From positions 3,006,270 through 3,070,269 of the forward strand of contig CP003179.1 in NCBI GenBank assembly GCA_000237975.1: a stretch of DNA of 64,000 nucleotides, read 5' to 3'. This DNA is from Sulfobacillus acidophilus DSM 10332 (lineage in GTDB: Bacteria; Bacillota; Sulfobacillia; Sulfobacillales; Sulfobacillaceae). Below, piece by piece: positions 1 to 64,000 of the stretch (position 1 is the stretch's first letter; the number at the start of each line of letters is the position of its first letter). The notes under the pieces are model-generated. The model did no database searches, was not told the DNA's origin, and was given only the letters and a program-made list of their open reading frames with translations. The position numbers and the translations under genes are program-made.

Positions 1-418
1 CTGGATCCCTCCCTATAGCGGTCCCCGCTGGGCCCAAAACACCCCGTTGGTCGATCAAGGCGGCTGGATTCCGGTCTCGGCCCATCTCCAACACCCGGTG
101 TTTCCCGACATCTATGCGGTGGGTGACGGGGTGAGTCGCTCGTGGCCTAAGCAAGGGCATTCCGCGATGGTCGAAGCCCGGGTTGCCGTCACCCATTGGC
201 ATGCGCAACAAGAAAAACAAAAGCCCCCACCGCCTTTTCGCCCATTGATGCTCTGGGTGTTGGAAGCGGGGGGGCCTTCCGGTATTTTTCATGCCAGCAC
301 CACATTTTGGGGCGGATCACGGGACATTCTGTGGCAAGGCCGTTGGCCTGTCTGGGTTAAACGGAGTTTTGGTTGGGCCTATATTCGGCGGCAGGGCGAC
401 TTGCCGATCATGCCTTAA
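1..418 (+). CDS. C-terminal part of a FAD-dependent oxidoreductase, sulfide:quinone oxidoreductase-like
   Basis: The reading frame is open from base 2, so the gene starts outside the window and 138 residues are visible. The stretch IYAVGDG followed by a P-K-x-G-H motif is the second FAD-binding motif and following helix typical of the NDH-2/sulfide:quinone oxidoreductase superfamily, which feeds electrons to quinone at the membrane. The tail is rich in W and ends RRQGDLPIMP. It converges on the methyltransferase gene, and the two overlap by 4 bases. The exact substrate (sulfide or NADH) cannot be told from the C-terminal part alone. Confidence 0.7.
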   Translation, partial: WIPPYSGPRWAQNTPLVDQGGWIPVSAHLQHPVFPDIYAVGDGVSRSWPKQGHSAMVEARVAVTHWHAQQEKQKPPPPFRPLMLWVLEAGGPSGIFHASTTFWGGSRDILWQGRWPVWVKRSFGWAYIRRQGDLPIMP

Positions 419-1125
419 GCCTCCGCCGTCCACACCATCACGACATCGGTCGCCGGACGACGGGTTTGAACGTTCCGAAATCCCGCCTCTTTGAGCCAGG
501 CCGGCATCTGATCGCCACGATGCCATCGGCGATGGGAACGTGCAAGCCATCGATAAGGCGCTTCTTCGGGCCGATACGGCCAGTCCTTGGTGAGGCTCCA
601 ATCCCCCCAACGGGGAAGCCACTGATAGAAATACGCTTCAAACCCTCGGCCGGCCCACCCTTTGGGCGTGTGGGTTTCCAGCACCACCAAATGACCCCCC
701 GGCTTTAGCGCCTGGTGGACGGCCCGTATGGCGGCACCGGGATCGGCTTGATCCCGTAAAACAAAACTCATGAGAGCCACGTCAAATTCACGCGGGTGCC
801 GGGGCGCCCACTCCTGGAGACGGGCATGCACCCGGTTCACCGGCACGGTGATTTCGTCCAGCATGTGGGCGGCCGCATCAACCCCCACCAACTCCCAATC
901 GGGATGCCGCCGATATAATTTTTCCAAGAGCCGTCCGGTCCCGCAGCCCAAATCGACCACCCGCCTTGGGGAAAATCCCTCGGCAATCGTCATCAAGTCT
1001 CGTAGCCATCCGTCATAGCGGCCCCAGGAGACGGCATCGGTTTGCGATTCGTAGCGGGGCGCCATCCAGTCGAACGTTGGGGTTAAATCGCCGGTCTCCG
1101 GCTCTTTTTCCGTCACCACGCTCAT
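415..1125 (-). CDS. Class I SAM-dependent methyltransferase (UbiE/Methyltransf_11 type)
   Basis: This 236-residue protein has the SAM-binding glycine motif VVDLGCGTG at about residues 56-64 and an acidic motif II (LVGVDAA) some 20 residues later, the pattern of Rossmann-fold methyltransferases. It resembles UbiE/MenG and general small-molecule methyltransferases, but nothing fixes the substrate. It starts 25 bases after the glutamate-synthase-like gene on the same strand, so it may be the last gene of the long leftward unit. The C-terminal half is rich in W and R, fitting a soluble enzyme. Confidence 0.75.
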   Translation of the reverse strand: MSVVTEKEPETGDLTPTFDWMAPRYESQTDAVSWGRYDGWLRDLMTIAEGFSPRRVVDLGCGTGRLLEKLYRRHPDWELVGVDAAAHMLDEITVPVNRVHARLQEWAPRHPREFDVALMSFVLRDQADPGAAIRAVHQALKPGGHLVVLETHTPKGWAGRGFEAYFYQWLPRWGDWSLTKDWPYRPEEAPYRWLARSHRRWHRGDQMPAWLKEAGFRNVQTRRPATDVVMVWTAEA

Positions 1126-1149
1126 ATGCGAATATCCTCCTCTCGTTGG

Positions 1150-2604
1150 TTAAATGCCAGGAAATCCGGTTTGTAAAATGCGCCATAAAGCCTCGTCTTC
1201 CTCTTGATAAGCTTCCACCAGCCGCTCAAGACTATGCGCAACCCGCTGCCACGGTCCCGGCTCCCCGTCATACGACAAGCCGAGGACGCGGGCGGCTTCC
1301 GGTGTGCGGGCAATCAGGTGAAACGGCTGGAGATCGTGCGTTGAGCCGACCCCCACTGCCCGGCAAATCTCCCTCAGTTCTTTGGCCGTCGCCTCAAACC
1401 AATTAGCCACATGTTCGGCGGCCCGATCCCGGTTGAGCGGTGGAGCCGTTCGCTTGGACCCATGGGCCAGGACAAGCGCGGTGGGCGGTTTCTCCGGAAC
1501 AATTTTCCACACTTCCTCGTGCGCCAGCGCAAACAATAAAATCGACCCGACGGCGACCACGTCCGCGCCCAAGGCTAACAGTTTCGCAATATCGGCGGCA
1601 TCATGGACCCCACCGGAGACGATTAACGTAACCCGATTGCGCACCCCCAACACCTGAAGCCATCGATGGGCCCGCACGGTCAAAAGGGCGGTCGTTACGC
1701 CAAAGTGATCCGAAATCACCGCCGGACTTCCCGCGCTGCCGGCCGTCGATCCGTCTAACGTCACAGCATCAATCCCGAGTGCGGTCAGATAGGTTAAATC
1801 GTCTTCCAAGTGATGGCTGCCGGCGATTTTGATCCCGATCGGCACGTCCGGCACCATGGCCCGGACGTCGGACACCCAATCTTCGAGCTTCCGAAAGGGA
1901 GCATGATGAATCACCGCTTTTTGCCCGCCTAAATCCCGGGCCATGCGAGGCGCGAGCGCCGAAGCCGGTTTTTGAATACCGATACCCGCTTCCGCGCCCT
2001 GGCTCAGTTGAATTTCCACCATATCGGCTAAACGCAAGACCTCCGGCTGATGAGCCCAGGGAGCCCGGCTCAATTGCAACACCCATCGTTCCGCAAGTGC
2101 CCGTTCTTCCGGCAAATACGGCCCTTCGCCGGTGACAATGGCCGTTCCCGATACACTGGCCGCTTCCGCCAAAGCCACTTTGACATCTTCATCGACGGCC
2201 AAACCGTAGCCCATGGGCGCCACGATGACGGGCAGGGCGAGCGGCAACGGGCGCCGAGCCTCTGGGCCGATGACAGTATTTAAGGAAACCGGGTGTTTTT
2301 GGGCCAAGGCCCCCGGGATTAACGTAGCGGGATCGAAGCCGATTTGATCCAACCAATCGACATGCGGTCGCGATCCTAAAGGGTGCTGCGCGGGTGTGCC
2401 TTGCTCCGCCCGCTGCATGGTCAGGGCAATATCGGACACGTCATGGGTTTTTAAACTAAAAAACCATTCGGCGATCGACCATCCGGCATTATGGCCTAAG
2501 GCGGCCTCCCCCCGCCGCATCAGGCGCCGAAAGCCCCAAACGACCGCGACCGTCAAAATTGCCAAAATGAGTCCCGCCGTGATAAACGGAATAATCCAGA
2601 TCAC
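1150..2604 (-). CDS. FMN-binding glutamate synthase-like protein with N-terminal membrane anchor
   Basis: A GTG start at 2604 is chosen because AAGGAGG lies 6 bases upstream and the start overlaps the gerAB-like stop as GTGA. The product has 484 residues. An N-terminal transmembrane helix (about residues 2-24, rich in I, L and V, then RRLMRR) is followed by the TIM-barrel of the GltS/FMN-dependent family (PVIVAPMGYG, GIGIQKPAS, GIKIAGS, TLDGSTAGSAG, VSGGVHDAADIAKLLALGAD). These proteins are standalone relatives of the large glutamate synthase subunit and usually lack the glutaminase domain; their physiological reaction is poorly known. A longer open frame upstream has no support. The tight coupling to the germination genes is notable. 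Confidence 0.8.
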   Translation of the reverse strand: MIWIIPFITAGLILAILTVAVVWGFRRLMRRGEAALGHNAGWSIAEWFFSLKTHDVSDIALTMQRAEQGTPAQHPLGSRPHVDWLDQIGFDPATLIPGALAQKHPVSLNTVIGPEARRPLPLALPVIVAPMGYGLAVDEDVKVALAEAASVSGTAIVTGEGPYLPEERALAERWVLQLSRAPWAHQPEVLRLADMVEIQLSQGAEAGIGIQKPASALAPRMARDLGGQKAVIHHAPFRKLEDWVSDVRAMVPDVPIGIKIAGSHHLEDDLTYLTALGIDAVTLDGSTAGSAGSPAVISDHFGVTTALLTVRAHRWLQVLGVRNRVTLIVSGGVHDAADIAKLLALGADVVAVGSILLFALAHEEVWKIVPEKPPTALVLAHGSKRTAPPLNRDRAAEHVANWFEATAKELREICRAVGVGSTHDLQPFHLIARTPEAARVLGLSYDGEPGPWQRVAHSLERLVEAYQEEDEALWRILQTGFPGI

Positions 2605-3731
2605 GTGTTGCCTCCTTCTCCCGCCGTCGACTGACCGCGATGCCGTTGACGAAACCAAGCCACGGCCACCGAGACGGGAATTACCGTTAACGTCCAATAA
2701 AAATCCGCGGGATTGACCCAGTTGAACAAAAGCGCCCGCGCGACCAAATCGGACGGAATGAAGGCCGCCAATCCGGCGATCACCGCGGTCGCCGTCACAA
2801 TCATCCAACGGTAATTCTTTTGCCGAAACAGGGTATCCACATTCCACCCGAGACAAAAAAGATGCACCGCCAAATAGAGAATTAAGGCCGAGGTCCAGAT
2901 CACCGTCACCAAAAGCCCGATACCTTTAATGAAAAACGAGCGCACCGATATCAACGAAAATACGTAAATAATCGGCCACCGAAGCTTGGCGGTGCCGTAC
3001 GGCCCGAGCGTGGTCATCACCACCACATACAAAACCAATAAGATAAATCCTTGAAAGCCGATACCCCATAACGCCATCTGCATCCGTTCACGCGCATGCT
3101 TGACCCGCACCCTGGGCGTGAGACTCACCACCACCCCGCCATTCACGTAGAGAAACCAGGTGCCCACCACCGCCCGAAACCAATCGGGAATATTCCAATT
3201 GGGACTGGGCAGGAGCACCTGATAAAATCGCCAATGAGAGATACTGAGCGCCAATACCAGCAACAGCGTAATTAAGATTAAAGGAAACCAAAATTGCACC
3301 TGCCGGGCCACGGTGGCGAGCGGGCGGGCTCCCACCCAAGCCACCGTCACGCCTATGACCGCCAAGATGGCCCAACTGGGGGTATTGGGATAATAAAACG
3401 TTTGTAACATCTTCCCGAAGAGAGCCAAAATAATGACGTCAATCGCGACACAAAATACCGCCGTGCCCAAAAAGACGGGCCAGCTAAACCAGCCCCAGGT
3501 CCGACGCACGGTTAAAAGAAACGGCGAGGCATGGGTGGTTTCGGCCCAGCGCACCTCGAGCCAGGTTAAGAGAAGGGCGATCCCGGTGGTGACCGGCAAA
3601 GCATAAAGTCCATTGCTGCCGGCACTGGCCACCAGGTACTGGGGCCATAAATAGACCCCGCCGGCCACGACGGATACCGCCACCATCATAAAAAACTGCC
3701 CTTTGGAAATCGGCTCGACCGGCCCCGTCAT
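2601..3731 (-). CDS. gerAB: Spore germination permease, GerAB family
   Basis: This 376-residue membrane protein has about ten hydrophobic segments spread over its length and begins with the family-typical ISKGQFFMM(V) segment followed by a first helix ending in GGVYLWP. GerAB proteins belong to the APC transporter superfamily and form the germinant-sensing subunit of the inner-membrane receptor of the spore. It overlaps gerAC by 4 bases (ATGA) upstream and the FMN enzyme by 4 bases downstream, so the genes are very probably co-translated. The gene order A-C-B is one of several seen in Firmicutes. Confidence 0.85.
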   Translation of the reverse strand: MTGPVEPISKGQFFMMVAVSVVAGGVYLWPQYLVASAGSNGLYALPVTTGIALLLTWLEVRWAETTHASPFLLTVRRTWGWFSWPVFLGTAVFCVAIDVIILALFGKMLQTFYYPNTPSWAILAVIGVTVAWVGARPLATVARQVQFWFPLILITLLLVLALSISHWRFYQVLLPSPNWNIPDWFRAVVGTWFLYVNGGVVVSLTPRVRVKHARERMQMALWGIGFQGFILLVLYVVVMTTLGPYGTAKLRWPIIYVFSLISVRSFFIKGIGLLVTVIWTSALILYLAVHLFCLGWNVDTLFRQKNYRWMIVTATAVIAGLAAFIPSDLVARALLFNWVNPADFYWTLTVIPVSVAVAWFRQRHRGQSTAGEGGNT

Positions 3732-4825
3732 CCGCTGACCCCCGTCCGCCGAATCGTCAGCCGCACAGTCACTGTCGCATCAATCGGTAAGTACCGCCAA
3801 GCTTCCGGGTGATCCACGTCGACCACTTCTTGATGCGAAAAAACCAGCATCCGGTTGAATCCAAAAGGATCGGTATGGGTCCGATTGGCCCGTCGGATGG
3901 CGTCAAGACACCAACTTAAAATTTCTTTTTCGCCGGCCCGGCTGATGCTTTGAAGCGCTTTCGGCGATAGCGGCGCCGATTCCGGCCATTGCTCCAAGTC
4001 GGCTACCAACGGCAGGGTGACCCGTGCCCGCACGGCGTCGCCGCCATCGGCGGCCGAAATCTCCGGTTTACCGTGAATGTCGGTCAATGTGACCAAGCCT
4101 TGCGGCAAGTGGAGCGTCAGGGTTTCTTTCATCACATGGCCGGTTAAAAACCCCCATCCTTTGGTTTCCCGGCGGGTAAAAATGACCGGTAACCCGTGAT
4201 TAGGATAGACCGCCAGCCGCGAGATGGTTTGGGGAGCGGTGGCATAGGGAATCACAGGGGAAATCCCCGGGGTCATATAATCATCCCAAATTTGCCACAC
4301 TTGCCGACTTAAATAGACGGTTTGACAATCCCGGCAATCGAAAAATCGAGCTAAATAAACAGATGGGATGACTTCTTGCGGGGAGACCGGTAACGTTTTG
4401 GTCAAGCTAGGCGGTCCGACCACCAAATATGCCGTTTTTGGCGTGACGCCTTCCCGATTATAAGCCGCCAGAAAGTTCATCAGGGGCCGCGACCGAATAT
4501 TTTGGGATAAAATAATCAGTTCGGCCTGACCCAGATATAAATCGCGCGACAGACTTTGCTGGGTGCGCTGATAGGCGGAAGCCAGCGAAGGGGCCGTCAC
4601 CGTCACCGCAAAAAACTCCTTCGACGGCTTAATTTGCGAAATGGAACTCACCGTCACGGTCGGATTGGGGAAATAAAAGCTCCACGACCAATCTCCCGCT
4701 TTCTTCGGCACCACGACCAGAGCCAAGGCCGCCGCTCGGCTGGTATAGGGCAACTCGTCCCAGCAACCGCTGGACGTAAAAAGTACCAGCAGGATTAAAA
4801 AGACCAGCCGGAGTTTTCCCTTCAT
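3728..4825 (-). CDS. gerAC: Spore germination lipoprotein, Ger(x)C family
   Basis: This 365-residue protein has a short N-terminal hydrophobic stretch and a lipobox SSGC followed directly by WDELPY, the hallmark C-W-D-x-x-x of the Ger(x)C family. The lipoprotein is expected on the outer face of the spore inner membrane as the C subunit of the germinant receptor. The conserved Ger(x)C C-terminal domain is in place: it ends with a segment containing VDVDHPEAWRYLP and VTVRLTIRRTG. The start overlaps the gerAA stop by 4 bases. Confidence 0.88.
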   Translation of the reverse strand: MKGKLRLVFLILLVLFTSSGCWDELPYTSRAAALALVVVPKKAGDWSWSFYFPNPTVTVSSISQIKPSKEFFAVTVTAPSLASAYQRTQQSLSRDLYLGQAELIILSQNIRSRPLMNFLAAYNREGVTPKTAYLVVGPPSLTKTLPVSPQEVIPSVYLARFFDCRDCQTVYLSRQVWQIWDDYMTPGISPVIPYATAPQTISRLAVYPNHGLPVIFTRRETKGWGFLTGHVMKETLTLHLPQGLVTLTDIHGKPEISAADGGDAVRARVTLPLVADLEQWPESAPLSPKALQSISRAGEKEILSWCLDAIRRANRTHTDPFGFNRMLVFSHQEVVDVDHPEAWRYLPIDATVTVRLTIRRTGVSG

Positions 4826-6468
4826 GGTCCCGGATCCGTGCCTTGCATGTCGGTTTTAAGCGGCGACGCTTCATTGTCTCCCCGCAGGAGATGGGGCCGG
4901 GGCACCTGGCCCTGCGGCCAGTTCCACTCGGCCCGTTGAGGCCGGTAACTCACCCAGCGGAGATGAATACGATTCCAGGGAAACCGGACGAGGGCGTCGG
5001 TCCATTCACGCAGGCGAAACGGCGCCCAGGGCGAAAAATAGGGCACGCCGAAACTTTGCATATCCGTAATCGTGGCTACTACCATCATGGTCACCACGAT
5101 AATGCCTAAAACTCCAAAAAACGTGCCGGCAAACAGCAAGAAAAAATTCACGACCCGCCAGGTCCCGGTTAAATCATAAACCGGGGTGGAAAAAATACTC
5201 AGCGCCGTTAAGGTCATGATGACGATAATTTGGGGGTCGACCAAGCCGGCCCGAACCACCGCCGTCCCCACCACAATCGCGCCCACCGTACCCAGTGTGG
5301 TGCTTAAATTCTTTGGCAACCGAATCGCCGATTCCCGTAAAATTTCCAAAACCAGAATCATCAAGAGGATTTCCACCACCGGCGGAAACGGCAGTCCGCT
5401 ATGACTGCCTTGCATGACGACAAATAACGCCGTGGGTAACATACTCGGATTCACTTGCGTGAGCGCGATGTACATCGCCGGCAAATAGAGCCCGAACGCC
5501 CACCCGACAAACCGGATCAGGCGGACAAACGAACTGTCGATCCAGTTATTGGAGTAGTCCATCGCCGTGCGGTAGAAATCGGCTAAGGGCGCGGGCGCAA
5601 TCAGTACAAACGGGTCGCCGGCGGTTAAAATCGCCACCGCCCCATAACTGAGCCGACGGGCCACAATATCGACCCGTTCCGTCCCGCGAATCGTAGGAAA
5701 AATCGAATTCGGATGATCGCGAATGAGTCCCGAGACAGTCGTACTATCGGCCAGCGCATCCACCGTAATGGCTTGGACGCGCTGGATCGCGGTTTCCACC
5801 AACGCCGGATTGGCCACTCCCTCTAAAAAAGCCACCGAGACCGTAATGTGCTGCATCCGCCCAACGGTGACATCCCGAAACTGAAGCGCCGGCGACATAA
5901 ACCGGCGGCGGAGTTGCGTCTTTTGAATTAAGATAATCTCGTTAAACGCCTCTTCCGGGCCCCGTACCGCCAGTTCGGTCTGCGGGCGCTCAATCGCGCG
6001 CTGAGTATACTTGATGGTGTCGATGACCCAGACAAAATCCAGTCCCGGCGCAAACACCAACGTATTTCCCGCCGCTAATTTTTGCAGCAGCGTCGGCCAC
6101 TGGGTTTCTTTCGTAATGTGATTAGGGGTCAGGACGGTTTGATCCCATTTTTCGGGGGGCGTCTTCGCGTGTAATAACGGCCCGATGATATCTTGATCCA
6201 CCATCTGGGTATCGGTCAGTCCATCAATCGACACGACTAAGACGGTACCCGATGCGACACTGGGCACCTGAATCTTCCGCATGAGAACGTCGGAATTTCG
6301 GCCCATCCCCGACTTTAACCGACGGTAGGCAGCCTCCACATCGCCCCCGTAGCGGTCGGCCGACCTTCCCGGATGCCGGGAGAGGTCGGTGACCCACCCG
6401 TCAAGTTGTTGCATCAGATCTTTCGCATTTTGGTCAATCTGTCGTAAATGCTTCGGGTCCATGGACAT
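4822..6468 (-). CDS. gerAA: Spore germination protein, GerAA/SpoVAF family
   Basis: This 548-residue protein has the long soluble N-terminal domain and the C-terminal block of about five membrane helices of GerA A-subunits. Family motifs are visible: VRGPEEAFNE near residue 170, DFYRTAMDYSNNW, and EILRESAIRLPK. With gerAC and gerAB it would form a complete germinant receptor (A, B and C subunits). No strong ribosome-binding site precedes the chosen ATG, and an ATG two codons later is an alternative. It begins 28 bases after engB on the same strand, so it may be read from the lon-engB transcript as well as from its own promoter. Confidence 0.87.
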   Translation of the reverse strand: MSMDPKHLRQIDQNAKDLMQQLDGWVTDLSRHPGRSADRYGGDVEAAYRRLKSGMGRNSDVLMRKIQVPSVASGTVLVVSIDGLTDTQMVDQDIIGPLLHAKTPPEKWDQTVLTPNHITKETQWPTLLQKLAAGNTLVFAPGLDFVWVIDTIKYTQRAIERPQTELAVRGPEEAFNEIILIQKTQLRRRFMSPALQFRDVTVGRMQHITVSVAFLEGVANPALVETAIQRVQAITVDALADSTTVSGLIRDHPNSIFPTIRGTERVDIVARRLSYGAVAILTAGDPFVLIAPAPLADFYRTAMDYSNNWIDSSFVRLIRFVGWAFGLYLPAMYIALTQVNPSMLPTALFVVMQGSHSGLPFPPVVEILLMILVLEILRESAIRLPKNLSTTLGTVGAIVVGTAVVRAGLVDPQIIVIMTLTALSIFSTPVYDLTGTWRVVNFFLLFAGTFFGVLGIIVVTMMVVATITDMQSFGVPYFSPWAPFRLREWTDALVRFPWNRIHLRWVSYRPQRAEWNWPQGQVPRPHLLRGDNEASPLKTDMQGTDPGP

Positions 6469-6496
6469 AACATGTCCGGTCCCAAAACCCTTTATG

Positions 6497-7066
6497 CTAT
6501 ACTTTCAGGCCCAATCCGCGAATCGCCTGCCGGATTGGGTCAATGCCTTCGCCGGTGCGATTGGAGATCAAGATAACCGGACGTCGGTAAGTTTCTTGTA
6601 AAACGGCTTCCCGCTCGGCTCGTTCTTGGCGATTTAACTTATCCACTTTACTGGCGGCAATAATCAAAAGAATATTGCGTTGACTGGCCCATTCGACGAC
6701 CATCCGCTCTTCGTCGGCCGGATCGCGCCGCACATCTTGAATTAAGACCCCCGCGATAAGGGGCTGGCGGGTGGTCAAGTAGGTTTCCACCGCCTCGCCA
6801 AACAGTTCCCGCTCGACTTTCGAGACTTTGGCATAACCGAATCCCGGCAAATCCACCACATACCAACCGCTCATGGCATAAAAGTGAATCCGTTGCGTTT
6901 TGCCGGGCGTGCCGCTCGTGTGGGCCACCTTGCTTTTCGCCAGTTGATTAATCAGGGATGATTTCCCGGCATTGGATCGCCCCATAAACGCCACTTCCGG
7001 CCATCCCGTTTGGGGCATTTCGTCGGCCGTCAGGGCGGACGCGACCATGTTGTTCTTACCGGCCAC
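6497..7066 (-). CDS. engB: Ribosome biogenesis GTP-binding protein YsxC/EngB
   Basis: This 189-residue GTPase shows all the expected G motifs: G1 [12 protein letters not shown]2 region SGTPGKTQ, G3 [10 protein letters not shown] and G4 SKVDKL. EngB binds the immature large ribosomal subunit and is needed for its assembly. The start overlaps the end of lon by 11 bases, the usual lon-engB pairing in Firmicutes, which makes translational coupling likely. Length matches the family (about 190-200 residues). Confidence 0.93.
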
Positions 7067-9389
7067 TAGGTTCCTCCTCCGAGAAGGGTTCTAAGACCCA
7101 TTCTAAAACGTCGTCCAAGTGTTGAGCGAGGTGGATTTTCACTTGCCGCTTCACAAACGGCGGCACTTCATCCAGATCCACCCGATTCTCCTCGGGAATA
7201 ATCACGTGTTCCATATGGGCGCGGTGCGCGGCCAAAATTTTCTCTTTGATGCCCCCGACCGGTAAAACCCGCCCGCGGAGCGTGATTTCGCCCGTCATCG
7301 CCCATTTGGGACGAACGGCGCGGCCGCTCAGGGCCGAGACCAGGGCGGTCGCAATGGCGATACCGGCCGACGGACCGTCTTTCGGAATCGCTCCTGCCGG
7401 CACATGCACATGAACGTCCAGGGCTTCGTTGAAATGAGGATCGATGCCCAATTCCCGCGCCCGCGATCGCACGTAGCTATAACCCGCTCGCGCCGACTCT
7501 TGCATCACCTCGCCTAATTGGCCGGTGAGGGTGAGTTGGCCCTTACCGGGCATGGTAGTCACCTCAATCGATAAAATGTCGCCTCCGGCCTCGGTCACCG
7601 CCAGCCCCGTCACGACTCCGGTCTGTTGCGTCATTTCCGCCGATTCTAAACGGATTCGCGGGGCCCCCAGATAGCGAACGAGCCGCTGACTGGTCACCAC
7701 CACCTTCTGGGTTTTGCCCTGGACAATATCTCGTGCGGCTTTCCGACAAATCGTCGCCAAGGACCGCTCGAGTTCCCGCACCCCGGCCTCCCGCGTATAA
7801 TGCCGGATAACGAGTTGCAATACCCGACGCCCCAACACCACCCGATCATGACTTAGCCCGTGTTGTTCCAGTTGGCGCGGCCATAGATACCGTTCGGCAA
7901 TGGAGATTTTCTCTTCCTCGGTATATCCGGGGATATGAATGACTTCCATGCGATCCATTAAAGGCCGGGGAATCGAATGGAGCACGTTGGCGGTGGCAAT
8001 AAACATCACCGCCGACAAGTCAAACGGCAATTCAATATAGTGATCGGAAAAATGCGCGTTTTGCTCGGGATCCAAGACCTCCAACAACGCGGCCGAGGGG
8101 TCTCCCCGAAAATCGGTCGCCATTTTATCCACTTCATCGAGCAAAAAAAGCGGGTTTTTACTGCCGGCCTGCCGCATCCCTTGAATAATGCGGCCCGGCA
8201 TCGCGCCCACATAGGTCCGTCGGTGTCCTCGAATTTCCGCTTCGTCACGCACCCCGCCCAACGAGACCCGTACAAACCGGCGACCGGTCGCTCGTGCAAT
8301 CGAACGCGCTAACGACGTTTTGCCCACCCCGGGCGGTCCCACCAAGCACAAAATCGGGCCTTTAATATGGGGCGCCAACGCCAGCACCGACAGATGCTCC
8401 AAAATCCGGTCCTTCACTTTTTGAAGGCCGTAGTGATCCTCGTTCAAAATCCGCTCGGCTTCTTCTACATCTACCCGCTCCTCGGTGGTGATCGCCCACG
8501 GTAAATCCAATAACCAATCCAAATACGTCCGCACGACCACCGCTTCGGCGGATAGAGGCGACATCTTGGCTAGCCGATCGATTTCGCGCGTAATTTTTTC
8601 CCGTACCGGTTCCGGAACCTCGCCTAGCCGTTCCAAACGTTCGCGGTATTCTTCGGTTTCGGGGGCCTCGTCTTGTTCCCCTAATTCCCGTTGGATGGCT
8701 TTTAATTGCTCGCGCAAATAGTATTCCTTTTGGGAGCGCTCCATTTGTTTTCGCACCCGGACATGAATCCGCTTCTCGATTTCCAACAATTCGATTTGGC
8801 GGGACAAAATATCGGAGACTTTGGACAACCGCTCGTCAATCGGAAAGGTTTCCAACACCTCTTGTTTTTCCTGCGTGCGAATGTCTAAATTCATTACCAC
8901 CGTGTCGGCCAATCGCCCAGGATCATCGATATTTAAGGTCACAGAGGCTTCGCCAGGCATTTTCCGCGAGTTTTTGACATACGCCTCAAACAAGTCGACT
9001 ACCGTATGCATCAACGCTTCGGTTTCTTGACCGACATCTTCGCTCGGTTCCTCGATTTCTTCAACCAGCGCCGCAAAATGCGTGTCCCGGTCATAAATGG
9101 CCTGGACCGTCGCCCGCGCCTTACCTTCGACCACGACTTTAGAGCCCCCGGTGGGCATCTTCAACACTTGCTTTATTTCCGCGGTGACCCCCACCCGATA
9201 TAAATCCTCTTCCCCCGGTTCGTCTTGACGGGTGTCTTTTTGGGCAACAAACACGATGAGACGGTCCGCCGCCATGGCTTCTTCCAAGGCCCGCAAACTT
9301 TTTTCCCGCCCAATTTCCAGCGGCACGACCATTAAGGGGAACACCAGAACCCCTCGCAGCGGTAATAACGGCAATTCCCTGGTATTCAT
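7056..9389 (-). CDS. lon: ATP-dependent protease Lon (LonA)
   Basis: This 777-residue protein has the full LonA layout: an N-terminal LON substrate-binding domain (about 1-200), a coiled-coil stretch, an AAA+ module with Walker [10 protein letters not shown] at 351-359 and Walker [10 protein letters not shown], and a C-terminal Ser-Lys protease domain with the catalytic Ser in PKDGPSAG and the Lys in [12 protein letters not shown]. It degrades misfolded and regulatory proteins in the cytoplasm. It is the first gene of the leftward unit that continues with engB and the ger genes, and a terminator of the preceding lonB gene isolates it. Confidence 0.96.
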
Positions 9390-9445
9390 CGCTCGCCTCC
9401 GTCATGGGATTACTCCTCAGTATATCGCTTTGTTGGTGTCGATGG

Positions 9446-9474
9446 AAAAAAGGGGTGGCCTGGGCCACCCCTGC
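9446..9474 (-). terminator. Rho-independent terminator after lonB
   Basis: On the minus strand a perfect 8-bp stem (GGGGTGGC / GCCACCCC) with a 4-base loop is followed by six T. It lies 17 bases past the lonB stop and before lonA, so the two protease genes are probably separate transcription units. Confidence 0.85.
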
Positions 9475-9490
9475 CCTCTACCTTCCCGCT

Positions 9491-11176
9491 TTACCCCACG
9501 GTAGACGGCGGCACACTGCTGGCCGTCAAAAGTCCCGGCTCCATGACGGCTTGGCGCGGCGTTTCGGCTTCATCCACCGTGCCGACCGCCAACTCTAAGA
9601 CTTCCGTCAGCCGATCAACGGGAATGACCTCGATACCCATCGACGAAAAGAGATCTTGCCAATTGTCCCGGGGTATCAACACGCGGGTACACCCCGCTTG
9701 CATCGCCGCTTCCACTTTGGCCACGACCCCGCCCACCGGTTTGACATGCCCCCGAATCGACAGCTCTCCGGTCATGGCGAGCCGATTGTCCACCGGCCGA
9801 TTCATAATGGCGGAATAACAGGCCACGGCAATCGCAATCCCGGCCGATGGCCCGTCCAACGGCACTCCCCCGGGAAAGTTAATATGCAAATCGTAGGCAT
9901 CCGGGTCTACTCCGGCCACATTTTTCAAAACCGTCACGACGTTGTCGACCGAACTGCGGGCCAAGGACCGACGGCGGATTGTACGCCCGTGCGTGCCCAA
10001 TTCTTCCTCATCCACGACCCCCGTGACCTCGATTTTCCCATGCCCCGGATGTGCGACCGCCTCCACCTCTAACAAGGTCCCTAAATTGGGACCGTAAATC
10101 GCCAGGCCGTTGACCAATCCCACTGCAGGCGCATCGGCCACTTTTTTCTCCGGCCGTGGGTTATATTGTCCCGAATTCACCACCCATTCCACGTCACGCT
10201 GGGTCATTTGGTGACGGTTTTCGGTCAGTGCTACCCCCGCCGCAATTTGCACCATATTCACGGCTTCGCGGCCATTGGTGGCGTATCGTTGAATCACGTC
10301 CAGCGCACCCGGTTCAACAAGAATCCCCATCCGTTCCGCCGCTTGCGCCGCAATCGTGCGGACCTCCGACGGCAAAAGGGCGCGGAAATAAATTTCCAAA
10401 CAGCGCGATCGAATAGCCGGTGGAATTTCTTGCGGTTGACGCGTCGTGGCTCCCACCAACCGAAAGTCCGCGGGCAACCCGTTTTCAAAAATATCCTGAA
10501 TGTGCAGCGGAATGTTGGGATCTTCCGCATTGTAATAGGCCGACTCGAAAAAGACTTTTCGGTCTTCCAGCACTTTGAGGAGCTTATTCATCTGAATCGG
10601 ATGCAACTCGCCGATTTCATCGATGAACAAAATCCCCCCATGCGCTTTGGTCACGGCTCCCGGCTTCGGCTGCGGAATGCCCGCCATGCCCATCGGCCCG
10701 GCCCCTTGATAGATCGGATCATGGACGGACCCGATTAAGGGATCGGCAATCCCCCGTTCGTCAAAACGAGCGGTGGTCGCGTCCAGTTCAATGAATTTTG
10801 CATCCGGACGAAAGGGTGACCACCCCATTTTTTTCGCCTCTTCCAGCACCAAACGAGCCGCCGCCGTTTTCCCTACCCCGGGTGGCCCGTAGATAATGAC
10901 ATGTTGTGGGTTCGGACCGCAGAGAGCGGCTCTCAAGGCTTTCACACCGTCCGCCTGTCCGACGATGTCGTCAAAACGGGTCGGCCGGGTTTTTTCGGAT
11001 AACGGCTCCGATAGTTGAATGGCCCGCATCCGCCGAAGCTTGTCAATCTCTTTTTTCGACTCCCGTTCGACCGCCACTTTGTTCCCTTGCTGGGACTTGA
11101 GCATGTTCCAAAAATAAAGGCCAATAATCACCAGAAAGAAAAATTGGACGAAGGTGACGACGCTTTGTAAATTCAT
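9491..11176 (-). CDS. lonB: Membrane-anchored ATP-dependent protease LonB
   Basis: The ATG at 11176 is chosen because AAAGGAGGGG lies just upstream; it gives 561 residues, the usual LonB length. There is one N-terminal transmembrane helix (about residues 7-24), no LON substrate domain, an AAA+ module with Walker [12 protein letters not shown] and Walker B GGILFIDEIGEL, and a Lon protease domain with [12 protein letters not shown] and GGVVAKVEAAMQAG. LonB is found in spore formers, where in Bacillus it is forespore-expressed; here it sits directly upstream of lonA and close to germination genes, which agrees with that role. Confidence 0.93.
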   Translation of the reverse strand: MNLQSVVTFVQFFFLVIIGLYFWNMLKSQQGNKVAVERESKKEIDKLRRMRAIQLSEPLSEKTRPTRFDDIVGQADGVKALRAALCGPNPQHVIIYGPPGVGKTAAARLVLEEAKKMGWSPFRPDAKFIELDATTARFDERGIADPLIGSVHDPIYQGAGPMGMAGIPQPKPGAVTKAHGGILFIDEIGELHPIQMNKLLKVLEDRKVFFESAYYNAEDPNIPLHIQDIFENGLPADFRLVGATTRQPQEIPPAIRSRCLEIYFRALLPSEVRTIAAQAAERMGILVEPGALDVIQRYATNGREAVNMVQIAAGVALTENRHQMTQRDVEWVVNSGQYNPRPEKKVADAPAVGLVNGLAIYGPNLGTLLEVEAVAHPGHGKIEVTGVVDEEELGTHGRTIRRRSLARSSVDNVVTVLKNVAGVDPDAYDLHINFPGGVPLDGPSAGIAIAVACYSAIMNRPVDNRLAMTGELSIRGHVKPVGGVVAKVEAAMQAGCTRVLIPRDNWQDLFSSMGIEVIPVDRLTEVLELAVGTVDEAETPRQAVMEPGLLTASSVPPSTVG

Positions 11177-11335
11177 CGTACCCCTCCTTTCGCTGTTTCT
11201 CGCTTCACCGCGTGATTCCGGCCAAAATCCCGGAATCGTCCTCCCTAGTGTGGCCAAAAGCTAACCGCCTAACGCGTTAAATCCTGGCGGTCTATGGAAA
11301 ATTATGCCCAATCCCCCGCCACTTCATGACCTCAC

Positions 11336-11363
11336 AAAAAAAGCCCTGGGATTTACCCAAGGC
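11336..11363 (-). terminator. Rho-independent terminator downstream of the MFS remnant
   Basis: On the minus strand an 8-bp stem with one mismatch (GCCTTGGG / CCCAGGGC, loop TAAAT) is followed by seven T. It is about 150 bases past the stop of the MFS remnant. The space 11177-11516 between lonB and that remnant holds nothing else that I recognise except the lonB ribosome-binding site. Confidence 0.7.
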
Positions 11364-11516
11364 ATGTCGTCCGAAACCCCTAAAAATTGCGAGGTTGAAG
11401 GCGGCAAACGTCAAAGACTATCCCCACCATCTTTTAAATATGTCCAGAGCCATTCGACCCCATCCCACCCGAAAGGGCTTTTGAGCGAAAACAAAACGTG
11501 GCCGCCTTACCGCTCG

Positions 11517-12270
11517 TCAAGCCGATACGGGCCCCCGGAGAAGGGAAAATAATCCGGCTACCATCATAAGCCCAATGGCCAAATAAAACGCGGCATGCAT
11601 GCCCTGAGTAAAGCTGGTTCGAAGGAGCGGCGACAATCCGCCCGTGCCCACAAATATCGCAAACGCCAGACGGCGCGGGATTTCCGTGGCCGCCACCACC
11701 ATGGCGGTAGCAAACGACAGTACCATGCCGACATTGGCAAATGTCCGCAGCATACCGGAGGCGATCCCGTACGCCCCCCTTGGCGCTCCTTTCATCACCG
11801 CCGCATTATTAGCCGGGAAAAATCCCGCATTCCCAATCCCGTTGACGATGCTGATCGCAGTTACGCGCCATAAGGGGCTCGATACCCCTAAATGGGCGTA
11901 TAAAAAGAGCGAGACGGCTTGAATCATGAGTCCGGCACTAGCCGGTCCCGCCGGTCCGAAACGATCCACCAATCGACCGGTGACCGGCCCTAAAAGGCCT
12001 CCCGCCAAGTATCCCGGAACCATTAACAAGGCTGCCGCCATGGGGGTCAGTTTCCGCACCCCTTGAAGGTACATCATAATTAAAAAGAGGACCGAAAAAT
12101 TCCCCACCGCTTGAAAAAAGGCGGCCACAAACGAGGCGCTGACCATCCGCACCCGAAAGAGCTCCAAATGGAGCATAGGAGACGATTGCCGCCGTTCCAC
12201 CATGATAAAAACCCCTAAAAAGACAAGGCCCAACAGGAGTTCCCCGCCCAACCGCATCGTCAGGGAATGC
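11517..12270 (-). pseudogene. C-terminal half of a DHA2-type MFS drug transporter
   Basis: About 250 residues are readable, with the segment VERRQSSPMLHLELFR that precedes the second half of 14-helix EmrB/QacA-type exporters, followed by about eight membrane helices. The first six or so helices are missing. A short N-terminal piece of the same kind of protein lies on the opposite strand at 12566-12655. The two parts do not join in frame even if the inversion described below is undone, so an internal deletion must also have occurred. The gene would have been driven with the neighbouring tetR. Confidence 0.7.
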
Positions 12271-12280
12271 GCCGCCAGAT

Positions 12281-12565
12281 GCGGCGGTTGACTGGGGGAC
12301 GACCGGGGCGGATTTTTTGGCTTTGTGGTACGCCTTTTGGGTGCGAGGGCTCAAAGATGTCCGTATTCGGGAGATTTTGAAAGCGCATCTGGAGGGTTGG
12401 CAATCTCGCTGGGCGGGCTTGGTTTCGGCCGACCCTAATTCGGCGGCCGCCACGTTTTGGATGGCGGTGGCGTTGGGTTTACCGATTTTAACCGCCACCG
12501 GGCTTCAGGGCAGCGAGGCGGCACTGGCCTATGGACTTCGTCATGTAGGAGAGGAGACGAGCTAA
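12281..12565 (+). pseudogene. C-terminal ligand-binding part of a TetR regulator, inverted away from its N-terminal half
   Basis: This frame reads AAVDWGTTGADFLALWYAFW and continues with alpha-helical sequence to a stop at 12563-12565. It looks like the ligand domain of a TetR-type regulator but has no start. If the segment 12281-12655 is flipped, the N-terminal half ending RFREQPPD joins it exactly in frame to give a 174-residue TetR protein. The stop is followed directly by the start of an MFS fragment with GGAGAGGAG upstream, the usual regulator-exporter order. Confidence 0.7.
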
Positions 12566-12688
12566 ATGCGGCAATCTTTTGCGGCCCCTGCCCAAGCCTC
12601 TTCATCCGGTCGTACCGGGTGGGCTTTGGCGGTTATTGTATTGGCGCCCCCGGCGATCCGGCGGCTGTTCCCGAAAGCGGGCCAATAA
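12566..12688 (+). pseudogene. N-terminal piece of the MFS transporter (inverted segment)
   Basis: An ATG with a good ribosome-binding site (GGAGAGGAG) starts a 40-residue frame. Its first 30 residues (polar lead, then SSGRTGWALAVIVLA) look like the start of an EmrB/QacA-type transporter entering helix 1. After about 12655 the sequence is the reverse strand of tetR and the frame becomes nonsense. Confidence 0.6.
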
Positions 12689-12895
12689 CCAATGTAATAA
12701 CGCCTGTTCCAGGTCTTCTTTATGCGGAAAATAATAATGGAGGGTGGCGATATTCACGCCCGCCCGATCGGCCACCGCGCGCGTTCTGAGCCCGTCCAAC
12801 CCGTCTGCCACGGCCACGGCAAACGCGGCAGCCAGAATCGCCTCTTGAGTTTTTTGCCCCCGTGGGGTTGTCGGCGTCCCATCGCCTGATTTCAT
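12656..12895 (-). pseudogene. N-terminal DNA-binding part of a TetR-family regulator
   Basis: The first 80 residues hold the TetR helix-turn-helix (TQEAILAAAF, then AVADRAGVNIATLHYYFPHK) starting from an ATG preceded by GGGGAGGTGC. After RFREQPPD the frame runs into the reverse strand of an MFS fragment. The matching C-terminal half is at 12281-12565 on the other strand. In this orientation the regulator is probably not functional, although a chimeric 97-residue product with an intact DNA-binding head could be made. Confidence 0.75.
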
Positions 12896-12918
12896 TCATT
12901 GCACCTCCCCTCATTATC

Positions 12919-12938
12919 TTAATCAATCGGTTGATTAA
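12919..12938. promoter_or_regulatory. Palindromic operator for the TetR regulator
   Basis: The 20-base near-palindrome TTAATCAATCGGTTGATTAA lies about 25 bases upstream of the tetR start. Eight-base arms match perfectly around a 4-base centre. This is the size and place expected for autoregulation by a TetR dimer. The same gap holds the ribosome-binding sites of tetR and of the divergent murE-like gene. Confidence 0.6.
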
Positions 12939-13023
12939 TAAGAAACCCACGCGGGACAGGCGCTGAGCTCGCCCATTTGCCATAGAATACGGCAAAAATA
13001 CCGTATATTACCAGGAGGCTCTC

Positions 13024-14481
13024 ATGGCCACGCTGCTTTCTTTGTTGGAAGGTCTACCGGGCTTTGACCGGTCCGTCCTAACCGATCTCCCTATCCGGTC
13101 CATTGTCCTCGATTCTCGCCAAGCTACGGTTCAGAGTCTCTTTGTGGCTCTCCCGGGCCAACATCAACACGGCGCCGACTTTGCGGCGGATGCCGTTCGG
13201 CGAGGAGCGGTGGCCGTCATCTCGAGTGCATCGCGCCCTTCCGGTTGGCCACCGGTAATTCCCTGGATTCAGACGGATAATCCCCGAATGTGGCTACCGA
13301 CTCTAGCGGCCCGCCTGTACCAATTTCCCGCCCGCCGTCTCACCCTCTATGGGGTCACCGGGACCAACGGGAAAACCACGACCGTTTACATGCTGGCCGC
13401 GATATTACGGCGTGCCGGCCGCCGGGTCGCCTTTTGGAGCACCAATCAGGTCGAAGGCATCCCCCATCCTTACCGTCCCGCCATGACCACTCCCGATTCG
13501 CCGGCCTTGCACGAATTTTTGCGGCAAGCGGTAGATACCGGGGCAGAAGACGTCTTGTTGGAAGTCTCGTCGCACGCGTTGGCGCTTAACCGCATCGGCG
13601 GACTGCGGTTTGCCGCCGTCGCCGTGACCAATATTACGCCCGATCATTTGGATTTTCATGGTTCGTTCGCAGACTATGTGGCGGCCAAGGCATCCATTGT
13701 GCAATATGTCAAACCCGGTGGCGCGGTGATATTAAACGGGGATGATCCGGTGATTTCCGGCTGGCAAACGCCGGCCGTGGTCACGCGAACCACCTACGGG
13801 TTTTCCGGGACTCACCCCTTAACCGCCCGGATCATCGAATCGCATGCGGATCACAGCCGATGGGAATGGTTTTGGCAAAACCAATCCTATGGTGAAATCG
13901 TCCTTCCGGTCCCCGGACGCCATAATATCCAAAATGCCCTCGCCGCCTTGGGCATGGCCCTTCATTGCGGGATCGCACCGGACGTCGCTCGTGATGCGTT
14001 AGCGCATTTCGTACCCGCTCCCCGCCGGCTCGAAACGGTGACCCAAGGCGACATTACCGTGGTCAGCGATGTGGCGATGAACCGGGCTAGTTATGAGGCC
14101 GTCTTGGCGACCGTCCATTCTCTCGGGCGCCCCGTCGTCGTGGTCAACGCCATTCGCGGTAATCGCGGTCCGGATATCAATCGCGACATTGTCGACGTGC
14201 TGGCGGACTGGGCCGATCACATGGCCTTTGCCCCGGTCATTGCGACCCTGAGTACCGATCAGGTCGCATCCTTATCCGTCGACTATCGCGTGCGCCCGGA
14301 CGAACAAGCGGCATTTTTAGAGCAAGCCAACCGGCGCGGATTGGCCGTGATCTGTACCGATACGTTAGAGGCGGCCATCGATGCCGCCCTGGCCCGGCTG
14401 CCGAAGGGCGGCATCCTCTTATTGCTGGGTACCTTTGGCATGGACGCCGGTCTGGCCCTGGTCCGGGATCGGATCGGTTAG
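13024..14481 (+). CDS. MurE-like Mur ligase family protein
   Basis: This 485-residue protein has the three-domain Mur ligase build: an N-terminal UDP-binding-like domain (DSRQATVQSLFVALPG), the ATP-binding P-loop GVTGTNGKTTT at about residues 113-123 and a C-terminal ligase domain. The start has CAGGAGG upstream. It differs from true MurE in the C-terminal part: the usual DYAHTPD motif is degenerate (DVAMNRASY) and no DNPR motif for diaminopimelate is visible, and there are no other mur genes nearby. It may be a paralogue that joins an amino acid to another substrate. The end overlaps the convergent acetyltransferase by 4 bases. Confidence 0.75.
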   Translation: MATLLSLLEGLPGFDRSVLTDLPIRSIVLDSRQATVQSLFVALPGQHQHGADFAADAVRRGAVAVISSASRPSGWPPVIPWIQTDNPRMWLPTLAARLYQFPARRLTLYGVTGTNGKTTTVYMLAAILRRAGRRVAFWSTNQVEGIPHPYRPAMTTPDSPALHEFLRQAVDTGAEDVLLEVSSHALALNRIGGLRFAAVAVTNITPDHLDFHGSFADYVAAKASIVQYVKPGGAVILNGDDPVISGWQTPAVVTRTTYGFSGTHPLTARIIESHADHSRWEWFWQNQSYGEIVLPVPGRHNIQNALAALGMALHCGIAPDVARDALAHFVPAPRRLETVTQGDITVVSDVAMNRASYEAVLATVHSLGRPVVVVNAIRGNRGPDINRDIVDVLADWADHMAFAPVIATLSTDQVASLSVDYRVRPDEQAAFLEQANRRGLAVICTDTLEAAIDAALARLPKGGILLLLGTFGMDAGLALVRDRIG

Positions 14482-14948
14482 GCAAAGACCTTCATGACGA
14501 TGTAGGCGTCTTCCCCATTGCCGAAAAACCTGGGCATCTCCGAAACCACCTGCCAACCAATCGTCTGTAAGACCCGTAATTGGGGGGTATTGGACCGGCG
14601 TACTTCGCCTAAAAAGGCCCTCGCCCCCCGCGCTTGGGCCAAGGGTTCGGCCGCGGTCAATAAAAAGGCCGCCAATCCTTGGTGACGGTAGTCGGGATCG
14701 GTCACATTTGCCAACACATGGGCATACGCCCCAAACACCTCAAAACCGAAATAGGCGATAATTCGCGGCCCGTCCTTTACCACCAGGTAAATCGTTCTCG
14801 GCGAGAGATATTTGATCACTATCTGACCCCAAGACATCGGTTCAAGAAACACGCGCCGTTCCAATTGGGCAATTTGTCCAATATCTCGGCGTCGGAGCCG
14901 TTCCACACGGTACTGACGGTACCGACGCGGCCATTCGGATTCCGGCAT
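14478..14948 (-). CDS. GNAT family N-acetyltransferase
   Basis: This 156-residue protein has the GNAT fold, with the acetyl-CoA loop in the segment DPDYRHQGLAAFLLTAAEP and strands before it (AYFGFEVFGAYAHVLANVTD). It resembles RimI-type and other small acetyltransferases, but the substrate is unknown. It stands alone on the minus strand, converging with the MurE-like gene. Confidence 0.78.
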   Translation of the reverse strand: MPESEWPRRYRQYRVERLRRRDIGQIAQLERRVFLEPMSWGQIVIKYLSPRTIYLVVKDGPRIIAYFGFEVFGAYAHVLANVTDPDYRHQGLAAFLLTAAEPLAQARGARAFLGEVRRSNTPQLRVLQTIGWQVVSEMPRFFGNGEDAYIVMKVFA

Positions 14949-15086
14949 GCTACATCCCCCCTGTCACTTTACGAAAGAGAATGGCTGCCGGTCCCTCCTT
15001 GTGGAAAATTTTTGCTCTGGTGTCTCACTTTACCAGCCAGCGGGATAGGATATCAACGGTACTGCCATTAAACGAGGTGATCTCTC

Positions 15087-16568
15087 ATGCTTCCTCTCAC
15101 CACCGGTCATATTCTTGACAGTTGGGCCCGTTTGACCCCGGAACAGGTTGCCGTGATTGACGCCACAACCGATACCGCCTGGTCCTATCGTGATTTGGCC
15201 CAAGCCTGTGATCGTACCGCCGCCCGCTTACACGACCTAGGGGTGAAATCGGGCGACGTGATCGCCTATGTCTCCGACGAACGCCTAAATACCGTCGCCC
15301 TCTGGTATGCCCTCGGAAAATTAGGGGCGAGCTGGTGCCCCTTAAATCCCCGCGCTACCGTCGACGATTGGATTCGGCAAATAACCCATGCCGAGGCTTC
15401 TCTGGTCTTGTATTCCGAGAGCTTTGAAACATCCGTCAATCGCTTGCCGGTCCGGTCGGTCGATTTAGGCCGTTCTCCTCTCGATGCCCCGGCTCCGGTT
15501 TCCTGGCCCGTCACCGCACATTGGCCCGACCGGGCCGGCATTCTTTACACGTCGGGAACCACGGGGAGTCCGAAGGGGGCCTGGCATAGTCATCGGAGTC
15601 TTTGGGGATGGAACACGAGCGTCTTATGCTCTCTCGGCATCGGCGGATCTGATCGTTTCTTGAACCCCTACCCCCTGTACCACATGGGAGGTATCGGTTT
15701 TACGTTGGCGGCCATCCAAGCCGGTGCCACGACGGTGTTGGCCACACCTTTTGACGCCCAAGCGACCATAGAATATGTGCCGCGTTACGACATCACCGTC
15801 ACCATTATGGTACCGACTATGGTGCAAGCCCTCTTAGAACAGCCGGCCCCCGAGCGTCAGACGCTTTTAAATGGACACTGGCGCCATTTGGTGACAACCA
15901 GCGCCCCCCTTTTGGAGGATACGCGCCAAGGGATTCATCGCGAATGGCCAACGATCCGCTTGTCGGTCCTGTACTCCGCGACCGAAGCGGTCTTCACGGT
16001 CGCGTCGGACCATCACGGGCCCTCGTCCCTGACGGTGGGTCGCCCCGCCTTCGGCATGGATATTCGTATCCGTACGGAAGACGGGCGACCGGCTGCCCCC
16101 GGTCAGGCCGGGACCATCTATACCCGCGGGATTAGCCTCTTTGAGGGCTATCATCGGGCCCCCGATCAATTCCACGCGATTGACAGAGGTTGGCTGACAT
16201 GTTTTGACACCGGCTATCTGACAACGGACGGCGATTTGGTGCTCGTGGACCGAGCCGCCGATTTAATTAACTCGGGCGGTGAAAAGATCTCCTCGCTGGA
16301 AATCGAAAACATTTTACTGTCGCATCCGGCCATCAAAGAAGCCGGTGTGGTGGGACTACCCGACCCCTATTGGGGGGAACGCATCCATGCCGTCATTGTC
16401 CCCCGGATACCCGATTTGCACGAATCCGATCTCTATCCCTATTTATCCCAACATTTGCCTCGGTATAAATGGCCGAAAAGTTGGGCCTTTGTCCCCGAAT
16501 TACCGAAAACCAGCAGCGGCAAAATCTTAAAACGAGCGCTCCGGCAAGAAAACCCCCGGGGTCGGTAA
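15087..16568 (+). CDS. Acyl-CoA synthetase / AMP-dependent ligase
   Basis: This 493-residue enzyme has the adenylate-forming P-loop YTSGTTGSPKG, the A5-type motif YSATE, the A8-type motif LVDRAADLINSGGEKISS and the C-terminal catalytic lysine region PKTSSGKILKR. It activates a carboxylic acid to its acyl-adenylate and then a thioester; fatty acids are the usual substrates of this group, but the acid is not determined by the sequence. It is monocistronic, with GAGGTGA before the ATG and a strong hairpin at its end. Confidence 0.85.
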   Translation: MLPLTTGHILDSWARLTPEQVAVIDATTDTAWSYRDLAQACDRTAARLHDLGVKSGDVIAYVSDERLNTVALWYALGKLGASWCPLNPRATVDDWIRQITHAEASLVLYSESFETSVNRLPVRSVDLGRSPLDAPAPVSWPVTAHWPDRAGILYTSGTTGSPKGAWHSHRSLWGWNTSVLCSLGIGGSDRFLNPYPLYHMGGIGFTLAAIQAGATTVLATPFDAQATIEYVPRYDITVTIMVPTMVQALLEQPAPERQTLLNGHWRHLVTTSAPLLEDTRQGIHREWPTIRLSVLYSATEAVFTVASDHHGPSSLTVGRPAFGMDIRIRTEDGRPAAPGQAGTIYTRGISLFEGYHRAPDQFHAIDRGWLTCFDTGYLTTDGDLVLVDRAADLINSGGEKISSLEIENILLSHPAIKEAGVVGLPDPYWGERIHAVIVPRIPDLHESDLYPYLSQHLPRYKWPKSWAFVPELPKTSSGKILKRALRQENPRGR

Positions 16569-16585
16569 CCCTAAGACCCCGGGGG
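16553..16585. terminator. Bidirectional hairpin between two convergent genes
   Basis: A perfect 11-bp stem (CCCCCGGGGTC / GACCCCGGGGG, loop of 11) overlaps the end of the acyl-CoA synthetase gene. No T-run follows, so it may act as a weak terminator or RNA-protecting 3' hairpin for both strands. Confidence 0.5.
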
Positions 16586-16596
16586 CAACGCGGTCC

Positions 16597-16779
16597 CTAA
16601 CTGACGGTCGTATGGCTGGAGACGGCGTCGGGTCCGTGCACTTTGGCCACCGCCGCCTTCATTTGTTCCATCGTCGGGGCCTTACACTTAGTTTTCACCA
16701 CGAGGGCCCCCAAGGCGGCCAGCACGTCCCCGAACAAGAAGCCGCGAAACCAACGAAATTGCGGGTTGCCATATGCCAT
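16597..16779 (-). CDS. Small hypothetical protein (60 aa)
   Basis: The frame starts with an ATG preceded by a GGGGGTG motif and encodes MAYGNPQFRWFRGF, a hydrophobic stretch (VLAALGALVV) and a polar C-terminal half with a short helix (APTMEQMKAAVAKVHG). I do not recognise the family. It ends just after the hairpin of the neighbouring gene, which supports it being real. Confidence 0.45.
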   Translation of the reverse strand: MAYGNPQFRWFRGFLFGDVLAALGALVVKTKCKAPTMEQMKAAVAKVHGPDAVSSHTTVS

Positions 16780-16973
16780 ACGTTCACCCCCAAGGATTCA
16801 AACAGTATGCCGCGAAGCCGACCTAGTCCCCGATTACATGGTGGGCATCGGGCTCACCTCCTTTACGGTGGCTATAAGAAATTGTGATGATCGATATAAG
16901 TACGAAGCCATTGAGCTCCCCGGAGGGCCTTGATAGAGTGAAGATAAAGTTAGGGAACGGGAGGCCAACGGCG

Positions 16974-17246
16974 ATGGCTCATGTGGTTAGTCAACTGGCT
17001 CCGCTGTGGCACGGTCGCACGGCATGGATTGGGTTGGCCATTGTGCTGTTTTATGCCGTCGGAGCCTTGGTCACGGTCATGGCCATCGTCCCCCGTCGAC
17101 GCTCGACACGTTCACCCTTTGAGCTCCGACGCCGAACAGCTCATTCCCCGACCAACGGACGGTACGCGGTTGTGGTGGATATCCAGCCGTATTTAGAACA
17201 AGCCAAAGCCAAGCGCCCACCGCACCAACATGTCGGCTCGGATTAA
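16974..17246 (+). CDS. Small single-pass membrane protein (90 aa)
   Basis: The ATG at 16974 is preferred because GGGAGG lies about 10 bases upstream; an in-frame ATG exists further upstream without a site. One transmembrane helix (about residues 21-43, WIGLAIVLFYAVGALVTVMA) is followed by a basic cytoplasmic tail (VPRRRSTRSPFELRRR). The family is not recognised. Its end overlaps the convergent remnant by 4 bases. Confidence 0.5.
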   Translation: MAHVVSQLAPLWHGRTAWIGLAIVLFYAVGALVTVMAIVPRRRSTRSPFELRRRTAHSPTNGRYAVVVDIQPYLEQAKAKRPPHQHVGSD

Positions 17247-17623
17247 CTGATTTCCGGCGTATGATAGACTTGGGTCAAGTGATAACAGGCTAGCGTCATG
17301 GCTGCAAATCCCAATAAAGGCGGCATATCCTCCAAATCGACGGTAAAACACGGGCTGGCCCAATGGCGATGATACCGCCCCACCAGTTGGGATCCCCGGA
17401 TTTCCGCTTGCAACTGAACTCCTTGGAAGCGGCCACCGGCATGACCCGTGATGAGATGGCCGGATTGGCGAGCAATGACGCTTTCCCCGATGAGGGCGCC
17501 GCCGATTCGGAACGTACAGACCACGCCCGGAACCCATTGACCCTTGATATCCTGCCCGACAATCCGACCTCCGAAGTGCCCGTGAATACGCCCATCTTCC
17601 GTCGCCGCGAGAGAAAATTGCCA
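17243..17623 (-). pseudogene. Truncated hypothetical protein, possibly LURP-one-related
   Basis: About 126 residues are open from a TAG at 17624-17626, with no proper start. The beta-rich pattern (GRIHGHFGGRIVG, later QLVGRYHRHWASPCFTVDLED and a hydrophobic end LLGFAAMTLACYHL) weakly recalls tubby-like LURP-one-related proteins. A TnpB remnant abuts the 5' side, so the gene was probably cut by that element. Function is unknown. Confidence 0.4.
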
Positions 17624-17630
17624 CTAGGGC

Positions 17631-17925
17631 GTTCGCACAATTGCGGACGTTTATTCAATACAAGGCGCGGTTGGCTGGGGTCCCCGTGATCCTGGTCGAT
17701 CCGCGCAATACCTCGCGCACATGTCCCTCAGTGTGGATTGATCGACAAGCGCAATCGTCCGAACCAAGCCTCCTTTCGGTGTATCGCGTGTGGCTTCGCT
17801 GGCCCCGCCGACACCGTCGCTGCGGGCAACATTGCCCGTAGGGCTGCAGTCAACCAGCCGTACGCGGGATCGACTCCTCGGTCGATATCTAAAAGCTCCG
17901 CCCCTTTAGGGCGGGGTCGTTGACA
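17631..17925 (+). mobile_element. Right-end remnant of an IS200/IS605-type element with TnpB C-terminus
   Basis: The first frame reads FAQLRTFIQYKARLAGVP and VDPRNTSRTCPS, and after a frameshift near 17735 a second frame reads IDKRNRPNQASFRCIACGF followed by GPADTVAAGNIARRA. These are the C-terminal RuvC end and zinc-finger of TnpB. A perfect hairpin (CCGCCCC TTTA GGGCGGG, 17898-17915) lies just past the coding part, as at the right end of IS605-family elements. Only the last quarter of tnpB remains, so the element is dead. Confidence 0.75.
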
Positions 17926-18029
17926 GCAAAGGGCGGACGTCGCTTGAGCCACCACCTCGACCAGAAACGGCGCCAATGTCCCACGTATGATTCCCTTGCT
18001 CCCCCTCCCGCCACCCTAACCTTGTGATA

Positions 18030-18890
18030 TCAGGTTACCCGGTTCGATCGATACGAACGGGGTAGCGCTTTCCTCCATCCGAACCGCCGTGTCCATGAAA
18101 CTACAGATTCCTTTATGGTGATACTTGGGTGCCTTGTCTAAAATTTGCTGTACCTCTGGGCCGTATAGGGGCGATCCTGCAGGCTCAAGAAATCGTGAAA
18201 CATGCGCGTGCCGCGGACACAGAGGGAACACTGACCGCAGGTTTCCCGTGCGACAAATGCCAGAATTTCCGCGGCAACCACCTGCCAGGATCGGTGATGG
18301 CCCATGGCAATTAAGGAAGTGCCCAAGCTGCTGCCCGCCGCCTTTAACGAATCCTCGTCCAGGGCTAAATGAAATTGATCGCCAGTAAGCCAGGGCATGG
18401 AATAGCCGCCGGGTAAGAGGCCCATAATGTGTATAGGGGCAGGGGGTCCCCCGGCCAGGTCCAACAGCTCCCGCACCGAAATCCCCCGTGAGACTTCGTA
18501 AACTCAAGGGTTTTTGACGTCCCCTCCCACCGAAAACAGGGCTGGACGGTGTTGACGGTACCAGGAGGCTCCCTGACGGAGAATGACCGGGACATAAGCC
18601 AAAGTCTCTACGTTATTGACCACGGTCGGCTGATGCCGGTATCCGTCGGTCGTCGGATAAGGCGGCTTTAACAGCGGCGGCTCCACCCCCATTAACACCC
18701 GATCCTTCATCGAGAGCCAGGCTCAACTTCCGCCCCATTGACGACAAGATATTGTTCACGGGAAGGCTTTCAATAATTCGCCCCATTTGCCAGCCGTGGG
18801 AAAGGCCGTACCGCCCCGTCGGAGGAGTTCCGCATCAGAAATGGCGGATAAGACCTCTTGCGGACCCCCCGTATAAAATCCGCATGAGGG
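18030..18890 (-). pseudogene. Decayed nuoF-like gene (NADH-binding subunit of complex I or a related hydrogenase/formate dehydrogenase)
   Basis: Pieces in different minus-strand frames line up in the order of NuoF: the FMN/NADH glycine loop (RRGGTAFPTAGKWG, near 18820), then QPTVVNNVETLAYVPVILRQ (18590-18650), the SLBB region (MGLLPGGYSMPWL, 18390-18430) and the [4Fe-4S] cluster motif CGQCSLCVRGT near 18240. At least three frameshifts and stops separate them. The fourth cluster cysteine is not evident. No other nuo genes are nearby. Confidence 0.7.
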
Positions 18891-18894
18891 CACC

Positions 18895-19041
18895 ATCCTT
18901 TCGCTCAACCCGCCGGCTCGCCGAGATTTCGCGCCGGTCTATCGGAGCTGGGACGACCTTTCGCGCGTGGCCCAACAGCTGGCCAAAAGCATCCTGGATT
19001 ACGGCCGACAACTGGACCGCCAAAAAAAGCAATCCCGATGA
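18895..19041 (+). pseudogene. C-terminal fragment of an unrecognised gene
   Basis: A 48-residue open stretch without a start ends at 19041 and reads like the helical tail of a real protein (YRSWDDLSRVAQQLAKSILD, basic end). It lies between the nuoF remnant and the clpX terminator. It could also be chance coding; there is no family match that I can see. Confidence 0.2.
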
Positions 19042-19044
19042 CGC

Positions 19045-19080
19045 AAAAAAGAACGCCCCTGCCGTAGCAGAGGCATTCTC
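19045..19080 (-). terminator. Rho-independent terminator of the tig-clpP-clpX operon
   Basis: On the minus strand a 12-bp stem with one or two mismatches (GAATGCCTCTGC / GCAGGGGCGTTC, loop TACG) is followed by six T. It starts 13 bases past the clpX stop. Confidence 0.88.
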
Positions 19081-19092
19081 TTTTCACACGGA

Positions 19093-20373
19093 TTACGCCG
19101 TTTCTTCCTTTTGTTTCTTGCCGCGAACTTTGCTGCGGTCTTGAGTCGAAACCAAGATTGGCGGTTCGTGGTTCTCGACCACTTCCCGGGTAATGACGCA
19201 CTTGGCAATGTCCGGACGGCTCGGAATGTCGTACATGACGTCGAGCATAATGTCCTCGATAATCGCCCGGAGCGCGCGGGCCCCGGTATTCCGCCGCATG
19301 GCTTCCCGCGCCACGGCCCGCACGGCATCGTCCTTGAACTCGAGTTCCACATTGTCCATTTGCAGCATTTTTTGATACTGCTTAATCAGCGCATTCCGCG
19401 GTTCGGTCAAAATCTGCACGAGCGCTTCTTCATCCAACGCATCGAGCGTGACCGTGATCGGCAGGCGCCCGACGAATTCCGGAATCAACCCGAACTTTAA
19501 GAGGTCTTCCGGCATGATCTTCGCCAACACGTCCCCGATTTTAACATCGCTCTTACCTTGAATTTCGGCGGTAAAACCGAGTCCACGCTTGCCAATGCGG
19601 TTTTTAATAATTTTCTCGATGCCGTCAAAGGCCCCACCGACGATAAATAAAATGTTGGTGGTGTCAATTTGGATGAACTCTTGATGCGGGTGCTTACGCC
19701 CACCTTGGGGCGGCACCGACGCCACCGTGCCTTCCAAAATTTTTAGGAGCGCTTGTTGGACACCTTCCCCGGAGACATCGCGCGTAATCGACGGATTTTC
19801 GGATTTACGGGCGATCTTGTCTACCTCGTCAATGTATACAATGCCCCGCTCCGCCTTTTCCACATCGTAATCAGCCGCTTGAATCAGCTTGAGGAGAATG
19901 TTCTCGACGTCTTCCCCGACATACCCTGCCTCGGTCAGAGAAGTGGCATCGGCAATGGCAAAGGGGACGTTCAAGATTTTCGCCAATGTCTGCGCCAGCA
20001 AAGTTTTTCCGGAACCGGTAGGACCCAGCATCAGAATGTTGGATTTTTGTAGTTCCACATCGTCTACTTTGCTGCCCAGGTTAATCCGCTTATAGTGGTT
20101 GTACACCGCCACCGACAGCGTCTTTTTGGCTCGTTCCTGGCCGACCACGTATTGATCCAAAATCGCTCGGATTTCCGTGGGCTTGGGGATATCTTTGAGC
20201 TCGAACTCGACGTCGTCGTTTAACTCCTCCTCGATAATCTCGGAGCAAAGTTCCACACACTCGTCGCAAATGTATACGCCCCCAGGCCCGGCAATCAGGC
20301 GCTTGACTTGGTCCTGATACTTACCGCAGAACGAGCACTTGAGCTGTCCTTTTTCATCGGTGAACTTAAACAT
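19093..20373 (-). CDS. clpX: ATP-dependent Clp protease ATP-binding subunit ClpX
   Basis: This 426-residue protein has the N-terminal zinc-binding domain with four cysteines (CSFCGK and CDECVELC), the AAA+ Walker [13 protein letters not shown], Walker [11 protein letters not shown] and the sensor-2 arginine in [11 protein letters not shown]. ClpX unfolds substrates, often recognised by degradation tags, and passes them into the ClpP chamber. It is the third gene of the tig-clpP-clpX operon, 54 bases after clpP, and is followed by a strong terminator. Confidence 0.97.
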
Positions 20374-20427
20374 AGTCCGCCCCCCTTATCCGCCTCGCCG
20401 TCGTCCCTCGTAAAGCGTTCCTTGCGG

Positions 20428-21039
20428 CTACTGCTGTTCCGGAGTCCGACCGGCTCGTGGAGTCAAAACATCATCAATCAGATGATATGCCTTTGCCTCT
20501 TCAGCAGACATCCAGTTGTCATGCTGCGTCTCCTGAAGGATCTGCTCAACGGTGTGGTCACTGTGATGTGCCAAAATTTTAGCGAGGGTTTCCCGATTTC
20601 TCAAGAGCTCTCGCATTTGAATATCGAGATCAGTGACTTTACCACCCATCCGGTCGACCCACGGTTCGTGAATCATGACCCGTGCATTCGGCAGGGCAAA
20701 CCGCTTGCCGGCCGCACCGCCGGTTAACAGCAGCGCACCCATACTGGCCGCCAAACCGACGCAAATCGTCGAAACGTCCGGTCGGATTAGTTGCATGGTG
20801 TCATAAATCGCAAGACCGGCACTGACCGAGCCCCCCGGCGAGTTGATGTACAAGTTGATGTCCTTTTCCGGGTCGTCGCTTTCTAAAAATAACAACTGGG
20901 CGACCACCAGATTGGCGACATCATCATCAATCGCGCTACCCAAGAAAATAATCCGCTCTTTTAATAAGCGGGAATAAATGTCATAGGAGCGCTCCCCCCG
21001 GTTGGTTTGCTCAATGACCATCGGCACCAAATAACTCAT
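20428..21039 (-). CDS. clpP: ATP-dependent Clp protease proteolytic subunit ClpP
   Basis: This 203-residue serine peptidase has the catalytic Ser in [14 protein letters not shown] and the catalytic His in RVMIHEPW, with the Asp in the C-terminal third. The N-terminus ([20 protein letters not shown]) is the typical start of a processed ClpP. It forms the tetradecameric chamber that works with ClpX. The start codon overlaps the tig stop (ATGA), which points to coupled translation. Confidence 0.97.
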
Positions 21040-22373
21040 GCGTTCTCCCCCCCGACATTAGATTCCGACGACTCGCGTACGGTGGACGCCAGATAGTCGC
21101 TGACTTTGGATATCAATAAATCCTCCGCCAGTGCCCCGATGCTACCTTGACGCACGAAGGTTTGCAAGACCTGATCCACCGATTGCTGATAAAGATCGGC
21201 GATTGGCCGTACCGCCTCTAACACATCGTCGTTTGTGACGTTAATGTCCAACTCTTTGGCCAATGCTTCCAAAATGAGCTGTTCTTTGACTCGCTCCTCC
21301 GCCGCCGGCCGCATTTCCTCATGTAACGCGTCCCACGTCATCTGCCGACTTTCCAGGTATTGATCCAGATCCGCGCCCATCCGCCGAAGCATGGTGTCCA
21401 GCTCTTGCAGTTGGCGATGGATTTGACGATCAACCAACGTCGGCGGCAAGTCGAATGTTACACGCTCTTTCAGCTTACCCAAAATCACCGCTAAGCGATC
21501 ATTTTTGGCTTGCGCCTCCAAGCGTTCACGAAGCCTATTCGCCGCGTTGTCGCGTAATTCCTGCTCCGACTGATAGCCGAGTGATTGCGCCAGTTCGTCG
21601 TCAATCGGGGGGATTTCCGGTCGCTTGATATCGGTGACCGTCACCTCAAACCGTACCGGTTTACCGGCTAATGCCACATCCGGGTGAGATTCGGGATAGG
21701 TTAATCGAATCGTGGCCGGTTCGCCCAGTTTCAACCCGATTAACTGATTTTCCAGTCCCTCAACGGCCAGCCCGGACCCCACTTCCACGGCGTAATTCTC
21801 GTCTTCGACAAAAGGTTCCGCATCCGCAATTTCGCCGTCTTCCGTCTCCAGATATCCCTTCAGCGAGAGCACCACATGGTCCCCCATGGAAACGGGCTCG
21901 TCCTCTACCGGGGCAAGCTGGGCTTGGCTTTTAGCTAGCTGTGCCAATTCCTTGTCAAGATCCTCAGGGGTGGGTTCCGGAATAGATAACGGTTCCGTGA
22001 GAAGGTCATCGATAGGCCCCACCGTAATTGCCGGCTTCGATTCGACTTCAATAGCAAATTCAAAAGGTTGATTCTCTTCTAAGGTGACGATATTAATCCG
22101 TGGTTCCCCCACGGGTTCCACCGCCGCTTGTTGCAAAGCCGCCCCATAGTGCTGGTCGACCAGCTGCTGTGCTGCTTCCTGCAACAACACCCCACGTCCG
22201 ACATACATTTCGAAGATTTTGCGCGGCGCCTTGCCTTTGCGAAATCCCGGAATATTATACCGGCGCACCACGGTTTTAAAGGCCCGATCCATTGCTTGTT
22301 GGACATCATCCGGCGCAATGGTGACCGATACCTTGGCCACCGCATTGGGGAGCCGTTCCAAGGCCACTTCCAT
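21036..22373 (-). CDS. tig: Trigger factor, ribosome-associated chaperone
   Basis: This 445-residue protein has the ribosome-binding domain (signature-like [17 protein letters not shown] at about 43-59), a central FKBP-type peptidyl-prolyl isomerase domain (about 155-240) and a helical C-terminal domain. Trigger factor holds nascent chains at the exit tunnel. It opens the tig-clpP-clpX operon, and GAGGAGG lies about 12 bases before the ATG. The four tRNA genes lie upstream on the same strand and are separated from it by a terminator. Confidence 0.95.
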
Positions 22374-22448
22374 GCTTTCGAATTCCTCCTCTAACCCCCA
22401 TCAAAATCATCCCATTATAGCATGGGTTCCCCATGAATCAAAAGACAA

Positions 22449-22477
22449 GAAAAACCGAGGCAGATATCCTGCCTCGT
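22449..22477 (-). terminator. Rho-independent terminator after tRNA-Gly
   Basis: On the minus strand an 8-bp perfect stem (CGAGGCAG / CTGCCTCG) is followed by GGTTTTTC. It ends the tRNA transcript just before the tig promoter region. Confidence 0.85.
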
Positions 22478-22481
22478 CAAA

Positions 22482-22556
22482 TGGAGCGGAAGACGGGATT
22501 TGAACCCGCGACCCTCGCCTTGGCAAGGCGATGCTCTACCACTGAGCTACTTCCGC
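22482..22556 (-). tRNA. tRNA-Gly (GCC)
   Basis: The minus strand folds into a cloverleaf with acceptor stem GCGGAAG / CTTCCGC, a D-loop AGCTCAGTGGTAGAGC, an anticodon loop TTGCCAA (anticodon GCC) closed by a TCGCC/GGCGA stem, and the T-arm GTTCAAATC. An encoded 3' CCA is included. Confidence 0.95.
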
Positions 22557-22561
22557 ACGTG

Positions 22562-22645
22562 TGGTGCGAGGGAAGGGACTTGAACCCTTACGCCTTGCGG
22601 CACGAGATCCTAAGTCTCGCATGTCTGCCATTCCATCACCCTCGC
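22562..22645 (-). tRNA. tRNA-Leu (TAG)
   Basis: The minus strand has acceptor stem GCGAGGG / CCCTCGC, anticodon loop CTTAGGA (anticodon TAG), and a long variable arm (TGCCGCAAGGCG), as expected for a class II leucine tRNA. An encoded CCA is included. Confidence 0.94.
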
Positions 22646-22646
22646 T

Positions 22647-22722
22647 TGGTGCGCCCGGTAGGATTTGAACCTACGACCTCCGGATTCGAAGTCCGTCACT
22701 CTATCCACTGAGCTACGGGCGC
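22647..22722 (-). tRNA. tRNA-Arg (TCG)
   Basis: The minus strand has acceptor stem GCGCCCG / CGGGCGC, D-arm AGCTCAGTGGATAGAGT, anticodon loop CTTCGAA (anticodon TCG) and T-arm GGTTCAAATCC. An encoded CCA is included, and only one base separates it from tRNA-Leu. Confidence 0.95.
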
Positions 22723-22727
22723 CTCAA

Positions 22728-22752
22728 GAAAAAACTCCCGGACACGCCGGGG
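22728..22752 (-). terminator. Hairpin with T-run between tRNA-His and tRNA-Arg
   Basis: On the minus strand a stem CCCGG / CCGGG with a 5-base loop is followed by AGTTTTTTC. It lies after tRNA-His and before tRNA-Arg, so tRNA-His may be a separate or only partly read-through transcript. Confidence 0.6.
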
Positions 22753-22759
22753 TAAAAAT

Positions 22760-22837
22760 TGGGGTGAATGAGGGGACTTGAACCCCCGACCCCCAGGGCC
22801 ACAACCTGGTGCTCTAACCAACTGAGCTACATCCACC
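22760..22837 (-). tRNA. tRNA-His (GTG)
   Basis: The minus strand folds with acceptor stem GTGGATG / CATTCAC plus the histidine-specific extra G at position -1 facing C73, anticodon loop TTGTGGC (anticodon GTG) and T-arm GGTTCAAGTCC. An encoded CCA is included. It is the first of four tRNA genes read leftward. Confidence 0.95.
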
Positions 22838-23117
22838 ATGTCGGTTCGTCAACCGCGTTCATAGTATAGCACGCGCTCCGATTTTTTTGCAACAGACCAG
22901 GTAGTCGAACAGCGCGGCATCCAGTTTTCCGTCGCATAAAATCTGTTCACACGCGCCATCCTTCTATAGAGTGTCGCCCCAATCGCATATCGTGAGCCTG
23001 AAGGGCGTTTCACAGGGTTCCACGTTATGATATCCCGAATGAGACTCGTCTTTGCAGGAATTAACCGGTGCCCTCACGAATCTTTATCGTATTCTTTTCC
23101 CCCAAAGGAGCATCCCT

Positions 23118-24044
23118 ATGCGATTAACGCCCTATCCGTTAGTCGGATTAGGACTGGCCGTGGTCGTCCTTTCGGCCTGTGGAGTCCCTCGTCTTTCCAC
23201 AACAACCGCTAAGATTTCCCATCGGGTCGTGTCTTTACCGCCCGTTCGGCTATGGGCCGCCTTGAAAAAAGGCGGAATTCCCCTTCAAGGCTTGGTGATT
23301 GATCGGCACGGAGGAAGCCCCTTTGCGGTCGCCTGGGCCTATCCTCATCCGAATTCTACGGCCTTTGTCTCGCTCTTGCGGGTAGAACGACTACGCTGGC
23401 TCAACGGCACTTGGCGTCCGACCGGGTTTTGGACGTTTCAAAACACCAACCTAGTTGAACAGGTCGACGCGACGTTAGCCCCGGACAACACGCTTGGGCT
23501 GGCCTCCCTGTGGGTGAGCGGCGGGTCGGACGGCGCAGGCGGATTTCTCAACCTGGTCGTAAGCCCCACACAATTCCAGGCGAAGCCTTTTGTCCCGGTG
23601 TTGGATCCCGTGCTGTCGCCGGCACATGGTTACCGCTGGGTCGAAAATGCTTCAACCACGCGAGTCATATGGCAATGGCGCCGCGGACAGTGGCAAGAGA
23701 CTAATCAAGGCCTCTTCGGGACTATCCCGACCCAAGCCACACGCATTCCTTGGAACCTTTCCTCTCCTTCGTCCCTCTCTCAAGTAACTATCGGGGCCTA
23801 TCAGCCTGTCGCGTTTATTCCCGCCTCATCCCTTTTATCGCAATCGTGGGCTATATTAGGCCCCTTTCCGTCCTCGGCCGAAGCCCTCGCCGCCGCGACC
23901 ACCGGTTTAGTTGCCGCATATCAGCAGGTACCCGGTTTGGTGGCATATCCGCCATTAGGAACCAGTTATTGGGTCGTCGGCATTTGGAACGCCGGCGGAA
24001 CCGGCATGAAAGACTACCATATCATCGCGATTACCGCACGTTAA
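23118..24044 (+). CDS. Secreted lipoprotein of unknown function
   Basis: The ATG at 23118 has AAAGGAG 8 bases upstream and gives 308 residues. A signal peptide with lipobox LSAC places the mature protein on the outer face of the membrane. The rest is beta-rich, with many W, T and S residues and repeated WxxG-like strands. I recognise no domain. It is a single gene between the tRNA cluster and a convergent acyl-CoA ligase. The gap 22838-23117 before it holds only its promoter region. Confidence 0.65.
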   Translation: MRLTPYPLVGLGLAVVVLSACGVPRLSTTTAKISHRVVSLPPVRLWAALKKGGIPLQGLVIDRHGGSPFAVAWAYPHPNSTAFVSLLRVERLRWLNGTWRPTGFWTFQNTNLVEQVDATLAPDNTLGLASLWVSGGSDGAGGFLNLVVSPTQFQAKPFVPVLDPVLSPAHGYRWVENASTTRVIWQWRRGQWQETNQGLFGTIPTQATRIPWNLSSPSSLSQVTIGAYQPVAFIPASSLLSQSWAILGPFPSSAEALAAATTGLVAAYQQVPGLVAYPPLGTSYWVVGIWNAGGTGMKDYHIIAITAR

Positions 24045-24276
24045 CCCCGTTTTCGCGGTTCGACAGATTGTAGCAATCGGACAATCGGGCCTTCGGGCCG
24101 CCAGGGCTTTTTAATTTTCCGCCCGGAAGTAATTCCCGGCCAAACCAACGCCACGACTAATTCCGAAAGACTTCGTCGAATAGCGTCCAAACGCTCTGAG
24201 AACAAATTCACGAGCACTACAAAACGAATAAGCATGCGGTGAGGTTTTTGGCATACAGAGAAGATGCAGGCTGGCC

Positions 24277-25851
24277 CTATTGCTGCCAGCCCGCTCCAAA
24301 CATTTGGCGCACAACAGTTTTCTGAATTTTACCGGTCCCGGTTTTCGGGAGATCCGCTATCACCTCTATACCTTTAAGGCGCTTAAATCCCGCCAATCCC
24401 CGATTCACCTCGTCCAGTATGGAATCCGGATGATTAGACGCCCCATCCTTTAGAGATACCACGGCCCAAGGTACTTCTCCCCACACCGGATCCGGTTTCC
24501 CAATCACACAAGCCTCCCGAATAGCCGGATGCGCATATAATGCATCCTCCAATTCAACACTGGAGATATTTTCGCCGCCCGAAATGATAATGTCTTTTTT
24601 GCGATCAACGATTTTGATGTACCCCTCCGAATCAATCACCGCGATGTCTCCGGTATAAAACCATCCATTTCTTATGACCCGCCGCGTCTCCTCCGGTTTG
24701 TGCCAATAACCCTGCATCACGCTATCGGCCCGTACCCGAAGTTCCCCGGCCGTTTGCCCGTCCCAAGGCAGCTCCCGGTCGCTATCGTCCACAATGGATA
24801 CGTCTATTCCAATCAGCGGTATACCGGCCGTACCGCGCCAACGATAGAGATCATCCAACGGTCGATTGGAAACTACATCTTTAATCACGGCCGCGGACAC
24901 CACGGGCGACGTTTCCGACAAGCCATACCCACCATGATAGTCGGTGCCCAGTTTGGCGCTAGTTTCTGCCACGAAACTGGAGGGACTGGGGGCACCGCCT
25001 ACGGTCACTTGCTTCAAGCTGGATAAATCATATTGCTCCCGGTTCGGCACGAGATTCAAAGCTTGCACCATGGTCGGAACCAATAAAGCATCCGTCACCC
25101 GATGCGCTTGAATCAGCTCCAGCACCCGCGTGGGCACAAACTTTCGAAGCATGACGTGCGTAGCCCCCAAAGCCGTAATGTAGTGCGGAGCACCCCAACC
25201 ATTGACGTGAAACAGGGGTATGGTATGGAGCATGACTGTCTTGTCACTAAAATCTAGGGTCGCCAGCACTTGTAAGGCATTCATATAGAGATTCCGGTGG
25301 GTCAGAGCAACCCCTTTGGGCAAACCGGTCGTACCGGAAGTATAAAATATTTCAGCCACAGTATTTTCGTCGAGAGTATAATCCGCCGCATCGGCCTCAT
25401 CAGGAGCGGAAGCCAAAAATTCTTCATAACTTAAATAACCTTCGTGGCGTCCCCCGATTTGAATCTCGATCAACTCCATGGGCCGACGTTCGCGGAGTTC
25501 TTTGGCGACCGCCTCGAAGTCCGAGTCAAAGACCAAGAGACGGGGTTGCGCATCATCTAAGATGAGGGCTAAATCATGAGGGGATAGCCGAATATTCAAG
25601 GGGACCAAAATCGCACCAAATTGCACTACCCCGAAGTACGCTTCTAATAAAGGATGGTTATTATATCCTAGCCACGCGACCCGGTCCCCCGGCTGAATCC
25701 CCGATGCCCGCAAAGCATGACTCAACCGCTGGACCCGGTCCCAAAACTGCCGGTAGGTGAGTGTCATATCCTCATCGAGGACAGCCGGCTTTGTTCCGTA
25801 TAAGAGAGCCGATCGCCGTAAAAATCGACTAACATTCATAGGAACGTTCAT
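24277..25851 (-). CDS. Long-chain fatty-acid--CoA ligase-type AMP-binding enzyme
   Basis: Of the nested ATGs, the one at 25851 is preferred because GGGGAGG lies 10 bases upstream; this gives 524 residues. Adenylation motifs are present: YTSGTTGLPKG, the segment GYGLSETSP, YTGDIAVID, VDRKKDIIISGGENISS, and the C-terminal lysine in LPKTGTGKIQK. The order and length match the FadD/medium-chain acyl-CoA ligase group that activates fatty acids for beta-oxidation or lipid synthesis. It is distinct from the ligase at 15087 and stands alone. Confidence 0.87.
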   Translation of the reverse strand: MNVPMNVSRFLRRSALLYGTKPAVLDEDMTLTYRQFWDRVQRLSHALRASGIQPGDRVAWLGYNNHPLLEAYFGVVQFGAILVPLNIRLSPHDLALILDDAQPRLLVFDSDFEAVAKELRERRPMELIEIQIGGRHEGYLSYEEFLASAPDEADAADYTLDENTVAEIFYTSGTTGLPKGVALTHRNLYMNALQVLATLDFSDKTVMLHTIPLFHVNGWGAPHYITALGATHVMLRKFVPTRVLELIQAHRVTDALLVPTMVQALNLVPNREQYDLSSLKQVTVGGAPSPSSFVAETSAKLGTDYHGGYGLSETSPVVSAAVIKDVVSNRPLDDLYRWRGTAGIPLIGIDVSIVDDSDRELPWDGQTAGELRVRADSVMQGYWHKPEETRRVIRNGWFYTGDIAVIDSEGYIKIVDRKKDIIISGGENISSVELEDALYAHPAIREACVIGKPDPVWGEVPWAVVSLKDGASNHPDSILDEVNRGLAGFKRLKGIEVIADLPKTGTGKIQKTVVRQMFGAGWQQ

Positions 25852-26218
25852 GCGTTTCATGCCTCCCCAATCTTCTGGCTCAATCGCTATCGCCGGATTC
25901 CGTATCGAATTCCCTGCCGATATGACTGGACGAACGACCTTGAAAGGCGCCGAGATTATCGCCAAAACCGTAATCAAAACCTGCATTGTAGGATTCTGCA
26001 GTATTTTTTTGCCACCAAAAAAGCCAATGGTTTCTCTACATACCGCGTCCGCATGCCAACACTCCCTATCACCCCCGCTGATCGGGTGATAGGTTGAGCC
26101 TACCACGCATCACGTTAAACATCCATCTGTTCTTACTCGTGTGTCTAGAGAGAAAATTTGTCTTAAATTTGCTCTGGCGTCTGCTTAATGGATAGCAGTG
26201 CGAATTAATTTAAACACA

Positions 26219-26653
26219 TCAATCGTTTCGAGTTTTGGCCGCGACTATCCCACGGCCTGCCATCATGATGATTGCAATCAAGCCCCATAATGCCGCCGCA
26301 ATGCTGACGGTATCAAGCCAGAATAGCGGATCCGTCCATGGTAGGGCCAACCAATAGCTAAGCGCATGAGGGATGCGGGAAAACACATCTAAGAGAATCA
26401 AAATCCCCCAGAGTAATCGCCATAGGGCGCCGCGATTAGGCAACGGAGATTTCAGCGTTTGCCAGGCATCCTCAATCCAATCCGGCATCATGCCAATCAA
26501 CGGCAACAGCGCCCAGGCTAACGCTACCCGCCGCCAATGCAACCAAACGACCGCTACGTGGTGAGGGGACGAGACCAAAGCCGCCAACATGAGAGCCAAT
26601 GTTAGGACCGCAATTCCACTCCATGGATGGCGCATACCAAAGCCCCCATTCAT
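26219..26653 (-). CDS. Hypothetical integral membrane protein (144 aa)
   Basis: About four hydrophobic helices are visible, with loops rich in W and P (DWIEDAWQTLKSPLPNRG). The start could be the ATG at 26653 or the internal one six codons later. No family is recognised. The region 25852-26218 before it (toward the ligase start) holds nothing else that I can identify. Confidence 0.5.
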   Translation of the reverse strand: MNGGFGMRHPWSGIAVLTLALMLAALVSSPHHVAVVWLHWRRVALAWALLPLIGMMPDWIEDAWQTLKSPLPNRGALWRLLWGILILLDVFSRIPHALSYWLALPWTDPLFWLDTVSIAAALWGLIAIIMMAGRGIVAAKTRND

Positions 26654-26874
26654 CCAGGTGTGATCTCTATTATGCCGGAAAGCATCTCGTCAGTTATATG
26701 CCTTTGCCTACGGAATTGTTATGACCCTGGTCGAGAAAGTCTAATAGCCACACCCACCATCGTCCGGGGGTTAACCGACCGAGACTCTGTTACCGATATC
26801 TCGTCGAAAAATGCCTCTAGCTCCCGTCCATTCGACAGTTTTTTCCTTTAAAGACATGGTAGTTTAGGAGCATC

Positions 26875-28041
26875 TTGAGGTTTTTGGGAGCGCGGTTGAC
26901 TATCGATCAAGAAATTTCGCGTCAATTCTCCTCGATTTCGCCCATCAGTGATCGTTGGTGGCGGCAACCGTGGTTTATGGCTTGGCTCATCCATGACGGG
27001 TTTATGGCGCTTGCGACTGTGTTGCCGTTTCACGTTCATCATAATCCCTTATTGCCCAATCTGTCTGTCACCTTGCAAGATCGCGGGTGGTTTCATTTCG
27101 ACGCCGCCTATTACTTTTTTATTGGGTTTCATGGCTACGGCCAGCCGAAGATGGCCGCGTTTTATCCCGGACTTCCCCTCCTTATCGCCTTATTCAAAAA
27201 CCCTTGGTTAATATTACTGGTCACCCAATTGGCCTTTGGCCAATCTCTTCGGCTGCTGGACCGTTTGGCTCAGGCGCTGGCCCTCTTCGGACAGCAGCGC
27301 CTTTTTATTCTGTTGGCCTTCGCCCTAAATCCGATGGCCGTTTTTGATACCACCGCCTATTCCGAAATCTGGACCTTTCTCACGGCATTGGCTAGTCTGG
27401 ACGCTGCGCGTCAAAGACATTTCGCCCAAGCGAGCCTATGGGCTTTTCTAGCGACCCTCACTCATGGCACCGGCGTTCTGGTGGGAATCATGCCGCTCAC
27501 GTACGCCGTGCGGTCGATTTACCGACGGGATTGGCCTCGTTTGCGGTTAGCTCTACTGTGGGGTGCCGGCACGTTTATGGGATTTTCCAGCTATGCGCTC
27601 TATCTCGCGGTGCACTTTCGGCAACCCTGGTTGATCTTTACTGTTGAGCGACAATTTTGGGATGCCCATTGGACTTGGCCCTGGGCCCAATGGCTGACTC
27701 TACTTCAGCATAGGCCGGCCTTTTCCCTATGGTATGGCCTGATTGCTCTGGGCTTCGTGATCTTCGGGGTTAGGGCCGTGACCAGCGTCTGGCGACCATC
27801 CTCCCCTTGGTGGGCGGTGCCTGCCTCGGTCTATGGTGTATCCGGGTTACTCGTCTCGTGTTCATTCGATGTGATGTTCGCCCCTTTTCATTCTACGGCT
27901 CGCCTTCTGAGTGATTATTTTCCTTTTTATCTGTTCGCCGGTAACTTTTCCCGTCTTGGCCGGTTAATAACGTTAACCTTATGGAGTTTTTGGGCGTTTT
28001 TAAGTGCAGTATTTTTTATTCATGGCGTTTGGGTTCAATAG
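26875..28041 (+). CDS. PIG-V-like mannosyltransferase / glycosyltransferase membrane protein
   Basis: A TTG start at 26875 with TTAGGAG 4 bases upstream gives 388 residues. After a short cytoplasmic lead come about ten hydrophobic helices. The luminal-type loop with FHFDAAYYFFIGFHGYGQP and the following FYPGLPLL matches the D-x-x-x-Y region of the PIG-V/GT-C fold family, which uses lipid-linked sugars. Substrate is unknown; protein or lipid mannosylation at the cell surface is plausible. Confidence 0.65.
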   Translation: MRFLGARLTIDQEISRQFSSISPISDRWWRQPWFMAWLIHDGFMALATVLPFHVHHNPLLPNLSVTLQDRGWFHFDAAYYFFIGFHGYGQPKMAAFYPGLPLLIALFKNPWLILLVTQLAFGQSLRLLDRLAQALALFGQQRLFILLAFALNPMAVFDTTAYSEIWTFLTALASLDAARQRHFAQASLWAFLATLTHGTGVLVGIMPLTYAVRSIYRRDWPRLRLALLWGAGTFMGFSSYALYLAVHFRQPWLIFTVERQFWDAHWTWPWAQWLTLLQHRPAFSLWYGLIALGFVIFGVRAVTSVWRPSSPWWAVPASVYGVSGLLVSCSFDVMFAPFHSTARLLSDYFPFYLFAGNFSRLGRLITLTLWSFWAFLSAVFFIHGVWVQ

Positions 28042-28243
28042 GGACTAATTTTTCGGCCATCAAAAGATCCCGGACATTCGAAGAGAACTCAACCGAGACG
28101 TTGAAGGCGCGAATGACTTCGGACCTGCGGACAAGAGTCCCAACCCGGTCCGTTTCCGTGGCGGCGGCTCACTTCGTCAAAACGGCATTGTTTTCGTGGT
28201 TTTACACGACCTTTAAATTGGCCCGTATCATAAGGAGGTGCCC

Positions 28244-28783
28244 GTGGATAACTTTTGGTCACGTGCTCTGATGGCGGGATTCGGTTTGCTGATATTCTCA
28301 GGATGCGGGACCGTCCCGAGACAAGTTACGGCCGCCCACGACCGTTTACCCGACTCCACGATCACAAAAAAGCCCCCTCAATTCATCTTATACGGCGTCA
28401 TTCCCTTAGCTAACGGCATCCAACTGATTTTGAAATACGATCATACCCCCCGTCGGGTTACGCTCGATGATTTTCGGGATATGCGATTGACCCGTCACGG
28501 ACGGCAATGGTCAGCGCTTTTGTTACGAGCAAGCGTCATCACCCACCAACATTTTCGATTTCCACCACCGTATCCGCTAGTAATGGATCGCACCATGTCT
28601 ATTTACACATCCTGGGTCAAAACTGTAGAGTTTCAGCAAGTCAGTTCAGGGGTTCTGATAACGTGCACCTTGTTCCCTTCTGCTTTTCACACTCAGCTAC
28701 TTACCAGTCCGACGGGGTTTGCTTGGGTTTTTGAGGGCCATCGGTTGTCCCGGTTCTTAGGAAAAGCCCGAGTCGCCAAATAA
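28244..28783 (+). CDS. Small lipoprotein of unknown function
   Basis: The GTG at 28244 is chosen because AAGGAGG lies 5 bases upstream; the product has 179 residues. A signal peptide with lipobox FSGC marks an exported lipoprotein. The remainder shows alternating beta strands with no recognised domain. It lies 200 bases after the PIG-V-like gene on the same strand. Confidence 0.6.
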   Translation: MDNFWSRALMAGFGLLIFSGCGTVPRQVTAAHDRLPDSTITKKPPQFILYGVIPLANGIQLILKYDHTPRRVTLDDFRDMRLTRHGRQWSALLLRASVITHQHFRFPPPYPLVMDRTMSIYTSWVKTVEFQQVSSGVLITCTLFPSAFHTQLLTSPTGFAWVFEGHRLSRFLGKARVAK

Positions 28784-29156
28784 GAAAACGAACGAGGGAC
28801 CTAGCTATATCCGCTATCCAAGCGGATCTCAGGCTAAAGTATTGAATTTGTCCCCCTGGGGGAGCTTCGGCCGTGTTAATCGTCATGAGCAGAAACGGAG
28901 GACCCGCCAAGATTTTATAATCGAGACCCGCGCTTTTCCACCGGGTTGCCCCAGCATACCAACCCCCGACCGACAAACGGTTGTTCCTCAATCCTTCCCC
29001 GCCATCGTCCAATCGGCGGCGTTTGAATACAGAGCAGATGCAACCCGCGTTGTACTCAACGCCAGAAGATTTGGCACATCCGATATGGGTCTTCGGTGGT
29101 AAGTACTGGCGGGTATTCTGTAAGACGTTGGTGCCACGGCCGTCCCAAACACCCCC
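28784..29156. other. Intergenic stretch with no recognised feature
   Basis: These 373 bases separate a lipoprotein gene from the end of the NTPase gene. I see no credible gene, no RNA fold that I can name and no clear terminator. It may mark the boundary between ordinary chromosome and the mobile island. Confidence 0.5.
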
Positions 29157-30146
29157 TCAACGGCGTTGCCACCACCGGCGCGGATTTAAGCGCATACCCA
29201 AAAACCTTTCGGTTTCTTCCAAGTGCAAAATTAACGACAATTGGGCCTGCTGGATAACGAGATAACTCGGTAAGGTCTTGCGCCACCGCCCCAGTTCCGT
29301 CTGGCTACTGGCTTCCAACACGAGTTGATGGGCGGCCCGATCAATCCGAAACATCTGGGGTCGTGTTTGCCATAGATTGATCAGGGTTTCTCGGATATGC
29401 CCGTCCGGCGCAGCCAAATAATCATCCAACCTTAAGACGCGAGCCCACGGCGGCGTTGTGCCCAAGGCCTCGCTCAACACCTCCAGTAGCACGGAAGACG
29501 CGGTTTGATAAGGGTCCGGCGGTTCTGGATTGTCCCATTGCGGTGCCAAGTCGGCTAAATCCGGCAGCACGCGGCCCAGATAGGCGCGATAGAGCGCCGT
29601 GCCCACCTGTTGCTGAATCTGGCGGGTATAACGATCCTTAGCCGCCGCGCTCACGGGGATACTCGCGGCAATCGGCACCACATAGGCCCGTTTGGTTACC
29701 TCCGTCGCTAGACCGTCAATGTCCGCATTGGCGCTAAACACAAGGCACGGGGCCGGCAGGGTGTCGAAGTAGTCGGTGCTTTTGATGAGTTCAACCGCAT
29801 GGCGCTGAAAGCGATCCCGCTGAATGTCGTCCACGACCATCGGCAAGGCCTGGGCCCGTTTCGCCCATGCAGCATAGGCCGTCTTGGTGAAGTCTCCGCC
29901 AGGAACCAACACATCGAGGCCCGTCATAAGCCGCAAAACCGTTTTCAAAAAGTCGGTTTTACCGGCATTGCTCTTACCGTACACAATAGCCGTCATGGGA
30001 TATAGATAGCCGTGATGGCCATGTCCAATGGCTTGGATGCGCAGAAGCGGCAACGCCGGGGCCAGAAACAACCAGTTGAGGAGCGCATAATATTGGCGTT
30101 GCAACTCTCCGGGCGCACTCCCCACGAACCGATTAAAATCCCGCAA
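29157..30146 (-). pseudogene. P-loop NTPase domain, C-terminal part of a PLD-NTPase protein
   Basis: The 329-residue frame has Walker A YGKSNAGKTDFLKT near residue 58, a Walker B-like segment ALPMVVDDIQ, and a sensor-like SANADIDG, the spacing of superfamily III helicase/primase-type ATPases of plasmids and phages. It overlaps the PLD frame by 14 bases in a different frame, at a run of four T. The residues on either side (ELLAQYF and RDFNRFVGS) read as one protein if a single base is added or removed, so this is probably the second half of one gene of about 670 residues. Role unknown: replication or defence of a mobile element is possible. Confidence 0.6.
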
Positions 30147-30974
30147 AATACTGCGCTAAGAGCTCGGCGTCGTGGCGGACCTCCTCCCCATCAGGACCGA
30201 GGTCCATGTCGCGGCCCGCAAAGCGGCACACCATCGGATCGCCCCACATGATCTCCCAACGCGGCACGGCCTCGGAATCCGGCGCTTTGGCGGCTTGACG
30301 GCTGTGCCAATCCACGGCGATTCGGTGAATGGCGTCCGGGGCGATAACCGTGGCGCCTTGAGGGCCGACCGGCAAGGGAACGTCACGATAACGATCCCGC
30401 AAGGCATCCGCCCGGACGATAACCGCCCGGGCCATATCCGCCTCTGGGACTTGCCCCTCATGATACTCAACCACTACAGCTTGCCGTGTCTGAATGACCT
30501 CATGGATTACCGGGATATCTTCCATATCCATTGGATCGTGTTGGAGAAGCACGCGTGGTGCGATCGGGCTCGCGGCGTCCGCAATGCGACGCCAGTCCCG
30601 CTGGAAAAACATCCATGCAACAGAGTCATCAAACACGATCAGGTTTTCCCATTGATGGCCGCCCAAACCCGGTGTCGATAAGTTGGCCGATCCCACAATC
30701 ACCCGCGGCGGACGATTCCTGCCCGAGAGCAAAAACGTCTTTTTATGGGAGACGTGTCGGGTCAGCGTCCGAAAGGTGATGGAGCCGTCTCTTAATGCCG
30801 CCAGCACCGCTTGATGCTGCGGCGCGAGTTGCTGGACGACTTGTTGCACCTGCTCTGCCACCGTCTGTTGCAAGGCCATCAAGTCCGCAATCCCCTGCGG
30901 CACGATTTCCGCATACCCGAAGACGATGTCGACCTGCCGAAACCACGGCAAAATGCGGGCAATTAAGGGTAAAC
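30133..30974 (-). pseudogene. Phospholipase D-like nuclease domain, middle part of a PLD-NTPase protein
   Basis: The frame has a single visible HKD motif: HVSHKKTF followed by VIVGSANLSTPGLGG and a terminal WENLIVFDD segment, the pattern of PLD-family DNA-processing domains. The 5' side is cut at 30974 by IS630 insertion. The sequence beyond the IS (32210 onward) continues the same protein in frame (segment EEWTVEDLFQGYEIL, then ALTYSTSLPLIARIL across the junction). The gene is thus broken by the IS, by a TGA in the N-terminal part and by the frameshift before the NTPase part. Confidence 0.65.
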
Positions 30975-30976
30975 TA

Positions 30977-32207
30977 GTAGATCGATTCCTTAATACGTGA
31001 CTTAGCGAGGGAGGTATGGTATGGTGAATAAAACCATCACGGAGGTTTTGCCGATGTCCGCCTCACGGCGTCTCCCCCCACTCTCCCTCACCGACGCGGA
31101 TCGTACCTACTTGACGCAACGGGCGCACAGCCGCTCGGCGCGTCACGCGGAAGTCATCCGGGCGCAAATGCTGCTCGCGTATGCCGATGGCGAACCCGTG
31201 CAGGCGATTGCGGACCGGCTGCAGATGGCCCGTAATGCCGTGCGCCGTTGCGTCGCGAAAGCGCTCGCTCTGGGGCCGCGCCAAGCCTTGAAGGATCTGC
31301 CGCGGCCGGGACGGCCCCGCCAAATTACCCCGGAAGCCCGCGCCTGGATTGTCAGCCTCGCCTGTCAGAAGCCTAAGGATCTGGGCTTGGCCCCGGAATT
31401 TTGGTCGGAATCCTTGTTGGCGCAATATGTGCGTGAACACGCGGTGGCCGCCGGCCACCCCAGTGTCCAATGGGTGCAACAGGGCACAATTTCCAAGCTG
31501 TTGGCGGAGCACGAACTGCATCCGCACCGCATGACCTATTATCTGCAACGCCGGGACCCCGAATTCGAGGCCAAGATGGTCCAAGTGCTCCACGTCTACC
31601 AGCCAGTCGAATTCACCTTCGATGATGACGGACAGCCCACCGTCCGGTGGTCATCCGATGAAAAGCCCGGCATTCAAGCGCTCGGGTCCACGGCGCCCGA
31701 CCGGGCGCCACAGCCCGCAACCGGCCAGGGCACCTGGCAACGGGACCACGAATATGTCCGGCACGGCACGGTGAGCCTCTTGGCCGGGATCGATCTCGCG
31801 ACCGGCGAAATCCTGGGCTTGGTCCGCCCCCGCCATCGAAGCGCCGAGTTCGTCGAGTTTTTGCCAGCGCTTGACCAGAAATATCCCACGGGGGTCAAGA
31901 TTCAAATCATCCTGGATAATCCTCCGCCCACACTTCGCGCGAAACCCGTGCCTATTTAGCGACGGTGCCCAATCGCTTTGACTTCGTCTTTACGCCGAAA
32001 CATGCGTCATGGCTGAACCTGATCGAGGTGTTTTTTGCGAAGTTGTCGAAACAATTACTGAAGGGAATCCGGGTGAACTCCACGGACGAACTGGCCGACC
32101 GGATGTTAGCATATATTGATTGGCTCAATCAGGATCCCGTGCCGTTTCGTTGGCGGTGGACTCCGAAGGACGTCGAGGATGCGCACGTTATTTAGGAATG
32201 GCTATAC
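30977..32207 (+). mobile_element. IS630-family element, copy 1
   Basis: Comparison with the second copy at 61293 fixes the ends: 1231 bp beginning GTAGATCGATTCC and ending GGAATGGCTATAC, imperfect inverted repeats, flanked by TA on both sides as usual for the IS630/Tc1-mariner group. It interrupts the PLD-NTPase gene. It is one base shorter than copy 2. Confidence 0.92.
31021..32195 (+). pseudogene. IS630 transposase, frameshifted
   Basis: The protein matches copy 2 (391 residues) up to the second catalytic region, where one A is missing near 31922 (DNHSAHTS becomes DNPPPTLR) and the frame ends at 31959. The rest (VFTPKHASWLNLIEVFFAKL with the catalytic E) continues in the next frame to 32195. 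The first catalytic Asp lies in SSDEKPGIQ. Confidence 0.88.
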
Positions 32208-32209
32208 TA

Positions 32210-32370
32210 GTCGAATACGTGAGCGCTTGAAGGATCTCATAGCCCTGAAACAAGTCCTCGACGGTCCACTCTTCAGTTCCCGCCCATCGAGCTCAAACGA
32301 CCGTTAAGCCTGACGTCGCGGAATCGAAAAGGGACGGCGTATCCGAAACAATCGGCGATTTGCGGGGCAT
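32210..32370 (-). pseudogene. N-terminal part of the PLD-NTPase gene
   Basis: An ATG at 32370 with GAGGTGAAGAG upstream starts MPRKSPIVSDTPSLFDSA; a TGA follows at codon 26, after which the same frame continues without a stop (ARWAGTEEWTVEDLFQGYE) to the IS630 edge and joins the PLD frame on the other side. If the TGA is a recent mutation, this is the true start of the gene. Confidence 0.55.
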
Positions 32371-32379
32371 CTCTTCACC

Positions 32380-32553
32380 TCGGTTCCTTTGGCGGGACGG
32401 CAACGTGTTCGCGGGCCATCCGCTCGTCGACAGCCTGGCGGATGTAGGCCATGCAGGATTTCCCAGCCGCTTTGGCAGCTCGACACGGGCGACCCAATCC
32501 CGCCGGGCCCGGATCGTAATTTTCAGATTATCGGGTGCGTGTCGATCGGCCAT
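32380..32553 (-). pseudogene. Small ribbon-helix-helix-like protein gene, frameshifted
   Basis: An ATG with GGAGGAATATCG upstream begins MADRHAPDNLKITIRARRDW; after about codon 23 the matching continuation (AAKAAGKSCMAYIRQAVDER) lies in another frame and stops just before the PLD gene start. The beta-strand followed by two helices recalls Arc/CopG regulators, which often precede and regulate plasmid or toxin-type genes. Spacing suggests an operon with the PLD-NTPase gene. Confidence 0.45.
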
Positions 32554-33050
32554 CGATATTCCTCCGACCCGATTATCACGTGTGGACGGTCCACTTGTCT
32601 AGAAAAACTTTCCACAAACTGGATGAAGTCGCCCTGAATCCGCGGCTAACGATATGGAGGGTGAGTTCGTGGTTAGGACCGTGATGCGCGGCCTCCCTGG
32701 CTGGACATCACGAAACTCGCCTGGGTGTTCGGGCAGGCCTGGCTAGCGGCTCACCTCTCATCCACCCTCGGCGGCTTGACCGGCGGTGGCTAGTAAGTTG
32801 TTATCGTTTTTTCACCTCGGGAGTCAAATCAGACAGTGTCGATCCCGAATCCTTTGTAGTCCAATGCATTCCAGCTATTTTGGCCGTATTGCATCGGTGT
32901 TGTAACCTTTTTGCGGAGGTCGTTTTGTTGTGTTGCGCCCGTGTTGCTTTTGGGTTCGAAAAAGTCAGCCTGGCATAATCGCAGATTTCGGAAATGATTG
33001 ACCACCCTGTTCGGAAACGTCTTACCACGGCAGTCGGAAATTTGTCCGGC
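32554..33050. other. Intergenic stretch with short unrecognised coding scraps
   Basis: The segment 32690-32792 can be read as a short helical tail (DITKLAWVFGQAWLAAHL) ending in a glycine-rich tip, without a start. Nothing else is identified. The sequence looks like degraded mobile-element DNA. Confidence 0.3.
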
Positions 33051-33300
33051 GCTATCATTTACGATCGCGTCCTGCCATTGATGGATTTGGAACGCGGCTC
33101 GATTTTGAGCTTGGGTGGCCGGCGAATCATCCCTGTCGTCATGGACAGGTATCATCGGGAGCGGGTGGGTTTATCTGAGGGCAAACGGCCCAGATCTATC
33201 GGGATGGTGCGTTCTTTCTGGCCGTCGTCGTCCATTTACCCGAACCGGCCGCTTCAGCCTGACGACTAGTTGGGCGTGAATCTGGAATTATGAGGCAGAG
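33050..33300 (+). pseudogene. Internal fragment of a TnpB (IS200/IS605) gene
   Basis: One frame reads GGRRIIPVVMDRYHRERV, and after a frameshift the next reads YRDGAFFLAVVVHLPEPAA, then LGVNLEL. This is the strand-rich middle of TnpB that precedes the first RuvC aspartate. Both ends are lost. It lies next to an IS3 element. Confidence 0.6.
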
Positions 33301-33434
33301 GATTCGGCCAAACCTAAGGCGTCAAGTACTCTGCGTCTAGCTTATCACCGAATCCGCAACACTGAAACCGGTTTGGCCCCCGTTTTTTTGACACGAGCGT
33401 TCTCTCTAGGGCATTCGCTCCCATTTTGGGGCGA

Positions 33435-34391
33435 TTACGCACACAACGGGGTCCACTGTGCTTGGCCGTTCGCCACGGCGTGCCGCATTTGGGCAGGAGA
33501 CCGATACCCTAAGGCTCCGTGCAGGCGGCGCTGGTTATAAAACGCAATCCACCGGGTGACCGCCGCGTAGGCTTCGGCATAGGTCGCAAATTCCTGACTC
33601 AGACATTCGCGGTCTAACAGGGCATGCCAGGCCTCAATATAGGCGTTGGCGTTCGGCGTCGCCACGGGAATCCGTTCGTGGGTCAAGCCGAAGGCTTGAC
33701 ACTGGGCTTCGAACACGTGAGCCGTAAATTGAGGGCCATTATCGGTGCGAATCACGGGCGGTTCCGGACCCCATTCGGTCTGGCGGGCCTGGACGGCTCG
33801 TTGAAGCGTCTGGGCGGCGTCCGCCGCCCGGCAGGTCAGCCCAATGTGATAGGCCACGATACTCCGGTCACAGACATCTAAAATCGCTTGGACGTAGAAA
33901 AAACGGTCTTCGCCCGCAATATATCCGTAGGTGATGTCCGTTTGCCACAGCTGGTTCGGTCGCGTGATGACCCAATTCCGGGCCAATTTGCGCGGATAGC
34001 GCGATTTCGGGGGGCGATCGGGCCAGAGCAAGTGCCAAGCCTTCATCAGCCGATAGACCTTTTTCGGATTGATGATCAACCCATACTGTTGGCGTAAGAC
34101 CGCCGTGACTTTCCGATAGCCATACCAGGGATTTTCCTGCTCCAAAATGGCCAGAATCCACGCCATGATTTGGTCGTCGGACACCGCATGCCCGGTTTGG
34201 GTGGTGCTATAGCCCACAGGGGCGCGGCCGACGGCCGCGCGCCGTCGGTCTTCGGACGGGTTGAGCTGCCGCCGGCGCCAGGCATAATAACTCCCGCGCG
34301 GGAGATGCACGGTCGCACACCAGACTTGCAGGGGCACCTGGGGGTACGCCTCAGCCCATGCATGCACCTGTTCACATAATTCTGTCACCAC
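33435..34391 (-). CDS. IS3-family transposase OrfB (DDE integrase)
   Basis: The 318-residue frame has the HTH_21 region and an rve integrase core with D (WQTDITYGY), D (RTDNGPQFTA) and E (NAYIEAWHALLDRE) in the usual spacing. The start overlaps the end of orfA. As in other IS3 elements, the active enzyme is probably an OrfAB fusion made by frameshifting at the A5G4 run where the frames meet. Confidence 0.92.
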   Translation of the reverse strand: MVTELCEQVHAWAEAYPQVPLQVWCATVHLPRGSYYAWRRRQLNPSEDRRRAAVGRAPVGYSTTQTGHAVSDDQIMAWILAILEQENPWYGYRKVTAVLRQQYGLIINPKKVYRLMKAWHLLWPDRPPKSRYPRKLARNWVITRPNQLWQTDITYGYIAGEDRFFYVQAILDVCDRSIVAYHIGLTCRAADAAQTLQRAVQARQTEWGPEPPVIRTDNGPQFTAHVFEAQCQAFGLTHERIPVATPNANAYIEAWHALLDRECLSQEFATYAEAYAAVTRWIAFYNQRRLHGALGYRSPAQMRHAVANGQAQWTPLCA

Positions 34392-34714
34392 CGCATCCCC
34401 TTTTTGCGGAGAAAATCCTGGAGCATCGCAATTTGAAGGTCGCGCTCCGCTAACAGCCGCTTTAGGCGCACGTTTTCTTCGGCTAACGACAAGGCTTGCG
34501 GATCCGGATATTCTGCGGTTAAGGCTTCCCGGACCCAGCGGCGCACCATGGAGGGGTTCAGCTGATGTTGCCGGGCTACCAGGGCCGCATTACCGGTTTC
34601 TCGTACTTCGCGTACCACTTGCTGTTTAAATTCGGGTGCATAGGTTTGACTCATCGGAATCATAGCCTCTCCTTTACCTGTTTTTACGGTATCAAGAGAG
34701 ATCGCTTTTGTCAT
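34385..34714 (-). CDS. IS3-family transposase OrfA (HTH protein)
   Basis: This 109-residue protein has the HTH_8 pattern (YAPEFKQQVVREVRETGN, then ALVARQHQLNPSMVRRWVRE) and a leucine-rich coiled coil (LAEENVRLKRLLAERDLQIA). It binds the element ends and ends in the A5G4 overlap with orfB. Confidence 0.9.
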   Translation of the reverse strand: MTKAISLDTVKTGKGEAMIPMSQTYAPEFKQQVVREVRETGNAALVARQHQLNPSMVRRWVREALTAEYPDPQALSLAEENVRLKRLLAERDLQIAMLQDFLRKKGMRW

Positions 34715-34735
34715 GCTTTCTTAAGGGGCTAAAAA

Positions 34736-35367
34736 GGGCCCACGTAAAGATGAGCCATAACCGATCCCATCGGTCCGCACGGGTGAGACGGACCCCACGG
34801 AGGCGAAAGCCGCCGCGCTCGCCATTTTTGCTGTCCTTAAACAGCTCTTCGATTTGAAACCGTCGCGCATACGCCCGAATAATTTGGTCCGCCGTCAAGT
34901 GTCCACAATTCGTGACGAGAAACCAGGGTTCTTGTTGCCCTTCGGCCCACGTGGCCACAAGCCGCCAGACTTGACGCGCGGCCTTGCCGATCCGAATTGC
35001 CGCCCAATCGCCCCATCGCGTCCGAGTCGTGGCGTATTCATCCAAACGACCGTGATAGTCTGGCGTTTCAATCCACCGATCCCCCTTGAGGCGAATGATC
35101 CATTTCCACCCCGCGGCGTGCGCCGCGGCGAGGAATGACGCTGAACAAAATCCGCGATCAGCGAGCAAGACGGGCGTGCACGTCGGAGGGAATAAGGGCC
35201 GAAGTCGTTGAATAAAACTCCGTTCGATCGCTCCCTGCCGGAGCGTGAGGTCGGCTTTGGCCACCGTTTGCGTAAAGACCGGCACCGCCCGGCCTTGCCG
35301 ACTGACTAGGGCGGCTACCAAGGTTTGATGGCCATCATGGCAATCGGTCCAATCCAGGATTACATGG
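34736..35367 (-). pseudogene. C-terminal part of an IS4-family transposase
   Basis: The frame reads VILDWTDCHDGHQTLVAAL, later VLLADRGFCSASFLAAA and the YREK-like region YARRFQIEELFKDSK, the hallmarks of IS4 DDE transposases. Its N-terminal part is at 39916-40196. Between them sits the DUF6431 transposon, flanked by ACATGG on both sides; removing it gives the continuous GRRWVHVILDWTD. The 3' end is cut by IS3 copy 1 after TWALF. Confidence 0.87.
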
Positions 35368-35588
35368 TGTAGAGTCTCACATTTTTTGACCGTTTTTTGA
35401 GAGGGTTGTCCCACAATGTTTGACGGGGAACAACCCCATCCTCACGGCGGCCCCAAGGCGTAGCCCCAGGGCCATCCTTCGATTGCGGCTTGCCTACCAA
35501 ACAATCCGGGGCAAAAACTTGATTCCCTCGGCCCCAGAGACATGAAATAAAATTGGCTTTTTTATTTCCGGCCGGAAAGGAGCGGACA

Positions 35589-35634
35589 AAAAACAACAGG
35601 CTGCTCGTCTTGGCGGACCGCAGCCTGCTGTTGC
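35589..35634 (+). repeat. Hairpin directly before the DUF6431 gene
   Basis: CAACAGGCTGC and GCAGCCTGTTG-like arms (written on the plus strand as CAACAGGCTGC ... GCAGCCTGCTGTTG) form a stem of about 11 bp. It lies between a GAAAGGAG motif at 35574 and the GTG start at 35637. Member 2 has a different-sequence hairpin at the same place, so structure rather than sequence is kept. Confidence 0.55.
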
Positions 35635-35636
35635 TC

Positions 35637-36314
35637 GTGAATCCGAGTACTCTTACTTTACCCGATTTCGGGACCCTTGTCACGCGTTACCAGACCTTTT
35701 TAGCGACCCAGGAAACCCGATACCGTCCCTGTCCCCAGTGTCAGGGCTGGCGAGCGCGCCATGGCTGGCGCGCCCGGAACGTCCTGGGCGCCCCGGGACA
35801 GTGGGGGCGTTTGGCGCTGCTCCGATTGCGCTGCCGGCCCTGCCACACGGTCGAGACCGTGTTCCCCCCGTGGCTCTTGCCCTATGAAAGTTGGACGGTC
35901 CCCGTCTTGGATGCCGTGTTGACGGCCGTGGCGACGGAGGGGCAGTCGTGGCGCCAGATCGCCACGTTTTGGCAGGTCGAGGTGACGGCCGTCAAGCGCC
36001 GCTGGCGCCGCTGGGATCCCCAGTTGCCGGCCTTTCGCCAACAGGTTCATCAAGTGTTGCAAACGTGGCAGATCGCGACGCCGTGGCGCACCTGGCACCC
36101 CCCGCCCGCGGCGCGCGCCGCGGATTGGGGGTGGTTGCAACTCTGCTGGCAGGCTGTGGCCCTCGTGTTGGGAGCCGTGCGGGAATTGGGCACCCCGACG
36201 GGGTTCGTGACCTGGCGGACCTGGGTGCCCACCGGGTTACCCGGCGGCGTCCTTCCCCTCCATACCCACCTCAGTCGGCGGCTGGGTCGCACGCCCGCGG
36301 GGTTTCCACCCTGA
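35637..36314 (+). CDS. DUF6431-like zinc-ribbon protein of a transposon
   Basis: The GTG start is chosen by comparison with member 2, which shares the GTG followed by (A)ATCCGAGT; the product has 225 residues. A CPQC ... CRPC pair at about residues 32-72 forms a probable zinc ribbon, followed by the conserved HTVETVFPPWLLPYE and a helix-turn-helix-like segment (SWRQIATFWQVEVTAVKRR). I assign DUF6431 from memory of such C-x2-C proteins found beside DDE/ExeA pairs. It may help choose targets or bind ends, as TniQ/TnsD do; this is inference. Confidence 0.65.
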   Translation: MNPSTLTLPDFGTLVTRYQTFLATQETRYRPCPQCQGWRARHGWRARNVLGAPGQWGRLALLRLRCRPCHTVETVFPPWLLPYESWTVPVLDAVLTAVATEGQSWRQIATFWQVEVTAVKRRWRRWDPQLPAFRQQVHQVLQTWQIATPWRTWHPPPAARAADWGWLQLCWQAVALVLGAVRELGTPTGFVTWRTWVPTGLPGGVLPLHTHLSRRLGRTPAGFPP

Positions 36315-36376
36315 TTGATCTCTCCCCAGGCCGTCCGGTTCGCCGTACGGTCAGGGGGAAAGGAGTGGAAAGCCTC

Positions 36377-36925
36377 ATGACAAACGCAGAACGGGACGCG
36401 TGGGCGTTGTTTCGCTATCGGCTCATCAGCCCGCTCTTGGATCCGGCTGTCTCGGCCGCCGATCGAGCCGCCTATTGGGCCTTTTTACGCGATCATCCCC
36501 CGACCACGCCGGATGGCCAGGTGTGGGTCCCCTCTTCCCGGAGTATCCAGCGCTATTGTGCCGCCTATCGGGCGGGCGGCCTGGACGCCTTACGCCCCCA
36601 ACGCCGCCGCGACCATGGGACGCGCCGGGCGTTTTCCGACCCCCTCTGGGTGCAGGCGGTGGCCCTGAAGCGGGAAGTTCCAGAACGCAGCGCAGATCAG
36701 GTCTTGGCCCTTTTGCGGGCGTGGGCTCCCACCGCGGGGCTCGACCCCGGCCTTGTGGACCGCATGCGCCGGTCGACCCTGTATCGGCACTGGGCATCCG
36801 CGGGCATCACCCGGCGGCGCTTGCGCACCGCGGCGCCCAAACGCTATCGGCGCTGGGAAGCGCCGGAGCCGGGGGCGCTCCCCAGCGCCTGTATGTGGAC
36901 AACGGGGGGCCCTATAGCAGTGATC
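36377..36925 (+). pseudogene. DDE (Tn552/IS481-like) transposase, N-terminal part
   Basis: The ATG has AAAGGAG upstream and lies 62 bases after the DUF6431 gene. Helix-turn-helix segments are visible (SSRSIQRYCAAYRAGGLDAL, SADQVLALLRAW). After APEPGAL about 60 codons are missing, including the first catalytic Asp, and the frame shifts so that the second catalytic region LYVDNGGPYSSD is read in another frame. IS256 copy A then interrupts it at 36925 with a 9-bp duplication GCAGTGATC. Confidence 0.8.
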
Positions 36926-38339
36926 GAGGTTGTCCCAGGTTTCGTGGAATTTCGCTAGCGTATCCTTTCTCATGATTTAACCGATTTGCTCGGTTTTTTG
37001 TTCGGGTTTATGCGCCACTGCTGATTTTAAGGCCGTTTGCAACACGGGAATCTCGCGATAGCCCGGGATCCGCGTCAACGTGTCTTCGATGAAAAAGCTC
37101 GCCGACGCCAACCAGCGTAAGACTTGTTGCCCATTGGTCCAATGTTTGACGTTCTGCGCATGGGTCCGAAATTGACTGTTAAGAGATTCCATGGCATTGG
37201 TGTTGGCCAACGTTTGGCGCAAGAGGCCCGGAAGACCCAAACGCTGCACGGTGAGGGTCTCTTCCAACCCTTCTCGGAGGCTCCCGGCGGCGCCGGGATG
37301 GTCCCGTTCAAGCTCTTTCGCGAGCGCTTCTAATGCCTGGGCGGCCTTGTCCGCATCCGGTTCTTGATACGCTTTCCGTAAGCGCTGGCGGACACGATTT
37401 TCGGCCGATTTCGGCAGGTGGTCCAGCACATTCCGTTGCTTGTGAATTTGGCAGCGTTGGATGAGGACGCGATCCCCCCAGACCTCGCGCACCGCTTTGG
37501 CTAAGGCCTTGGCGCCATCGATGACCACGAGTAATCCGTGCGCGGCCGTCAGGCCGCGGGTGATCAGATCCTGTAATAAGGCCGTGACCACGGTATGATT
37601 TTCGGTGGCCCCTTCCACCAATCCCAGTACGCGTTTGTGGCCTTCCGCATCAATCCCTAAGGCCCCGACCACCATGTGGTCGGCCACGCGCAAACCATCG
37701 ATCATCACCACAACCCACGTCCGGTCATCCAACCGGCGTTGGAGGAAGCGGTCGAGGGCCTGTTGGGTGGCTTGGATAAAGCGCCGGCTCACCGTGCTTT
37801 TGCTGGGGCCCGGCTGCTCCATCGCGGATTCAAAGGCGGCATCGGCATGGCGCTGCTGGCGGCTCGCTAAGCCATACAGCATCCGTTCCAGTACGGCTTG
37901 GGTCGCCAGCGTCGGGTCCTGAAACTGATGGTAGGTGTCTAACGGAATTTCCTCCGAGCCATCGGCTGCCCGCACCCGTGGGTGCGAAACGGAGATTTTG
38001 CGATCCCCCAAAAAGACGCTCCCGACTTCGGTCCCGTGTCGGACCGCTTGGCGTTGCGGATCATGACGTCCTTTAGGCCCCGCTAACTGCTCCACCTCGG
38101 CCGCCATCATCTGTTGCAAGACCTGCAATCCGACCCGGATCGACAGCGCCAATAAGCCGTCTTCCGCATCCTGGAGAATGTCTACCCACGGCACGGTCAG
38201 CGTCTGTTCCGAGCGGGACTTTTTCGTTATACTGGAAGCCACTAGCGATTCCTCCTTCATGATGGGTTAGACCTCTCTAGTAAACCAGAGAGCCATCGGG
38301 ATCGCTAGTTTCAATTTCCACGAAAAATGGGGCATTCTC
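36926..38339 (-). mobile_element. IS256-family element, copy A
   Basis: The element is 1414 bp with inverted repeats GAGAATGCCCCATTTTTCGT at the transposase 5' side and GAGGTTGTCCCAGGTTTCGT at the other. GCAGTGATC (9 bp) is repeated on both sides. The encoded protein is the same as in copy B. Confidence 0.94.
36977..38260 (-). CDS. IS256-family (Mutator-type) transposase
   Basis: This 427-residue protein has the DDE core of Mutator-type transposases: the first Asp in VVMIDGLRVADH, the second in LLVVIDGAKALAKA, the conserved C-x2-H as RCQIHKQRN, and the Glu in NAMESLNSQFR. Full length, no defects seen, and identical in sequence to the product of copy B, so it is probably recent and active. 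Confidence 0.95.
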   Translation of the reverse strand: MKEESLVASSITKKSRSEQTLTVPWVDILQDAEDGLLALSIRVGLQVLQQMMAAEVEQLAGPKGRHDPQRQAVRHGTEVGSVFLGDRKISVSHPRVRAADGSEEIPLDTYHQFQDPTLATQAVLERMLYGLASRQQRHADAAFESAMEQPGPSKSTVSRRFIQATQQALDRFLQRRLDDRTWVVVMIDGLRVADHMVVGALGIDAEGHKRVLGLVEGATENHTVVTALLQDLITRGLTAAHGLLVVIDGAKALAKAVREVWGDRVLIQRCQIHKQRNVLDHLPKSAENRVRQRLRKAYQEPDADKAAQALEALAKELERDHPGAAGSLREGLEETLTVQRLGLPGLLRQTLANTNAMESLNSQFRTHAQNVKHWTNGQQVLRWLASASFFIEDTLTRIPGYREIPVLQTALKSAVAHKPEQKTEQIG

Positions 38340-38348
38340 GCAGTGATC

Positions 38349-38981
38349 GCCTCGCCACGATTTGTGCTCGGCTGAATATCCGGCTCATCCATGCGACCCC
38401 CCTATGAGCCCGCCGGCAAAGGCAAACAAGAACGCCTCTGGGGCCATGTGCAGTCCTCGTTTTTGCCGGAGTTGCGGGCACAACCCGCCGACTCCTTGGG
38501 CCAACTCAACACCTGGTTTCATGCCTGGTGCGAAGAGCACTATCATCGGCGGGTCCACAGCGAAACGGGCGAGACGCCCCTCGCCCGCTGGGGGAGGGGC
38601 GGCTGTCATCGGCCCCTCAGCTGGGAAGCCTTGCGCGCCGCCTTTCGGGTCGAGGTCACCCGGCGGGTGGACAAAACGGGCCAAGTTCGCTGGGCCGGCC
38701 ACCGCTGGGTAGTCCCGGAAGGCTTGTTGCAAGCGGAGGTTCAGCTCCGGTTTGATCCCCACCAACCGGATACGATCGACGTCTGGTACCATGACGAATA
38801 TTACGGGCGGGCGGTGCGCGCCGATCGGCTGACACAGCCGCCGGCTGCGGACGCGCCCCCGACCCCTCCCGCGTCAACCGGCCTGAGTTATCTCACAGTC
38901 CTGGAAGCGCGGCAGCGAGCCCGCCGCCCGGCGGGCGTCCGCTACCGCCCCCCGGAAGAGGAGGGGCCACGCCATGAGTGA
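38349..38981 (+). pseudogene. DDE transposase, C-terminal part
   Basis: After the IS256 the gene resumes with RLATICARLNIRLIHATP; an extra C in a run of six C near 38397 shifts the frame, after which YEPAGKGKQERLWGHVQSSF carries the third catalytic residue (E of KGKQE) and a Mu-C-like beta-barrel domain follows. The end overlaps the ATPase gene by 8 bases, a normal arrangement for transposase-ATPase pairs. Confidence 0.78.
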
Positions 38982-39798
38982 CACGTGGTGGCACTATTGG
39001 GGGTGCCAGCGGCCGCCCTTTAGCCGCGATCTCCCGGTGGAGCGGTTGTTTCCGGCGCCATCGTGGCAAGAAGCGCGGGCGCGGATTCGCCATGTCCTAG
39101 AGGACCGGGGGTTTTTGGTGCTCACCGGGGAATCCGGCGTGGGGAAAACCACGGCGCTCCGCGCCGTGCTACACCCGCTGAATCCCGCCCAGTATCAGCT
39201 GTGTTATCTGCCCGTCGCAGAAACCTGGACGCCGCGGCATTTATATCGGGCGGTGGCCCATGCCCTCGCTGTCCCGGTCTCGCCGCGGACCGACGACACC
39301 GAACGGGCGGTCCGGCATACCCTGTGGACGTTGGCCACCCAGCACGGCCGACTGCCCGTGTTGGTGCTCGATGAGAGCCATTTGCTCTCGCCGCATGTCC
39401 TGCAGAGTTTGCGGCTCCTCTTGAACTTCGCCATGGACACGACGGCCCCCTTGGCGTTGATGTGTGTCGGGCATACCGAGTTGCGGCGCAAGTTGGCGCT
39501 CCGACCGCTCGAGGCGATTCGCCAGCGGGTCACGGTCGCCTATCATCTGGCCCCGCTGACCGTAGCAGAAACAGCCGACTACCTTCGTCACCACCTGCAG
39601 GCCGTCGGGGTGGAGCGGCCGGTATTTACGGAGGCGGCGCTGGCCGCCGCCCATGCCTGGTCGCAAGGGATTCCGCGCCGGATTAATCATTGGGCGCGCG
39701 CCAGCCTTATGGCCGCCTGGAGTCAGCAACACCAAATTGTAGACGAGGCCATGGTGGCGATCGCCGAAGCCGAACTGCAGTGGGCCGGAACGGTGTAA
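38974..39798 (+). CDS. ExeA/TniB-like AAA+ ATPase of the transposon
   Basis: This 274-residue ATPase starts with the WGCQRPPFSRD lead typical of ExeA-type proteins, then Walker A TGESGVGKTTALRA near residue 50, Walker B LPVLVLDESHLLS and a sensor region LALMCVGHTELRRKL. Related ATPases (TnsC, TniB, IstB, ExeA) select target DNA and stimulate the partner transposase. The gene is intact although its transposase is broken, so it could act in trans for other members. Confidence 0.85.
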   Translation: MSDTWWHYWGCQRPPFSRDLPVERLFPAPSWQEARARIRHVLEDRGFLVLTGESGVGKTTALRAVLHPLNPAQYQLCYLPVAETWTPRHLYRAVAHALAVPVSPRTDDTERAVRHTLWTLATQHGRLPVLVLDESHLLSPHVLQSLRLLLNFAMDTTAPLALMCVGHTELRRKLALRPLEAIRQRVTVAYHLAPLTVAETADYLRHHLQAVGVERPVFTEAALAAAHAWSQGIPRRINHWARASLMAAWSQQHQIVDEAMVAIAEAELQWAGTV

Positions 39799-39824
39799 CG
39801 CCCGGCAGGCGATGGCCTCGATGG

Positions 39825-39850
39825 AACGGGCCTCCGCACGGAGGCCCGTT
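39825..39850 (+). terminator. Hairpin after the transposon ATPase gene
   Basis: A perfect 11-bp stem AACGGGCCTCC / GGAGGCCCGTT with a GCAC loop lies 27 bases after the stop. There is no T-run, so it may be a weak terminator or part of the transposon end. Confidence 0.5.
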
Positions 39851-39870
39851 ATCGTTGGCGGTTCGAACGA

Positions 39871-39908
39871 CACGAAGCATGAGAAATTGGGTGCCACGAA
39901 GCGTGAGA
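39871..39908 (+). repeat. Two direct repeats in the right end of the DUF6431 transposon
   Basis: CACGAAGCATGAGA at 39871 and CACGAAGCGTGAGA at 39895, 24 bases apart, lie just inside the right terminus. Such repeated sites at transposon ends bind TnsB-like transposases. Confidence 0.65.
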
Positions 39909-39915
39909 CTCAACA

Positions 39916-40196
39916 ACATGGACCCAACGGCGCCCCATCACAATAAACCGGATGGCATCCTGCGCCGCGGCTTCTCGATTCAGCCGGGGGTTCCCCAAAA
40001 AGCGATCGACCCGCTTAATGCGGTGTTTGGGGGCCGCCGGTCCCGACATCCCGCGGCCAATGCTGGCGACTCCGAGCCGCTCGGCTCGGATGAGACCGAT
40101 GACGAGATCTAACAAGGTTTTCGCTTGCGACCGACGTAACCCGCGAATTTGGGTCAGAAACCAGGCCTTCCATTGTGCTATAATATCTCCACGCAT
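39916..40196 (-). pseudogene. N-terminal part of the IS4-family transposase
   Basis: An ATG at 40196 with GGAGGG upstream begins a protein whose segment WFLTQIRGLRRSQAKTLLDL and VDRFLGNPRLN is the typical IS4 N-terminal domain. It ends at the transposon insertion in RRWVH and continues at 35367 on the other side. Before the start, 40199-40262 contains an imperfect inverted repeat (GCCCTCCCGATG / CATCTGGGAGGGC) that can block outside transcription. Confidence 0.85.
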
Positions 40197-40300
40197 AGTT
40201 GCCCTCCCGATGCGGGTGTTTGTTGGGTACTTACACTCTTCGACATCTGGGAGGGCTTTTCCTTTGCGTGTCAAAAATATTTTTGTTAATCTGGCTCCTC

Positions 40301-40318
40301 AAAGTGGGGATGACTCAG
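40301..40318. repeat. Terminal repeat of the IS4 element
   Basis: AAAGTGGGGATGACTCAG marks the outer end of the IS4 element whose transposase starts at 40196. The same 18 bases are found in inverse orientation at 42398-42415. Confidence 0.7.
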
Positions 40319-42004
40319 AATGAGGCATTTTCGCTGTCGGGAAACCGTTAGGGGACGCGGGATGGGAACCGACTCATAAAGAATTTTCCCCCATAAAATG
40401 ACCGGGGGATGCGGGTTTCGGGCACCTATTCGGTCGCTGGTGACTGATTTGACCCCAACATTAGTAAACCCCGCCGCGATCCCGGAAAACCGCACAAACA
40501 CAAGAAAAAACGGGCTGAGCTCTGGTAAAATTGAAGTATCCCCCACAATTTTCCGGAAGGAGCTCCCCCGCATGGCTATCATACCACAACTCTCGCTGTT
40601 TTCGTGGCAAGATCTCCAAGAATTGGGCGACCTCGAACGACTCGTGATCGTGCTGGACACGGTACCCGATGAAGCCCTCATGGGTCAACTCGAGACCGCC
40701 CGCGGCCGTGGGCGGAATGAATACCCCGTCCGCGCGATGTGGAATTCGGTGTTGGCCGGCGTGGTTTTCCAACACCCTAGCATCGAAAGCCTCCGCCGGG
40801 AACTGGCCCGCAATGCGCAACTGCGCGCGCTGTGCGGGTTCCGCAACGCGGCCGTCCCGCCCGCGTCGGCGTACACCCGGTTTCTGCGTCGTCTGATGGC
40901 CGAACAGGACACGATGGACGCGATGTTTGAGCAGCTGGTGGATGACATCACGGCCGTTCTCCCGGATTTCGGTCAGCGCTTGGCGATTGACAGCAAGGCC
41001 ATCCGGTCGCGGGCCGTGCGGCCCGCCAAAAACCCCACCGCCGATGGGCGCCGCGACGTCGATGCCGACTTTGGACGGAAGGAATACCGCGGCGTTCATG
41101 AGGACGGGACCACCTGGACCAAAGTGGTCAAGTGGTTCGGGTATAAGCTGCACCTGGTCGTGGATTCGACGTACGAATTGCCGGTGGCGTGGGAGGTGAC
41201 GAAAGCGTCGGTGTCCGATGTGACCCGTGCGATGCCCTTGTTGGATCATCTGCACCATCGCCACGGGGCGCTGATGTCCCGCGCAGCCATTTTGACGGCC
41301 GACCGGGGCTATGATGATACCAAATTGATCGCCGCCTGCTGGGATACCTACCATATCAAGCCGGTGATCGATATCCGGAATATGTGGCGGGACCCGGATG
41401 CCACGCGAGTCCTGCCGGGCCACCCGACGGTCACCGATAATTATCGCGGTGAGGTGTTTTGTCACGATCCGGTTACGGGTCAGGTTCACACCATGAGTAA
41501 CGGCGGATTCGAAGCCGGGCGGCAATGCCTCAAAAAGCGTTGCCCCGCTCGCTTTGCCGGCGTATCCTGCGCTGGTCAAGACGCCTGTCCGGTCGCTCAG
41601 GGCATTCGTATCCCCTTAAAGACCGAGCGGCGGATTTTTACGCCCATCGATCGCCCGAGCCCGCAATGGGCGCGGGAATACGACCGCCGCACGGCGGTCG
41701 AACGGGTGAACAGTCGGTTGGACGTGTCGTTCGGGTTTGAACTCCATACCATTCGGGGGCTCCAGAAAATGCAACTCCGGTGTAGCTTGGCCCTCGTCGT
41801 CATGTTGGCGATGGCCCTCGGGCGAATTCGACAACGGCAACCGGAGCGCATGCGCCGCCTCGTCGGGTAGTACCCGGCATCGGCCCCGACGGAATCATGG
41901 AAAACCTTCTGCGGCCCGTCGGGCCGCTGGTCCGGCGTCGGCGTGCTCCTGCCTCCACCATCAATGGATATCAACGAGGCCAACTTTTTCCACGATTCCT
42001 CATC
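40319..42004 (+). mobile_element. IS5/IS1182-like element with DUF772-type transposase
   Basis: Likely ends are AATGAGGCATT on the left and, read inward, GATGAGGAATC on the right; extending these by TCAG also matches, but that base set is shared with the IS4 end, so the borders are good to a few bases. About 1.69 kb. It sits directly against the IS4 end and truncates a G1 peptidase gene on its right. Confidence 0.65.
40572..41870 (+). CDS. DUF772/DDE transposase (IS5/IS1182-like)
   Basis: The ATG at 40572 has GGAAGGAG upstream and gives 432 residues. The N-terminal DUF772-type domain (YPVRAMWNSVLAGVVFQHPS, RRELARNAQLRALCGF) is followed by a DDE core with LAIDSKAIRSRA, AILTADRGYDDTKL and RRTAVERVNSRLD. 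A cysteine-rich segment (KKRCPARFAGVSC, DACPVA) lies before the last catalytic region. It seems full length. An upstream extension of the frame has no support. Confidence 0.87.
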   Translation: MAIIPQLSLFSWQDLQELGDLERLVIVLDTVPDEALMGQLETARGRGRNEYPVRAMWNSVLAGVVFQHPSIESLRRELARNAQLRALCGFRNAAVPPASAYTRFLRRLMAEQDTMDAMFEQLVDDITAVLPDFGQRLAIDSKAIRSRAVRPAKNPTADGRRDVDADFGRKEYRGVHEDGTTWTKVVKWFGYKLHLVVDSTYELPVAWEVTKASVSDVTRAMPLLDHLHHRHGALMSRAAILTADRGYDDTKLIAACWDTYHIKPVIDIRNMWRDPDATRVLPGHPTVTDNYRGEVFCHDPVTGQVHTMSNGGFEAGRQCLKKRCPARFAGVSCAGQDACPVAQGIRIPLKTERRIFTPIDRPSPQWAREYDRRTAVERVNSRLDVSFGFELHTIRGLQKMQLRCSLALVVMLAMALGRIRQRQPERMRRLVG

Positions 42005-42397
42005 CTGAACGACTGTTTGCACGCGCCAATTCACGGAGATCGACTACAGCGCAAAAAGCTCTCAGAATGGAACTATCTTGAGCTTCGATATCTCCGTAAT
42101 TTACCATAGGAGTAATTTCCGTGTCATTATAACTCATTAAGCTCGTGTCACTTCCAGATGAAGAGTACCCGTACGCACCCGAAAAGGAAACATTATTAAA
42201 GTTCGCTAGTCCTGTAGCTCCGCCTGGCCATTCGGTAATCCATTCCGCAGAAGCAGCTGGTGCATTTCCACCAGCATACGGAGTATAGTTATAAAAAGAT
42301 GAATACTGACCGGTGGTAACATTTTGCAGAAAATACTCTGTGTAATAGTTACCCTCATAATACACCGAAACATATACGTCATCATTAGGTGCTATCG
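42005..42397 (-). pseudogene. C-terminal fragment of an eqolisin (G1 family) acid endopeptidase
   Basis: The minus-strand frame reads NDDVYVSVYYEGNYYTEYFL, then ASAEWITEWP and LANFNNVSFSGAYGYS. The AEWIxE signature carries the catalytic Glu of the glutamic peptidases, and the strand pattern fits the beta-sandwich fold. The N-terminal half with the catalytic Gln is lost at an IS4-type end (42398), and the C-terminus is cut by the neighbouring IS. These secreted peptidases work at very low pH, which fits an acidophile. Confidence 0.65.
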
Positions 42398-42415
42398 CTG
42401 AGTCATCCCCACTTT
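42398..42415. repeat. IS4-type terminal repeat
   Basis: CTGAGTCATCCCCACTTT is the inverse of the IS4 end at 40301. It marks the left end of a second IS4-like element that continues to the right for at least 35 bases before the second DUF6431 transposon begins. Confidence 0.6.
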
Positions 42416-42452
42416 TAGGCCAGATGAGCGGAAAATTGTTTCGAACGCAAAG

Positions 42453-42960
42453 TGTTAGGTCCCACGTTATTTGACCGCAACGCGTAGGATTCGTCTCGAT
42501 TTCCGTGGCCGAGGGCCACGGGCCAAAATCTCGCAAATTCGGACTTAATCTTTGAATTGAATCCCCTGGATCCGGTTTCATACGGAACAGAACGTTCCGT
42601 AAAGGAGGCAAGAGCAGGGAGTCCTTACCGACCCCTGCTCTCATCTGTGCAATCCGAGTTCAGTATACCGGCTTTTGAGGCCGTGTGTCAGCTTTACGCG
42701 CAATTTTTGGCCACCATGTTGCCCGCCCTGCGGCCGTGTCCCGGGTGTCACGCTCCCCGGGAAATCCAAGGGTGCCGACGGCGGGCGTTGCAATGGGCGG
42801 CGGATCAGATTGATTTCATTGCCTTGACCCGGCTCCGCTGTCGCGCGTGCCACACCGTCGAGACCCTCTTCCCGCCCTGGATTCTCCCTTACGAATTGGC
42901 TGCTCTATGGATTTTAGAGGCGGCAGTGACCGCGGTGGCGGTCGACGGGCATTCCTTACA
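42453..42960 (+). mobile_element. DUF6431 transposon, member 2 (truncated)
   Basis: The left end TGTTAGGTCCCAC aligns with the left end of member 1 over 25 positions (18 identical, including TTTGACCG at positions 18-25). It carries only the first 100 or so codons of a DUF6431-like gene before IS110 sequence begins near 42960. Two further hairpins are present (CCGTGGCC/GGCCACGG near 42505 and TACGGAAC/GTTCCGTA at 42580). Confidence 0.65.
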
Positions 42961-42965
42961 CGTAT
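42647..42965 (+). pseudogene. DUF6431-like zinc-ribbon protein, truncated
   Basis: From GTG 42647 the frame reads a short lead, CPGC, LTRLRCRACHTVETLFPPW and LPYELAALWILEAAVTAVAV, clearly homologous to 35637-36314. A hairpin with arms GAGCAGGG / CCCTGCTC (42612-42640) lies between AAAGGAGG and the start. Homology ends near 42955. Confidence 0.65.
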
Positions 42966-42999
42966 GGTGGGAGTCAAGACCCGGGCTGAAACAATGCTG

Positions 43000-43133
43000 G
43001 CCGGGCCGGGCTTGACGCGACCACCGCGGACGGGCGCCCGCAGGGCCAGGCCGGCCTAGGCCGCCCGTCAGGGGCGCCTGGCCCGAGGGCGGTCGTCCGC
43101 GACAATGTCAGGCCGCGCGGCCCGCGCGACCGG
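43000..43133 (-). ncRNA. Candidate IS110 bridge/seek RNA
   Basis: About 75% GC and highly self-complementary: GGGCCAGGC (near 43058) pairs with GCCTGGCCC (near 43077), enclosing an inner CGGCCTAGGCCG hairpin, and CGCGGACG pairs with CGTCCGCG outside. It directly follows the IS110 transposase stop, where IS1111-group elements encode their guide RNA. No guide/target match was tested. Confidence 0.4.
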
Positions 43134-43298
43134 TTAGGCGGGCATGGCGGGTTGCCCGCGGGCGCCCACCGCCGGATCGTCCAGCGCCGCGAGCCCCGCG
43201 CCCGTGAGCGTCTGCAGCCGTTCGGCCAATGGATACGGCGGCAGGGTGCGCAGGGTGACACGAATGGCACTGAGTTTTTTCTGATAGCGCCGCCGGTC
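43134..43298 (-). pseudogene. 3' end of the IS110 transposase gene
   Basis: This part encodes the last 54 residues, RRRYQKKLSAIRVTLRTL and the proline-rich end QPAMPA. It is separated from the rest (52071-53075) by the IS21 insertion. The combined length of 1164 bases is a multiple of three. Confidence 0.8.
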
Positions 43299-43325
43299 TG
43301 TATATCGTCAAATAGAAATGGACAG

Positions 43326-43378
43326 TTTCAGCACTGAAAATCCTCAGTTTCAGCATCTGAAATTCCCCACTTTCAGCA
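43326..43378 (+). repeat. Three direct repeats at the IS21 left end
   Basis: TTTCAGCA occurs at 43326, 43348 and 43371, a period of 22-23 bases, within longer imperfect repeats. IS21-type ends carry such multiple transposase-binding sites. It is not a CRISPR: only three short units with no spacers of fixed length. Confidence 0.7.
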
Positions 43379-43458
43379 TTTAAAAGTTGGAAGTGATTTT
43401 CTCGTCTCGTTAGGGTTAAAGGGGCCATGAGCTCAACACCTGCGAGAGGAGCCGGGAT

Positions 43459-44183
43459 GTGAAAAATATGAAAGAAATTGAGCGCATGGTGACGATGTTT
43501 GCGGAAGGGTATGCGATTGCCGCCATTGCAGCAACGCTCCATGTCGACCGCAAGACCGTTCGTAAGTATGTCTACCAGGAAGACTTTTCGGAACCGTTTC
43601 CCACGAGGACCGGTCGCAAGTCTCCGCTTGATCCCTTCAAACCGACGATTCAAGCCTGGCTGGCGGAGGATGCCCGCGTGCGCTATAAGCAACGGCACAC
43701 CGCTGAACGCGTGTACCAACGCCTTCAAGACGAATATGGGGACCGCTTTACGTGTTCCTATTCCACGGTGCAACGCTATATCAAACAGCTGCGGGCCGAG
43801 CGGCCCGCGCAATCGACGGGCACCCTCGAACTCGAGTGGCATCCAGGAACCGCGCAAGTCGATTTCGGGACGGCTGACGTCTATTGGCAACCCGGGGATA
43901 CCCTGGTCCACGCGGTCAAATATCTGGTGGTAAGCTTTCCCTTCAGTAATGCCGCCTTGTGGCAATATTTCCCGGGGGAAACCGCGGAATGCGTCGTGCA
44001 CGGACTTCAGGCTATTTGGCAACAGATTGGCGGCGTGCCGTCCCGCGTCGTATTCGATAATGCGACCGGGATTGGGCGTCGGATCGGGGAGGTGATCCGG
44101 TACGCCGACCTCTTTGAGCGATTTAAGGTCCACTATGGGTTCGACGCGACGTTTTGCAATCCGGATGCGGGGCACGAAAAGGG
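43459..44183 (+). pseudogene. istA: IS21 transposase IstA, first part
   Basis: The frame starts with a GTG-adjacent MKNMKEIERM and has the helix-turn-helix EGYAIAAIAATLHVDRKTVR and the integrase core (PGTAQVDFGTADVY with the first Asp, RVVFDNATGI with the second). It is interrupted after AAAAGGG at 44183 by the RIT element. Joined with 47680-48053 and 49427-49809 it gives 493 residues in frame. Confidence 0.9.
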
Positions 44184-44322
44184 TTATGGAAAGCGCGCGA
44201 TAATGTAAAGTTTGACGGGGAATCGCCCCGCCATGCGGAGCATCCATGTCCATTTACTTCACATTATCTGACCCCTATAGTGATGGAGGCAATCAAGCCA
44301 CAATCCTCGAGGAGGTCATCCT

Positions 44323-45581
44323 ATGGCAGAGCAGTCCCAGACATTGGCCGCCGTCACGGCGGCCGTGTTACGTTATTTACAAAAGCTGGGCTATTCGGAG
44401 TCCCGCAGTCCCGCATGAGCCAATATCGGTCCGCATGGCAACGACTCGGGACCTTTATGAACGACCGGGGGGACGTCAATTATTCGGCGATGTGCGGGGA
44501 GGCGTTCATTTACCACCTGATCGGCTCCCGCAAGTTTGAGAACCTCGACCGGTGGGAGCAGGACATCATCTACTGCACCAACGTCCTCACCGAGTTTCTC
44601 GAAACAGGGATGATTAAATTTCGACGGGGGCAGAAGTTTTACGACCTATGGGGAGCGGTGGGGCAGACCATGCAGGCTTACATCGCGGAAAAAAAGGCGT
44701 TTGGTCTGAGCTCCGGGACGCTGACCGCATACCACAAGGATTTGCAGCATTTCCTGGCTTATCTAGACACACACGACATAGCCGACGTGCACGCCATCAC
44801 GGCGACCGTCGTCATCTCGTATACCGCCACACTCGGGTTTTGCACGCCACACATTCGACATCGGCGTCTCTCCATCGTGAAAGGATTTCTGCGGTATCTC
44901 TATGATCGCGGATTGGCGGCAGAAGACAGGTCCCCGCTGGTCCCCCGCGACCAGTATTCCAAGCAGCCGGTGCTCCCCTCGACCTATACGCGCGATGAGA
45001 TCGCGGCTCTCATCGCGGCCATCGATCGGAGTAGTCCCAAAGGTAAACGTGATTATGCCATGGTCTTAATCACAGCCCGCCTAGGGCTGAGAGCCACTGA
45101 TGTCTGTGACCTCGGCTTCGAGAATCTTCGCTGGGAAGACAGCGTGATTATCCTGAACCAGCGAAAAACTGGAGAACGAATAGAACTCCCACTTCTCGCG
45201 GACGTCGGAGCCGCACTCATTGATTATCTGAAATACGGCCGACCGGTCTCCGAACTGCCCTTCATTTTTCTGCACGTGAATCCTCCGTATGACCGACTCA
45301 ACCGGACCACCCTGCACAGCATTGTCAGTCTCTCCCTCCGCCGGGCCGGGATCGTGTTCGAGAAGGAGCGCCGCCATGGTCCACATGCCCTCCGCCATAG
45401 CCTGGCGGGCGTATTGCTCGCCAAAAAGACGCCGGTGCCCGTCATCGCCGCAGTCTTGGGTCACCGGAGTACGGAGAGCGCCCGGTTTTACCTGCGAATT
45501 GATCTCCAGGCCCTGCGTCAATGCGCATTGGAAGTGCCGGCGGTACCGCCGGCATTTTATGTGGGGAGGTCCCCTCGATGA
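44323..45581 (+). pseudogene. ritA: RIT tyrosine recombinase A, frameshifted by an 8-bp tandem duplication
   Basis: The ATG at 44323 (GAGGAGG upstream) starts a 31-codon frame that stops at 44418. The tandem repeat GTCCCGCA GTCCCGCA near 44399-44414 is the cause: removing one unit gives a continuous 416-residue recombinase. The remaining part has an N-terminal SAM-like domain and the catalytic residues in LGLRATD, HALRHS, GHRS and the nucleophile Tyr in ARFYLRI. An ATG at 44414 overlaps the stop and could restart translation of a 388-residue product lacking only the first 28 residues. Confidence 0.8.
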
Positions 45582-46549
45582 GCCCCTTTCAGGGTCCCTA
45601 CAGCCCGCTACTTAAGCAGTTCGTCGAATTCAAGCGTAGTCTGGGATACCAATTCCGTAGTGCCGAATACACGTTTCGCCTCTTTGACCACCTTACCGTG
45701 GAACGCGGTGACACCGCCATCGGCATCACGCCGGCGTTGGCCGAACAGGGGGCACTGAAGCGCCCGAACGAATCGGACAGTACCTGTTACCGGCGCGTCA
45801 TGTACCTCATTCAATTCGCCATCTTTCTTAATGAGATGGGTTACCCCTCGTACGTACTGCGGTTGCCGCGGGCCTATCGAAGCACATTCACCCCGTATAT
45901 TTTCTCCCCCCAGGAAATCGATGCCCTGTTGGGGGCCGCCGATCGATTGGATATTGGGCGGGTCCCTCACACGACGGTCAATGTGCTACCCGCTCTGTTG
46001 CGCCTCCTCTATGGAACCGGGATCCGCGTAGGCGAAGCGGTGGCCCTGCGGGTTCAGGATGTCCACCTGGAAGAGCAATATCTGGTCGTGCGCCACAGCA
46101 AAAATGGACGGGAACGGCTGGTGCCCTTTGCCGATTCGTTGGCGGATGTCTTGAGGCAATACCGCCAGGCGCTCGGGATTCAGCCGACGGTGGACGCCCC
46201 GTTCTTTGCTCGGCGCAATGGTCGCCCCTGCCACGCCAAAACGATTTATGAAGGATTTCGACGGGTCCTCCGGGACGCGGGGATTTCCCATGGAGGCAAA
46301 GGACAGGGGCCGCGATTACATGATCTGAGACATGTTTTTGCGGTGCGTTCCTTGGTGGCCATGGCCGAGTCGGGCCTCGATCTCTACTACGCGTTACCGA
46401 TTCTCTCGGAATATCTTGGCCACCAATCACTGGAGGCCACCGATCATTACGTTCGGCTTGTGGCCGATCAGTATCCGGCCCTACTGTCTCAGGTGAACAC
46501 CCTAACGGCGTCCATGTTCCCGGAGGTGAGTGACTGTGCGACCGACTGA
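45578..46549 (+). CDS. ritB: RIT tyrosine recombinase B
   Basis: The ATG overlaps the ritA stop (ATGA) and has GGGGAGG upstream; product 323 residues. Catalytic residues are in GTGIRVGEA (Arg), SKNGRERLV (Lys), HDLRHV (His, Arg), GHQS (His) and the Tyr in TDHYVRL. In RIT elements the three different recombinases are thought to act together on the element ends. Confidence 0.9.
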   Translation: MSPFQGPYSPLLKQFVEFKRSLGYQFRSAEYTFRLFDHLTVERGDTAIGITPALAEQGALKRPNESDSTCYRRVMYLIQFAIFLNEMGYPSYVLRLPRAYRSTFTPYIFSPQEIDALLGAADRLDIGRVPHTTVNVLPALLRLLYGTGIRVGEAVALRVQDVHLEEQYLVVRHSKNGRERLVPFADSLADVLRQYRQALGIQPTVDAPFFARRNGRPCHAKTIYEGFRRVLRDAGISHGGKGQGPRLHDLRHVFAVRSLVAMAESGLDLYYALPILSEYLGHQSLEATDHYVRLVADQYPALLSQVNTLTASMFPEVSDCATD

Positions 46550-47555
46550 CTTCGCGAAAAACCTCACGGCTTTTCTCACCGGCTACCTACCCGGAGAGCG
46601 GGGGGCCAGTCCGCACACGATTGCCTCCTATCGTGACACGTTCAGGCTCTTTCTCGCCTTCGCGCACGCGCAAAAAGGGATCCCTGCCGACCGATTAACG
46701 CTGGGGCAAATCACCAAAGATCTCGTCGTGGAATTCCTGCAATGGCTGGAACACGAGCGGCGCTCCAGCGCCGCCACGCGCAATGTGAGGATGGCCGCGT
46801 TGCATTCGTTTTTCCGCTATCTGCAATATCAAAGCCCGGAACACCTTGCGGAATGGCAGCGCATTCTCGCCATTCCCGTCAAACGCACCGAGAAACCGTC
46901 GATCCACTATCTCTCGGTCGAGGGCATCCGACTCTTGCTGGATACCCCGAATCAGTCCACACGACAAGGACGAAGGGATTTGGCGTTGCTGTCGTTATTG
47001 TACGACAGTGGTGCCCGCGTGCAAGAAATCATCGATCTTACGCCATCGATGGTTCGCCTCGACCCGCCTTATACCGTGAAACTAATGGGCAAGGGTAAGA
47101 AAGTCCGGATCGTACCGCTACTGGAACAGCAGGTGAAGTTTTTACGGATTTACATGACCGAACAGAAACTGTTGGAGCCCTTTGCCAACCGTTATCCATT
47201 ATTCAGCAACGCCCGCCGCGAGAAGTTGACACGCGCCGGCGTTAATTACATTCTGACAAAATATGCGAACCAGGCCCGCACCCGTAATCCGGCGCTTATC
47301 CCCGAGACACTGAGTTGTCATGGGCTTCGGCATTCCAAGGCTATGCACCTGCTACAAGCAGGCGTCAATCTGGTATATATCCGTGATATCTTGGGTCATT
47401 CTTCGGTTCAGGTTACCGAGATCTATGCCCGCACGGATTCCCAGCAAAAGCGTGAGGCCATCGAACGGGCGTATTCTGACGTGGCACCTTCGGAGACCCC
47501 CGCCTGGCTGACCGACGATGGCCTACTGAGCTGGCTGAAGTCTTTTAACCGGTAA
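46536..47555 (+). CDS. ritC: RIT tyrosine recombinase C
   Basis: The GTG at 46536 is chosen because CGGAGGTG lies 7 bases upstream; it overlaps the end of ritB by 14 bases; product 339 residues. An N-terminal core-binding domain (SPHTIASYRDTFRLFLAF) is followed by the catalytic domain with DSGARVQEI, GKGKKVR, HGLRHS, GHSS and the Tyr in TEIYART. Full length. Confidence 0.9.
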   Translation: MRPTDFAKNLTAFLTGYLPGERGASPHTIASYRDTFRLFLAFAHAQKGIPADRLTLGQITKDLVVEFLQWLEHERRSSAATRNVRMAALHSFFRYLQYQSPEHLAEWQRILAIPVKRTEKPSIHYLSVEGIRLLLDTPNQSTRQGRRDLALLSLLYDSGARVQEIIDLTPSMVRLDPPYTVKLMGKGKKVRIVPLLEQQVKFLRIYMTEQKLLEPFANRYPLFSNARREKLTRAGVNYILTKYANQARTRNPALIPETLSCHGLRHSKAMHLLQAGVNLVYIRDILGHSSVQVTEIYARTDSQQKREAIERAYSDVAPSETPAWLTDDGLLSWLKSFNR

Positions 47556-47679
47556 TGCCTGCGTGGTAATGTAAAGTCACCACACAGGCTATCGCCGCCA
47601 ACGCGGCGATTCTCCGCCAACTTTACATTATCGCGCACTTTCCATAACCCTTTTAATGCAAAGCTTTACATAAAAAGGG
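47556..47679 (+). repeat. Right end of the RIT element with several AATGTAAAG repeats
   Basis: AATGTAAAG occurs at about 47573 directly and inverted (CTTTACATT) at 47621, and a related CTTTACAT at 47664. A GC hairpin (CGCCGCCAACGCGGCG) lies between. These are probable recombinase-binding sites; related copies are found at the left end near 44202. Confidence 0.65.
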
Positions 47680-48053
47680 CAATGTGGAGGCGAATATCGG
47701 CTATTTGCGCCGCCATGTGATGGTGCCCCCGCCGATTTTACGGAGTTGGGACGGGGCGAATGACGCCGCCTTAGCGCAGGCCCCCACGCTCTGGACACGG
47801 CCGCACTACAAAAAGGGATTGCCCATTGCCGAGCTTTTTGAAACGGATCGGGAAGCCTTACGGGCCTTACCGACGAACCCGTTTCACCCCGTGCGCTATC
47901 TACGGGTCCAGACAGACGGGTACGGGAAGTTCCGCTTGGATGCCCATCACTGGTATTCTTCCGGACCGGAGTGGGCGCGACAAGAGTTGGTGGTGGCAAT
48001 CGGCGCGTTCACCGTGGTGCCCTACACACCCGACGGCACGCCGATTACCCGTC
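47680..48053 (+). pseudogene. istA: IstA, middle part
   Basis: The frame reads NVEANIGYLRRHVMVPPP, completing GHEKGNVEANIGYLRR, with the third catalytic residue (E of NVE) of the IS21 integrase core. It ends in PDGTPIT at the IS3 copy 2 insertion, where CCGTC is duplicated. Confidence 0.88.
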
Positions 48054-49421
48054 TTTTTAGCCCCTTAAGAAAGCATGACAAAAGCGATCTCTCTTGATAC
48101 CGTAAAAACAGGTAAAGGAGAGGCTATGATTCCGATGAGTCAAACCTATGCACCCGAATTTAAACAGCAAGTGGTACGCGAAGTACGAGAAACCGGTAAT
48201 GCGGCCCTGGTAGCCCGGCAACATCAGCTGAACCCCTCCATGGTGCGCCGCTGGGTCCGGGAAGCCTTAACCGCAGAATATCCGGATCCGCAAGCCTTGT
48301 CGTTAGCCGAAGAAAACGTGCGCCTAAAGCGGCTGTTAGCGGAGCGCGACCTTCAAATTGCGATGCTCCAGGATTTTCTCCGCAAAAAAGGGGATGCGGT
48401 GGTGACAGAATTATGTGAACAGGTGCATGCATGGGCTGAGGCGTACCCCCAGGTGCCCCTGCAAGTCTGGTGTGCGACCGTGCATCTCCCGCGCGGGAGT
48501 TATTATGCCTGGCGCCGGCGGCAGCTCAACCCGTCCGAAGACCGACGGCGCGCGGCCGTCGGCCACGCCCCTGTGGGCTATAGCACCACCCAAACCGGGC
48601 ATGCGGTGTCCGACGACCAAATCATGGCGTGGATTCTGGCCATTTTGGAGCAGGAAAATCCCCTGGTATGGCTATCGGAAAGTCACGGCGGTCTTACGCC
48701 AACAGTATGGGTTGATCATCAATCCGAAAAAGGTCTATCGGCTGATGAAGGCTTGGCACTTGCTCTGGCCCGATCGCCCCCCGAAATCGCGCTATCCGCG
48801 CAAATTGGCCCGGAATTGGGTCATCACGCGACCGAACCAGCTGTGGCAAACGGACATCACCTACGGATATATTGCGGGCGAAGACCGTTTTTCTACGTCC
48901 AAGCGATTTTAGATGTCTGTGACCGGAGTATCGTGGCCTATCACATTGGGCTGACCTGCCGGGCGGCGGACGCCGCCCAGACGCTTCAACGAGCCGTCCA
49001 GGCCCGCCAGACCGAATGGGGTCCGGAACCGCCCGTGATTCGCACCGATAATGGCCCTCAATTTACGGCTCACGTGTTCGAAGCCCAGTGTCAAGCCTTC
49101 GGCTTGACCCACGAACGGATTCCCGTGGCGACGCCGAACGCCAACGCCTATATTGAGGCCTGGCATGCCCTGTTAGACCGCGAATGTCTGAGTCTGGAAT
49201 TTGCGACCTATGCCGAAGCCTACGCGGCGGTCACCCGGTGGATTGCGTTTTATAACCAGCGCCGCCTGCACGGAGCCTTAGGGTATCGGTCTCCTGCCCA
49301 AATGCGGCACGCCGTGGCGAACGGCCAAGCACAGTGGACCCCGTTGTGTGCGTAATCGCCCCAAAATGGGAGCGAATGCCCTAGAGAGAACGCTCGTGTC
49401 AAAAAAACGGGGGCCAAACCG
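48054..49421 (+). mobile_element. IS3-family element, copy 2
   Basis: 1368 bp, same ends as copy 1, flanked by the 5-bp duplication CCGTC (48049-48053 and 49422-49426) inside istA. Confidence 0.93.
48075..49355 (+). pseudogene. IS3 transposase with orfA and orfB fused and a scrambled middle
   Basis: An extra A in the frameshift run (six A instead of five) joins orfA and orfB in one frame. A further extra C (CCCC near 48660) shifts the frame and a missing T near 48890 restores it, so about 80 residues of the integrase core, including the first Asp motif WQTDIT, are out of frame. The 426-residue product is therefore unlikely to be active. Confidence 0.85.
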
Positions 49422-49809
49422 CCGTCATGATCGACAATACGGTGAGACCCGGACCGACACCATCGACCCCCGTACCACCCTGCACCGATTATCACGGAGT
49501 CCTGGGGCCTTCCGCAATAGTCCTCTGCGCGGGGACTTACCGGAGCCCTTGGTGACCACATTGGATACCTATGCTCGCCAAGACCTCAAAGGCTGCCTTC
49601 AGGCACTGGCCGACGTGACGGAACGCTACGGATTCGATTTGGCGATTCAAGCGCTGGAGAACGCCGTGCAACACCACCAAATTGCTTACCCCGATATTCT
49701 TGTGCGCGCCGCCCGAATGGCGGAGTGGCCCTATCCCGAAGCGCAGACGGTGGACTTGAGGACCTATAACGTCTTGATCCCTTCCCGTGAAATGGAGGTG
49801 TCCCCTTGA
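49422..49809 (+). pseudogene. istA: IstA, C-terminal part
   Basis: After IS3 copy 2 the frame reads RHDRQYGETRTDTIDPR and later ALADVTERYGFDLAIQALEN, the alpha-helical C-terminus of IS21 transposases. The stop overlaps the istB start (TTGA). Confidence 0.88.
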
Positions 49810-50194
49810 TCACCCCCCAAGAGCGCGCCGCTCGGCGCGCCGACATTGCGCAGTGTTGCCGTCAGTTGGTATTGACACAAACCGCGGTCCAGCTGTGCGA
49901 AAAGGCCACCCCTCGTCAAGAAGAATTTCTGCTCCAAGTTCTGCGCGCGGAACTGGTCCAACGAGACCACAATCGCCGGGCGCGCTTGCTGGCCCGAGCA
50001 GGGTTTCCGGCGTACAAAACTCTCGAGGGCTTTGACCGGCACGGCGTCCAGCTTCCCCGGACGCTGTCATGGGCGGATCTCGAGCAGGGCGATTTTATTC
50101 GCGACCATCGGAACCTGGTGCTCTATGGACCCGTCGGGACGGGGAAAACCCATTGCGGGGTCGCGTTAGGGTATGCCGCTTGCGAACGCGGGTT
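49806..50194 (+). pseudogene. istB: IS21 helper ATPase IstB, N-terminal part
   Basis: A TTG start overlapping the istA stop begins a protein with the IstB N-terminal helices and Walker A YGPVGTGKTH. It is cut after ACERG by IS3 copy 3 (duplication GGGTT). Joined with 51567-51927 it gives 249 residues in frame. Confidence 0.88.
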
Positions 50195-50260
50195 CGGTTT
50201 GGCCCCCGTTTTTTTGACACGAGCGTTCTCTCTAGGGCATTCGCTCCCATTTTGGGGCGA

Positions 50261-51218
50261 TTACGCACACAACGGGGTCCACTGTGCTTGGCCGTTCGCC
50301 ACGGCGTGCCGCATTTGGGCAGGAGACCGATACCCTAAGGCTCCGTGCAGGCGGCGCTGGTTATAAAACGCAATCCACCGGGTGACCGCCGCGTAGGCTT
50401 CGGCATAGGTCGCAAATTCCTGACTCAGACATTCGCGGTCTAACAGGGCATGCCAGGCCTCAATATAGGCGTTGGCGTTCGGCGTCGCCACGGGAATCCG
50501 TTCGTGGGTCAAGCCGAAGGCTTGACACTGGGCTTCGAACACGTGAGCCGTAAATTGAGGGCCATTATCGGTGCGAATCACGGGCGGTTCCGGACCCCAT
50601 TCGGTCTGGCGGGCCTGGACGGCTCGTTGAAGCGTCTGGGCGGCGTCCGCCGCCCGGCAGGTCAGCCCAATGTGATAGGCCACGATACTCCGGTCACAGA
50701 CATCTAAAATCGCTTGGACGTAGAAAAACGGTCTTCGCCCGCAATATATCCGTAGGTGATGTCCGTTTGCCACAGCTGGTTCGGTCGCGTGATGACCCAA
50801 TTCCGGGCCAATTTGCGCGGATAGCGCGATTTCGGGGGGCGATCGGGCCAGAGCAAGTGCCAAGCCTTCATCAGCCGATAGACCTTTTTTCGGATTGATG
50901 ATCAACCCATACTGTTGGCGTAAGACCGCCGTGACTTTCCGATAGCCATACCAGGGGATTTTCCTGCTCCAAAATGGCCAGAATCCACGCCATGATTTGG
51001 TCGTCGGACACCGCATGCCCGGTTTGGGTGGTGCTATAGCCCACAGGGGCGCGGCCGACGGCCGCGCGCCGTCGGTCTTCGGACGGGTTGAGCTGCCGCC
51101 GGCGCCAGGCATAATAACTCCCGCGCGGGAGATGCACGGTCGCACACCAGACTTGCAGGGGCACCTGGGGGTACGCCTCAGCCCATGCATGCACCTGTTC
51201 ACATAATTCTGTCACCAC
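50261..51218 (-). pseudogene. IS3 OrfB, frameshifted
   Basis: Compared with copy 1, homopolymer changes (GGGG for GGG near 50955, T6 for T5 near 50885, A5 for A6 near 50725) break the frame in the first half of the integrase. The C-terminal part with RTDNGPQFTA and NAYIEAWHA is intact. Confidence 0.85.
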
Positions 51219-51288
51219 CGCATCCCCTTTTTGCGGAGAAAATCCTGGAGCATCGCAATTTGAAGGTCGCGCTCCGCTAACAGCCGCT

Positions 51289-51540
51289 TTAGGCGCACGT
51301 TTCTTCGGCTAACGACAAGGCTTGCGGATCCGGATATTCTGCGGTTAAGGCTTCCCGGACCCAGCGGCGCACCATGGAGGGGTTCAGCTGATGTTGCCGG
51401 GCTACCAGGGCCGCATTACCGGTTTCTCGTACTTCGCGTACCACTTGCTGTTTAAATTCGGGTGCATAGGTTTGACTCATCGGAATCATAGCCTCTCCTT
51501 TACCTGTTTTTACGGTATCAAGAGAGATCGCTTTTGTCAT
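51289..51540 (-). pseudogene. IS3 OrfA, frameshifted
   Basis: Identical to copy 1 up to LSLAEE, then one T is missing from a run of four (near 51300) and the frame ends at TCA. The helix-turn-helix part is intact, the coiled coil is lost. Confidence 0.85.
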
Positions 51541-51561
51541 GCTTTCTTAAGGGGCTAAAAA

Positions 51562-51927
51562 GGGTTGACGGTTCGCTTTTTTACCGTCACCGACTTGGTG
51601 ATGCGGCTAAGCGAGGCGAAACGGGCCGGAACTGTCGAACGCCTACTCCAGGATATCCAGCGGGCCGATTGGTTAATTTTAGACGAATGGGGCTATGTCC
51701 CGCTCGACCACGACGGCGCCCAACTGCTCTTTCGGGTCATTGCCAACTCGTACGAAACCCGCAGCCTGATTATCACCACCAACTTGGAGTTTTCTAAATG
51801 GGGGAGCGTCTTTACCGATGAGCAAATGACGGCGGCCATGATTGATCGCTTGGCCCACCATGGGCATCTGGTGGTGTTTGAGGGTGAAAGCTATCGCATG
51901 AAACATGCCCTCATGAAAGAACGATGA
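51562..51927 (+). pseudogene. istB: IstB, C-terminal part
   Basis: The frame reads LTVRFFTVTDLVMRL, Walker B ADWLILDEWGYVPLD and sensor region RSLIITTNLEFSKW, typical of IS21 helper ATPases. The reading frame is intact to the stop. Confidence 0.9.
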
Positions 51928-52070
51928 CGAGAGGCCGTCACTCCGGGAACGGATGATGGTGGATTCGGAAGATCCCGGTTGCATGCCAGGATTCTCGTGG
52001 TCCGAAAATTCCCCACCCCGGGTGGGGAATTTTTTTGCTGATAGTGCCCAATTCTTCTTGACGAAATACA

Positions 52071-53075
52071 CCGGTCGACTTCGTGCGCCAGGCGTTGCTC
52101 ACGCCAGACCCGCCACGCCGCCACGAGGAGCTTACGCGCTACGGCGACAATGGCCCGTCGTTTGCCGAGCCGCGATAACACCCGGTCATAGAACGCGCGG
52201 AGCGGGGTGTCCTTCGCCCGAATCGCCCACCAGGCCGCTTCCACCAGGACCTGGCGCAGTATGGCCGGCCCTTTGTGACTGATGTGCCCGCGCCAATCGG
52301 CTTCGCCCGATTGATGAACGCTCGGATCCAGCCCGGCATACCGCCCGACTTGGCGGGCGGACCGAAACCGGAGGGGATCCCCAATCCAGGCCCACACCAC
52401 GGCCGCGGTCCACGCCCCTAACCCGGGGAGACTCCAGAGCCACGCCATCTCCGGTCGCCCCTGCAAGCGCCGCAGAATCTCACCCCGCAAGCGCTCACCT
52501 TCCTGCTGGGCCTGCTCGGCCATCGTCAGCGCACTCGTGAAGACGATTTGCAGCGTCTCGTCGAGCTCCGCCGCATGGGCCGCCAGCCAGTCCCGCAAGG
52601 CCACCGACCGCGGGACCGCATAGCCCGCCCGGATCAAGAGATTGCGCGCGCGATTGCGCCACGCTGTCTCGTGCTGCTGGCAAGCCCGGACTTGGGTGAT
52701 CAACGCCCGGATCGCCCGACCCTCTGCGGGCGGCACCCACACCTGCACCCGGGCGGACGTCCCCAGCGCCAGCAGCTGGGCCAGCCGCTCGGCATCGATC
52801 CGGTCCGTGTGCCGCCCGGCGCCCAGCCCTTTCAAGCCCGCCGGATGAATCACGACCACTTGACGGGCGTGGTTCACCAGGCGATCAGAGATCGTGAACG
52901 CATTTCCGGTGGCTTCGATCGCCACGGCGGTCTCCGGGGTGAGCCGCGTTGCGAGAAACCGGGCCCAATCCTCGGGCGTGTTGGAAAACCGGAAATGCGT
53001 CCCTTTTTGGCCGGGTTGAAACACATAGCCATGGATATAATTTTTATGCAAATCCAACCCCATAAACCGTGTCAT
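52071..53075 (-). pseudogene. IS110-family transposase, first 335 codons
   Basis: The N-terminal RuvC-like DEDD domain (MGLDLHKNYIHGYV, AIEATGNAF, TDRIDAERLAQL) and the C-terminal Transposase_20 domain (WSLPGLGAWTAAVV, GRYAGLDPSVHQSGEA) with the catalytic Ser in the SHKGPAILRQVLVEAAW region are all present. At 52071 the frame enters the IS21 end and continues spuriously to 51891. The true end is at 43134. Confidence 0.9.
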
Positions 53076-53310
53076 GGGGCGTCTCCTCCTTTTTAGCGTT
53101 AACGTGCCGTTTAAGAAACAAACGCTGAATGATTGTCACTTTTTCCCGAACCATCCGGTGACGGGCTTTCCGGCGATGGCCACTATCCCCAAGATTTCTT
53201 GCCCTTAGAAAAAGGAATTCGACAGCAAACGACGAATGGCCTATTAACTAATTCATTCATGACACGGGCTTGCCATAGGACATCCGGTCACCGTACGTAA
53301 GAGAGGAGGA
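53076..53310 (-). other. IS110 left non-coding end and upstream region of the response regulator gene
   Basis: IS110 elements have no inverted repeats, so the outer border cannot be placed; the element probably ends between 53100 and 53220. The remainder should hold the promoter of the receiver gene at 53319. I see no gene here. Confidence 0.45.
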
Positions 53311-53318
53311 ATGCGACG

Positions 53319-53744
53319 ATAGACATTTTAATTGTCGACGACACGTTGGAAACCCGGATCGTGCTGGCCCAACTGGTAAAATTGGCGGGTGGCCGGGTCG
53401 TGGCCCAAGCCTCCTCGGCTGCCGAAGCATTGGAGTGGTTACGAAACCATCGTGTCGATTTGGTGATTACCGATTATCAAATGCCGGAGTGCCGCGGCGA
53501 TGAGTTAGCCGTGATGATCCGCCAATCCTGGCCGACAACCCGGATTGCACTCGTGAGTGTCCGTCACGATGCCGATCTCACCGAAAAAGCTCAGGATGCC
53601 GGAGTAGATTGGATCTTAGCCAAACCGGTAGGGATATCTACGATGGAGGCCATTATCCGATCGGTCGCCGGTCCTACATCCCGGATTCGGGCGGACGAGG
53701 ACATTACACGCCAATTCGGAGACCAAGGAGTGCGATCGGGGTGA
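53319..53744 (+). CDS. CheY-like single-domain response regulator
   Basis: The 141-residue receiver has the acidic pair in ILIVDDT, the phospho-acceptor Asp in LVITDYQMP, the Thr/Ser position in ALVSVRHD and the Lys in LAKPVG. A strong GAGAGGAGGA lies at 53301-53310, but no ATG, GTG or TTG is in frame at the right distance: ATA at 53319 gives the natural start (I/M)DILIVDD. The nearby ATG at 53311 is out of frame and stops after three codons. The end overlaps fapA as GTGA. Confidence 0.8.
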   Translation: MDILIVDDTLETRIVLAQLVKLAGGRVVAQASSAAEALEWLRNHRVDLVITDYQMPECRGDELAVMIRQSWPTTRIALVSVRHDADLTEKAQDAGVDWILAKPVGISTMEAIIRSVAGPTSRIRADEDITRQFGDQGVRSG

Positions 53745-54354
53745 TCTCCTGGTGGTCACGGCGTCTTCGACAGAACCGCCACCTGATGACGGGTCCGGAA
53801 TTGCCGTCCCACGCCGACGAGGTGCCCGACGATCCGTCAAATTCGGAACCGGGCCGCGTCGCACGCCATGATGGGTTGATTTGGATCGATCAGGCGGGAA
53901 AGGTCAAAATCACCAACCCCCGGGGTCGCCATGGCCGTTACGCGGTACTCGCCGTCCCCGAATCCGATACGCTCGGCGTTTCCGTGAACGGGCGCCGAGT
54001 GGTGGGTGAGTGCGTCGTGGAAAAGACCGATCAGGTGACGGTTCGTCTGTCGGTTCAAGCACCCGAAACCTTACTGGACGTGCATATCAGCCCGGACGGC
54101 ATGGAGGCCACTCTAACAGTCACCTATCGGCCCGGCGTGCGTCGAATCTTGCAGCCCACCGTCCCGGCACCCCGCTTGGAGATTCGCCCGACGGAGGTTC
54201 CTTTGGGGTCGCCCCCGGCGACCCTCGCGCAAGTACAGACCAAGTTGGCGTCGACGGGCATCACGGTCGGCGTGATCCCGTCCGAGGCCATTCAGCGCTT
54301 CTTGGATCGTCGGGAATCGGGCACCCTTGTCATTGCGCGCGGGATACACCCGCG
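53741..54354 (+). pseudogene. FapA/DUF342 domain protein, N-terminal part
   Basis: A GTG that overlaps the receiver stop starts the protein MISWWSRRLRQNRHLM. After a variable lead comes the FapA N-terminal beta-rich part (DGLIWIDQAGKVKITNPRG), a helical segment and GTLVIARGIHP, the typical entry to the DUF342 beta-helix. IS256 copy B cuts it at 54354 (duplication CACCCGCG). Joined with 55777-56992 the frame is restored (ARGIHPRPGAGRIESF). Confidence 0.8.
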
Positions 54355-55768
54355 GAGAATGCCCCATTTTTCGTGGAAATTGAAACTAGCGATCCCGATG
54401 GCTCTCTGGTTTACTAGAGAGGTCTAACCCATCATGAAGGAGGAATCGCTAGTGGCTTCCAGTATAACGAAAAAGTCCCGCTCGGAACAGACGCTGACCG
54501 TGCCGTGGGTAGACATTCTCCAGGATGCGGAAGACGGCTTATTGGCGCTGTCGATCCGGGTCGGATTGCAGGTCTTGCAACAGATGATGGCGGCCGAGGT
54601 GGAGCAGTTAGCGGGGCCTAAAGGACGTCATGATCCGCAACGCCAAGCGGTCCGACACGGGACCGAAGTCGGGAGCGTCTTTTTGGGGGATCGCAAAATC
54701 TCCGTTTCGCACCCACGGGTGCGGGCAGCCGATGGCTCGGAGGAAATTCCGTTAGACACCTACCATCAGTTTCAGGACCCGACGCTGGCGACCCAAGCCG
54801 TACTGGAACGGATGCTGTATGGCTTAGCGAGCCGCCAGCAGCGCCATGCCGATGCCGCCTTTGAATCCGCGATGGAGCAGCCGGGCCCCAGCAAAAGCAC
54901 GGTGAGCCGGCGCTTTATCCAAGCCACCCAACAGGCCCTCGACCGCTTCCTCCAACGCCGGTTGGATGACCGGACGTGGGTTGTGGTGATGATCGATGGT
55001 TTGCGCGTGGCCGACCACATGGTGGTCGGGGCCTTAGGGATTGATGCGGAAGGCCACAAACGCGTACTGGGATTGGTGGAAGGGGCCACCGAAAATCATA
55101 CCGTGGTCACGGCCTTATTACAGGATCTGATCACCCGCGGCCTGACGGCCGCGCACGGATTACTCGTGGTCATCGATGGCGCCAAGGCCTTAGCCAAAGC
55201 GGTGCGCGAGGTCTGGGGGGATCGCGTCCTCATCCAACGCTGCCAAATTCACAAGCAACGGAATGTGCTGGACCACCTGCCGAAATCGGCCGAAAATCGT
55301 GTCCGCCAGCGCTTACGGAAAGCGTATCAAGAACCGGATGCGGACAAGGCCGCCCAGGCATTAGAAGCGCTCGCGAAAGAGCTTGAACGGGACCATCCCG
55401 GCGCCGCCGGGAGCCTCCGAGAAGGGTTGGAAGAGACCCTCACCGTGCAGCGTTTGGGTCTTCCGGGCCTCTTGCGCCAAACGTTGGCCAACACCAATGC
55501 CATGGAATCTCTTAACAGTCAATTTCGGACCCATGCGCAGAACGTCAAACATTGGACCAATGGGCAACAAGTCTTACGCTGGTTGGCGTCGGCGAGCTTT
55601 TTCATCGAAGACACGTTGACGCGGATCCCGGGCTATCGCGAGATTCCCGTGTTGCAAACGGCCTTAAAATCAGCAGTGGCGCATAAACCCGAACAAAAAA
55701 CCGAGCAAATCGGTTAAATCATGAGAAAGGATACGCTAGCGAAATTCCACGAAACCTGGGACAACCTC
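54355..55768 (+). mobile_element. IS256-family element, copy B
   Basis: 1414 bp, same ends as copy A, flanked by the 8-bp duplication CACCCGCG (54347-54354 and 55769-55776). It interrupts fapA. Confidence 0.95.
54434..55717 (+). CDS. IS256-family transposase
   Basis: The 427-residue protein is identical to that of copy A. A strong AAGGAGG-type site (ATGAAGGAGGAATCGCTAG) surrounds the start, so the first ATG at 54434 may instead be part of the ribosome-binding site for the GTG at 54452. Confidence 0.94.
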   Translation: MKEESLVASSITKKSRSEQTLTVPWVDILQDAEDGLLALSIRVGLQVLQQMMAAEVEQLAGPKGRHDPQRQAVRHGTEVGSVFLGDRKISVSHPRVRAADGSEEIPLDTYHQFQDPTLATQAVLERMLYGLASRQQRHADAAFESAMEQPGPSKSTVSRRFIQATQQALDRFLQRRLDDRTWVVVMIDGLRVADHMVVGALGIDAEGHKRVLGLVEGATENHTVVTALLQDLITRGLTAAHGLLVVIDGAKALAKAVREVWGDRVLIQRCQIHKQRNVLDHLPKSAENRVRQRLRKAYQEPDADKAAQALEALAKELERDHPGAAGSLREGLEETLTVQRLGLPGLLRQTLANTNAMESLNSQFRTHAQNVKHWTNGQQVLRWLASASFFIEDTLTRIPGYREIPVLQTALKSAVAHKPEQKTEQIG

Positions 55769-55776
55769 CACCCGCG

Positions 55777-56992
55777 ACCCGGCGCCGGCCGCATTGAATC
55801 GTTTCGGCCGGACGGGCTGACGGGCCCCTGGTCGGTCGAGATTGGGACGATTCTCGGCCGTCGCCGCCCCGACCCCGCCCGACCGGGCATGACCGTGACC
55901 GGGTCTCCAGTGCCGGCCCCACCCATCGAATCAGGGCAGGAAGTGTATCTGGGGCCTGGGGTGACATTGATGAGCCATGGGACCTATATCGTTGCCACCC
56001 GTTCGGGGTACGTGCTTTGGGAGTCTCACATCATTGATGTCGTGCCCCAATATGAACTTCCGGAGGTGGAAGCGGCCTCAACGCCGCTCGTTGTCGATGG
56101 CGACCTATATGTGCTCGGAAGCATCCGGGGCCGATCGCTTGTGGTGTCCGGTAATCTCATTGTGGCGGGCGATGTGCGTCAGGCCGCAGTCATCGTCGGT
56201 GGTGCCATTCAAGTGCAAGGCACCACCGAGAATTCCACCGTCATGATCGGACTCGAACAATATGCCAATTCACAGGCGTGGCATCATATCGCTCGAATCA
56301 TCGATGGCTTGTATGACTTGGAACTCACGATGACCGATCTGGAACGCATTGCGCACCAATCCGTCACTGGGCCGCGATTTGGTACCACGCTCGCGCAGGT
56401 CATCGCTACGAAATTTACGGACGTGTTGGAGTCGGTACAATGGCTGAACCAGGCCTTGACGTGGCCGGGGCTGCGTTGGCGCGAAGCGTATACCCGATTG
56501 GTCCATGAATTACGTGAGCACTTATCAGAAGCCCGCCTGCGAGAAACCTTTTCGTTGGCAGCACTACTGAGCTTGCGGACCCATCTGGAACTCCTCGACT
56601 CCGAATCATTGGTCGAAGAAATTCGCCTGGGGCGGTTTCCCCTCGCGACTCAATTGCAGCACGTGATGCAAAGTCAAATTGACAGCGGCGGAGACGTGAC
56701 CATCGGCATGGCTCGGGCGAGCCGGATTTCTGCCGCGTCCGTGATAATCCAGGAAGCGGTAGTGGGGGGATTTGTTTCGGGTGAACATCAGATCCGGGCC
56801 GCCCAGCTCGGAACGGAAGAGGGAACCGAAACCACGGTCGAAATTACCGCGCCGCAGGGCCTTCTCGAAACCGAGGTGGCGTTTCCCGGCGTCGTGCTGG
56901 TGCATCACGGCACGCGGCAAATCCTGACGACGCCGCAGGTTGGGGTCCGCCTGGGACCCGAGCCACAAACTAACGTCGACACGCCGGCATAA
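55777..56992 (+). pseudogene. FapA/DUF342 domain protein, C-terminal part
   Basis: The frame continues with a long right-handed beta-helix (LVVDGDLYVLGSIRGRSLVV, SGNLIVAGDVRQAAVIVGG), a helical insert of about 130 residues and a final beta segment. FapA-type proteins are linked to flagella or other surface structures and often sit beside chemotaxis or c-di-GMP genes; the exact function is unsettled. Confidence 0.75.
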
Positions 56993-57039
56993 GGCGAATC
57001 GGTGGTGCTGTCGCCCGCTTCAGCCGCAGCCGGTTTCTT

Positions 57040-58500
57040 TTATCCCTCCGAATTGACGGATGCAAAAATCTCCAAAAGTACGCCCACCCATCGGGCGTCA
57101 AGTTGCGAGCCGGCCAGATCCTGCATACGGGACCATGTCGCCGTATGCCCCTCCGTCAACGTTCCCTGGGCATAAACGTCCGCCACGGCATAAATGGCAG
57201 CGGATTCCGGAATGTCCGGGGCGGTCCGTCCCTCCGGGAACCCCTGCCCATCCGGCTGTTCATGGTGATGGGCAATTGTCTCGAGCACACGGGCATCGAG
57301 TCCCAACGGCGCGAGCAACTGACAGCTGAGCCACGGATGTTGACGGTATTGCTGCCAAGCCGCTGGCGACCGACGGGGATGATCCCGGGCCAACGGATCG
57401 ATGGCCGTCAACCCGACGTCAGCCAAACGACAGGCGCTCGCCAAGTCGTTCCGGCGAACGGTCGGCCATTGCAATCGTGCAGCGATGGCTTGGGCGGCAT
57501 GATTCCGCACCTCAGTAATGTAGCTGGCTTGTGGCCAGACGATATCTAAGGCGAACAATGTCTCCAACCACTGAACCGCGCGCCGTAATTCGTCAATCAT
57601 CGCGGAATCTTTGGCAGGGAAACGTCGCAAAAACGACGGGTCCTCGATAGACCGCATCCGGTGCCATGCCTGCCACCGGCCCAGCTGCCCATAGAGCGTT
57701 TGGGCCATGTCTTCAAACCGTCGGGCCAAGAACGATTCCCCGAAGGCCTCCGCAATACGCGCCAATACCGTGCTAAGTCGGGCTAATTCATCCGGCTCGA
57801 TGGCGAGCCAATGCCTCCACATAATTCGCAGGGCGCGTTGCGCCTCGGCCACACTGCCGGCCGTATCCCCGCGGTGAAAGGCTAAAATGGCACGCTCTAC
57901 CAATACAGGCACCGCCCGGTCTTCGGTGGTCGCAACCGACAAGGCCAAATCTAGGTACTGTGTCGCCTCATCCCATTGGCGCAACGCCACGTGACATACG
58001 CCAAGATTAGTGGCCCAAAAATACCGATAACGCATCTGATCTTCCGGGGTCCAATCGGTAGCCACGGAGTGCAACGTTGCAATGGCCTGGGCATAATATT
58101 CATAATCGATCTGGACGGCCGCCAAGTTCAACCCGATACGGGCTCGTAACTCCGGCGAGGTGAATGTCCGCGCCTGCTGGGCCAACGCCCATAACTGTCG
58201 GTAAGCACTGTCGGTCTGCCCCTGTTGGGCCCAGACCAGGGCCTGATGCATCGCAAGGCGCATCGTCCACTCGCTGTCCGCCCGGGAAGGCAAAACCGCA
58301 AGAGCCTGATCAAACGCAGCCAACGCCTCGTCCCAACGGCCCCGACGTGCAGCCACCCGGGCAATGCCGTCCCACGCTGAAACCATCAAACCGGGATCGC
58401 AAACCATGCTGATGACGCGTTGCCAGTACTCGACCGCGGCGTCAAGCCATCCGTGGTCATACCAGCGCTCCCCGAGGGCCACGGCTTGTTCCGGCGTCAT
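57040..58500 (-). CDS. TPR protein with a degenerate HD-GYP domain
   Basis: The ATG at 58500 overlaps the histidine kinase stop (ATGA) and gives 486 residues; in-frame ATG and TTG codons 6 and 10 codons earlier are alternatives. The first 260 residues form tetratricopeptide-like helical repeats (AAVEYWQRVI, EALAAFDQALAVLP, EATQYLDLALSVA). The last 180 resemble HD-GYP: HHHEQPDGQGFPEG keeps the HHE-x-DG-x-GYP motif, but the HD metal pair is lost (LADVGLTAIDP instead of L-H-D-I-G-K). It probably binds or senses rather than cleaves c-di-GMP. Confidence 0.75.
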   Translation of the reverse strand: MTPEQAVALGERWYDHGWLDAAVEYWQRVISMVCDPGLMVSAWDGIARVAARRGRWDEALAAFDQALAVLPSRADSEWTMRLAMHQALVWAQQGQTDSAYRQLWALAQQARTFTSPELRARIGLNLAAVQIDYEYYAQAIATLHSVATDWTPEDQMRYRYFWATNLGVCHVALRQWDEATQYLDLALSVATTEDRAVPVLVERAILAFHRGDTAGSVAEAQRALRIMWRHWLAIEPDELARLSTVLARIAEAFGESFLARRFEDMAQTLYGQLGRWQAWHRMRSIEDPSFLRRFPAKDSAMIDELRRAVQWLETLFALDIVWPQASYITEVRNHAAQAIAARLQWPTVRRNDLASACRLADVGLTAIDPLARDHPRRSPAAWQQYRQHPWLSCQLLAPLGLDARVLETIAHHHEQPDGQGFPEGRTAPDIPESAAIYAVADVYAQGTLTEGHTATWSRMQDLAGSQLDARWVGVLLEIFASVNSEG

Positions 58501-59201
58501 CCGTCCGAACGTTTCCATTGCAACTGACAAACGGTCCCTTCTCCCGGCGCAGACTGAATGGTCCAGGTCGCCCCTACCAAGGCCGCCCGTTGGGCCATCG
58601 TCGTCAGGCCATAATGCCCAGGACGCCCCGGGGTTGGATCAAAGCCCCGCCCATTGTCTTGAATCGTCATCGTCAGCACCGTCTCCGCCAGTTCGGCGGC
58701 AAGCGTCACCTGCGTCGCCTGGGCGTGTTTGGCAATATTAGCGAGGGCTTCTTGAACAATGCGAAACACGCCGACCTTTCCGGCCAGATCCAGGGGCCAA
58801 ACCGGTTCCGGAACCGCCCAATGCACGGTACACGCAATCCCGGTATCGTCGGACCATCGGCGTGCCAACATTTCCAGCCCTCCCGCAAGCCCCGCTTCGT
58901 CCAGCACAATGGGCTGCAAATCATACAGCACTTGCCGCAAGAGATTAATCGCCTCGAGCAAGCGTTCGTTCATCCGCCGCCATTCATCCATGGCCAATGC
59001 TGGATCAACGGCCATTAAGCGCTCCATCATATTGAGGCGCATACTGAGATTCGTTAGCATTTGAACGGGACCATCGTGCAAATCACGGGCCAACCGTTGA
59101 CGTTCCTGTTCAATTAATGCGAAAGCGGCGGCTGACGTAAAGGAATCCTTAACGCGCCGCGATGCGGATTGCCAATTCGATTCGGACTTCTGCTCTACCA
59201 T
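58497..59201 (-). CDS. Soluble sensor histidine kinase, NarL/LiaS type (HisKA_3)
   Basis: This 234-residue kinase has the dimerisation helix with the phospho-acceptor His in RQRLARDLHDGPVQ and a HATPase domain with the N box EALANIAKHAQ, G1 box DNGRGFD and G2 GHYGLTTM. There is no membrane segment or input domain, so signals must come from a partner, perhaps the TPR protein downstream. It overlaps the small secreted gene upstream (ATG within its stop region) and the TPR gene downstream. Confidence 0.88.
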   Translation of the reverse strand: MVEQKSESNWQSASRRVKDSFTSAAAFALIEQERQRLARDLHDGPVQMLTNLSMRLNMMERLMAVDPALAMDEWRRMNERLLEAINLLRQVLYDLQPIVLDEAGLAGGLEMLARRWSDDTGIACTVHWAVPEPVWPLDLAGKVGVFRIVQEALANIAKHAQATQVTLAAELAETVLTMTIQDNGRGFDPTPGRPGHYGLTTMAQRAALVGATWTIQSAPGEGTVCQLQWKRSDG

Positions 59202-59410
59202 ATATATACGCGACCATCATGACTGAACTTGTTCGACGTGCCCGTCGCCGAACGATGAGTCTGTCCTTGGGCACTTCCGGGATTGGATTGCGCGGTAACC
59301 GGTTGTCCCGACATTGCCGAACCACTCCGGATAACATCCGCGTAGGTCGGTGCAGCACTTCCCAACACCATGGCCGCCATGATAGCCCATCCCCAGATGC
59401 GTATGCGCAT
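59195..59410 (-). CDS. Small secreted protein (71 aa) coupled to the histidine kinase gene
   Basis: The ATG has GAGGAG 8 bases upstream. A clear signal peptide (MRIRIWGWAIMAAMVLG) with cleavage site near AAPTYA leaves about 47 residues rich in S, G, Q and H. The last codons overlap the kinase start by 7 bases, so both are co-translated. A secreted peptide beside a kinase may be a signal, but the kinase shown has no membrane segment. Family not recognised. Confidence 0.6.
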   Translation of the reverse strand: MRIRIWGWAIMAAMVLGSAAPTYADVIRSGSAMSGQPVTAQSNPGSAQGQTHRSATGTSNKFSHDGRVYIW

Positions 59411-59432
59411 TCGGCTTCACTCCTCGTGTTCA

Positions 59433-60425
59433 TCAGATTGCCATAGCCTTCTCTCGGTTTTCGGCTTCCACATAGGGTTTTTGCGGAAGGTTCTCAGTTA
59501 TGCCCATTCGCCATGCCGCGTCAGAGTCCTCTTTTACTGCGGCGGTTTTTGTCGCGTGCCACTGACAGGATGGAATGTTGGTGCATTCATTCCCCCTATG
59601 AAACGCCCGTTTGCGCGCCAGGCTCCCGTTAAACCCAGAACGTATTCCCGGTTCGTGTATGCCGATCGCACGAACGCGGCACCAAAAATGGAAAATATTA
59701 CCCCCCCCCCCCCCCCCCCCCGAAAATTCTGATAATAACTGATGGTGCCAGTCTTCGGCGGCAGCGGGCCGTCCGATGGCCCACCCTTGCACGGCATCCA
59801 CCCCCGCCTGGGCTAAATGGGCAATCCAGATCGGATCTTCGACGCCTTCGGCGATTACGTGCGCTCCCAGGGTATGGGCATTGTCTACCCAGTACAGCAA
59901 GGTCCGCGTGTCCTCCTCGATATAGGCCCTGACCAACTCTTGGTCCACCTTGACAAAATCCGGCTGAAGCCATCGCAGGCGCTCCGGTGTCGAATGCGCG
60001 CGCCCGGCATCATCCATGGCCAAGTGGTAGCCCGCCGCTCGCAGGGCCCGACTGCCCCACCGCCCAATGCTCCGGGTCACCGCCGATTCGGTAATTTCCC
60101 AGACGATGCGGTGGGTATGCCCCATGTGCCGTAAAAAAGAAATATCCGCTAAGGTCGCCGCGGCGATATTCACAAACATCAGGCCCGGTAAGCCCTGGGA
60201 GGCCTGAATGGCCGAGGTGACGGCAATGCGATCTAAGGTCCGGGTCAACCCCTGCCGGGCCGCCCAAGCCCAGGCCGACTCCGGGGTGACCCCTTCAGAA
60301 AATCGGGACAACGCCTCAAAGCCCCACAAGGCCCCGGATACATGACGGATCGGTTGAAAAACGATGGTCACCGCACCCTGATCGATCGTGTGTTGCAAAA
60401 TGGCCCCAATCTGATCCTCGCCCAC
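59433..60425 (-). CDS. EAL-domain c-di-GMP phosphodiesterase with a poly-G tract
   Basis: A GTG with GGAGGGGG about 12 bases upstream starts a 330-residue frame. Residues 1-235 are a complete EAL domain with the expected catalytic residues: FEALSRF, the Asn in FVNIAAA, WEITES, AMDDAGRAH, FVKVDQ, VIAEGVED and QGWAIGRP. It should cleave c-di-GMP to pGpG. Just after the domain come seven Gly codons made from 21 consecutive G, then an 88-residue tail of unknown nature. With one base more or less the protein would instead end at once (TAA) or carry a different tail of about 60 residues. It is first in the leftward operon with the next three genes. Confidence 0.82.
   Translation of the reverse strand: MGEDQIGAILQHTIDQGAVTIVFQPIRHVSGALWGFEALSRFSEGVTPESAWAWAARQGLTRTLDRIAVTSAIQASQGLPGLMFVNIAAATLADISFLRHMGHTHRIVWEITESAVTRSIGRWGSRALRAAGYHLAMDDAGRAHSTPERLRWLQPDFVKVDQELVRAYIEEDTRTLLYWVDNAHTLGAHVIAEGVEDPIWIAHLAQAGVDAVQGWAIGRPAAAEDWHHQLLSEFSGGGGGGGNIFHFWCRVRAIGIHEPGIRSGFNGSLARKRAFHRGNECTNIPSCQWHATKTAAVKEDSDAAWRMGITENLPQKPYVEAENREKAMAI
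59701..59721. repeat. Homopolymer of 21 C (G on the coding strand of the EAL gene)
   Basis: This is by far the longest single-base run in the window. Its place inside a coding frame, right after a complete catalytic domain, is typical of slipped-strand phase-variation tracts. Its exact length may be uncertain because such runs are hard to sequence. Confidence 0.85.
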
Positions 60426-60687
60426 CTATGGCCGCCCCCTCCGATGTCATGTCATGGCGTATGGCACGACGCTTTATGGCAATGTTCGGGCCCCATCGGC
60501 ATTTTCCTGCTTGAGGCCAAGACATTTTTCGTCATCGGCGGAAGTCCCTAGCCCAATAATCTTTGAAAAGACCCGCAGGAATTTTGGCCCAAAATGGCGA
60601 AATGATTCATCATGGACTGACCGTACGCGATCTCGTATGCCCAGAGGAGTTTTGCTCGGTGTTGTTGAGCGATTTGATGGTGCCCAT

Positions 60688-61258
60688 ATGTCACCCCACC
60701 CCCATCACGTAAGCCCGCGGCCGTACCGTCGGCGGTTTTGGTGGCATACGATGGCGGTGTTCATGGGCTACGGGATCCTGGCGGTCGGCATAGCCTACGG
60801 AAACATACGGACCATGACACCGACCCGGGATATCGCACTCGGCCGGATGATGGTCCTGGAGCTCTTCTGTACCCTGGGGCTGGTGATGTTCTTATACCGC
60901 CTCTGGCTTCAAGACATTGTCCATCCCTTGCAACACCTGGCGGAGCGCGATGATTTGACAGGGGTTTGGCGCTCTGGAGCGTTTTGGAGGCATGCCGATC
61001 GTGCATTAAAACGGCTACAGCATTCGGCCGATCCTCACGATACCTTAGCTTTTGCGTTTCTCGACATCGATGATTTCAAGGCCATTAACGACACCTATGG
61101 GCACCTCATGGGTGACGCGGTGCTCCGCGCGATGGGGCGCCACTTGCGCCAAGGACTGCGTTCCGGCGATAGTATTGGACGACTAGGCGGTGAGGAATTT
61201 GGGTGCATTTTGCGACAGGTCGAGGCGGACACGGTCCGCGACCTTTTCATGCGGATCC
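60688..61258 (+). pseudogene. Membrane-bound GGDEF diguanylate cyclase, N-terminal part
   Basis: The ATG at 60688 is one of several possible starts. A short basic lead is followed by two hydrophobic helices (WWHTMAVFMGYGILAVGIAY, VLELFCTLGLVMFLY) and the GGDEF domain: DDLTGVWRS, LDIDDFKAINDTYGH and the active site GRLGGEEF. An RxxD inhibitory site (RSGD) lies at the normal distance before it. IS256 copy C cuts the gene at 61258. The last part is at 63907 onward. It is divergent from the EAL gene. Confidence 0.8.
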
Positions 61259-61292
61259 GAGAATGCCCCATTTTTCGTGGAAATTGAAACTA

Positions 61293-62524
61293 GTAGATCG
61301 ATTCCTTAATACGTGACTTAGCGAGGGAGGTATGGTATGGTGAATAAAACCATCACGGAGGTTTTGCCGATGTCCGCCTCACGGCGTCTCCCCCCACTCT
61401 CCCTCACCGACGCGGATCGTACCTACTTGACGCAACGGGCGCACAGCCGCTCGGCGCGTCACGCGGAAGTCATCCGGGCGCAAATGCTGCTCGCGTATGC
61501 CGATGGCGAACCCGTGCAGGCGATTGCGGACCGGCTGCAGATGGCCCGTAATGCCGTGCGCCGTTGCGTCGCGAAAGCGCTCGCTCTGGGGCCGCGCCAA
61601 GCCTTGAAGGATCTGCCGCGGCCGGGACGGCCCCGCCAAATTACCCCGGAAGCCCGCGCCTGGATTGTCAGCCTCGCCTGTCAGAAGCCTAAGGATCTGG
61701 GCTTGGCCCCGGAATTTTGGTCGGAATCGCTGTTGGCGCAATATGTGCGTGAACACGCGGTGGCCGCCGGCCACCCCAGTGCCCAATGGGTGCAACAGGG
61801 CACAATTTCCAAGCTGTTGGCGGAGCACGAACTGCATCCGCACCGCATGACCTATTATCTGCAACGCCGGGACCCCGAATTCGAGGCCAAGATGGTCCAA
61901 GTGCTCCACGTCTACCAGCCAGTCGAATTCACCTTCGATGATGACGGACAGCCCACCGTCCGGTGGTCATCCGATGAAAAGCCCGGCATTCAAGCGCTCG
62001 GGTCCACGGCGCCCGACCGGGCGCCACAGCCCGCAACCGGCCAGGGCACCTGGCAACGGGACCACGAATATGTCCGGCACGGCACGGTGAGCCTCTTGGC
62101 CGGGATCGATCTCGCGACCGGCGAAATCCTGGGCTTGGTCCGCCCCCGCCATCGAAGCGCCGAGTTCGTCGAGTTTTTGCAAACGCTTGACCAGAAATAT
62201 CCCACGGGGGTCAAGATTCAAATCATCCTGGATAATCACTCCGCCCACACTTCGCGCGAAACCCGTGCCTATTTAGCGACGGTGCCCAATCGCTTTGACT
62301 TCGTCTTTACGCCGAAACATGCGTCATGGCTGAACCTGATCGAGGTGTTTTTTGCGAAGTTGTCGAAACAATTACTGAAGGGAATCCGGGTGAACTCCAC
62401 GGACGAACTGGCCGACCGGATGTTAGCATATATTGATTGGCTCAATCAGGATCCCGTGCCGTTTCGTTGGCGGTGGACTCCGAAGGACGTCGAGGATGCG
62501 CACGTTATTTAGGAATGGCTATAC
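61293..62524 (+). mobile_element. IS630-family element, copy 2
   Basis: 1232 bp flanked by TA, inserted about 34 bases inside the left end of IS256 copy C, between the terminal repeat and the transposase gene. The target context AAACTAG is the same as at copy 1. Confidence 0.94.
61337..62512 (+). CDS. IS630-family transposase
   Basis: This 391-residue protein is intact: N-terminal helix-turn-helix region (QAIADRLQMARNAVRRCV), then the DDE core with SSDEKPGIQ, ILDNHSAHTS and WLNLIEVFFAKL. A GGGAGG motif lies just upstream. It could mobilise copy 1 in trans. Confidence 0.94.
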   Translation: MVNKTITEVLPMSASRRLPPLSLTDADRTYLTQRAHSRSARHAEVIRAQMLLAYADGEPVQAIADRLQMARNAVRRCVAKALALGPRQALKDLPRPGRPRQITPEARAWIVSLACQKPKDLGLAPEFWSESLLAQYVREHAVAAGHPSAQWVQQGTISKLLAEHELHPHRMTYYLQRRDPEFEAKMVQVLHVYQPVEFTFDDDGQPTVRWSSDEKPGIQALGSTAPDRAPQPATGQGTWQRDHEYVRHGTVSLLAGIDLATGEILGLVRPRHRSAEFVEFLQTLDQKYPTGVKIQIILDNHSAHTSRETRAYLATVPNRFDFVFTPKHASWLNLIEVFFAKLSKQLLKGIRVNSTDELADRMLAYIDWLNQDPVPFRWRWTPKDVEDAHVI

Positions 62525-62571
62525 TAGCGATCCCGATGGCTCTCTGGTTTACTAGAGAGGTCTGACCCATC

Positions 62572-63855
62572 ATGAAGGAGGAATCGCTAGTGACTTCCAG
62601 TATAACGAAAAAGCCCCGCCCGGACCAGACGCTGACCGTGCCATGGGTCGATATCCTGCACGATGCGCAGGATGGGCTGTTGGCCCTGTCGGTGCGCATC
62701 GGATTGCAGGTTTTGCCACAGATGATGGCCACCGAAGTCGAGCAGTTAGCAGGACCCCCAGGGCGGCATAATCCGCACCGTCAAGCGGTGCGACATGGAA
62801 CCGAAGCCGGCTGTGTGTATCGGGGCGATCGGAAAATCGCCGTCAGCCACCCCCGGGTCCGGGCGACCGATGGGTCGGGCGAAATTCCTTTAGAGACCTA
62901 TCATCAATTTCAGGACCCGACCCTCGCCACCCAGACGGTCCTGGAACGGATGCTCTATGGCTTAGCCAGCCGTCAACAGGTCCATGCGGACGCGGCCTGG
63001 GAAGCGGCCGCCGAGCAACCCGGCCCCAGCAAAAGCACGGTCAGCCGACGATTTATTCAGGCCACCCAACAAGCGCTCGACCGCTTTCTGAACCGACGGT
63101 TGGACGACCGGACGTGGGTCGTGGTGATGATTGATGGGCTGCGCGTGGCCGACCACATGGTGGTCGGGGCATTGGGCATTGATGCGGAAGGCCATAAACG
63201 CGTGCTGGGATTGGTGGAAGGGGCCACCGAAAATCATACGGTGGTCATGGCCTTATTGCAGGATCTGATCACCCGCGGCCTGACGGCCGCGCAGGGGTTG
63301 CTCGTGGTGATCGATGGCGCGAAAGCCTTGGCCAAAGCCGTGCGGGAGGTGTGGGGGCATCAAGTCCTGATCCAACGCTGCCAAATCCATAAGCAACGGA
63401 ACGTGCTGGACCACTTGCCCAAATCGGCAGAACACCGCATCCGCCAAAAATTACGTAAAGCCTATCGGGAACCGGATGCGGACACGGCTGCCCAAGCCTT
63501 AGAAGCGATCGCCAAGGAATTGGAACGCGATCATCCTGGCGCTGCCGGGAGCCTCCGAGAAGGATTGGAAGAGACCCTCACCGTCCATCGCTTAGGCCTT
63601 CCAGGGCTCTTACGCCAAACGTTAGCCAACACGAATGCCATGGAATCCCTCAACAGTCAATTCCGAACCCATGCGCAGAATGTGAAACATTGGACCAACG
63701 GGCAACAAGTCCTACGCTGGTTAGCTTCGGCCAGTTTCTTCATTGAGGACACGTTAACCCGCATTCCCGGTTATCGCGAGATACCGTTGTTACAAACGGC
63801 CTTAAAAGCCGCCGTATCTCCCCAAATCAACCAAAAAACCGAGGAAATCGGTTAA
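62572..63855 (+). CDS. IS256-family transposase, divergent copy
   Basis: The 427-residue protein keeps all catalytic motifs (VVMIDGLRVADH, LLVVIDGAKALAKA, RCQIHKQRN, NAMESLNSQFR) and is full length, but differs from copies A and B at dozens of positions, mostly in the first 150 residues. Its promoter side is separated from the terminal repeat by the IS630. Confidence 0.94.
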   Translation: MKEESLVTSSITKKPRPDQTLTVPWVDILHDAQDGLLALSVRIGLQVLPQMMATEVEQLAGPPGRHNPHRQAVRHGTEAGCVYRGDRKIAVSHPRVRATDGSGEIPLETYHQFQDPTLATQTVLERMLYGLASRQQVHADAAWEAAAEQPGPSKSTVSRRFIQATQQALDRFLNRRLDDRTWVVVMIDGLRVADHMVVGALGIDAEGHKRVLGLVEGATENHTVVMALLQDLITRGLTAAQGLLVVIDGAKALAKAVREVWGHQVLIQRCQIHKQRNVLDHLPKSAEHRIRQKLRKAYREPDADTAAQALEAIAKELERDHPGAAGSLREGLEETLTVHRLGLPGLLRQTLANTNAMESLNSQFRTHAQNVKHWTNGQQVLRWLASASFFIEDTLTRIPGYREIPLLQTALKAAVSPQINQKTEEIG

Positions 63856-63906
63856 ATGACGAGAACGGATGCGCTAGCGAAATTCTACGAAACCTGGGAC
63901 AACCTC

Positions 63907-64000
63907 CGGATCCTATCCGCGTGTGAAACCACCCGCATTGGCCCCCTACCCGGGTGGACGTTTTCCGGCGGAATCGTACTGGTGACGGCAAACACGATAG
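63907..64000 (+). pseudogene. Diguanylate cyclase, continuing C-terminal part
   Basis: After the IS256 the frame resumes as (R)ILSACETTRIGPLPGW followed by TFSGGIVLVTAN, the strand of the GGDEF domain that follows the active-site hairpin. It runs off the window end. Confidence 0.7.

Follow-up and report, generated by a model that had tools for sequence, protein, structure and literature searches.

A transposon inserted in an IS4 gene

The window, a 64,000-nucleotide stretch of the Sulfobacillus acidophilus DSM 10332 genome (CP003179.1, forward-strand positions 3,006,270 to 3,070,269), carries at positions 35368–39915 (plus strand) a transposon, hereafter member 1, with TGT...ACA ends and a 6-bp target-site duplication, inserted in an IS4-family transposase gene. 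The duplication, ACATGG, lies at 35362–35367 and 39916–39921. The interrupted gene, on the minus strand, is split into a 3' part (34692–35361, 144.6 bits) and a 5' part (39922–40274, 35.6 bits; cut-off 152 for both), and removal of member 1 with retention of a single ACATGG yielded a 350-aa open frame crossing the junction, in agreement with the earlier note on this DNA. The left terminal motif is TGTAGAGTCTCAC (35368–35380) and the right one, on the minus strand, TGTTGAGTCTCAC (39903–39915). End comparison delimited terminal sites at 35368–35393 (plus strand) and 39890–39915 (minus strand), each with a second site further inside: on the left at offset 34 (35402–35427, plus strand; 15/20 bases over the compared stretch 35408–35427) and on the right at offset 24 (39866–39891, minus strand; 14/20 bases over 39866–39885). 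The repeats noticed earlier inside the right end are therefore real. The end motif proposed at the same time, TGTwGAGTCTCAC, proved only modestly enriched in the window when taken alone (4 matches with at most two mismatches against 1.03 expected, a number reached by 2 of 100 shuffles). What carries weight is the pairing of the ends, together with the duplications and the additional copies, and the existence of the element and of its ends is highly probable.

Member 1 comprises three genes. The first (35553–36314, plus strand) matches DUF6431 (PF20020, 38.2 bits, cut-off 26.6) and encodes a protein of 253 aa as listed, whose true start may be later, with a zinc ribbon and a helix-turn-helix in the predicted model. 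The second encodes a DDE transposase and is divided into a 5' part (36377–36926, plus strand) and a 3' part containing the Mu-transpos_C domain (38350–38981, plus strand; PF09299, 29.7 bits, cut-off 21.7) by an IS256-family insertion (36927–38339, minus strand; transposase 36977–38260) with GCAGTGATCG on both sides. The third (38974–39798, plus strand) encodes a 274-aa AAA+ ATPase, TnsC/MuB-like by profile, fold and domain matches. Because the IS256 sits in the transposase gene, the 4548-bp span corresponds to an element of ~3.1 kb plus this later insertion. Relative to a second genomic copy (L007), the 5' part of the transposase gene lacks ~0.2 kb and is shifted in frame; the loss takes in the first Asp of the DDE triad. 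With this deletion and the IS256 in the same gene, member 1 is a dead, decayed copy.

The L007 copy of the same family (family 1; 1594–7588, reverse strand) shares four long blocks of 93.3–96.0% identity with member 1, has its termini at the same bases and is flanked by its own 6-bp duplication, CCAAAG. A truncated member 2 lies in the window, with the left end previously reported at 42453 (42453–42477, plus strand); it agrees with member 1 at 19 of 25 bases rather than 18, and its best second site is also at offset 34 (11/20). Its DUF6431 gene (42557–43015, plus strand; PF20020, 34 bits) is 41% identical to that of member 1, and no match to the family transposase or ATPase was found within 5.8 kb downstream. 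A second family in this genome consists of three copies, 99% alike in their common blocks, with the duplications CTTGGG (L008) and CGCTGGC, of 7 bp (L009). For the L008 element, the comparison of occupied and empty sites that had been suggested revealed a single 6-bp copy at the empty target, as the left and right flanks share exactly 6 bp when aligned to either of two element-free copies of the target, 97% identical. An intact-looking trio was seen at none of this genome's six DUF6431 loci, which counts against the explanation preferred below.

Distribution, ends and target sites of the family

Comparison of sequences across genomes indicates that genes for DUF6431, DDE transposase and AAA+ ATPase, in this order, constitute a real transposon family. 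The ordered trio was present at 42 of 60 fetched DUF6431 loci (hand-picked from the listed matches in 46 genomes, some contributing several), at 11 of the 14 viral-contig loci that gave the fuller matches (L181–L194, out of 31) and, in a scan with the transposase as bait, at 62 of 80 named-genome loci from many phyla, which do not form a blind sample because the bait alignment was built from DUF6431 loci. DUF6431 preceded the DDE gene on the same strand at 65 of the 80 bait loci. The profile cut was lax in one trio survey (E 0.05; L113, L120, L122 and L158 pass only near 0.01), and zinc-ribbon genes missed by the profile and picked by eye (L129, L153, L164, L169, L170, L180 and L192) were left out of the counts. 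These frequencies bear out the proposal that the zinc-ribbon gene regularly belongs to the element, but 9 of the 60 fetched loci carry a solitary DUF6431 gene with room for the other two. Ends were sought at eight of these nine and at L050, with one weak match, and the idea that solitary genes are single-gene elements was dropped.

Of 398 genomes sampled from the phylum, 94 contain DUF6431, against none of 14 control genomes, and trio-bearing contigs are labelled Bacillota, Actinomycetota, Chloroflexota, Spirochaetota and others. The elements mostly measure 3.0–3.6 kb. With the L101 transposase as query, 1627 plasmid records gave a match, each at under 60% identity (45.7% for the best, from Thermobacillus composti), and one phage record matched in part. 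The earlier note knew of no description of such an element as a unit, and none was found in the open-licence PMC literature, where DUF6431 is named in one paper on another subject. The element is small, widespread in bacteria and apparently undescribed.

Homologous loci bear defined ends and mostly 6-bp duplications, as had been anticipated. Among 68 trios with enough flank, 43, some of them near-identical copies, have TGT/ACA ends that match in inverted orientation at 8 or more of 14 positions and are flanked by a direct repeat of 5 bp or longer (6 bp in 28, 5 bp in 8), and the same thresholds were reached by 15 of 400 mismatched left/right pairs, drawn from trios with at least 300 left bases and not from the 68. 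Second sites were assessed in a hand-kept set of 35 elements out of 48 with ends, chosen for a 6-bp repeat, or at least 10/14 matches plus a repeat of at least 5 bp, and cleared by hand of L116, L178 (same locus as L094), L083, L177 and L155. Among 27 dissimilar elements, a second transposase-like site, a copy of the terminal one, occurs at right +24 in 21 and at left +34 in 13; without the filters, the duplicate L178 still being out and similar ends removed, the counts were 24/35 and 13/35. Per element, the mean best match was 13.2/20 against 10.2 in shuffled sequence on the right and 11.1/20 against 10.1 on the left, where the second site is weak in any one element alone.

Two copies in genome G327 (L063 and L065) have clean ends, TGTTGTTG and CAACAACA, and no flanking duplication. 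In G263, the duplications of the copies are unclear.

The 28 six-base duplications of the hand-kept set are all different, with a weak preference for T at position 2 (17/28). Besides IS genes, the interrupted genes are unrelated, including those of an acetamidase and a prismane-type protein and, by eye, of a helicase and a recombinase. Insertions in IS genes, namely the window IS4, L007, L159, L161 and L189 (by Pfam) and L009 and L115 (by eye), can be explained by dispensable DNA letting them survive. Near-identical copies in genome G371 occupy different sites. This variation makes a strict site selector unlikely, and since neither a common target motif nor an attachment site was found across the family insertions, there is no positive sign of DUF6431 choosing targets.

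Kinship of the three proteins

Transposase and ATPase had been likened to the pairs used by Tn7, Tn552, Tn402 and IS21, and profile searches against the PDB support a pair of the Tn7/Tn552/Mu kind. The DDE protein is TnsB-like by its profile (TnsB E 1.4e-27, with IstA as the second-best kind of match), and one family transposase, that of L008, matched the PADLOC V-K TnsB model weakly (E 8.4e-7). The ATPase gave nothing useful as a single sequence, but its alignment profile matched MuB best (E 2.3e-12), followed by TnsC (E 8.3e-8). The predicted ATPase model (pLDDT 95.6) folds like TnsC (Z 21.5 over 249 residues) and MuB (Z 21.0 over 230), and Cdc6/Orc1 fit it nearly as well (Z 21.2 against 21.5 for TnsC).

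To our knowledge, known transposons with a DDE transposase and an AAA+ ATPase reach their targets through TniQ/TnsD or TnsE, or have no third protein. The nearest yardstick was a pair on NZ_CP094788 (480-aa DDE, 271-aa ATPase), which from its protein lengths we take to be Tn552. Like the present family, it has adjoining genes for a DDE protein with a Mu-type C-terminus and an AAA ATPase, of similar lengths; its DDE protein was the best match of the family DDE profile among the yardsticks tried (E 4.6e-52), and its ATPase matched the family profile weakly (E 1.5e-11). A recombinase gene precedes that pair, whereas DUF6431 precedes this one. In a tree with long branches, where one Tn552-type and one TniA-type protein served as yardsticks, the Tn552-type DDE protein formed a group with TniA and TnsB (100/98) from which nearly all DUF6431-linked proteins were separate; only the viral L193 adjoined that group, with weak support (92/59). 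Furthermore, Tn552 and Tn5053 elements carry a resolvase gene, whereas the three genes and the IS256 leave no space for another gene in member 1.

With Tn7-like transposons the family shares a TnsB-like DDE protein, a TnsC-like ATPase and arrayed end sites. Their target duplication is 5 bp, whereas here 6 bp prevails, also in the window copy. In Benler 2021 (PMC8649781), tnsD/TniQ is present in 73–97% of each Tn7-like clade and median lengths are 14–29 kb; the present elements are far shorter and carry DUF6431 instead of TniQ. Although MuB is the top PDB match of the ATPase profile, an element of ~3 kb with three genes has no room for those of a phage. The two-gene logic of DDE plus AAA recalls IS21 (IstA/IstB), which has no third gene. 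IstB, which PMC11208146 describes as closely paralogous to DnaC/I, was not among the best ATPase matches listed (MuB, TnsC and Cdc6/Orc1). The NCBIfam IS481 model (NF033577) matched all 22 family transposases scanned (E 1e-5), and relatives in G048 pass its cut-off, but the L007 transposase does not (155.9 bits, cut-off 224), and IS481 is a single-gene element; no ATPase match was found within ~1.5 kb on either side of the fetched single-gene IS481/IS3-like proteins.

DUF6431 itself is predicted to be a zinc ribbon plus helix-turn-helix most like the heads of ISL3 and IS1595 transposases, with the difference that a transposase domain follows in those proteins and a separate protein of ~200 aa is found here. 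PF20020 matched 65 of 71 aligned members at E 0.01; NCBIfam gave an ISL3 model in 19/71 and an IS1/IS1595 zinc model in 2/71, and Zn_ribbon_InsA matched 1/71. The predicted model consists of a helix, zinc-ribbon strands, the helix-turn-helix and a long helix. Structure searches gave weak matches throughout, led in Foldseek (best E 0.09) by serine integrases, methyltransferases, TetR-like and ribosomal proteins and in VIA (best Z 5.2) by mostly HTH proteins and ribosomal ribbons, and no TniQ chain was among the matches listed. PADLOC returned no match for the two DUF6431 proteins tried.

Kinship with TniQ, and with it the suggestion of a TniQ/TnsD-like target selector, found no support. The TniQ/TnsD core is described in PMC10293859 as a helical domain, a zinc finger, a helical linker and a second helical domain. 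By hhalign, DUF6431 reached 96.9% with the ISL3 head and 96.3% with the IS1595 head against 20% with TniQ (three TniQ-type proteins only); TniQ is not among the best 25 of the 26 families matched by the 71 members; and the window protein matched PF20020 only, not PF06527, in Pfam at E 0.1. PF06527 had no match at E 0.001 in the whole genome of the window.

Proposed role of the DUF6431 protein

On balance we favour reading member 1 as a decayed copy of a distinct, minimal three-subunit transposon family, with DUF6431 as a possible loose target adaptor. Of its parts, DUF6431 as an integral subunit is likely, while its role as a loose adaptor is put forward tentatively. The TnsB/Tn552-like DDE protein would bind the end sites, pair the ends, nick the 3' strands and join these to target DNA that the ATPase has captured in the manner of TnsC or MuB. 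The element is too small to hold a TnsA-like or resolvase gene as well, so that it probably moves replicatively or relies on the host to process the 5' strands. DUF6431 would be a DNA-binding third subunit that assists in loading the ATPase onto target DNA or in positioning it there, filling the place of TniQ in Tn7-like elements with a transposase-type zinc ribbon and helix-turn-helix.

Alternatively, DUF6431 may be a regulator like InsA of IS1, binding the left end or promoter, repressing the operon and limiting transposition while DDE protein and ATPase move the element alone, a possibility to which we give a lesser share of belief. Its position as first gene beside the left end in trios, the transposase-like head with its InsA, IS1/IS1595 and ISL3 matches, and the IS21 precedent that DDE plus AAA can suffice (PMC11208146) are consistent with it. 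DUF6431, however, is kept across many phyla and diverges closely with the DDE protein (Mantel r 0.82, 78 elements), whereas regulators of small elements are frequently lost or replaced. Moreover, the sequences of the ends vary with the DDE protein (r 0.84) and barely track DUF6431 beyond it (partial r 0.05; n = 20, confounded by common descent), a pattern that favours a site of action for DUF6431 away from the ends.

The same correlation weighs against a split-off end-binding head, a co-transposase occupying one of the two sites per end and needed for synapsis. The profile matches to ISL3 and IS1595 heads and the repeated sites at fixed spacings would suit such a protein, but the second site copies the terminal one, as expected of a single binder, and the DDE protein carries an HTH-like region at its own N-terminus (Pfam matches below cut-off); we consider this improbable. 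A homologue of TniQ/TnsD acting as a strict site-specific selector, as membership of a DDE/AAA trio and a zinc-binding, DNA-binding fold might suggest, is very hard to reconcile with the TniQ result, the differing duplications, the unrelated interrupted genes, the G371 copies and the lack of a TniQ match in this genome. Equally implausible is a passenger gene riding on the element, since passengers usually vary between relatives and the constant position and frequent completeness of the trio outweigh the solitary genes.

The family is common, and its elements, only ~3 kb long, carry a third subunit that differs from TniQ/TnsD and TnsE and is nearly constant. It is conceivable, if rather doubtful, that DUF6431 represents a new, non-TniQ class of target adaptor for TnsC/MuB-type ATPases, derived from a transposase zinc-ribbon head, in very widespread, undescribed small DDE/AAA+ transposons. 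The defined end sites make the element directly testable, and its small parts are offered for DNA insertion tools. The trio places PF20020 in a biological setting and would provide a compact natural system for how a TnsC/MuB-type ATPase works with its partner.

The transposon in the window and its relatives in the same genome

The three-gene transposon spans positions 35368–39915 of the window and is bounded by inverted ends, TGTAGAGTCTCAC on the left (at 35368) and TGTTGAGTCTCAC on the right (at 39915, minus strand), with ACATGG flanking it on either side. It interrupts an IS4-family transposase, both pieces of which match the IS4 model, each alone scoring under the cut-off. The continuous IS4 frame that the earlier note had claimed after excision was confirmed: a 350-aa frame spans the junction when a single ACATGG is retained. 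The element encodes a DUF6431 protein (PF20020, 38.2 bits vs a cut-off of 26.6), a DDE transposase in two parts, of which the second bears a Mu-type C-terminus, and an AAA ATPase. Its defects were recognised by comparison with a further genomic copy (L007, 1594–7588): the transposase has lost about 0.2 kb, which held the first Asp of the DDE triad, and carries a frameshift. An IS256 (36927–38339) flanked by GCAGTGATCG lies in the transposase gene. The L007 copy matches that of the window in four long blocks (93.3–96.0% identity) and one short block (90.5%), terminates at the same bases and has its own duplication, CCAAAG. Its transposase frame is open, an IS256 lies within its DUF6431 gene, and its ATPase gene carries an insertion that is IS3-like by eye. 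The IS256 sequences at L007 5482–6765 and window 36977–38260 are 99.9% identical and occupy different genes of the same element family.

The whole genome contains six PF20020 matches, two in the window, one in L007 and three in a divergent family (L008, L009 and L010) whose members are 99% alike in shared blocks. The L008 element (4418–7604) has the ends TGTTTCGGC... and ...CCAACA, with CTTGGG at both sides, and the duplication of L009 is the 7-bp CGCTGGC. Since L008 and L009 each have their ATPase match divided between two frames and L010 terminates within the transposase, no clearly intact trio is apparent, judging from the sequence, among the six PF20020 loci. Two copies of the L008 target sequence lacking the element (L281 and L282, 97% identical) permitted the comparison of occupied and empty sites that had been proposed earlier. 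The flanks of L008 overlap by exactly six bases in both, as an empty site should look; a clean counterpart was also sought for the window copy and L007 and was not found.

A truncated IS21-family IstA gene (43459–44208) lies directly right of the truncated second member, which starts at 42453. Three overlapping tyrosine recombinase-like genes (44154–45581, 45521–46549 and 46530–47555; window 44154–47555) form a row like that of 'recombinases in trio' elements. A similar row occurs near the DUF6431 gene of another locus (L090, 4235–7461).

Distribution of the trio

PF20020 was matched in 94 of the 398 genomes sampled from the phylum and in none of 14 control genomes. From the listed matches, 60 DUF6431 places in 46 genomes were fetched, and 42 of them carry DUF6431, DDE and AAA genes one after the other on the same strand. 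In five, the DDE gene alone was matched (two of them truncated at a contig end; in L090 the DDE gene lies about 5 kb away), one has an AAA match only, nine are solitary with room for neighbours, two lie at contig ends and one was missed by the profile. Solitary genes with neither transposase nor ATPase include L045, L049, L052, L060 and L091; those of L045 and L049 are short (~130 aa) and, by eye, both downstream of a Fic-like gene. We put forward that these solitary genes are relics or domesticated DNA-binding proteins.

A second scan used as bait an alignment of 22 transposases, which was built from DUF6431 loci and is hence not a blind test. Named genomes gave 554 confirmed places, and the 80 best were examined with a lax DUF cut-off (E 0.05): 65 have DUF6431 upstream, 75 the AAA gene downstream and 62 the two together. 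In the 14 fuller matches of 31 on viral contigs, the numbers under this cut-off were 13, 12 and 11. At seven further loci, inspection by eye shows a zinc-ribbon gene in the corresponding position that the profile had missed. Among the others, L150 is truncated where its contig begins, L144 and L145 are masked, a single near-identical mycobacterial stretch accounts for L147, L148 and L151, and L102 follows another copy in tandem; no DUF6431-like zinc-ribbon gene was seen in L130 or the archaeal L176. The record labels comprise Bacillota, Actinomycetota, Chloroflexota, Margulisiibacteriota, Myxococcales, Treponema, Nitrospinota, Acidobacteria, Burkholderiaceae, Acetobacteraceae and one archaeal MAG, and single labels may be wrong because many are MAG contigs. 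Several draft contigs of 3.0–3.4 kb (L103, L104, L106, L107, L109 and others) are nearly all one element, which is what assembly breaks at multicopy elements would produce. Public annotation of the trio genes is generic: a Pseudonocardia plasmid lists a 'helix-turn-helix domain-containing protein' first and an 'AAA family ATPase' last, and a Thermobacillus plasmid lists a 'DDE-type integrase/transposase/recombinase' and an 'AAA family ATPase', the profile detecting a DUF6431 gene where no gene is annotated.

Ends, duplications and targets

Of 125 trios, some of them nearly identical copies or drawn from one locus, 68 include flanks of ≥900 bases left of the DUF domain and ≥1300 bases right of the ATPase. 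Ends of the form TGT...ACA, matching at ≥8 of 14 inverted positions and accompanied by a direct repeat of 5 bp or more, were found in 43 of these; the repeat measures 6 bp in 28, 5 bp in eight, 7 bp in five, and 8 and 9 bp in one each. When left ends were paired with right ends of other loci, such ends turned up in 15 of 400 pairs, and with at least 10 matches in 1 of 400, a level reached by 26 of the 48 real ends found. The left-end consensus of 35 chosen ends is TGT.......Cac.tTa..Tgacc. With 56 offsets tried, the right end best repeats its terminal site at offset 24 (27/35) and the left end at offset 34 (16/35); after removal of similar ends, these second sites persist in 21 and 13 of 27, respectively. 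The right-hand repeat matches clearly (mean 13.2 of 20 vs 10.2 shuffled) and the left-hand one weakly (11.1 vs 10.1), so that the left-end evidence is the recurring offset; in the truncated member at 42453 the best second site likewise falls at offset 34 (11 of 20). Length is 3033–3639 bp in 24 of 27 dissimilar elements. Two elements of genome G327 (L063 and L065) have clean TGTTGTTG/CAACAACA ends without flanking target duplication, and a G371 element (L079) contains an additional 103-aa open frame (5199–5510) 3' of the ATPase gene.

In a hand-kept set, no two of the 28 six-base duplications are alike, and 17 have T at position 2. Eight of 28 junction-touching open pieces were submitted to Pfam with two references, yielding one acetamidase/formamidase, one HepT-like and one prismane-type protein, four transposases (L007, L189, L161 and L159) and three without match. 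Further targets, recognised by eye, are a corrinoid-type protein in L079, a helicase in L186, a serine recombinase in L085, and transposases of the IS110 type in L115 and of ISL3 in L009. The duplications and junction-touching pieces gave no indication of an attachment site.

Relationship to known transposons

The transposase profile finds TnsB (E 1.4e-27) and then IstA in the PDB. In a tree of 74 proteins, Tn552, TniA and TnsB group together (100/98), a viral family member (L193) attaching weakly to them (92/59), and IstA is placed elsewhere on a very long branch. In a second, quick tree, single-gene IS481/IS3-like proteins and Tn552/TniA fall apart from the family, whose support is modest (SH-aLRT 82); three 'ref' rows (L249, L251 and L264) resemble the family and have an ATPase. 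Searched by profile, the ATPase matches MuB (E 2.3e-12) and TnsC (E 8.3e-8). Its model (mean pLDDT 95.6) aligns with ShTnsC (Z 21.5, 3.1 Å, 249 residues) and MuB (Z 21.0, 3.1 Å, 230 residues); transposon ATPases are not distinguishable by their fold alone, because Pyrobaculum Cdc6 scores Z 21.2.

DUF6431 combines a CxxC...CxxC motif with an HTH, and its core (~41–170) is predicted at high confidence, its ends not. Its profile alignment gave 96.9% for ISL3 heads and 96.3% for IS1595 heads but 20% for TniQ, with three to six sequences per yardstick. The NCBIfam ISL3 model (E 0.001) and HTH_23 (E 0.01) each match 19 of 71 members. DUF6431 and the transposase are inherited together (Mantel r 0.82, 78 elements). 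The sequences of the ends (n=20) correlate with transposase (r 0.84), ATPase (0.81) and DUF6431 (0.69), the last falling to 0.05 after accounting for the transposase. This favours the transposase as the protein that binds the ends, with target loading or regulation left to DUF6431; any choice between those two is inference. Because the element has no room for TnsA or resolvase genes, we infer replicative movement.

In the Tn7-like elements delineated by Benler 2021 (PMC8649781), tnsD/TniQ occurs in 73–97% of each clade and median lengths are 14–29 kb. The terms 'DUF' and 'zinc ribbon' are absent from the main text of the target-selector survey of Faure 2023 (PMC10293859). Literature searches in open PMC yielded no account of the trio; an entry may exist in ISfinder or among the subscription papers, most of which lay beyond these searches, as did ISfinder. 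The trio element, a variant for which we found no description, belongs to the known DDE plus AAA+ kind of transposon.

Follow-up and report, generated by a model that had tools for sequence, protein, structure and literature searches.

A 21-nt G tract behind the EAL domain of a Sulfobacillus acidophilus gene, and a possible Sulfobacillaceae class of G-tract elements beside signaling genes

An EAL-domain gene of Sulfobacillus acidophilus DSM 10332 carries an uninterrupted run of 21 G residues just past the part that encodes its catalytic domain. Considered together with runs found in relatives, it quite possibly belongs to a Sulfobacillaceae-specific class of slippage-prone long G-tract elements, of the form AATT(Y/N)C-Gn, that would tune adjoining signaling genes at the DNA or RNA level. 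In the 64,000-nt stretch of the genome that was analyzed (the window), plus-strand positions 59701–59721 are exactly 21 C, so that the coding (minus) strand has 21 G, with TCAGAATTTTC ahead of the run and TAATATTTTCC behind it; positions 59682–59732 of the minus strand read TCAGAATTTTC-G21-TAATATTTTCCATTTTTGG. This confirms the first-pass annotation, which had placed a 21-base poly-G immediately behind the EAL domain. The count of 21 comes from 454 and Illumina GAii data, and the true number could differ by one base or more.

The genome of S. acidophilus NAL-T (= DSM 10332) is reported at 3,472,898 + 84,933 bp (PMC3558970). In these 3,557,831 bp the tract is the only run of at least 14 G or C, and the remaining 18 runs of at least 8 are all 8–10 long. 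Within the window there are 13 overlapping matches to nine consecutive Gs, every one of them inside the tract, whereas shuffled sequences average 3.4 and never exceed 11. For a 3.56-Mb genome this is a homopolymer beyond chance length, as in contingency loci. Features of the locus are collected in Table 1.

Table 1. The G tract, its flanks, and neighboring genes (positions within the window).
Feature	Position	Strand	Remarks
Homopolymeric tract, 21 G	59701–59721	-	Sole run of at least 14 in the genome
Upstream flank GAATTTTC, with AATT core	59722–59729	-	Core common to sister tracts
Downstream flank TAATATTTTCCATTTTTGG	59682–59700	-	Best matches in 34 genomes sit behind G16 (G015 MCP leader) and G11 (G019 EAL)
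EAL-domain ORF (c-di-GMP phosphodiesterase type), GTG 60425 to TGA 59433	59433–60425	-	Pfam match
Small ORF, 71 aa, signal-peptide-like N-terminus	59195–59410	-	Marginal coding score
HisKA_3/HATPase_c histidine kinase, downstream operon	58497–59201	-	Domain match
TPR + HD_5 protein, downstream operon	57040–58530	-	HD_5 E=1.4e-15
5' portion of the divergent GGDEF (diguanylate cyclase) gene	60454–61287	+	GGDEF profile positions 2–104 of 161 only

The tract lies in frame within the EAL gene, as had been annotated. At n=21 the ORF encodes an EAL domain at residues 10–220 (PF00563, E=1.1e-33), then seven Gly and a tail of 88 residues; solved EAL structures were found among the relatives of the protein. 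The activity earlier ascribed to the domain is putative. The domain is complete, and its metal- and catalytic-type residues (E37, N86, E110, D138, D139, K159, E196, and Q213) are invariant in 12 orthologues. In both respects the protein resembles stand-alone EAL phosphodiesterases, from which it differs in being without the usual sensor domains and in having a G run and a predicted disordered tail after the domain. Translation of the three frames gives the 88-residue tail at n=21 and an immediate TAA at n+1, as first described; at n-1 the tail has 55 residues, not about 60. The 88-residue frame does run to 22 nt short of the next gene (TGA at 59433–59435, ATG at 59410).

Neither tail looks like conserved protein. 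None of the orthologues carries the 88- or the 55-residue version, most of them stopping roughly 0–25 residues past the domain with or without a tract, and no homologues of either tail were found among the fetched loci. Codon scores per codon are -0.035 for the 88-residue tail and -0.118 for the 55-residue one, against +0.439 for the EAL part; in 88-codon windows used as reference, genes average +0.305 with a 5% point of -0.034, and wrong frames -0.186, so both tails fall beyond, or just at the limit of, what genes score and are non-coding-like. In the predicted structure the EAL domain is confident, while residues 236–330 have pLDDT below 50 and are predicted to be disordered. The absent homologues and the codon scores speak against a conserved protein tail, and together with the low pLDDT from residue 236 onward they indicate that the tail is probably incidental. 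Switching among tails of 0, 55, and 88 residues would largely be a side effect. Of the suggestion of a phase-variable c-di-GMP enzyme, a length-unstable element is plausible and survives; slippage that switches the protein tail is unsupported, the tails being unshared, non-coding-like, and predicted disordered, and tracts of this kind, as described below, being present also in non-coding leaders of MCP and EAL genes in relatives. Homologues that end right after the EAL domain with no tract had been named as evidence that would count against the idea; this describes some orthologues and is false for others.

Orthologous EAL genes in other genera, at about 44% identity (range 37–46%), carry G runs at the matching codon position after the domain. 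In MAG AMDSBA3 (G019) it is 11 long, and in G024 there are six Gs followed directly by TAA. The contig of S. benefaciens AMDSBA4 (G021) ends inside the run after at least 10 Gs, and that of S. harzensis DSM 109850 (G028) after at least 20; G013 and G025 have short runs of five and four. Between species, then, the run varies in length (21, 11, and 6, with one S. acidophilus sequence in the comparison). It is absent from most Sulfobacillus orthologues and several genera have none at all, and on the EAL tree its presence is patchy, forcing at least two changes.

Sister tracts were found at other signaling genes. Two Solfatara MAG species (G006 and G015) have G16 some 200 nt ahead of an MCP gene. 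The two MCPs are 90% identical over their first 270 residues and the leaders about 40% identical, which is near-random; conserved in the leaders are only an AGAnAATTCTnC-G16-TA block and the ribosome-binding site plus start codon. By sequence comparison, the block is footprint-type evidence that the run is constrained. At one contig end in genus g9, 14 Gs stand directly before DNA that aligns with the EAL leader of a sister species (score 118, versus 59 for the best of 300 shuffles). A G16 run lies behind an MCP gene, and another EAL leader probably follows it (21/28 bases, not significant by shuffling). An AATTCA-Gn run stands beside a DUF520 (YajQ) gene, where the YajQ-linked contigs have G15 and G10 as their sole internal indel in 1,618 aligned bases at 99.6% identity; the pair may be one contaminating contig. 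These near-identical contigs (G003:C79 and G030:C160; L232, with its tract at 140, and L239) are from MAGs assigned to two genera, and their sharing reflects either mobile DNA or bin contamination.

Some further observations concern the same set of genomes. Several relatives are MAGs with poly-G artifacts at contig ends. Two of the g9 MAGs (G008 and G017; L079, L138, L139, and L140) have contigs ending in G52–G75, sometimes beside real G tracts; these runs look like two-color sequencing artifacts and were set aside. The G tracts at L141 and L142 are preceded, at a distance of about 50 nt, by promoter-like pairs that resemble each other (TTGAGA-N18-TATAGT at one and TTGGAG-N18-TAGGAT at the other) and stand a few bases ahead of an ATG; as sequence matches, they suggest a short leader before the G run. 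The complete chromosome of S. thermotolerans Kr1 has a GAATTC-G10 downstream of panC, with no signaling gene near (L236, G023:C1:1271772).

The flanks of the tracts are also shared. Upstream flanks of sister tracts read AATTCTTC, AATTCTGC, AATTCT, AATTC, and AATTCA, so that the recurring pattern is AATT(Y/N)C-Gn, with a common downstream motif in some cases. AATT is present at most 9 nt upstream of 7 of 53 family runs of at least 11 G, versus 0–2 in control windows, and the 34 family genomes contain six AATT-N0-5-G12 sites (AATT with at least 12 G), the reversed control none. The frequencies given here for flanks and gene classes overstate significance, since both AATT and the classes of gene were noticed only once the data had been seen. 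Outside the family there are two such sites in 120 other genomes of the class, with hits in the control as well. All six family sites, which represent five loci (four without DUF520), are near EAL, MCP, or DUF520/YajQ-like genes, while about 2% of random 3-kb loci would be expected to hold an EAL or MCP gene (our own estimate, from about 17 such genes per genome).

Downstream of the run, the window flank shares 17 of 22 positions with that of the MCP tract in G015 and 16 of 22 with that of the EAL tract in G019, with per-pair frequencies of 5e-6 and 8e-5, respectively, under a random AT-rich null. A mismatch-tolerant scan with this flank gave matches with up to two mismatches only at three tract-borne sites. 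A relaxed search with the motif alone was discarded: its other hits have three mismatches and no tract, and the excess over the reversed control is modest (15 versus 9). Scans for G8+TAWT and for G6+motif were likewise discarded, the extra hits being chance matches, mostly in coding DNA.

Searches for known elements at the tract were largely empty. Apart from tRNAs, no Rfam family reached the gathering threshold in the window, seven loci gave only a chance hit (E 0.8), and a riboswitch or other known RNA family was dropped on this result. No sigma-70-type promoter or intrinsic terminator was found around the tract in a consensus scan, from which organism-specific promoters may differ. Ordinary RNA folding showed no unusual stability (z 0.56, -0.30, and 1.52) in a program that does not model quadruplexes; this speaks against a hairpin. 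An exact-flank scan of viral contigs found no further copy of the locus. None of the papers searched links Sulfobacillus with phase variation, or ties a poly-G tract to a phase-variable diguanylate cyclase.

The next gene on the minus strand is a small ORF beginning 290 nt downstream of the tract, with a ribosome-binding site (GAGGAGTGAAG). It overlaps the start of the kinase gene by 7 nt, and it has no Pfam match and no relatives among the fetched loci. Further along the operon, the TPR-HD_5 protein has an HD-GYP-like HHEQPDGQGFPEG motif, read in the sequence. On the other side of the EAL gene, the GGDEF gene is split by IS630-like and IS256-like elements, with its 3' remainder beyond the IS copies (L226, 1226–1528); in S. 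harzensis (L229) the divergent EAL/GGDEF pair is intact. Three ORFs in the window (36980–38260, 54434–55717, and 62572–63855) are each 427 aa. The ORFs at 54434 and 62572 encode IS256-type transposases that closely resemble each other; the one at 36980–38260 was matched to them by length only.

A length-unstable, contingency-type element is plausible here because the tract is beyond chance length, the runs at the EAL site measure 21, 11, 6, at least 10, and at least 20, and one sister tract differs by 5 G between copies. The explanation proposed for the class as a whole is that AATT(Y/N)C-Gn elements, which border c-di-GMP and chemotaxis genes or lie within their 5' leaders, would act on those genes through the number of Gs. 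At the window locus n would be altered by slipped-strand replication, and would in turn tune expression of the neighboring signaling genes in a graded way, through the transcript or the promoter. The effect could fall on the downstream small ORF, kinase, and TPR-HD operon, on how stable the EAL transcript is, or on both. The coupling to the kinase operon raised in the first-pass annotation is possible, through RNA or DNA more likely than through the frame of the tail. The EAL gene of G019 is followed by a convergent gene, with nothing co-directional behind the tract, so a downstream-operon target would not be general.

The tract could also be a neutral mutational hotspot, a short GGG-rich gene end that slippage has lengthened, without regulatory function and tolerated because it lies past the domain or inside a leader. 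The run is placed just past the last needed residue, it is missing from many orthologues and patchily distributed, and the relatives hold many runs of at least 12 G at unrelated places, all of which such an origin would accommodate. It fits less well with the G16 and its flank persisting as one block in diverged MCP leaders, with a flanking motif common to unrelated genes, or with the long AATT-type tracts all adjoining signaling genes, and is considered somewhat unlikely. Lower again is the likelihood of coding phase variation, with slippage swapping the EAL tail and so affecting stability, localization, or translational coupling to the next ORF. It would be in keeping with a tract that is in frame, with the frame at n=21 remaining open almost to the next ATG (an 88-codon opening in some frame is matched by 3.8% of shuffles), and with the immediate stop at n=6 in G024; set against these are the missing homologues of the tails, their low codon scores relative to the gene mean, and their predicted disorder, and the sister tracts are non-coding.

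An unbroken run of 21 G is able to form a quadruplex. The tract might therefore be a static structural element, a G-quadruplex or other RNA or DNA block serving as a terminator, a stability element, or a barrier to translation, for which the exact length would be irrelevant. Its position would suit such a role, at the 3' ends of the EAL-group genes and within leaders elsewhere, and assemblies break at it. Ordinary folding is unremarkable, although quadruplexes are outside the program's model, and a quadruplex needs no uninterrupted pure run, which is the most slippage-prone form; on balance a static role is improbable. Least credible, and very improbable, is an artifact of sequencing or assembly in the length or presence of the tract. 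Homopolymer counts by 454 are error-prone, and relatives do have implausible G52–G75 runs at contig ends; however, independent genomes have runs at the same site, contig-internal in G019, G024, G006, and G015, and the DSM 10332 genome was finished with 454, Illumina GAii, and 640 finishing reactions (PMC3558970). A two-color "dark G" artifact is unlikely with data from those two instruments.

For a graded tract element of the proposed kind, the nearest working analogue would seem to be the Helicobacter pylori tlpB leader, in which the length of a G repeat sets control by the small RNA RepG and gives graded expression (PMC8295292). The likeness is with the relatives that have G16 in an MCP leader (G006 and G015) and G14 in an EAL leader (g9), whereas the window run is at the 3' end of the EAL ORF, well before the next ORF, and the lineage is unrelated. 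A C/U-rich small RNA pairs with the run in H. pylori; here the Rfam scans gave no relevant hit. In the Bordetella pertussis fim promoters, the length of a C stretch affects transcription (PMC1891110). There too a homopolymeric G/C tract adjoins a conserved flank, and its length varies between strains, but the fim tract is between an activator site and the -10, while no promoter was recognized at the window tract by consensus. The Clostridioides difficile c-di-GMP phosphodiesterases PdcB and PdcC are phase-variable by upstream DNA inversion (PMC9286219); reversible variation is similarly proposed here for a c-di-GMP phosphodiesterase gene, with a homopolymer tract in place of inversion, of which none was seen.

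A broader proposal, possible but on the doubtful side, is that the Sulfobacillaceae employ a dedicated family of length-variable AATT-C-Gn elements as rheostats, adjusting c-di-GMP and chemotaxis genes by degrees. Such a family would be the convergent equivalent, in environmental Gram-positive bacteria, of the G-repeat leader in H. pylori, and a common trans-acting factor that recognizes AATT(C)-Gn might read it. The familiar examples of homopolymer contingency loci come from host-adapted pathogens. If the proposal is true, free-living, acidophilic, ore-leaching biofilm formers would share the homopolymer contingency strategy, tied in their case to motility and c-di-GMP, and the tracts would offer a direct means of testing how mineral attachment varies from cell to cell.
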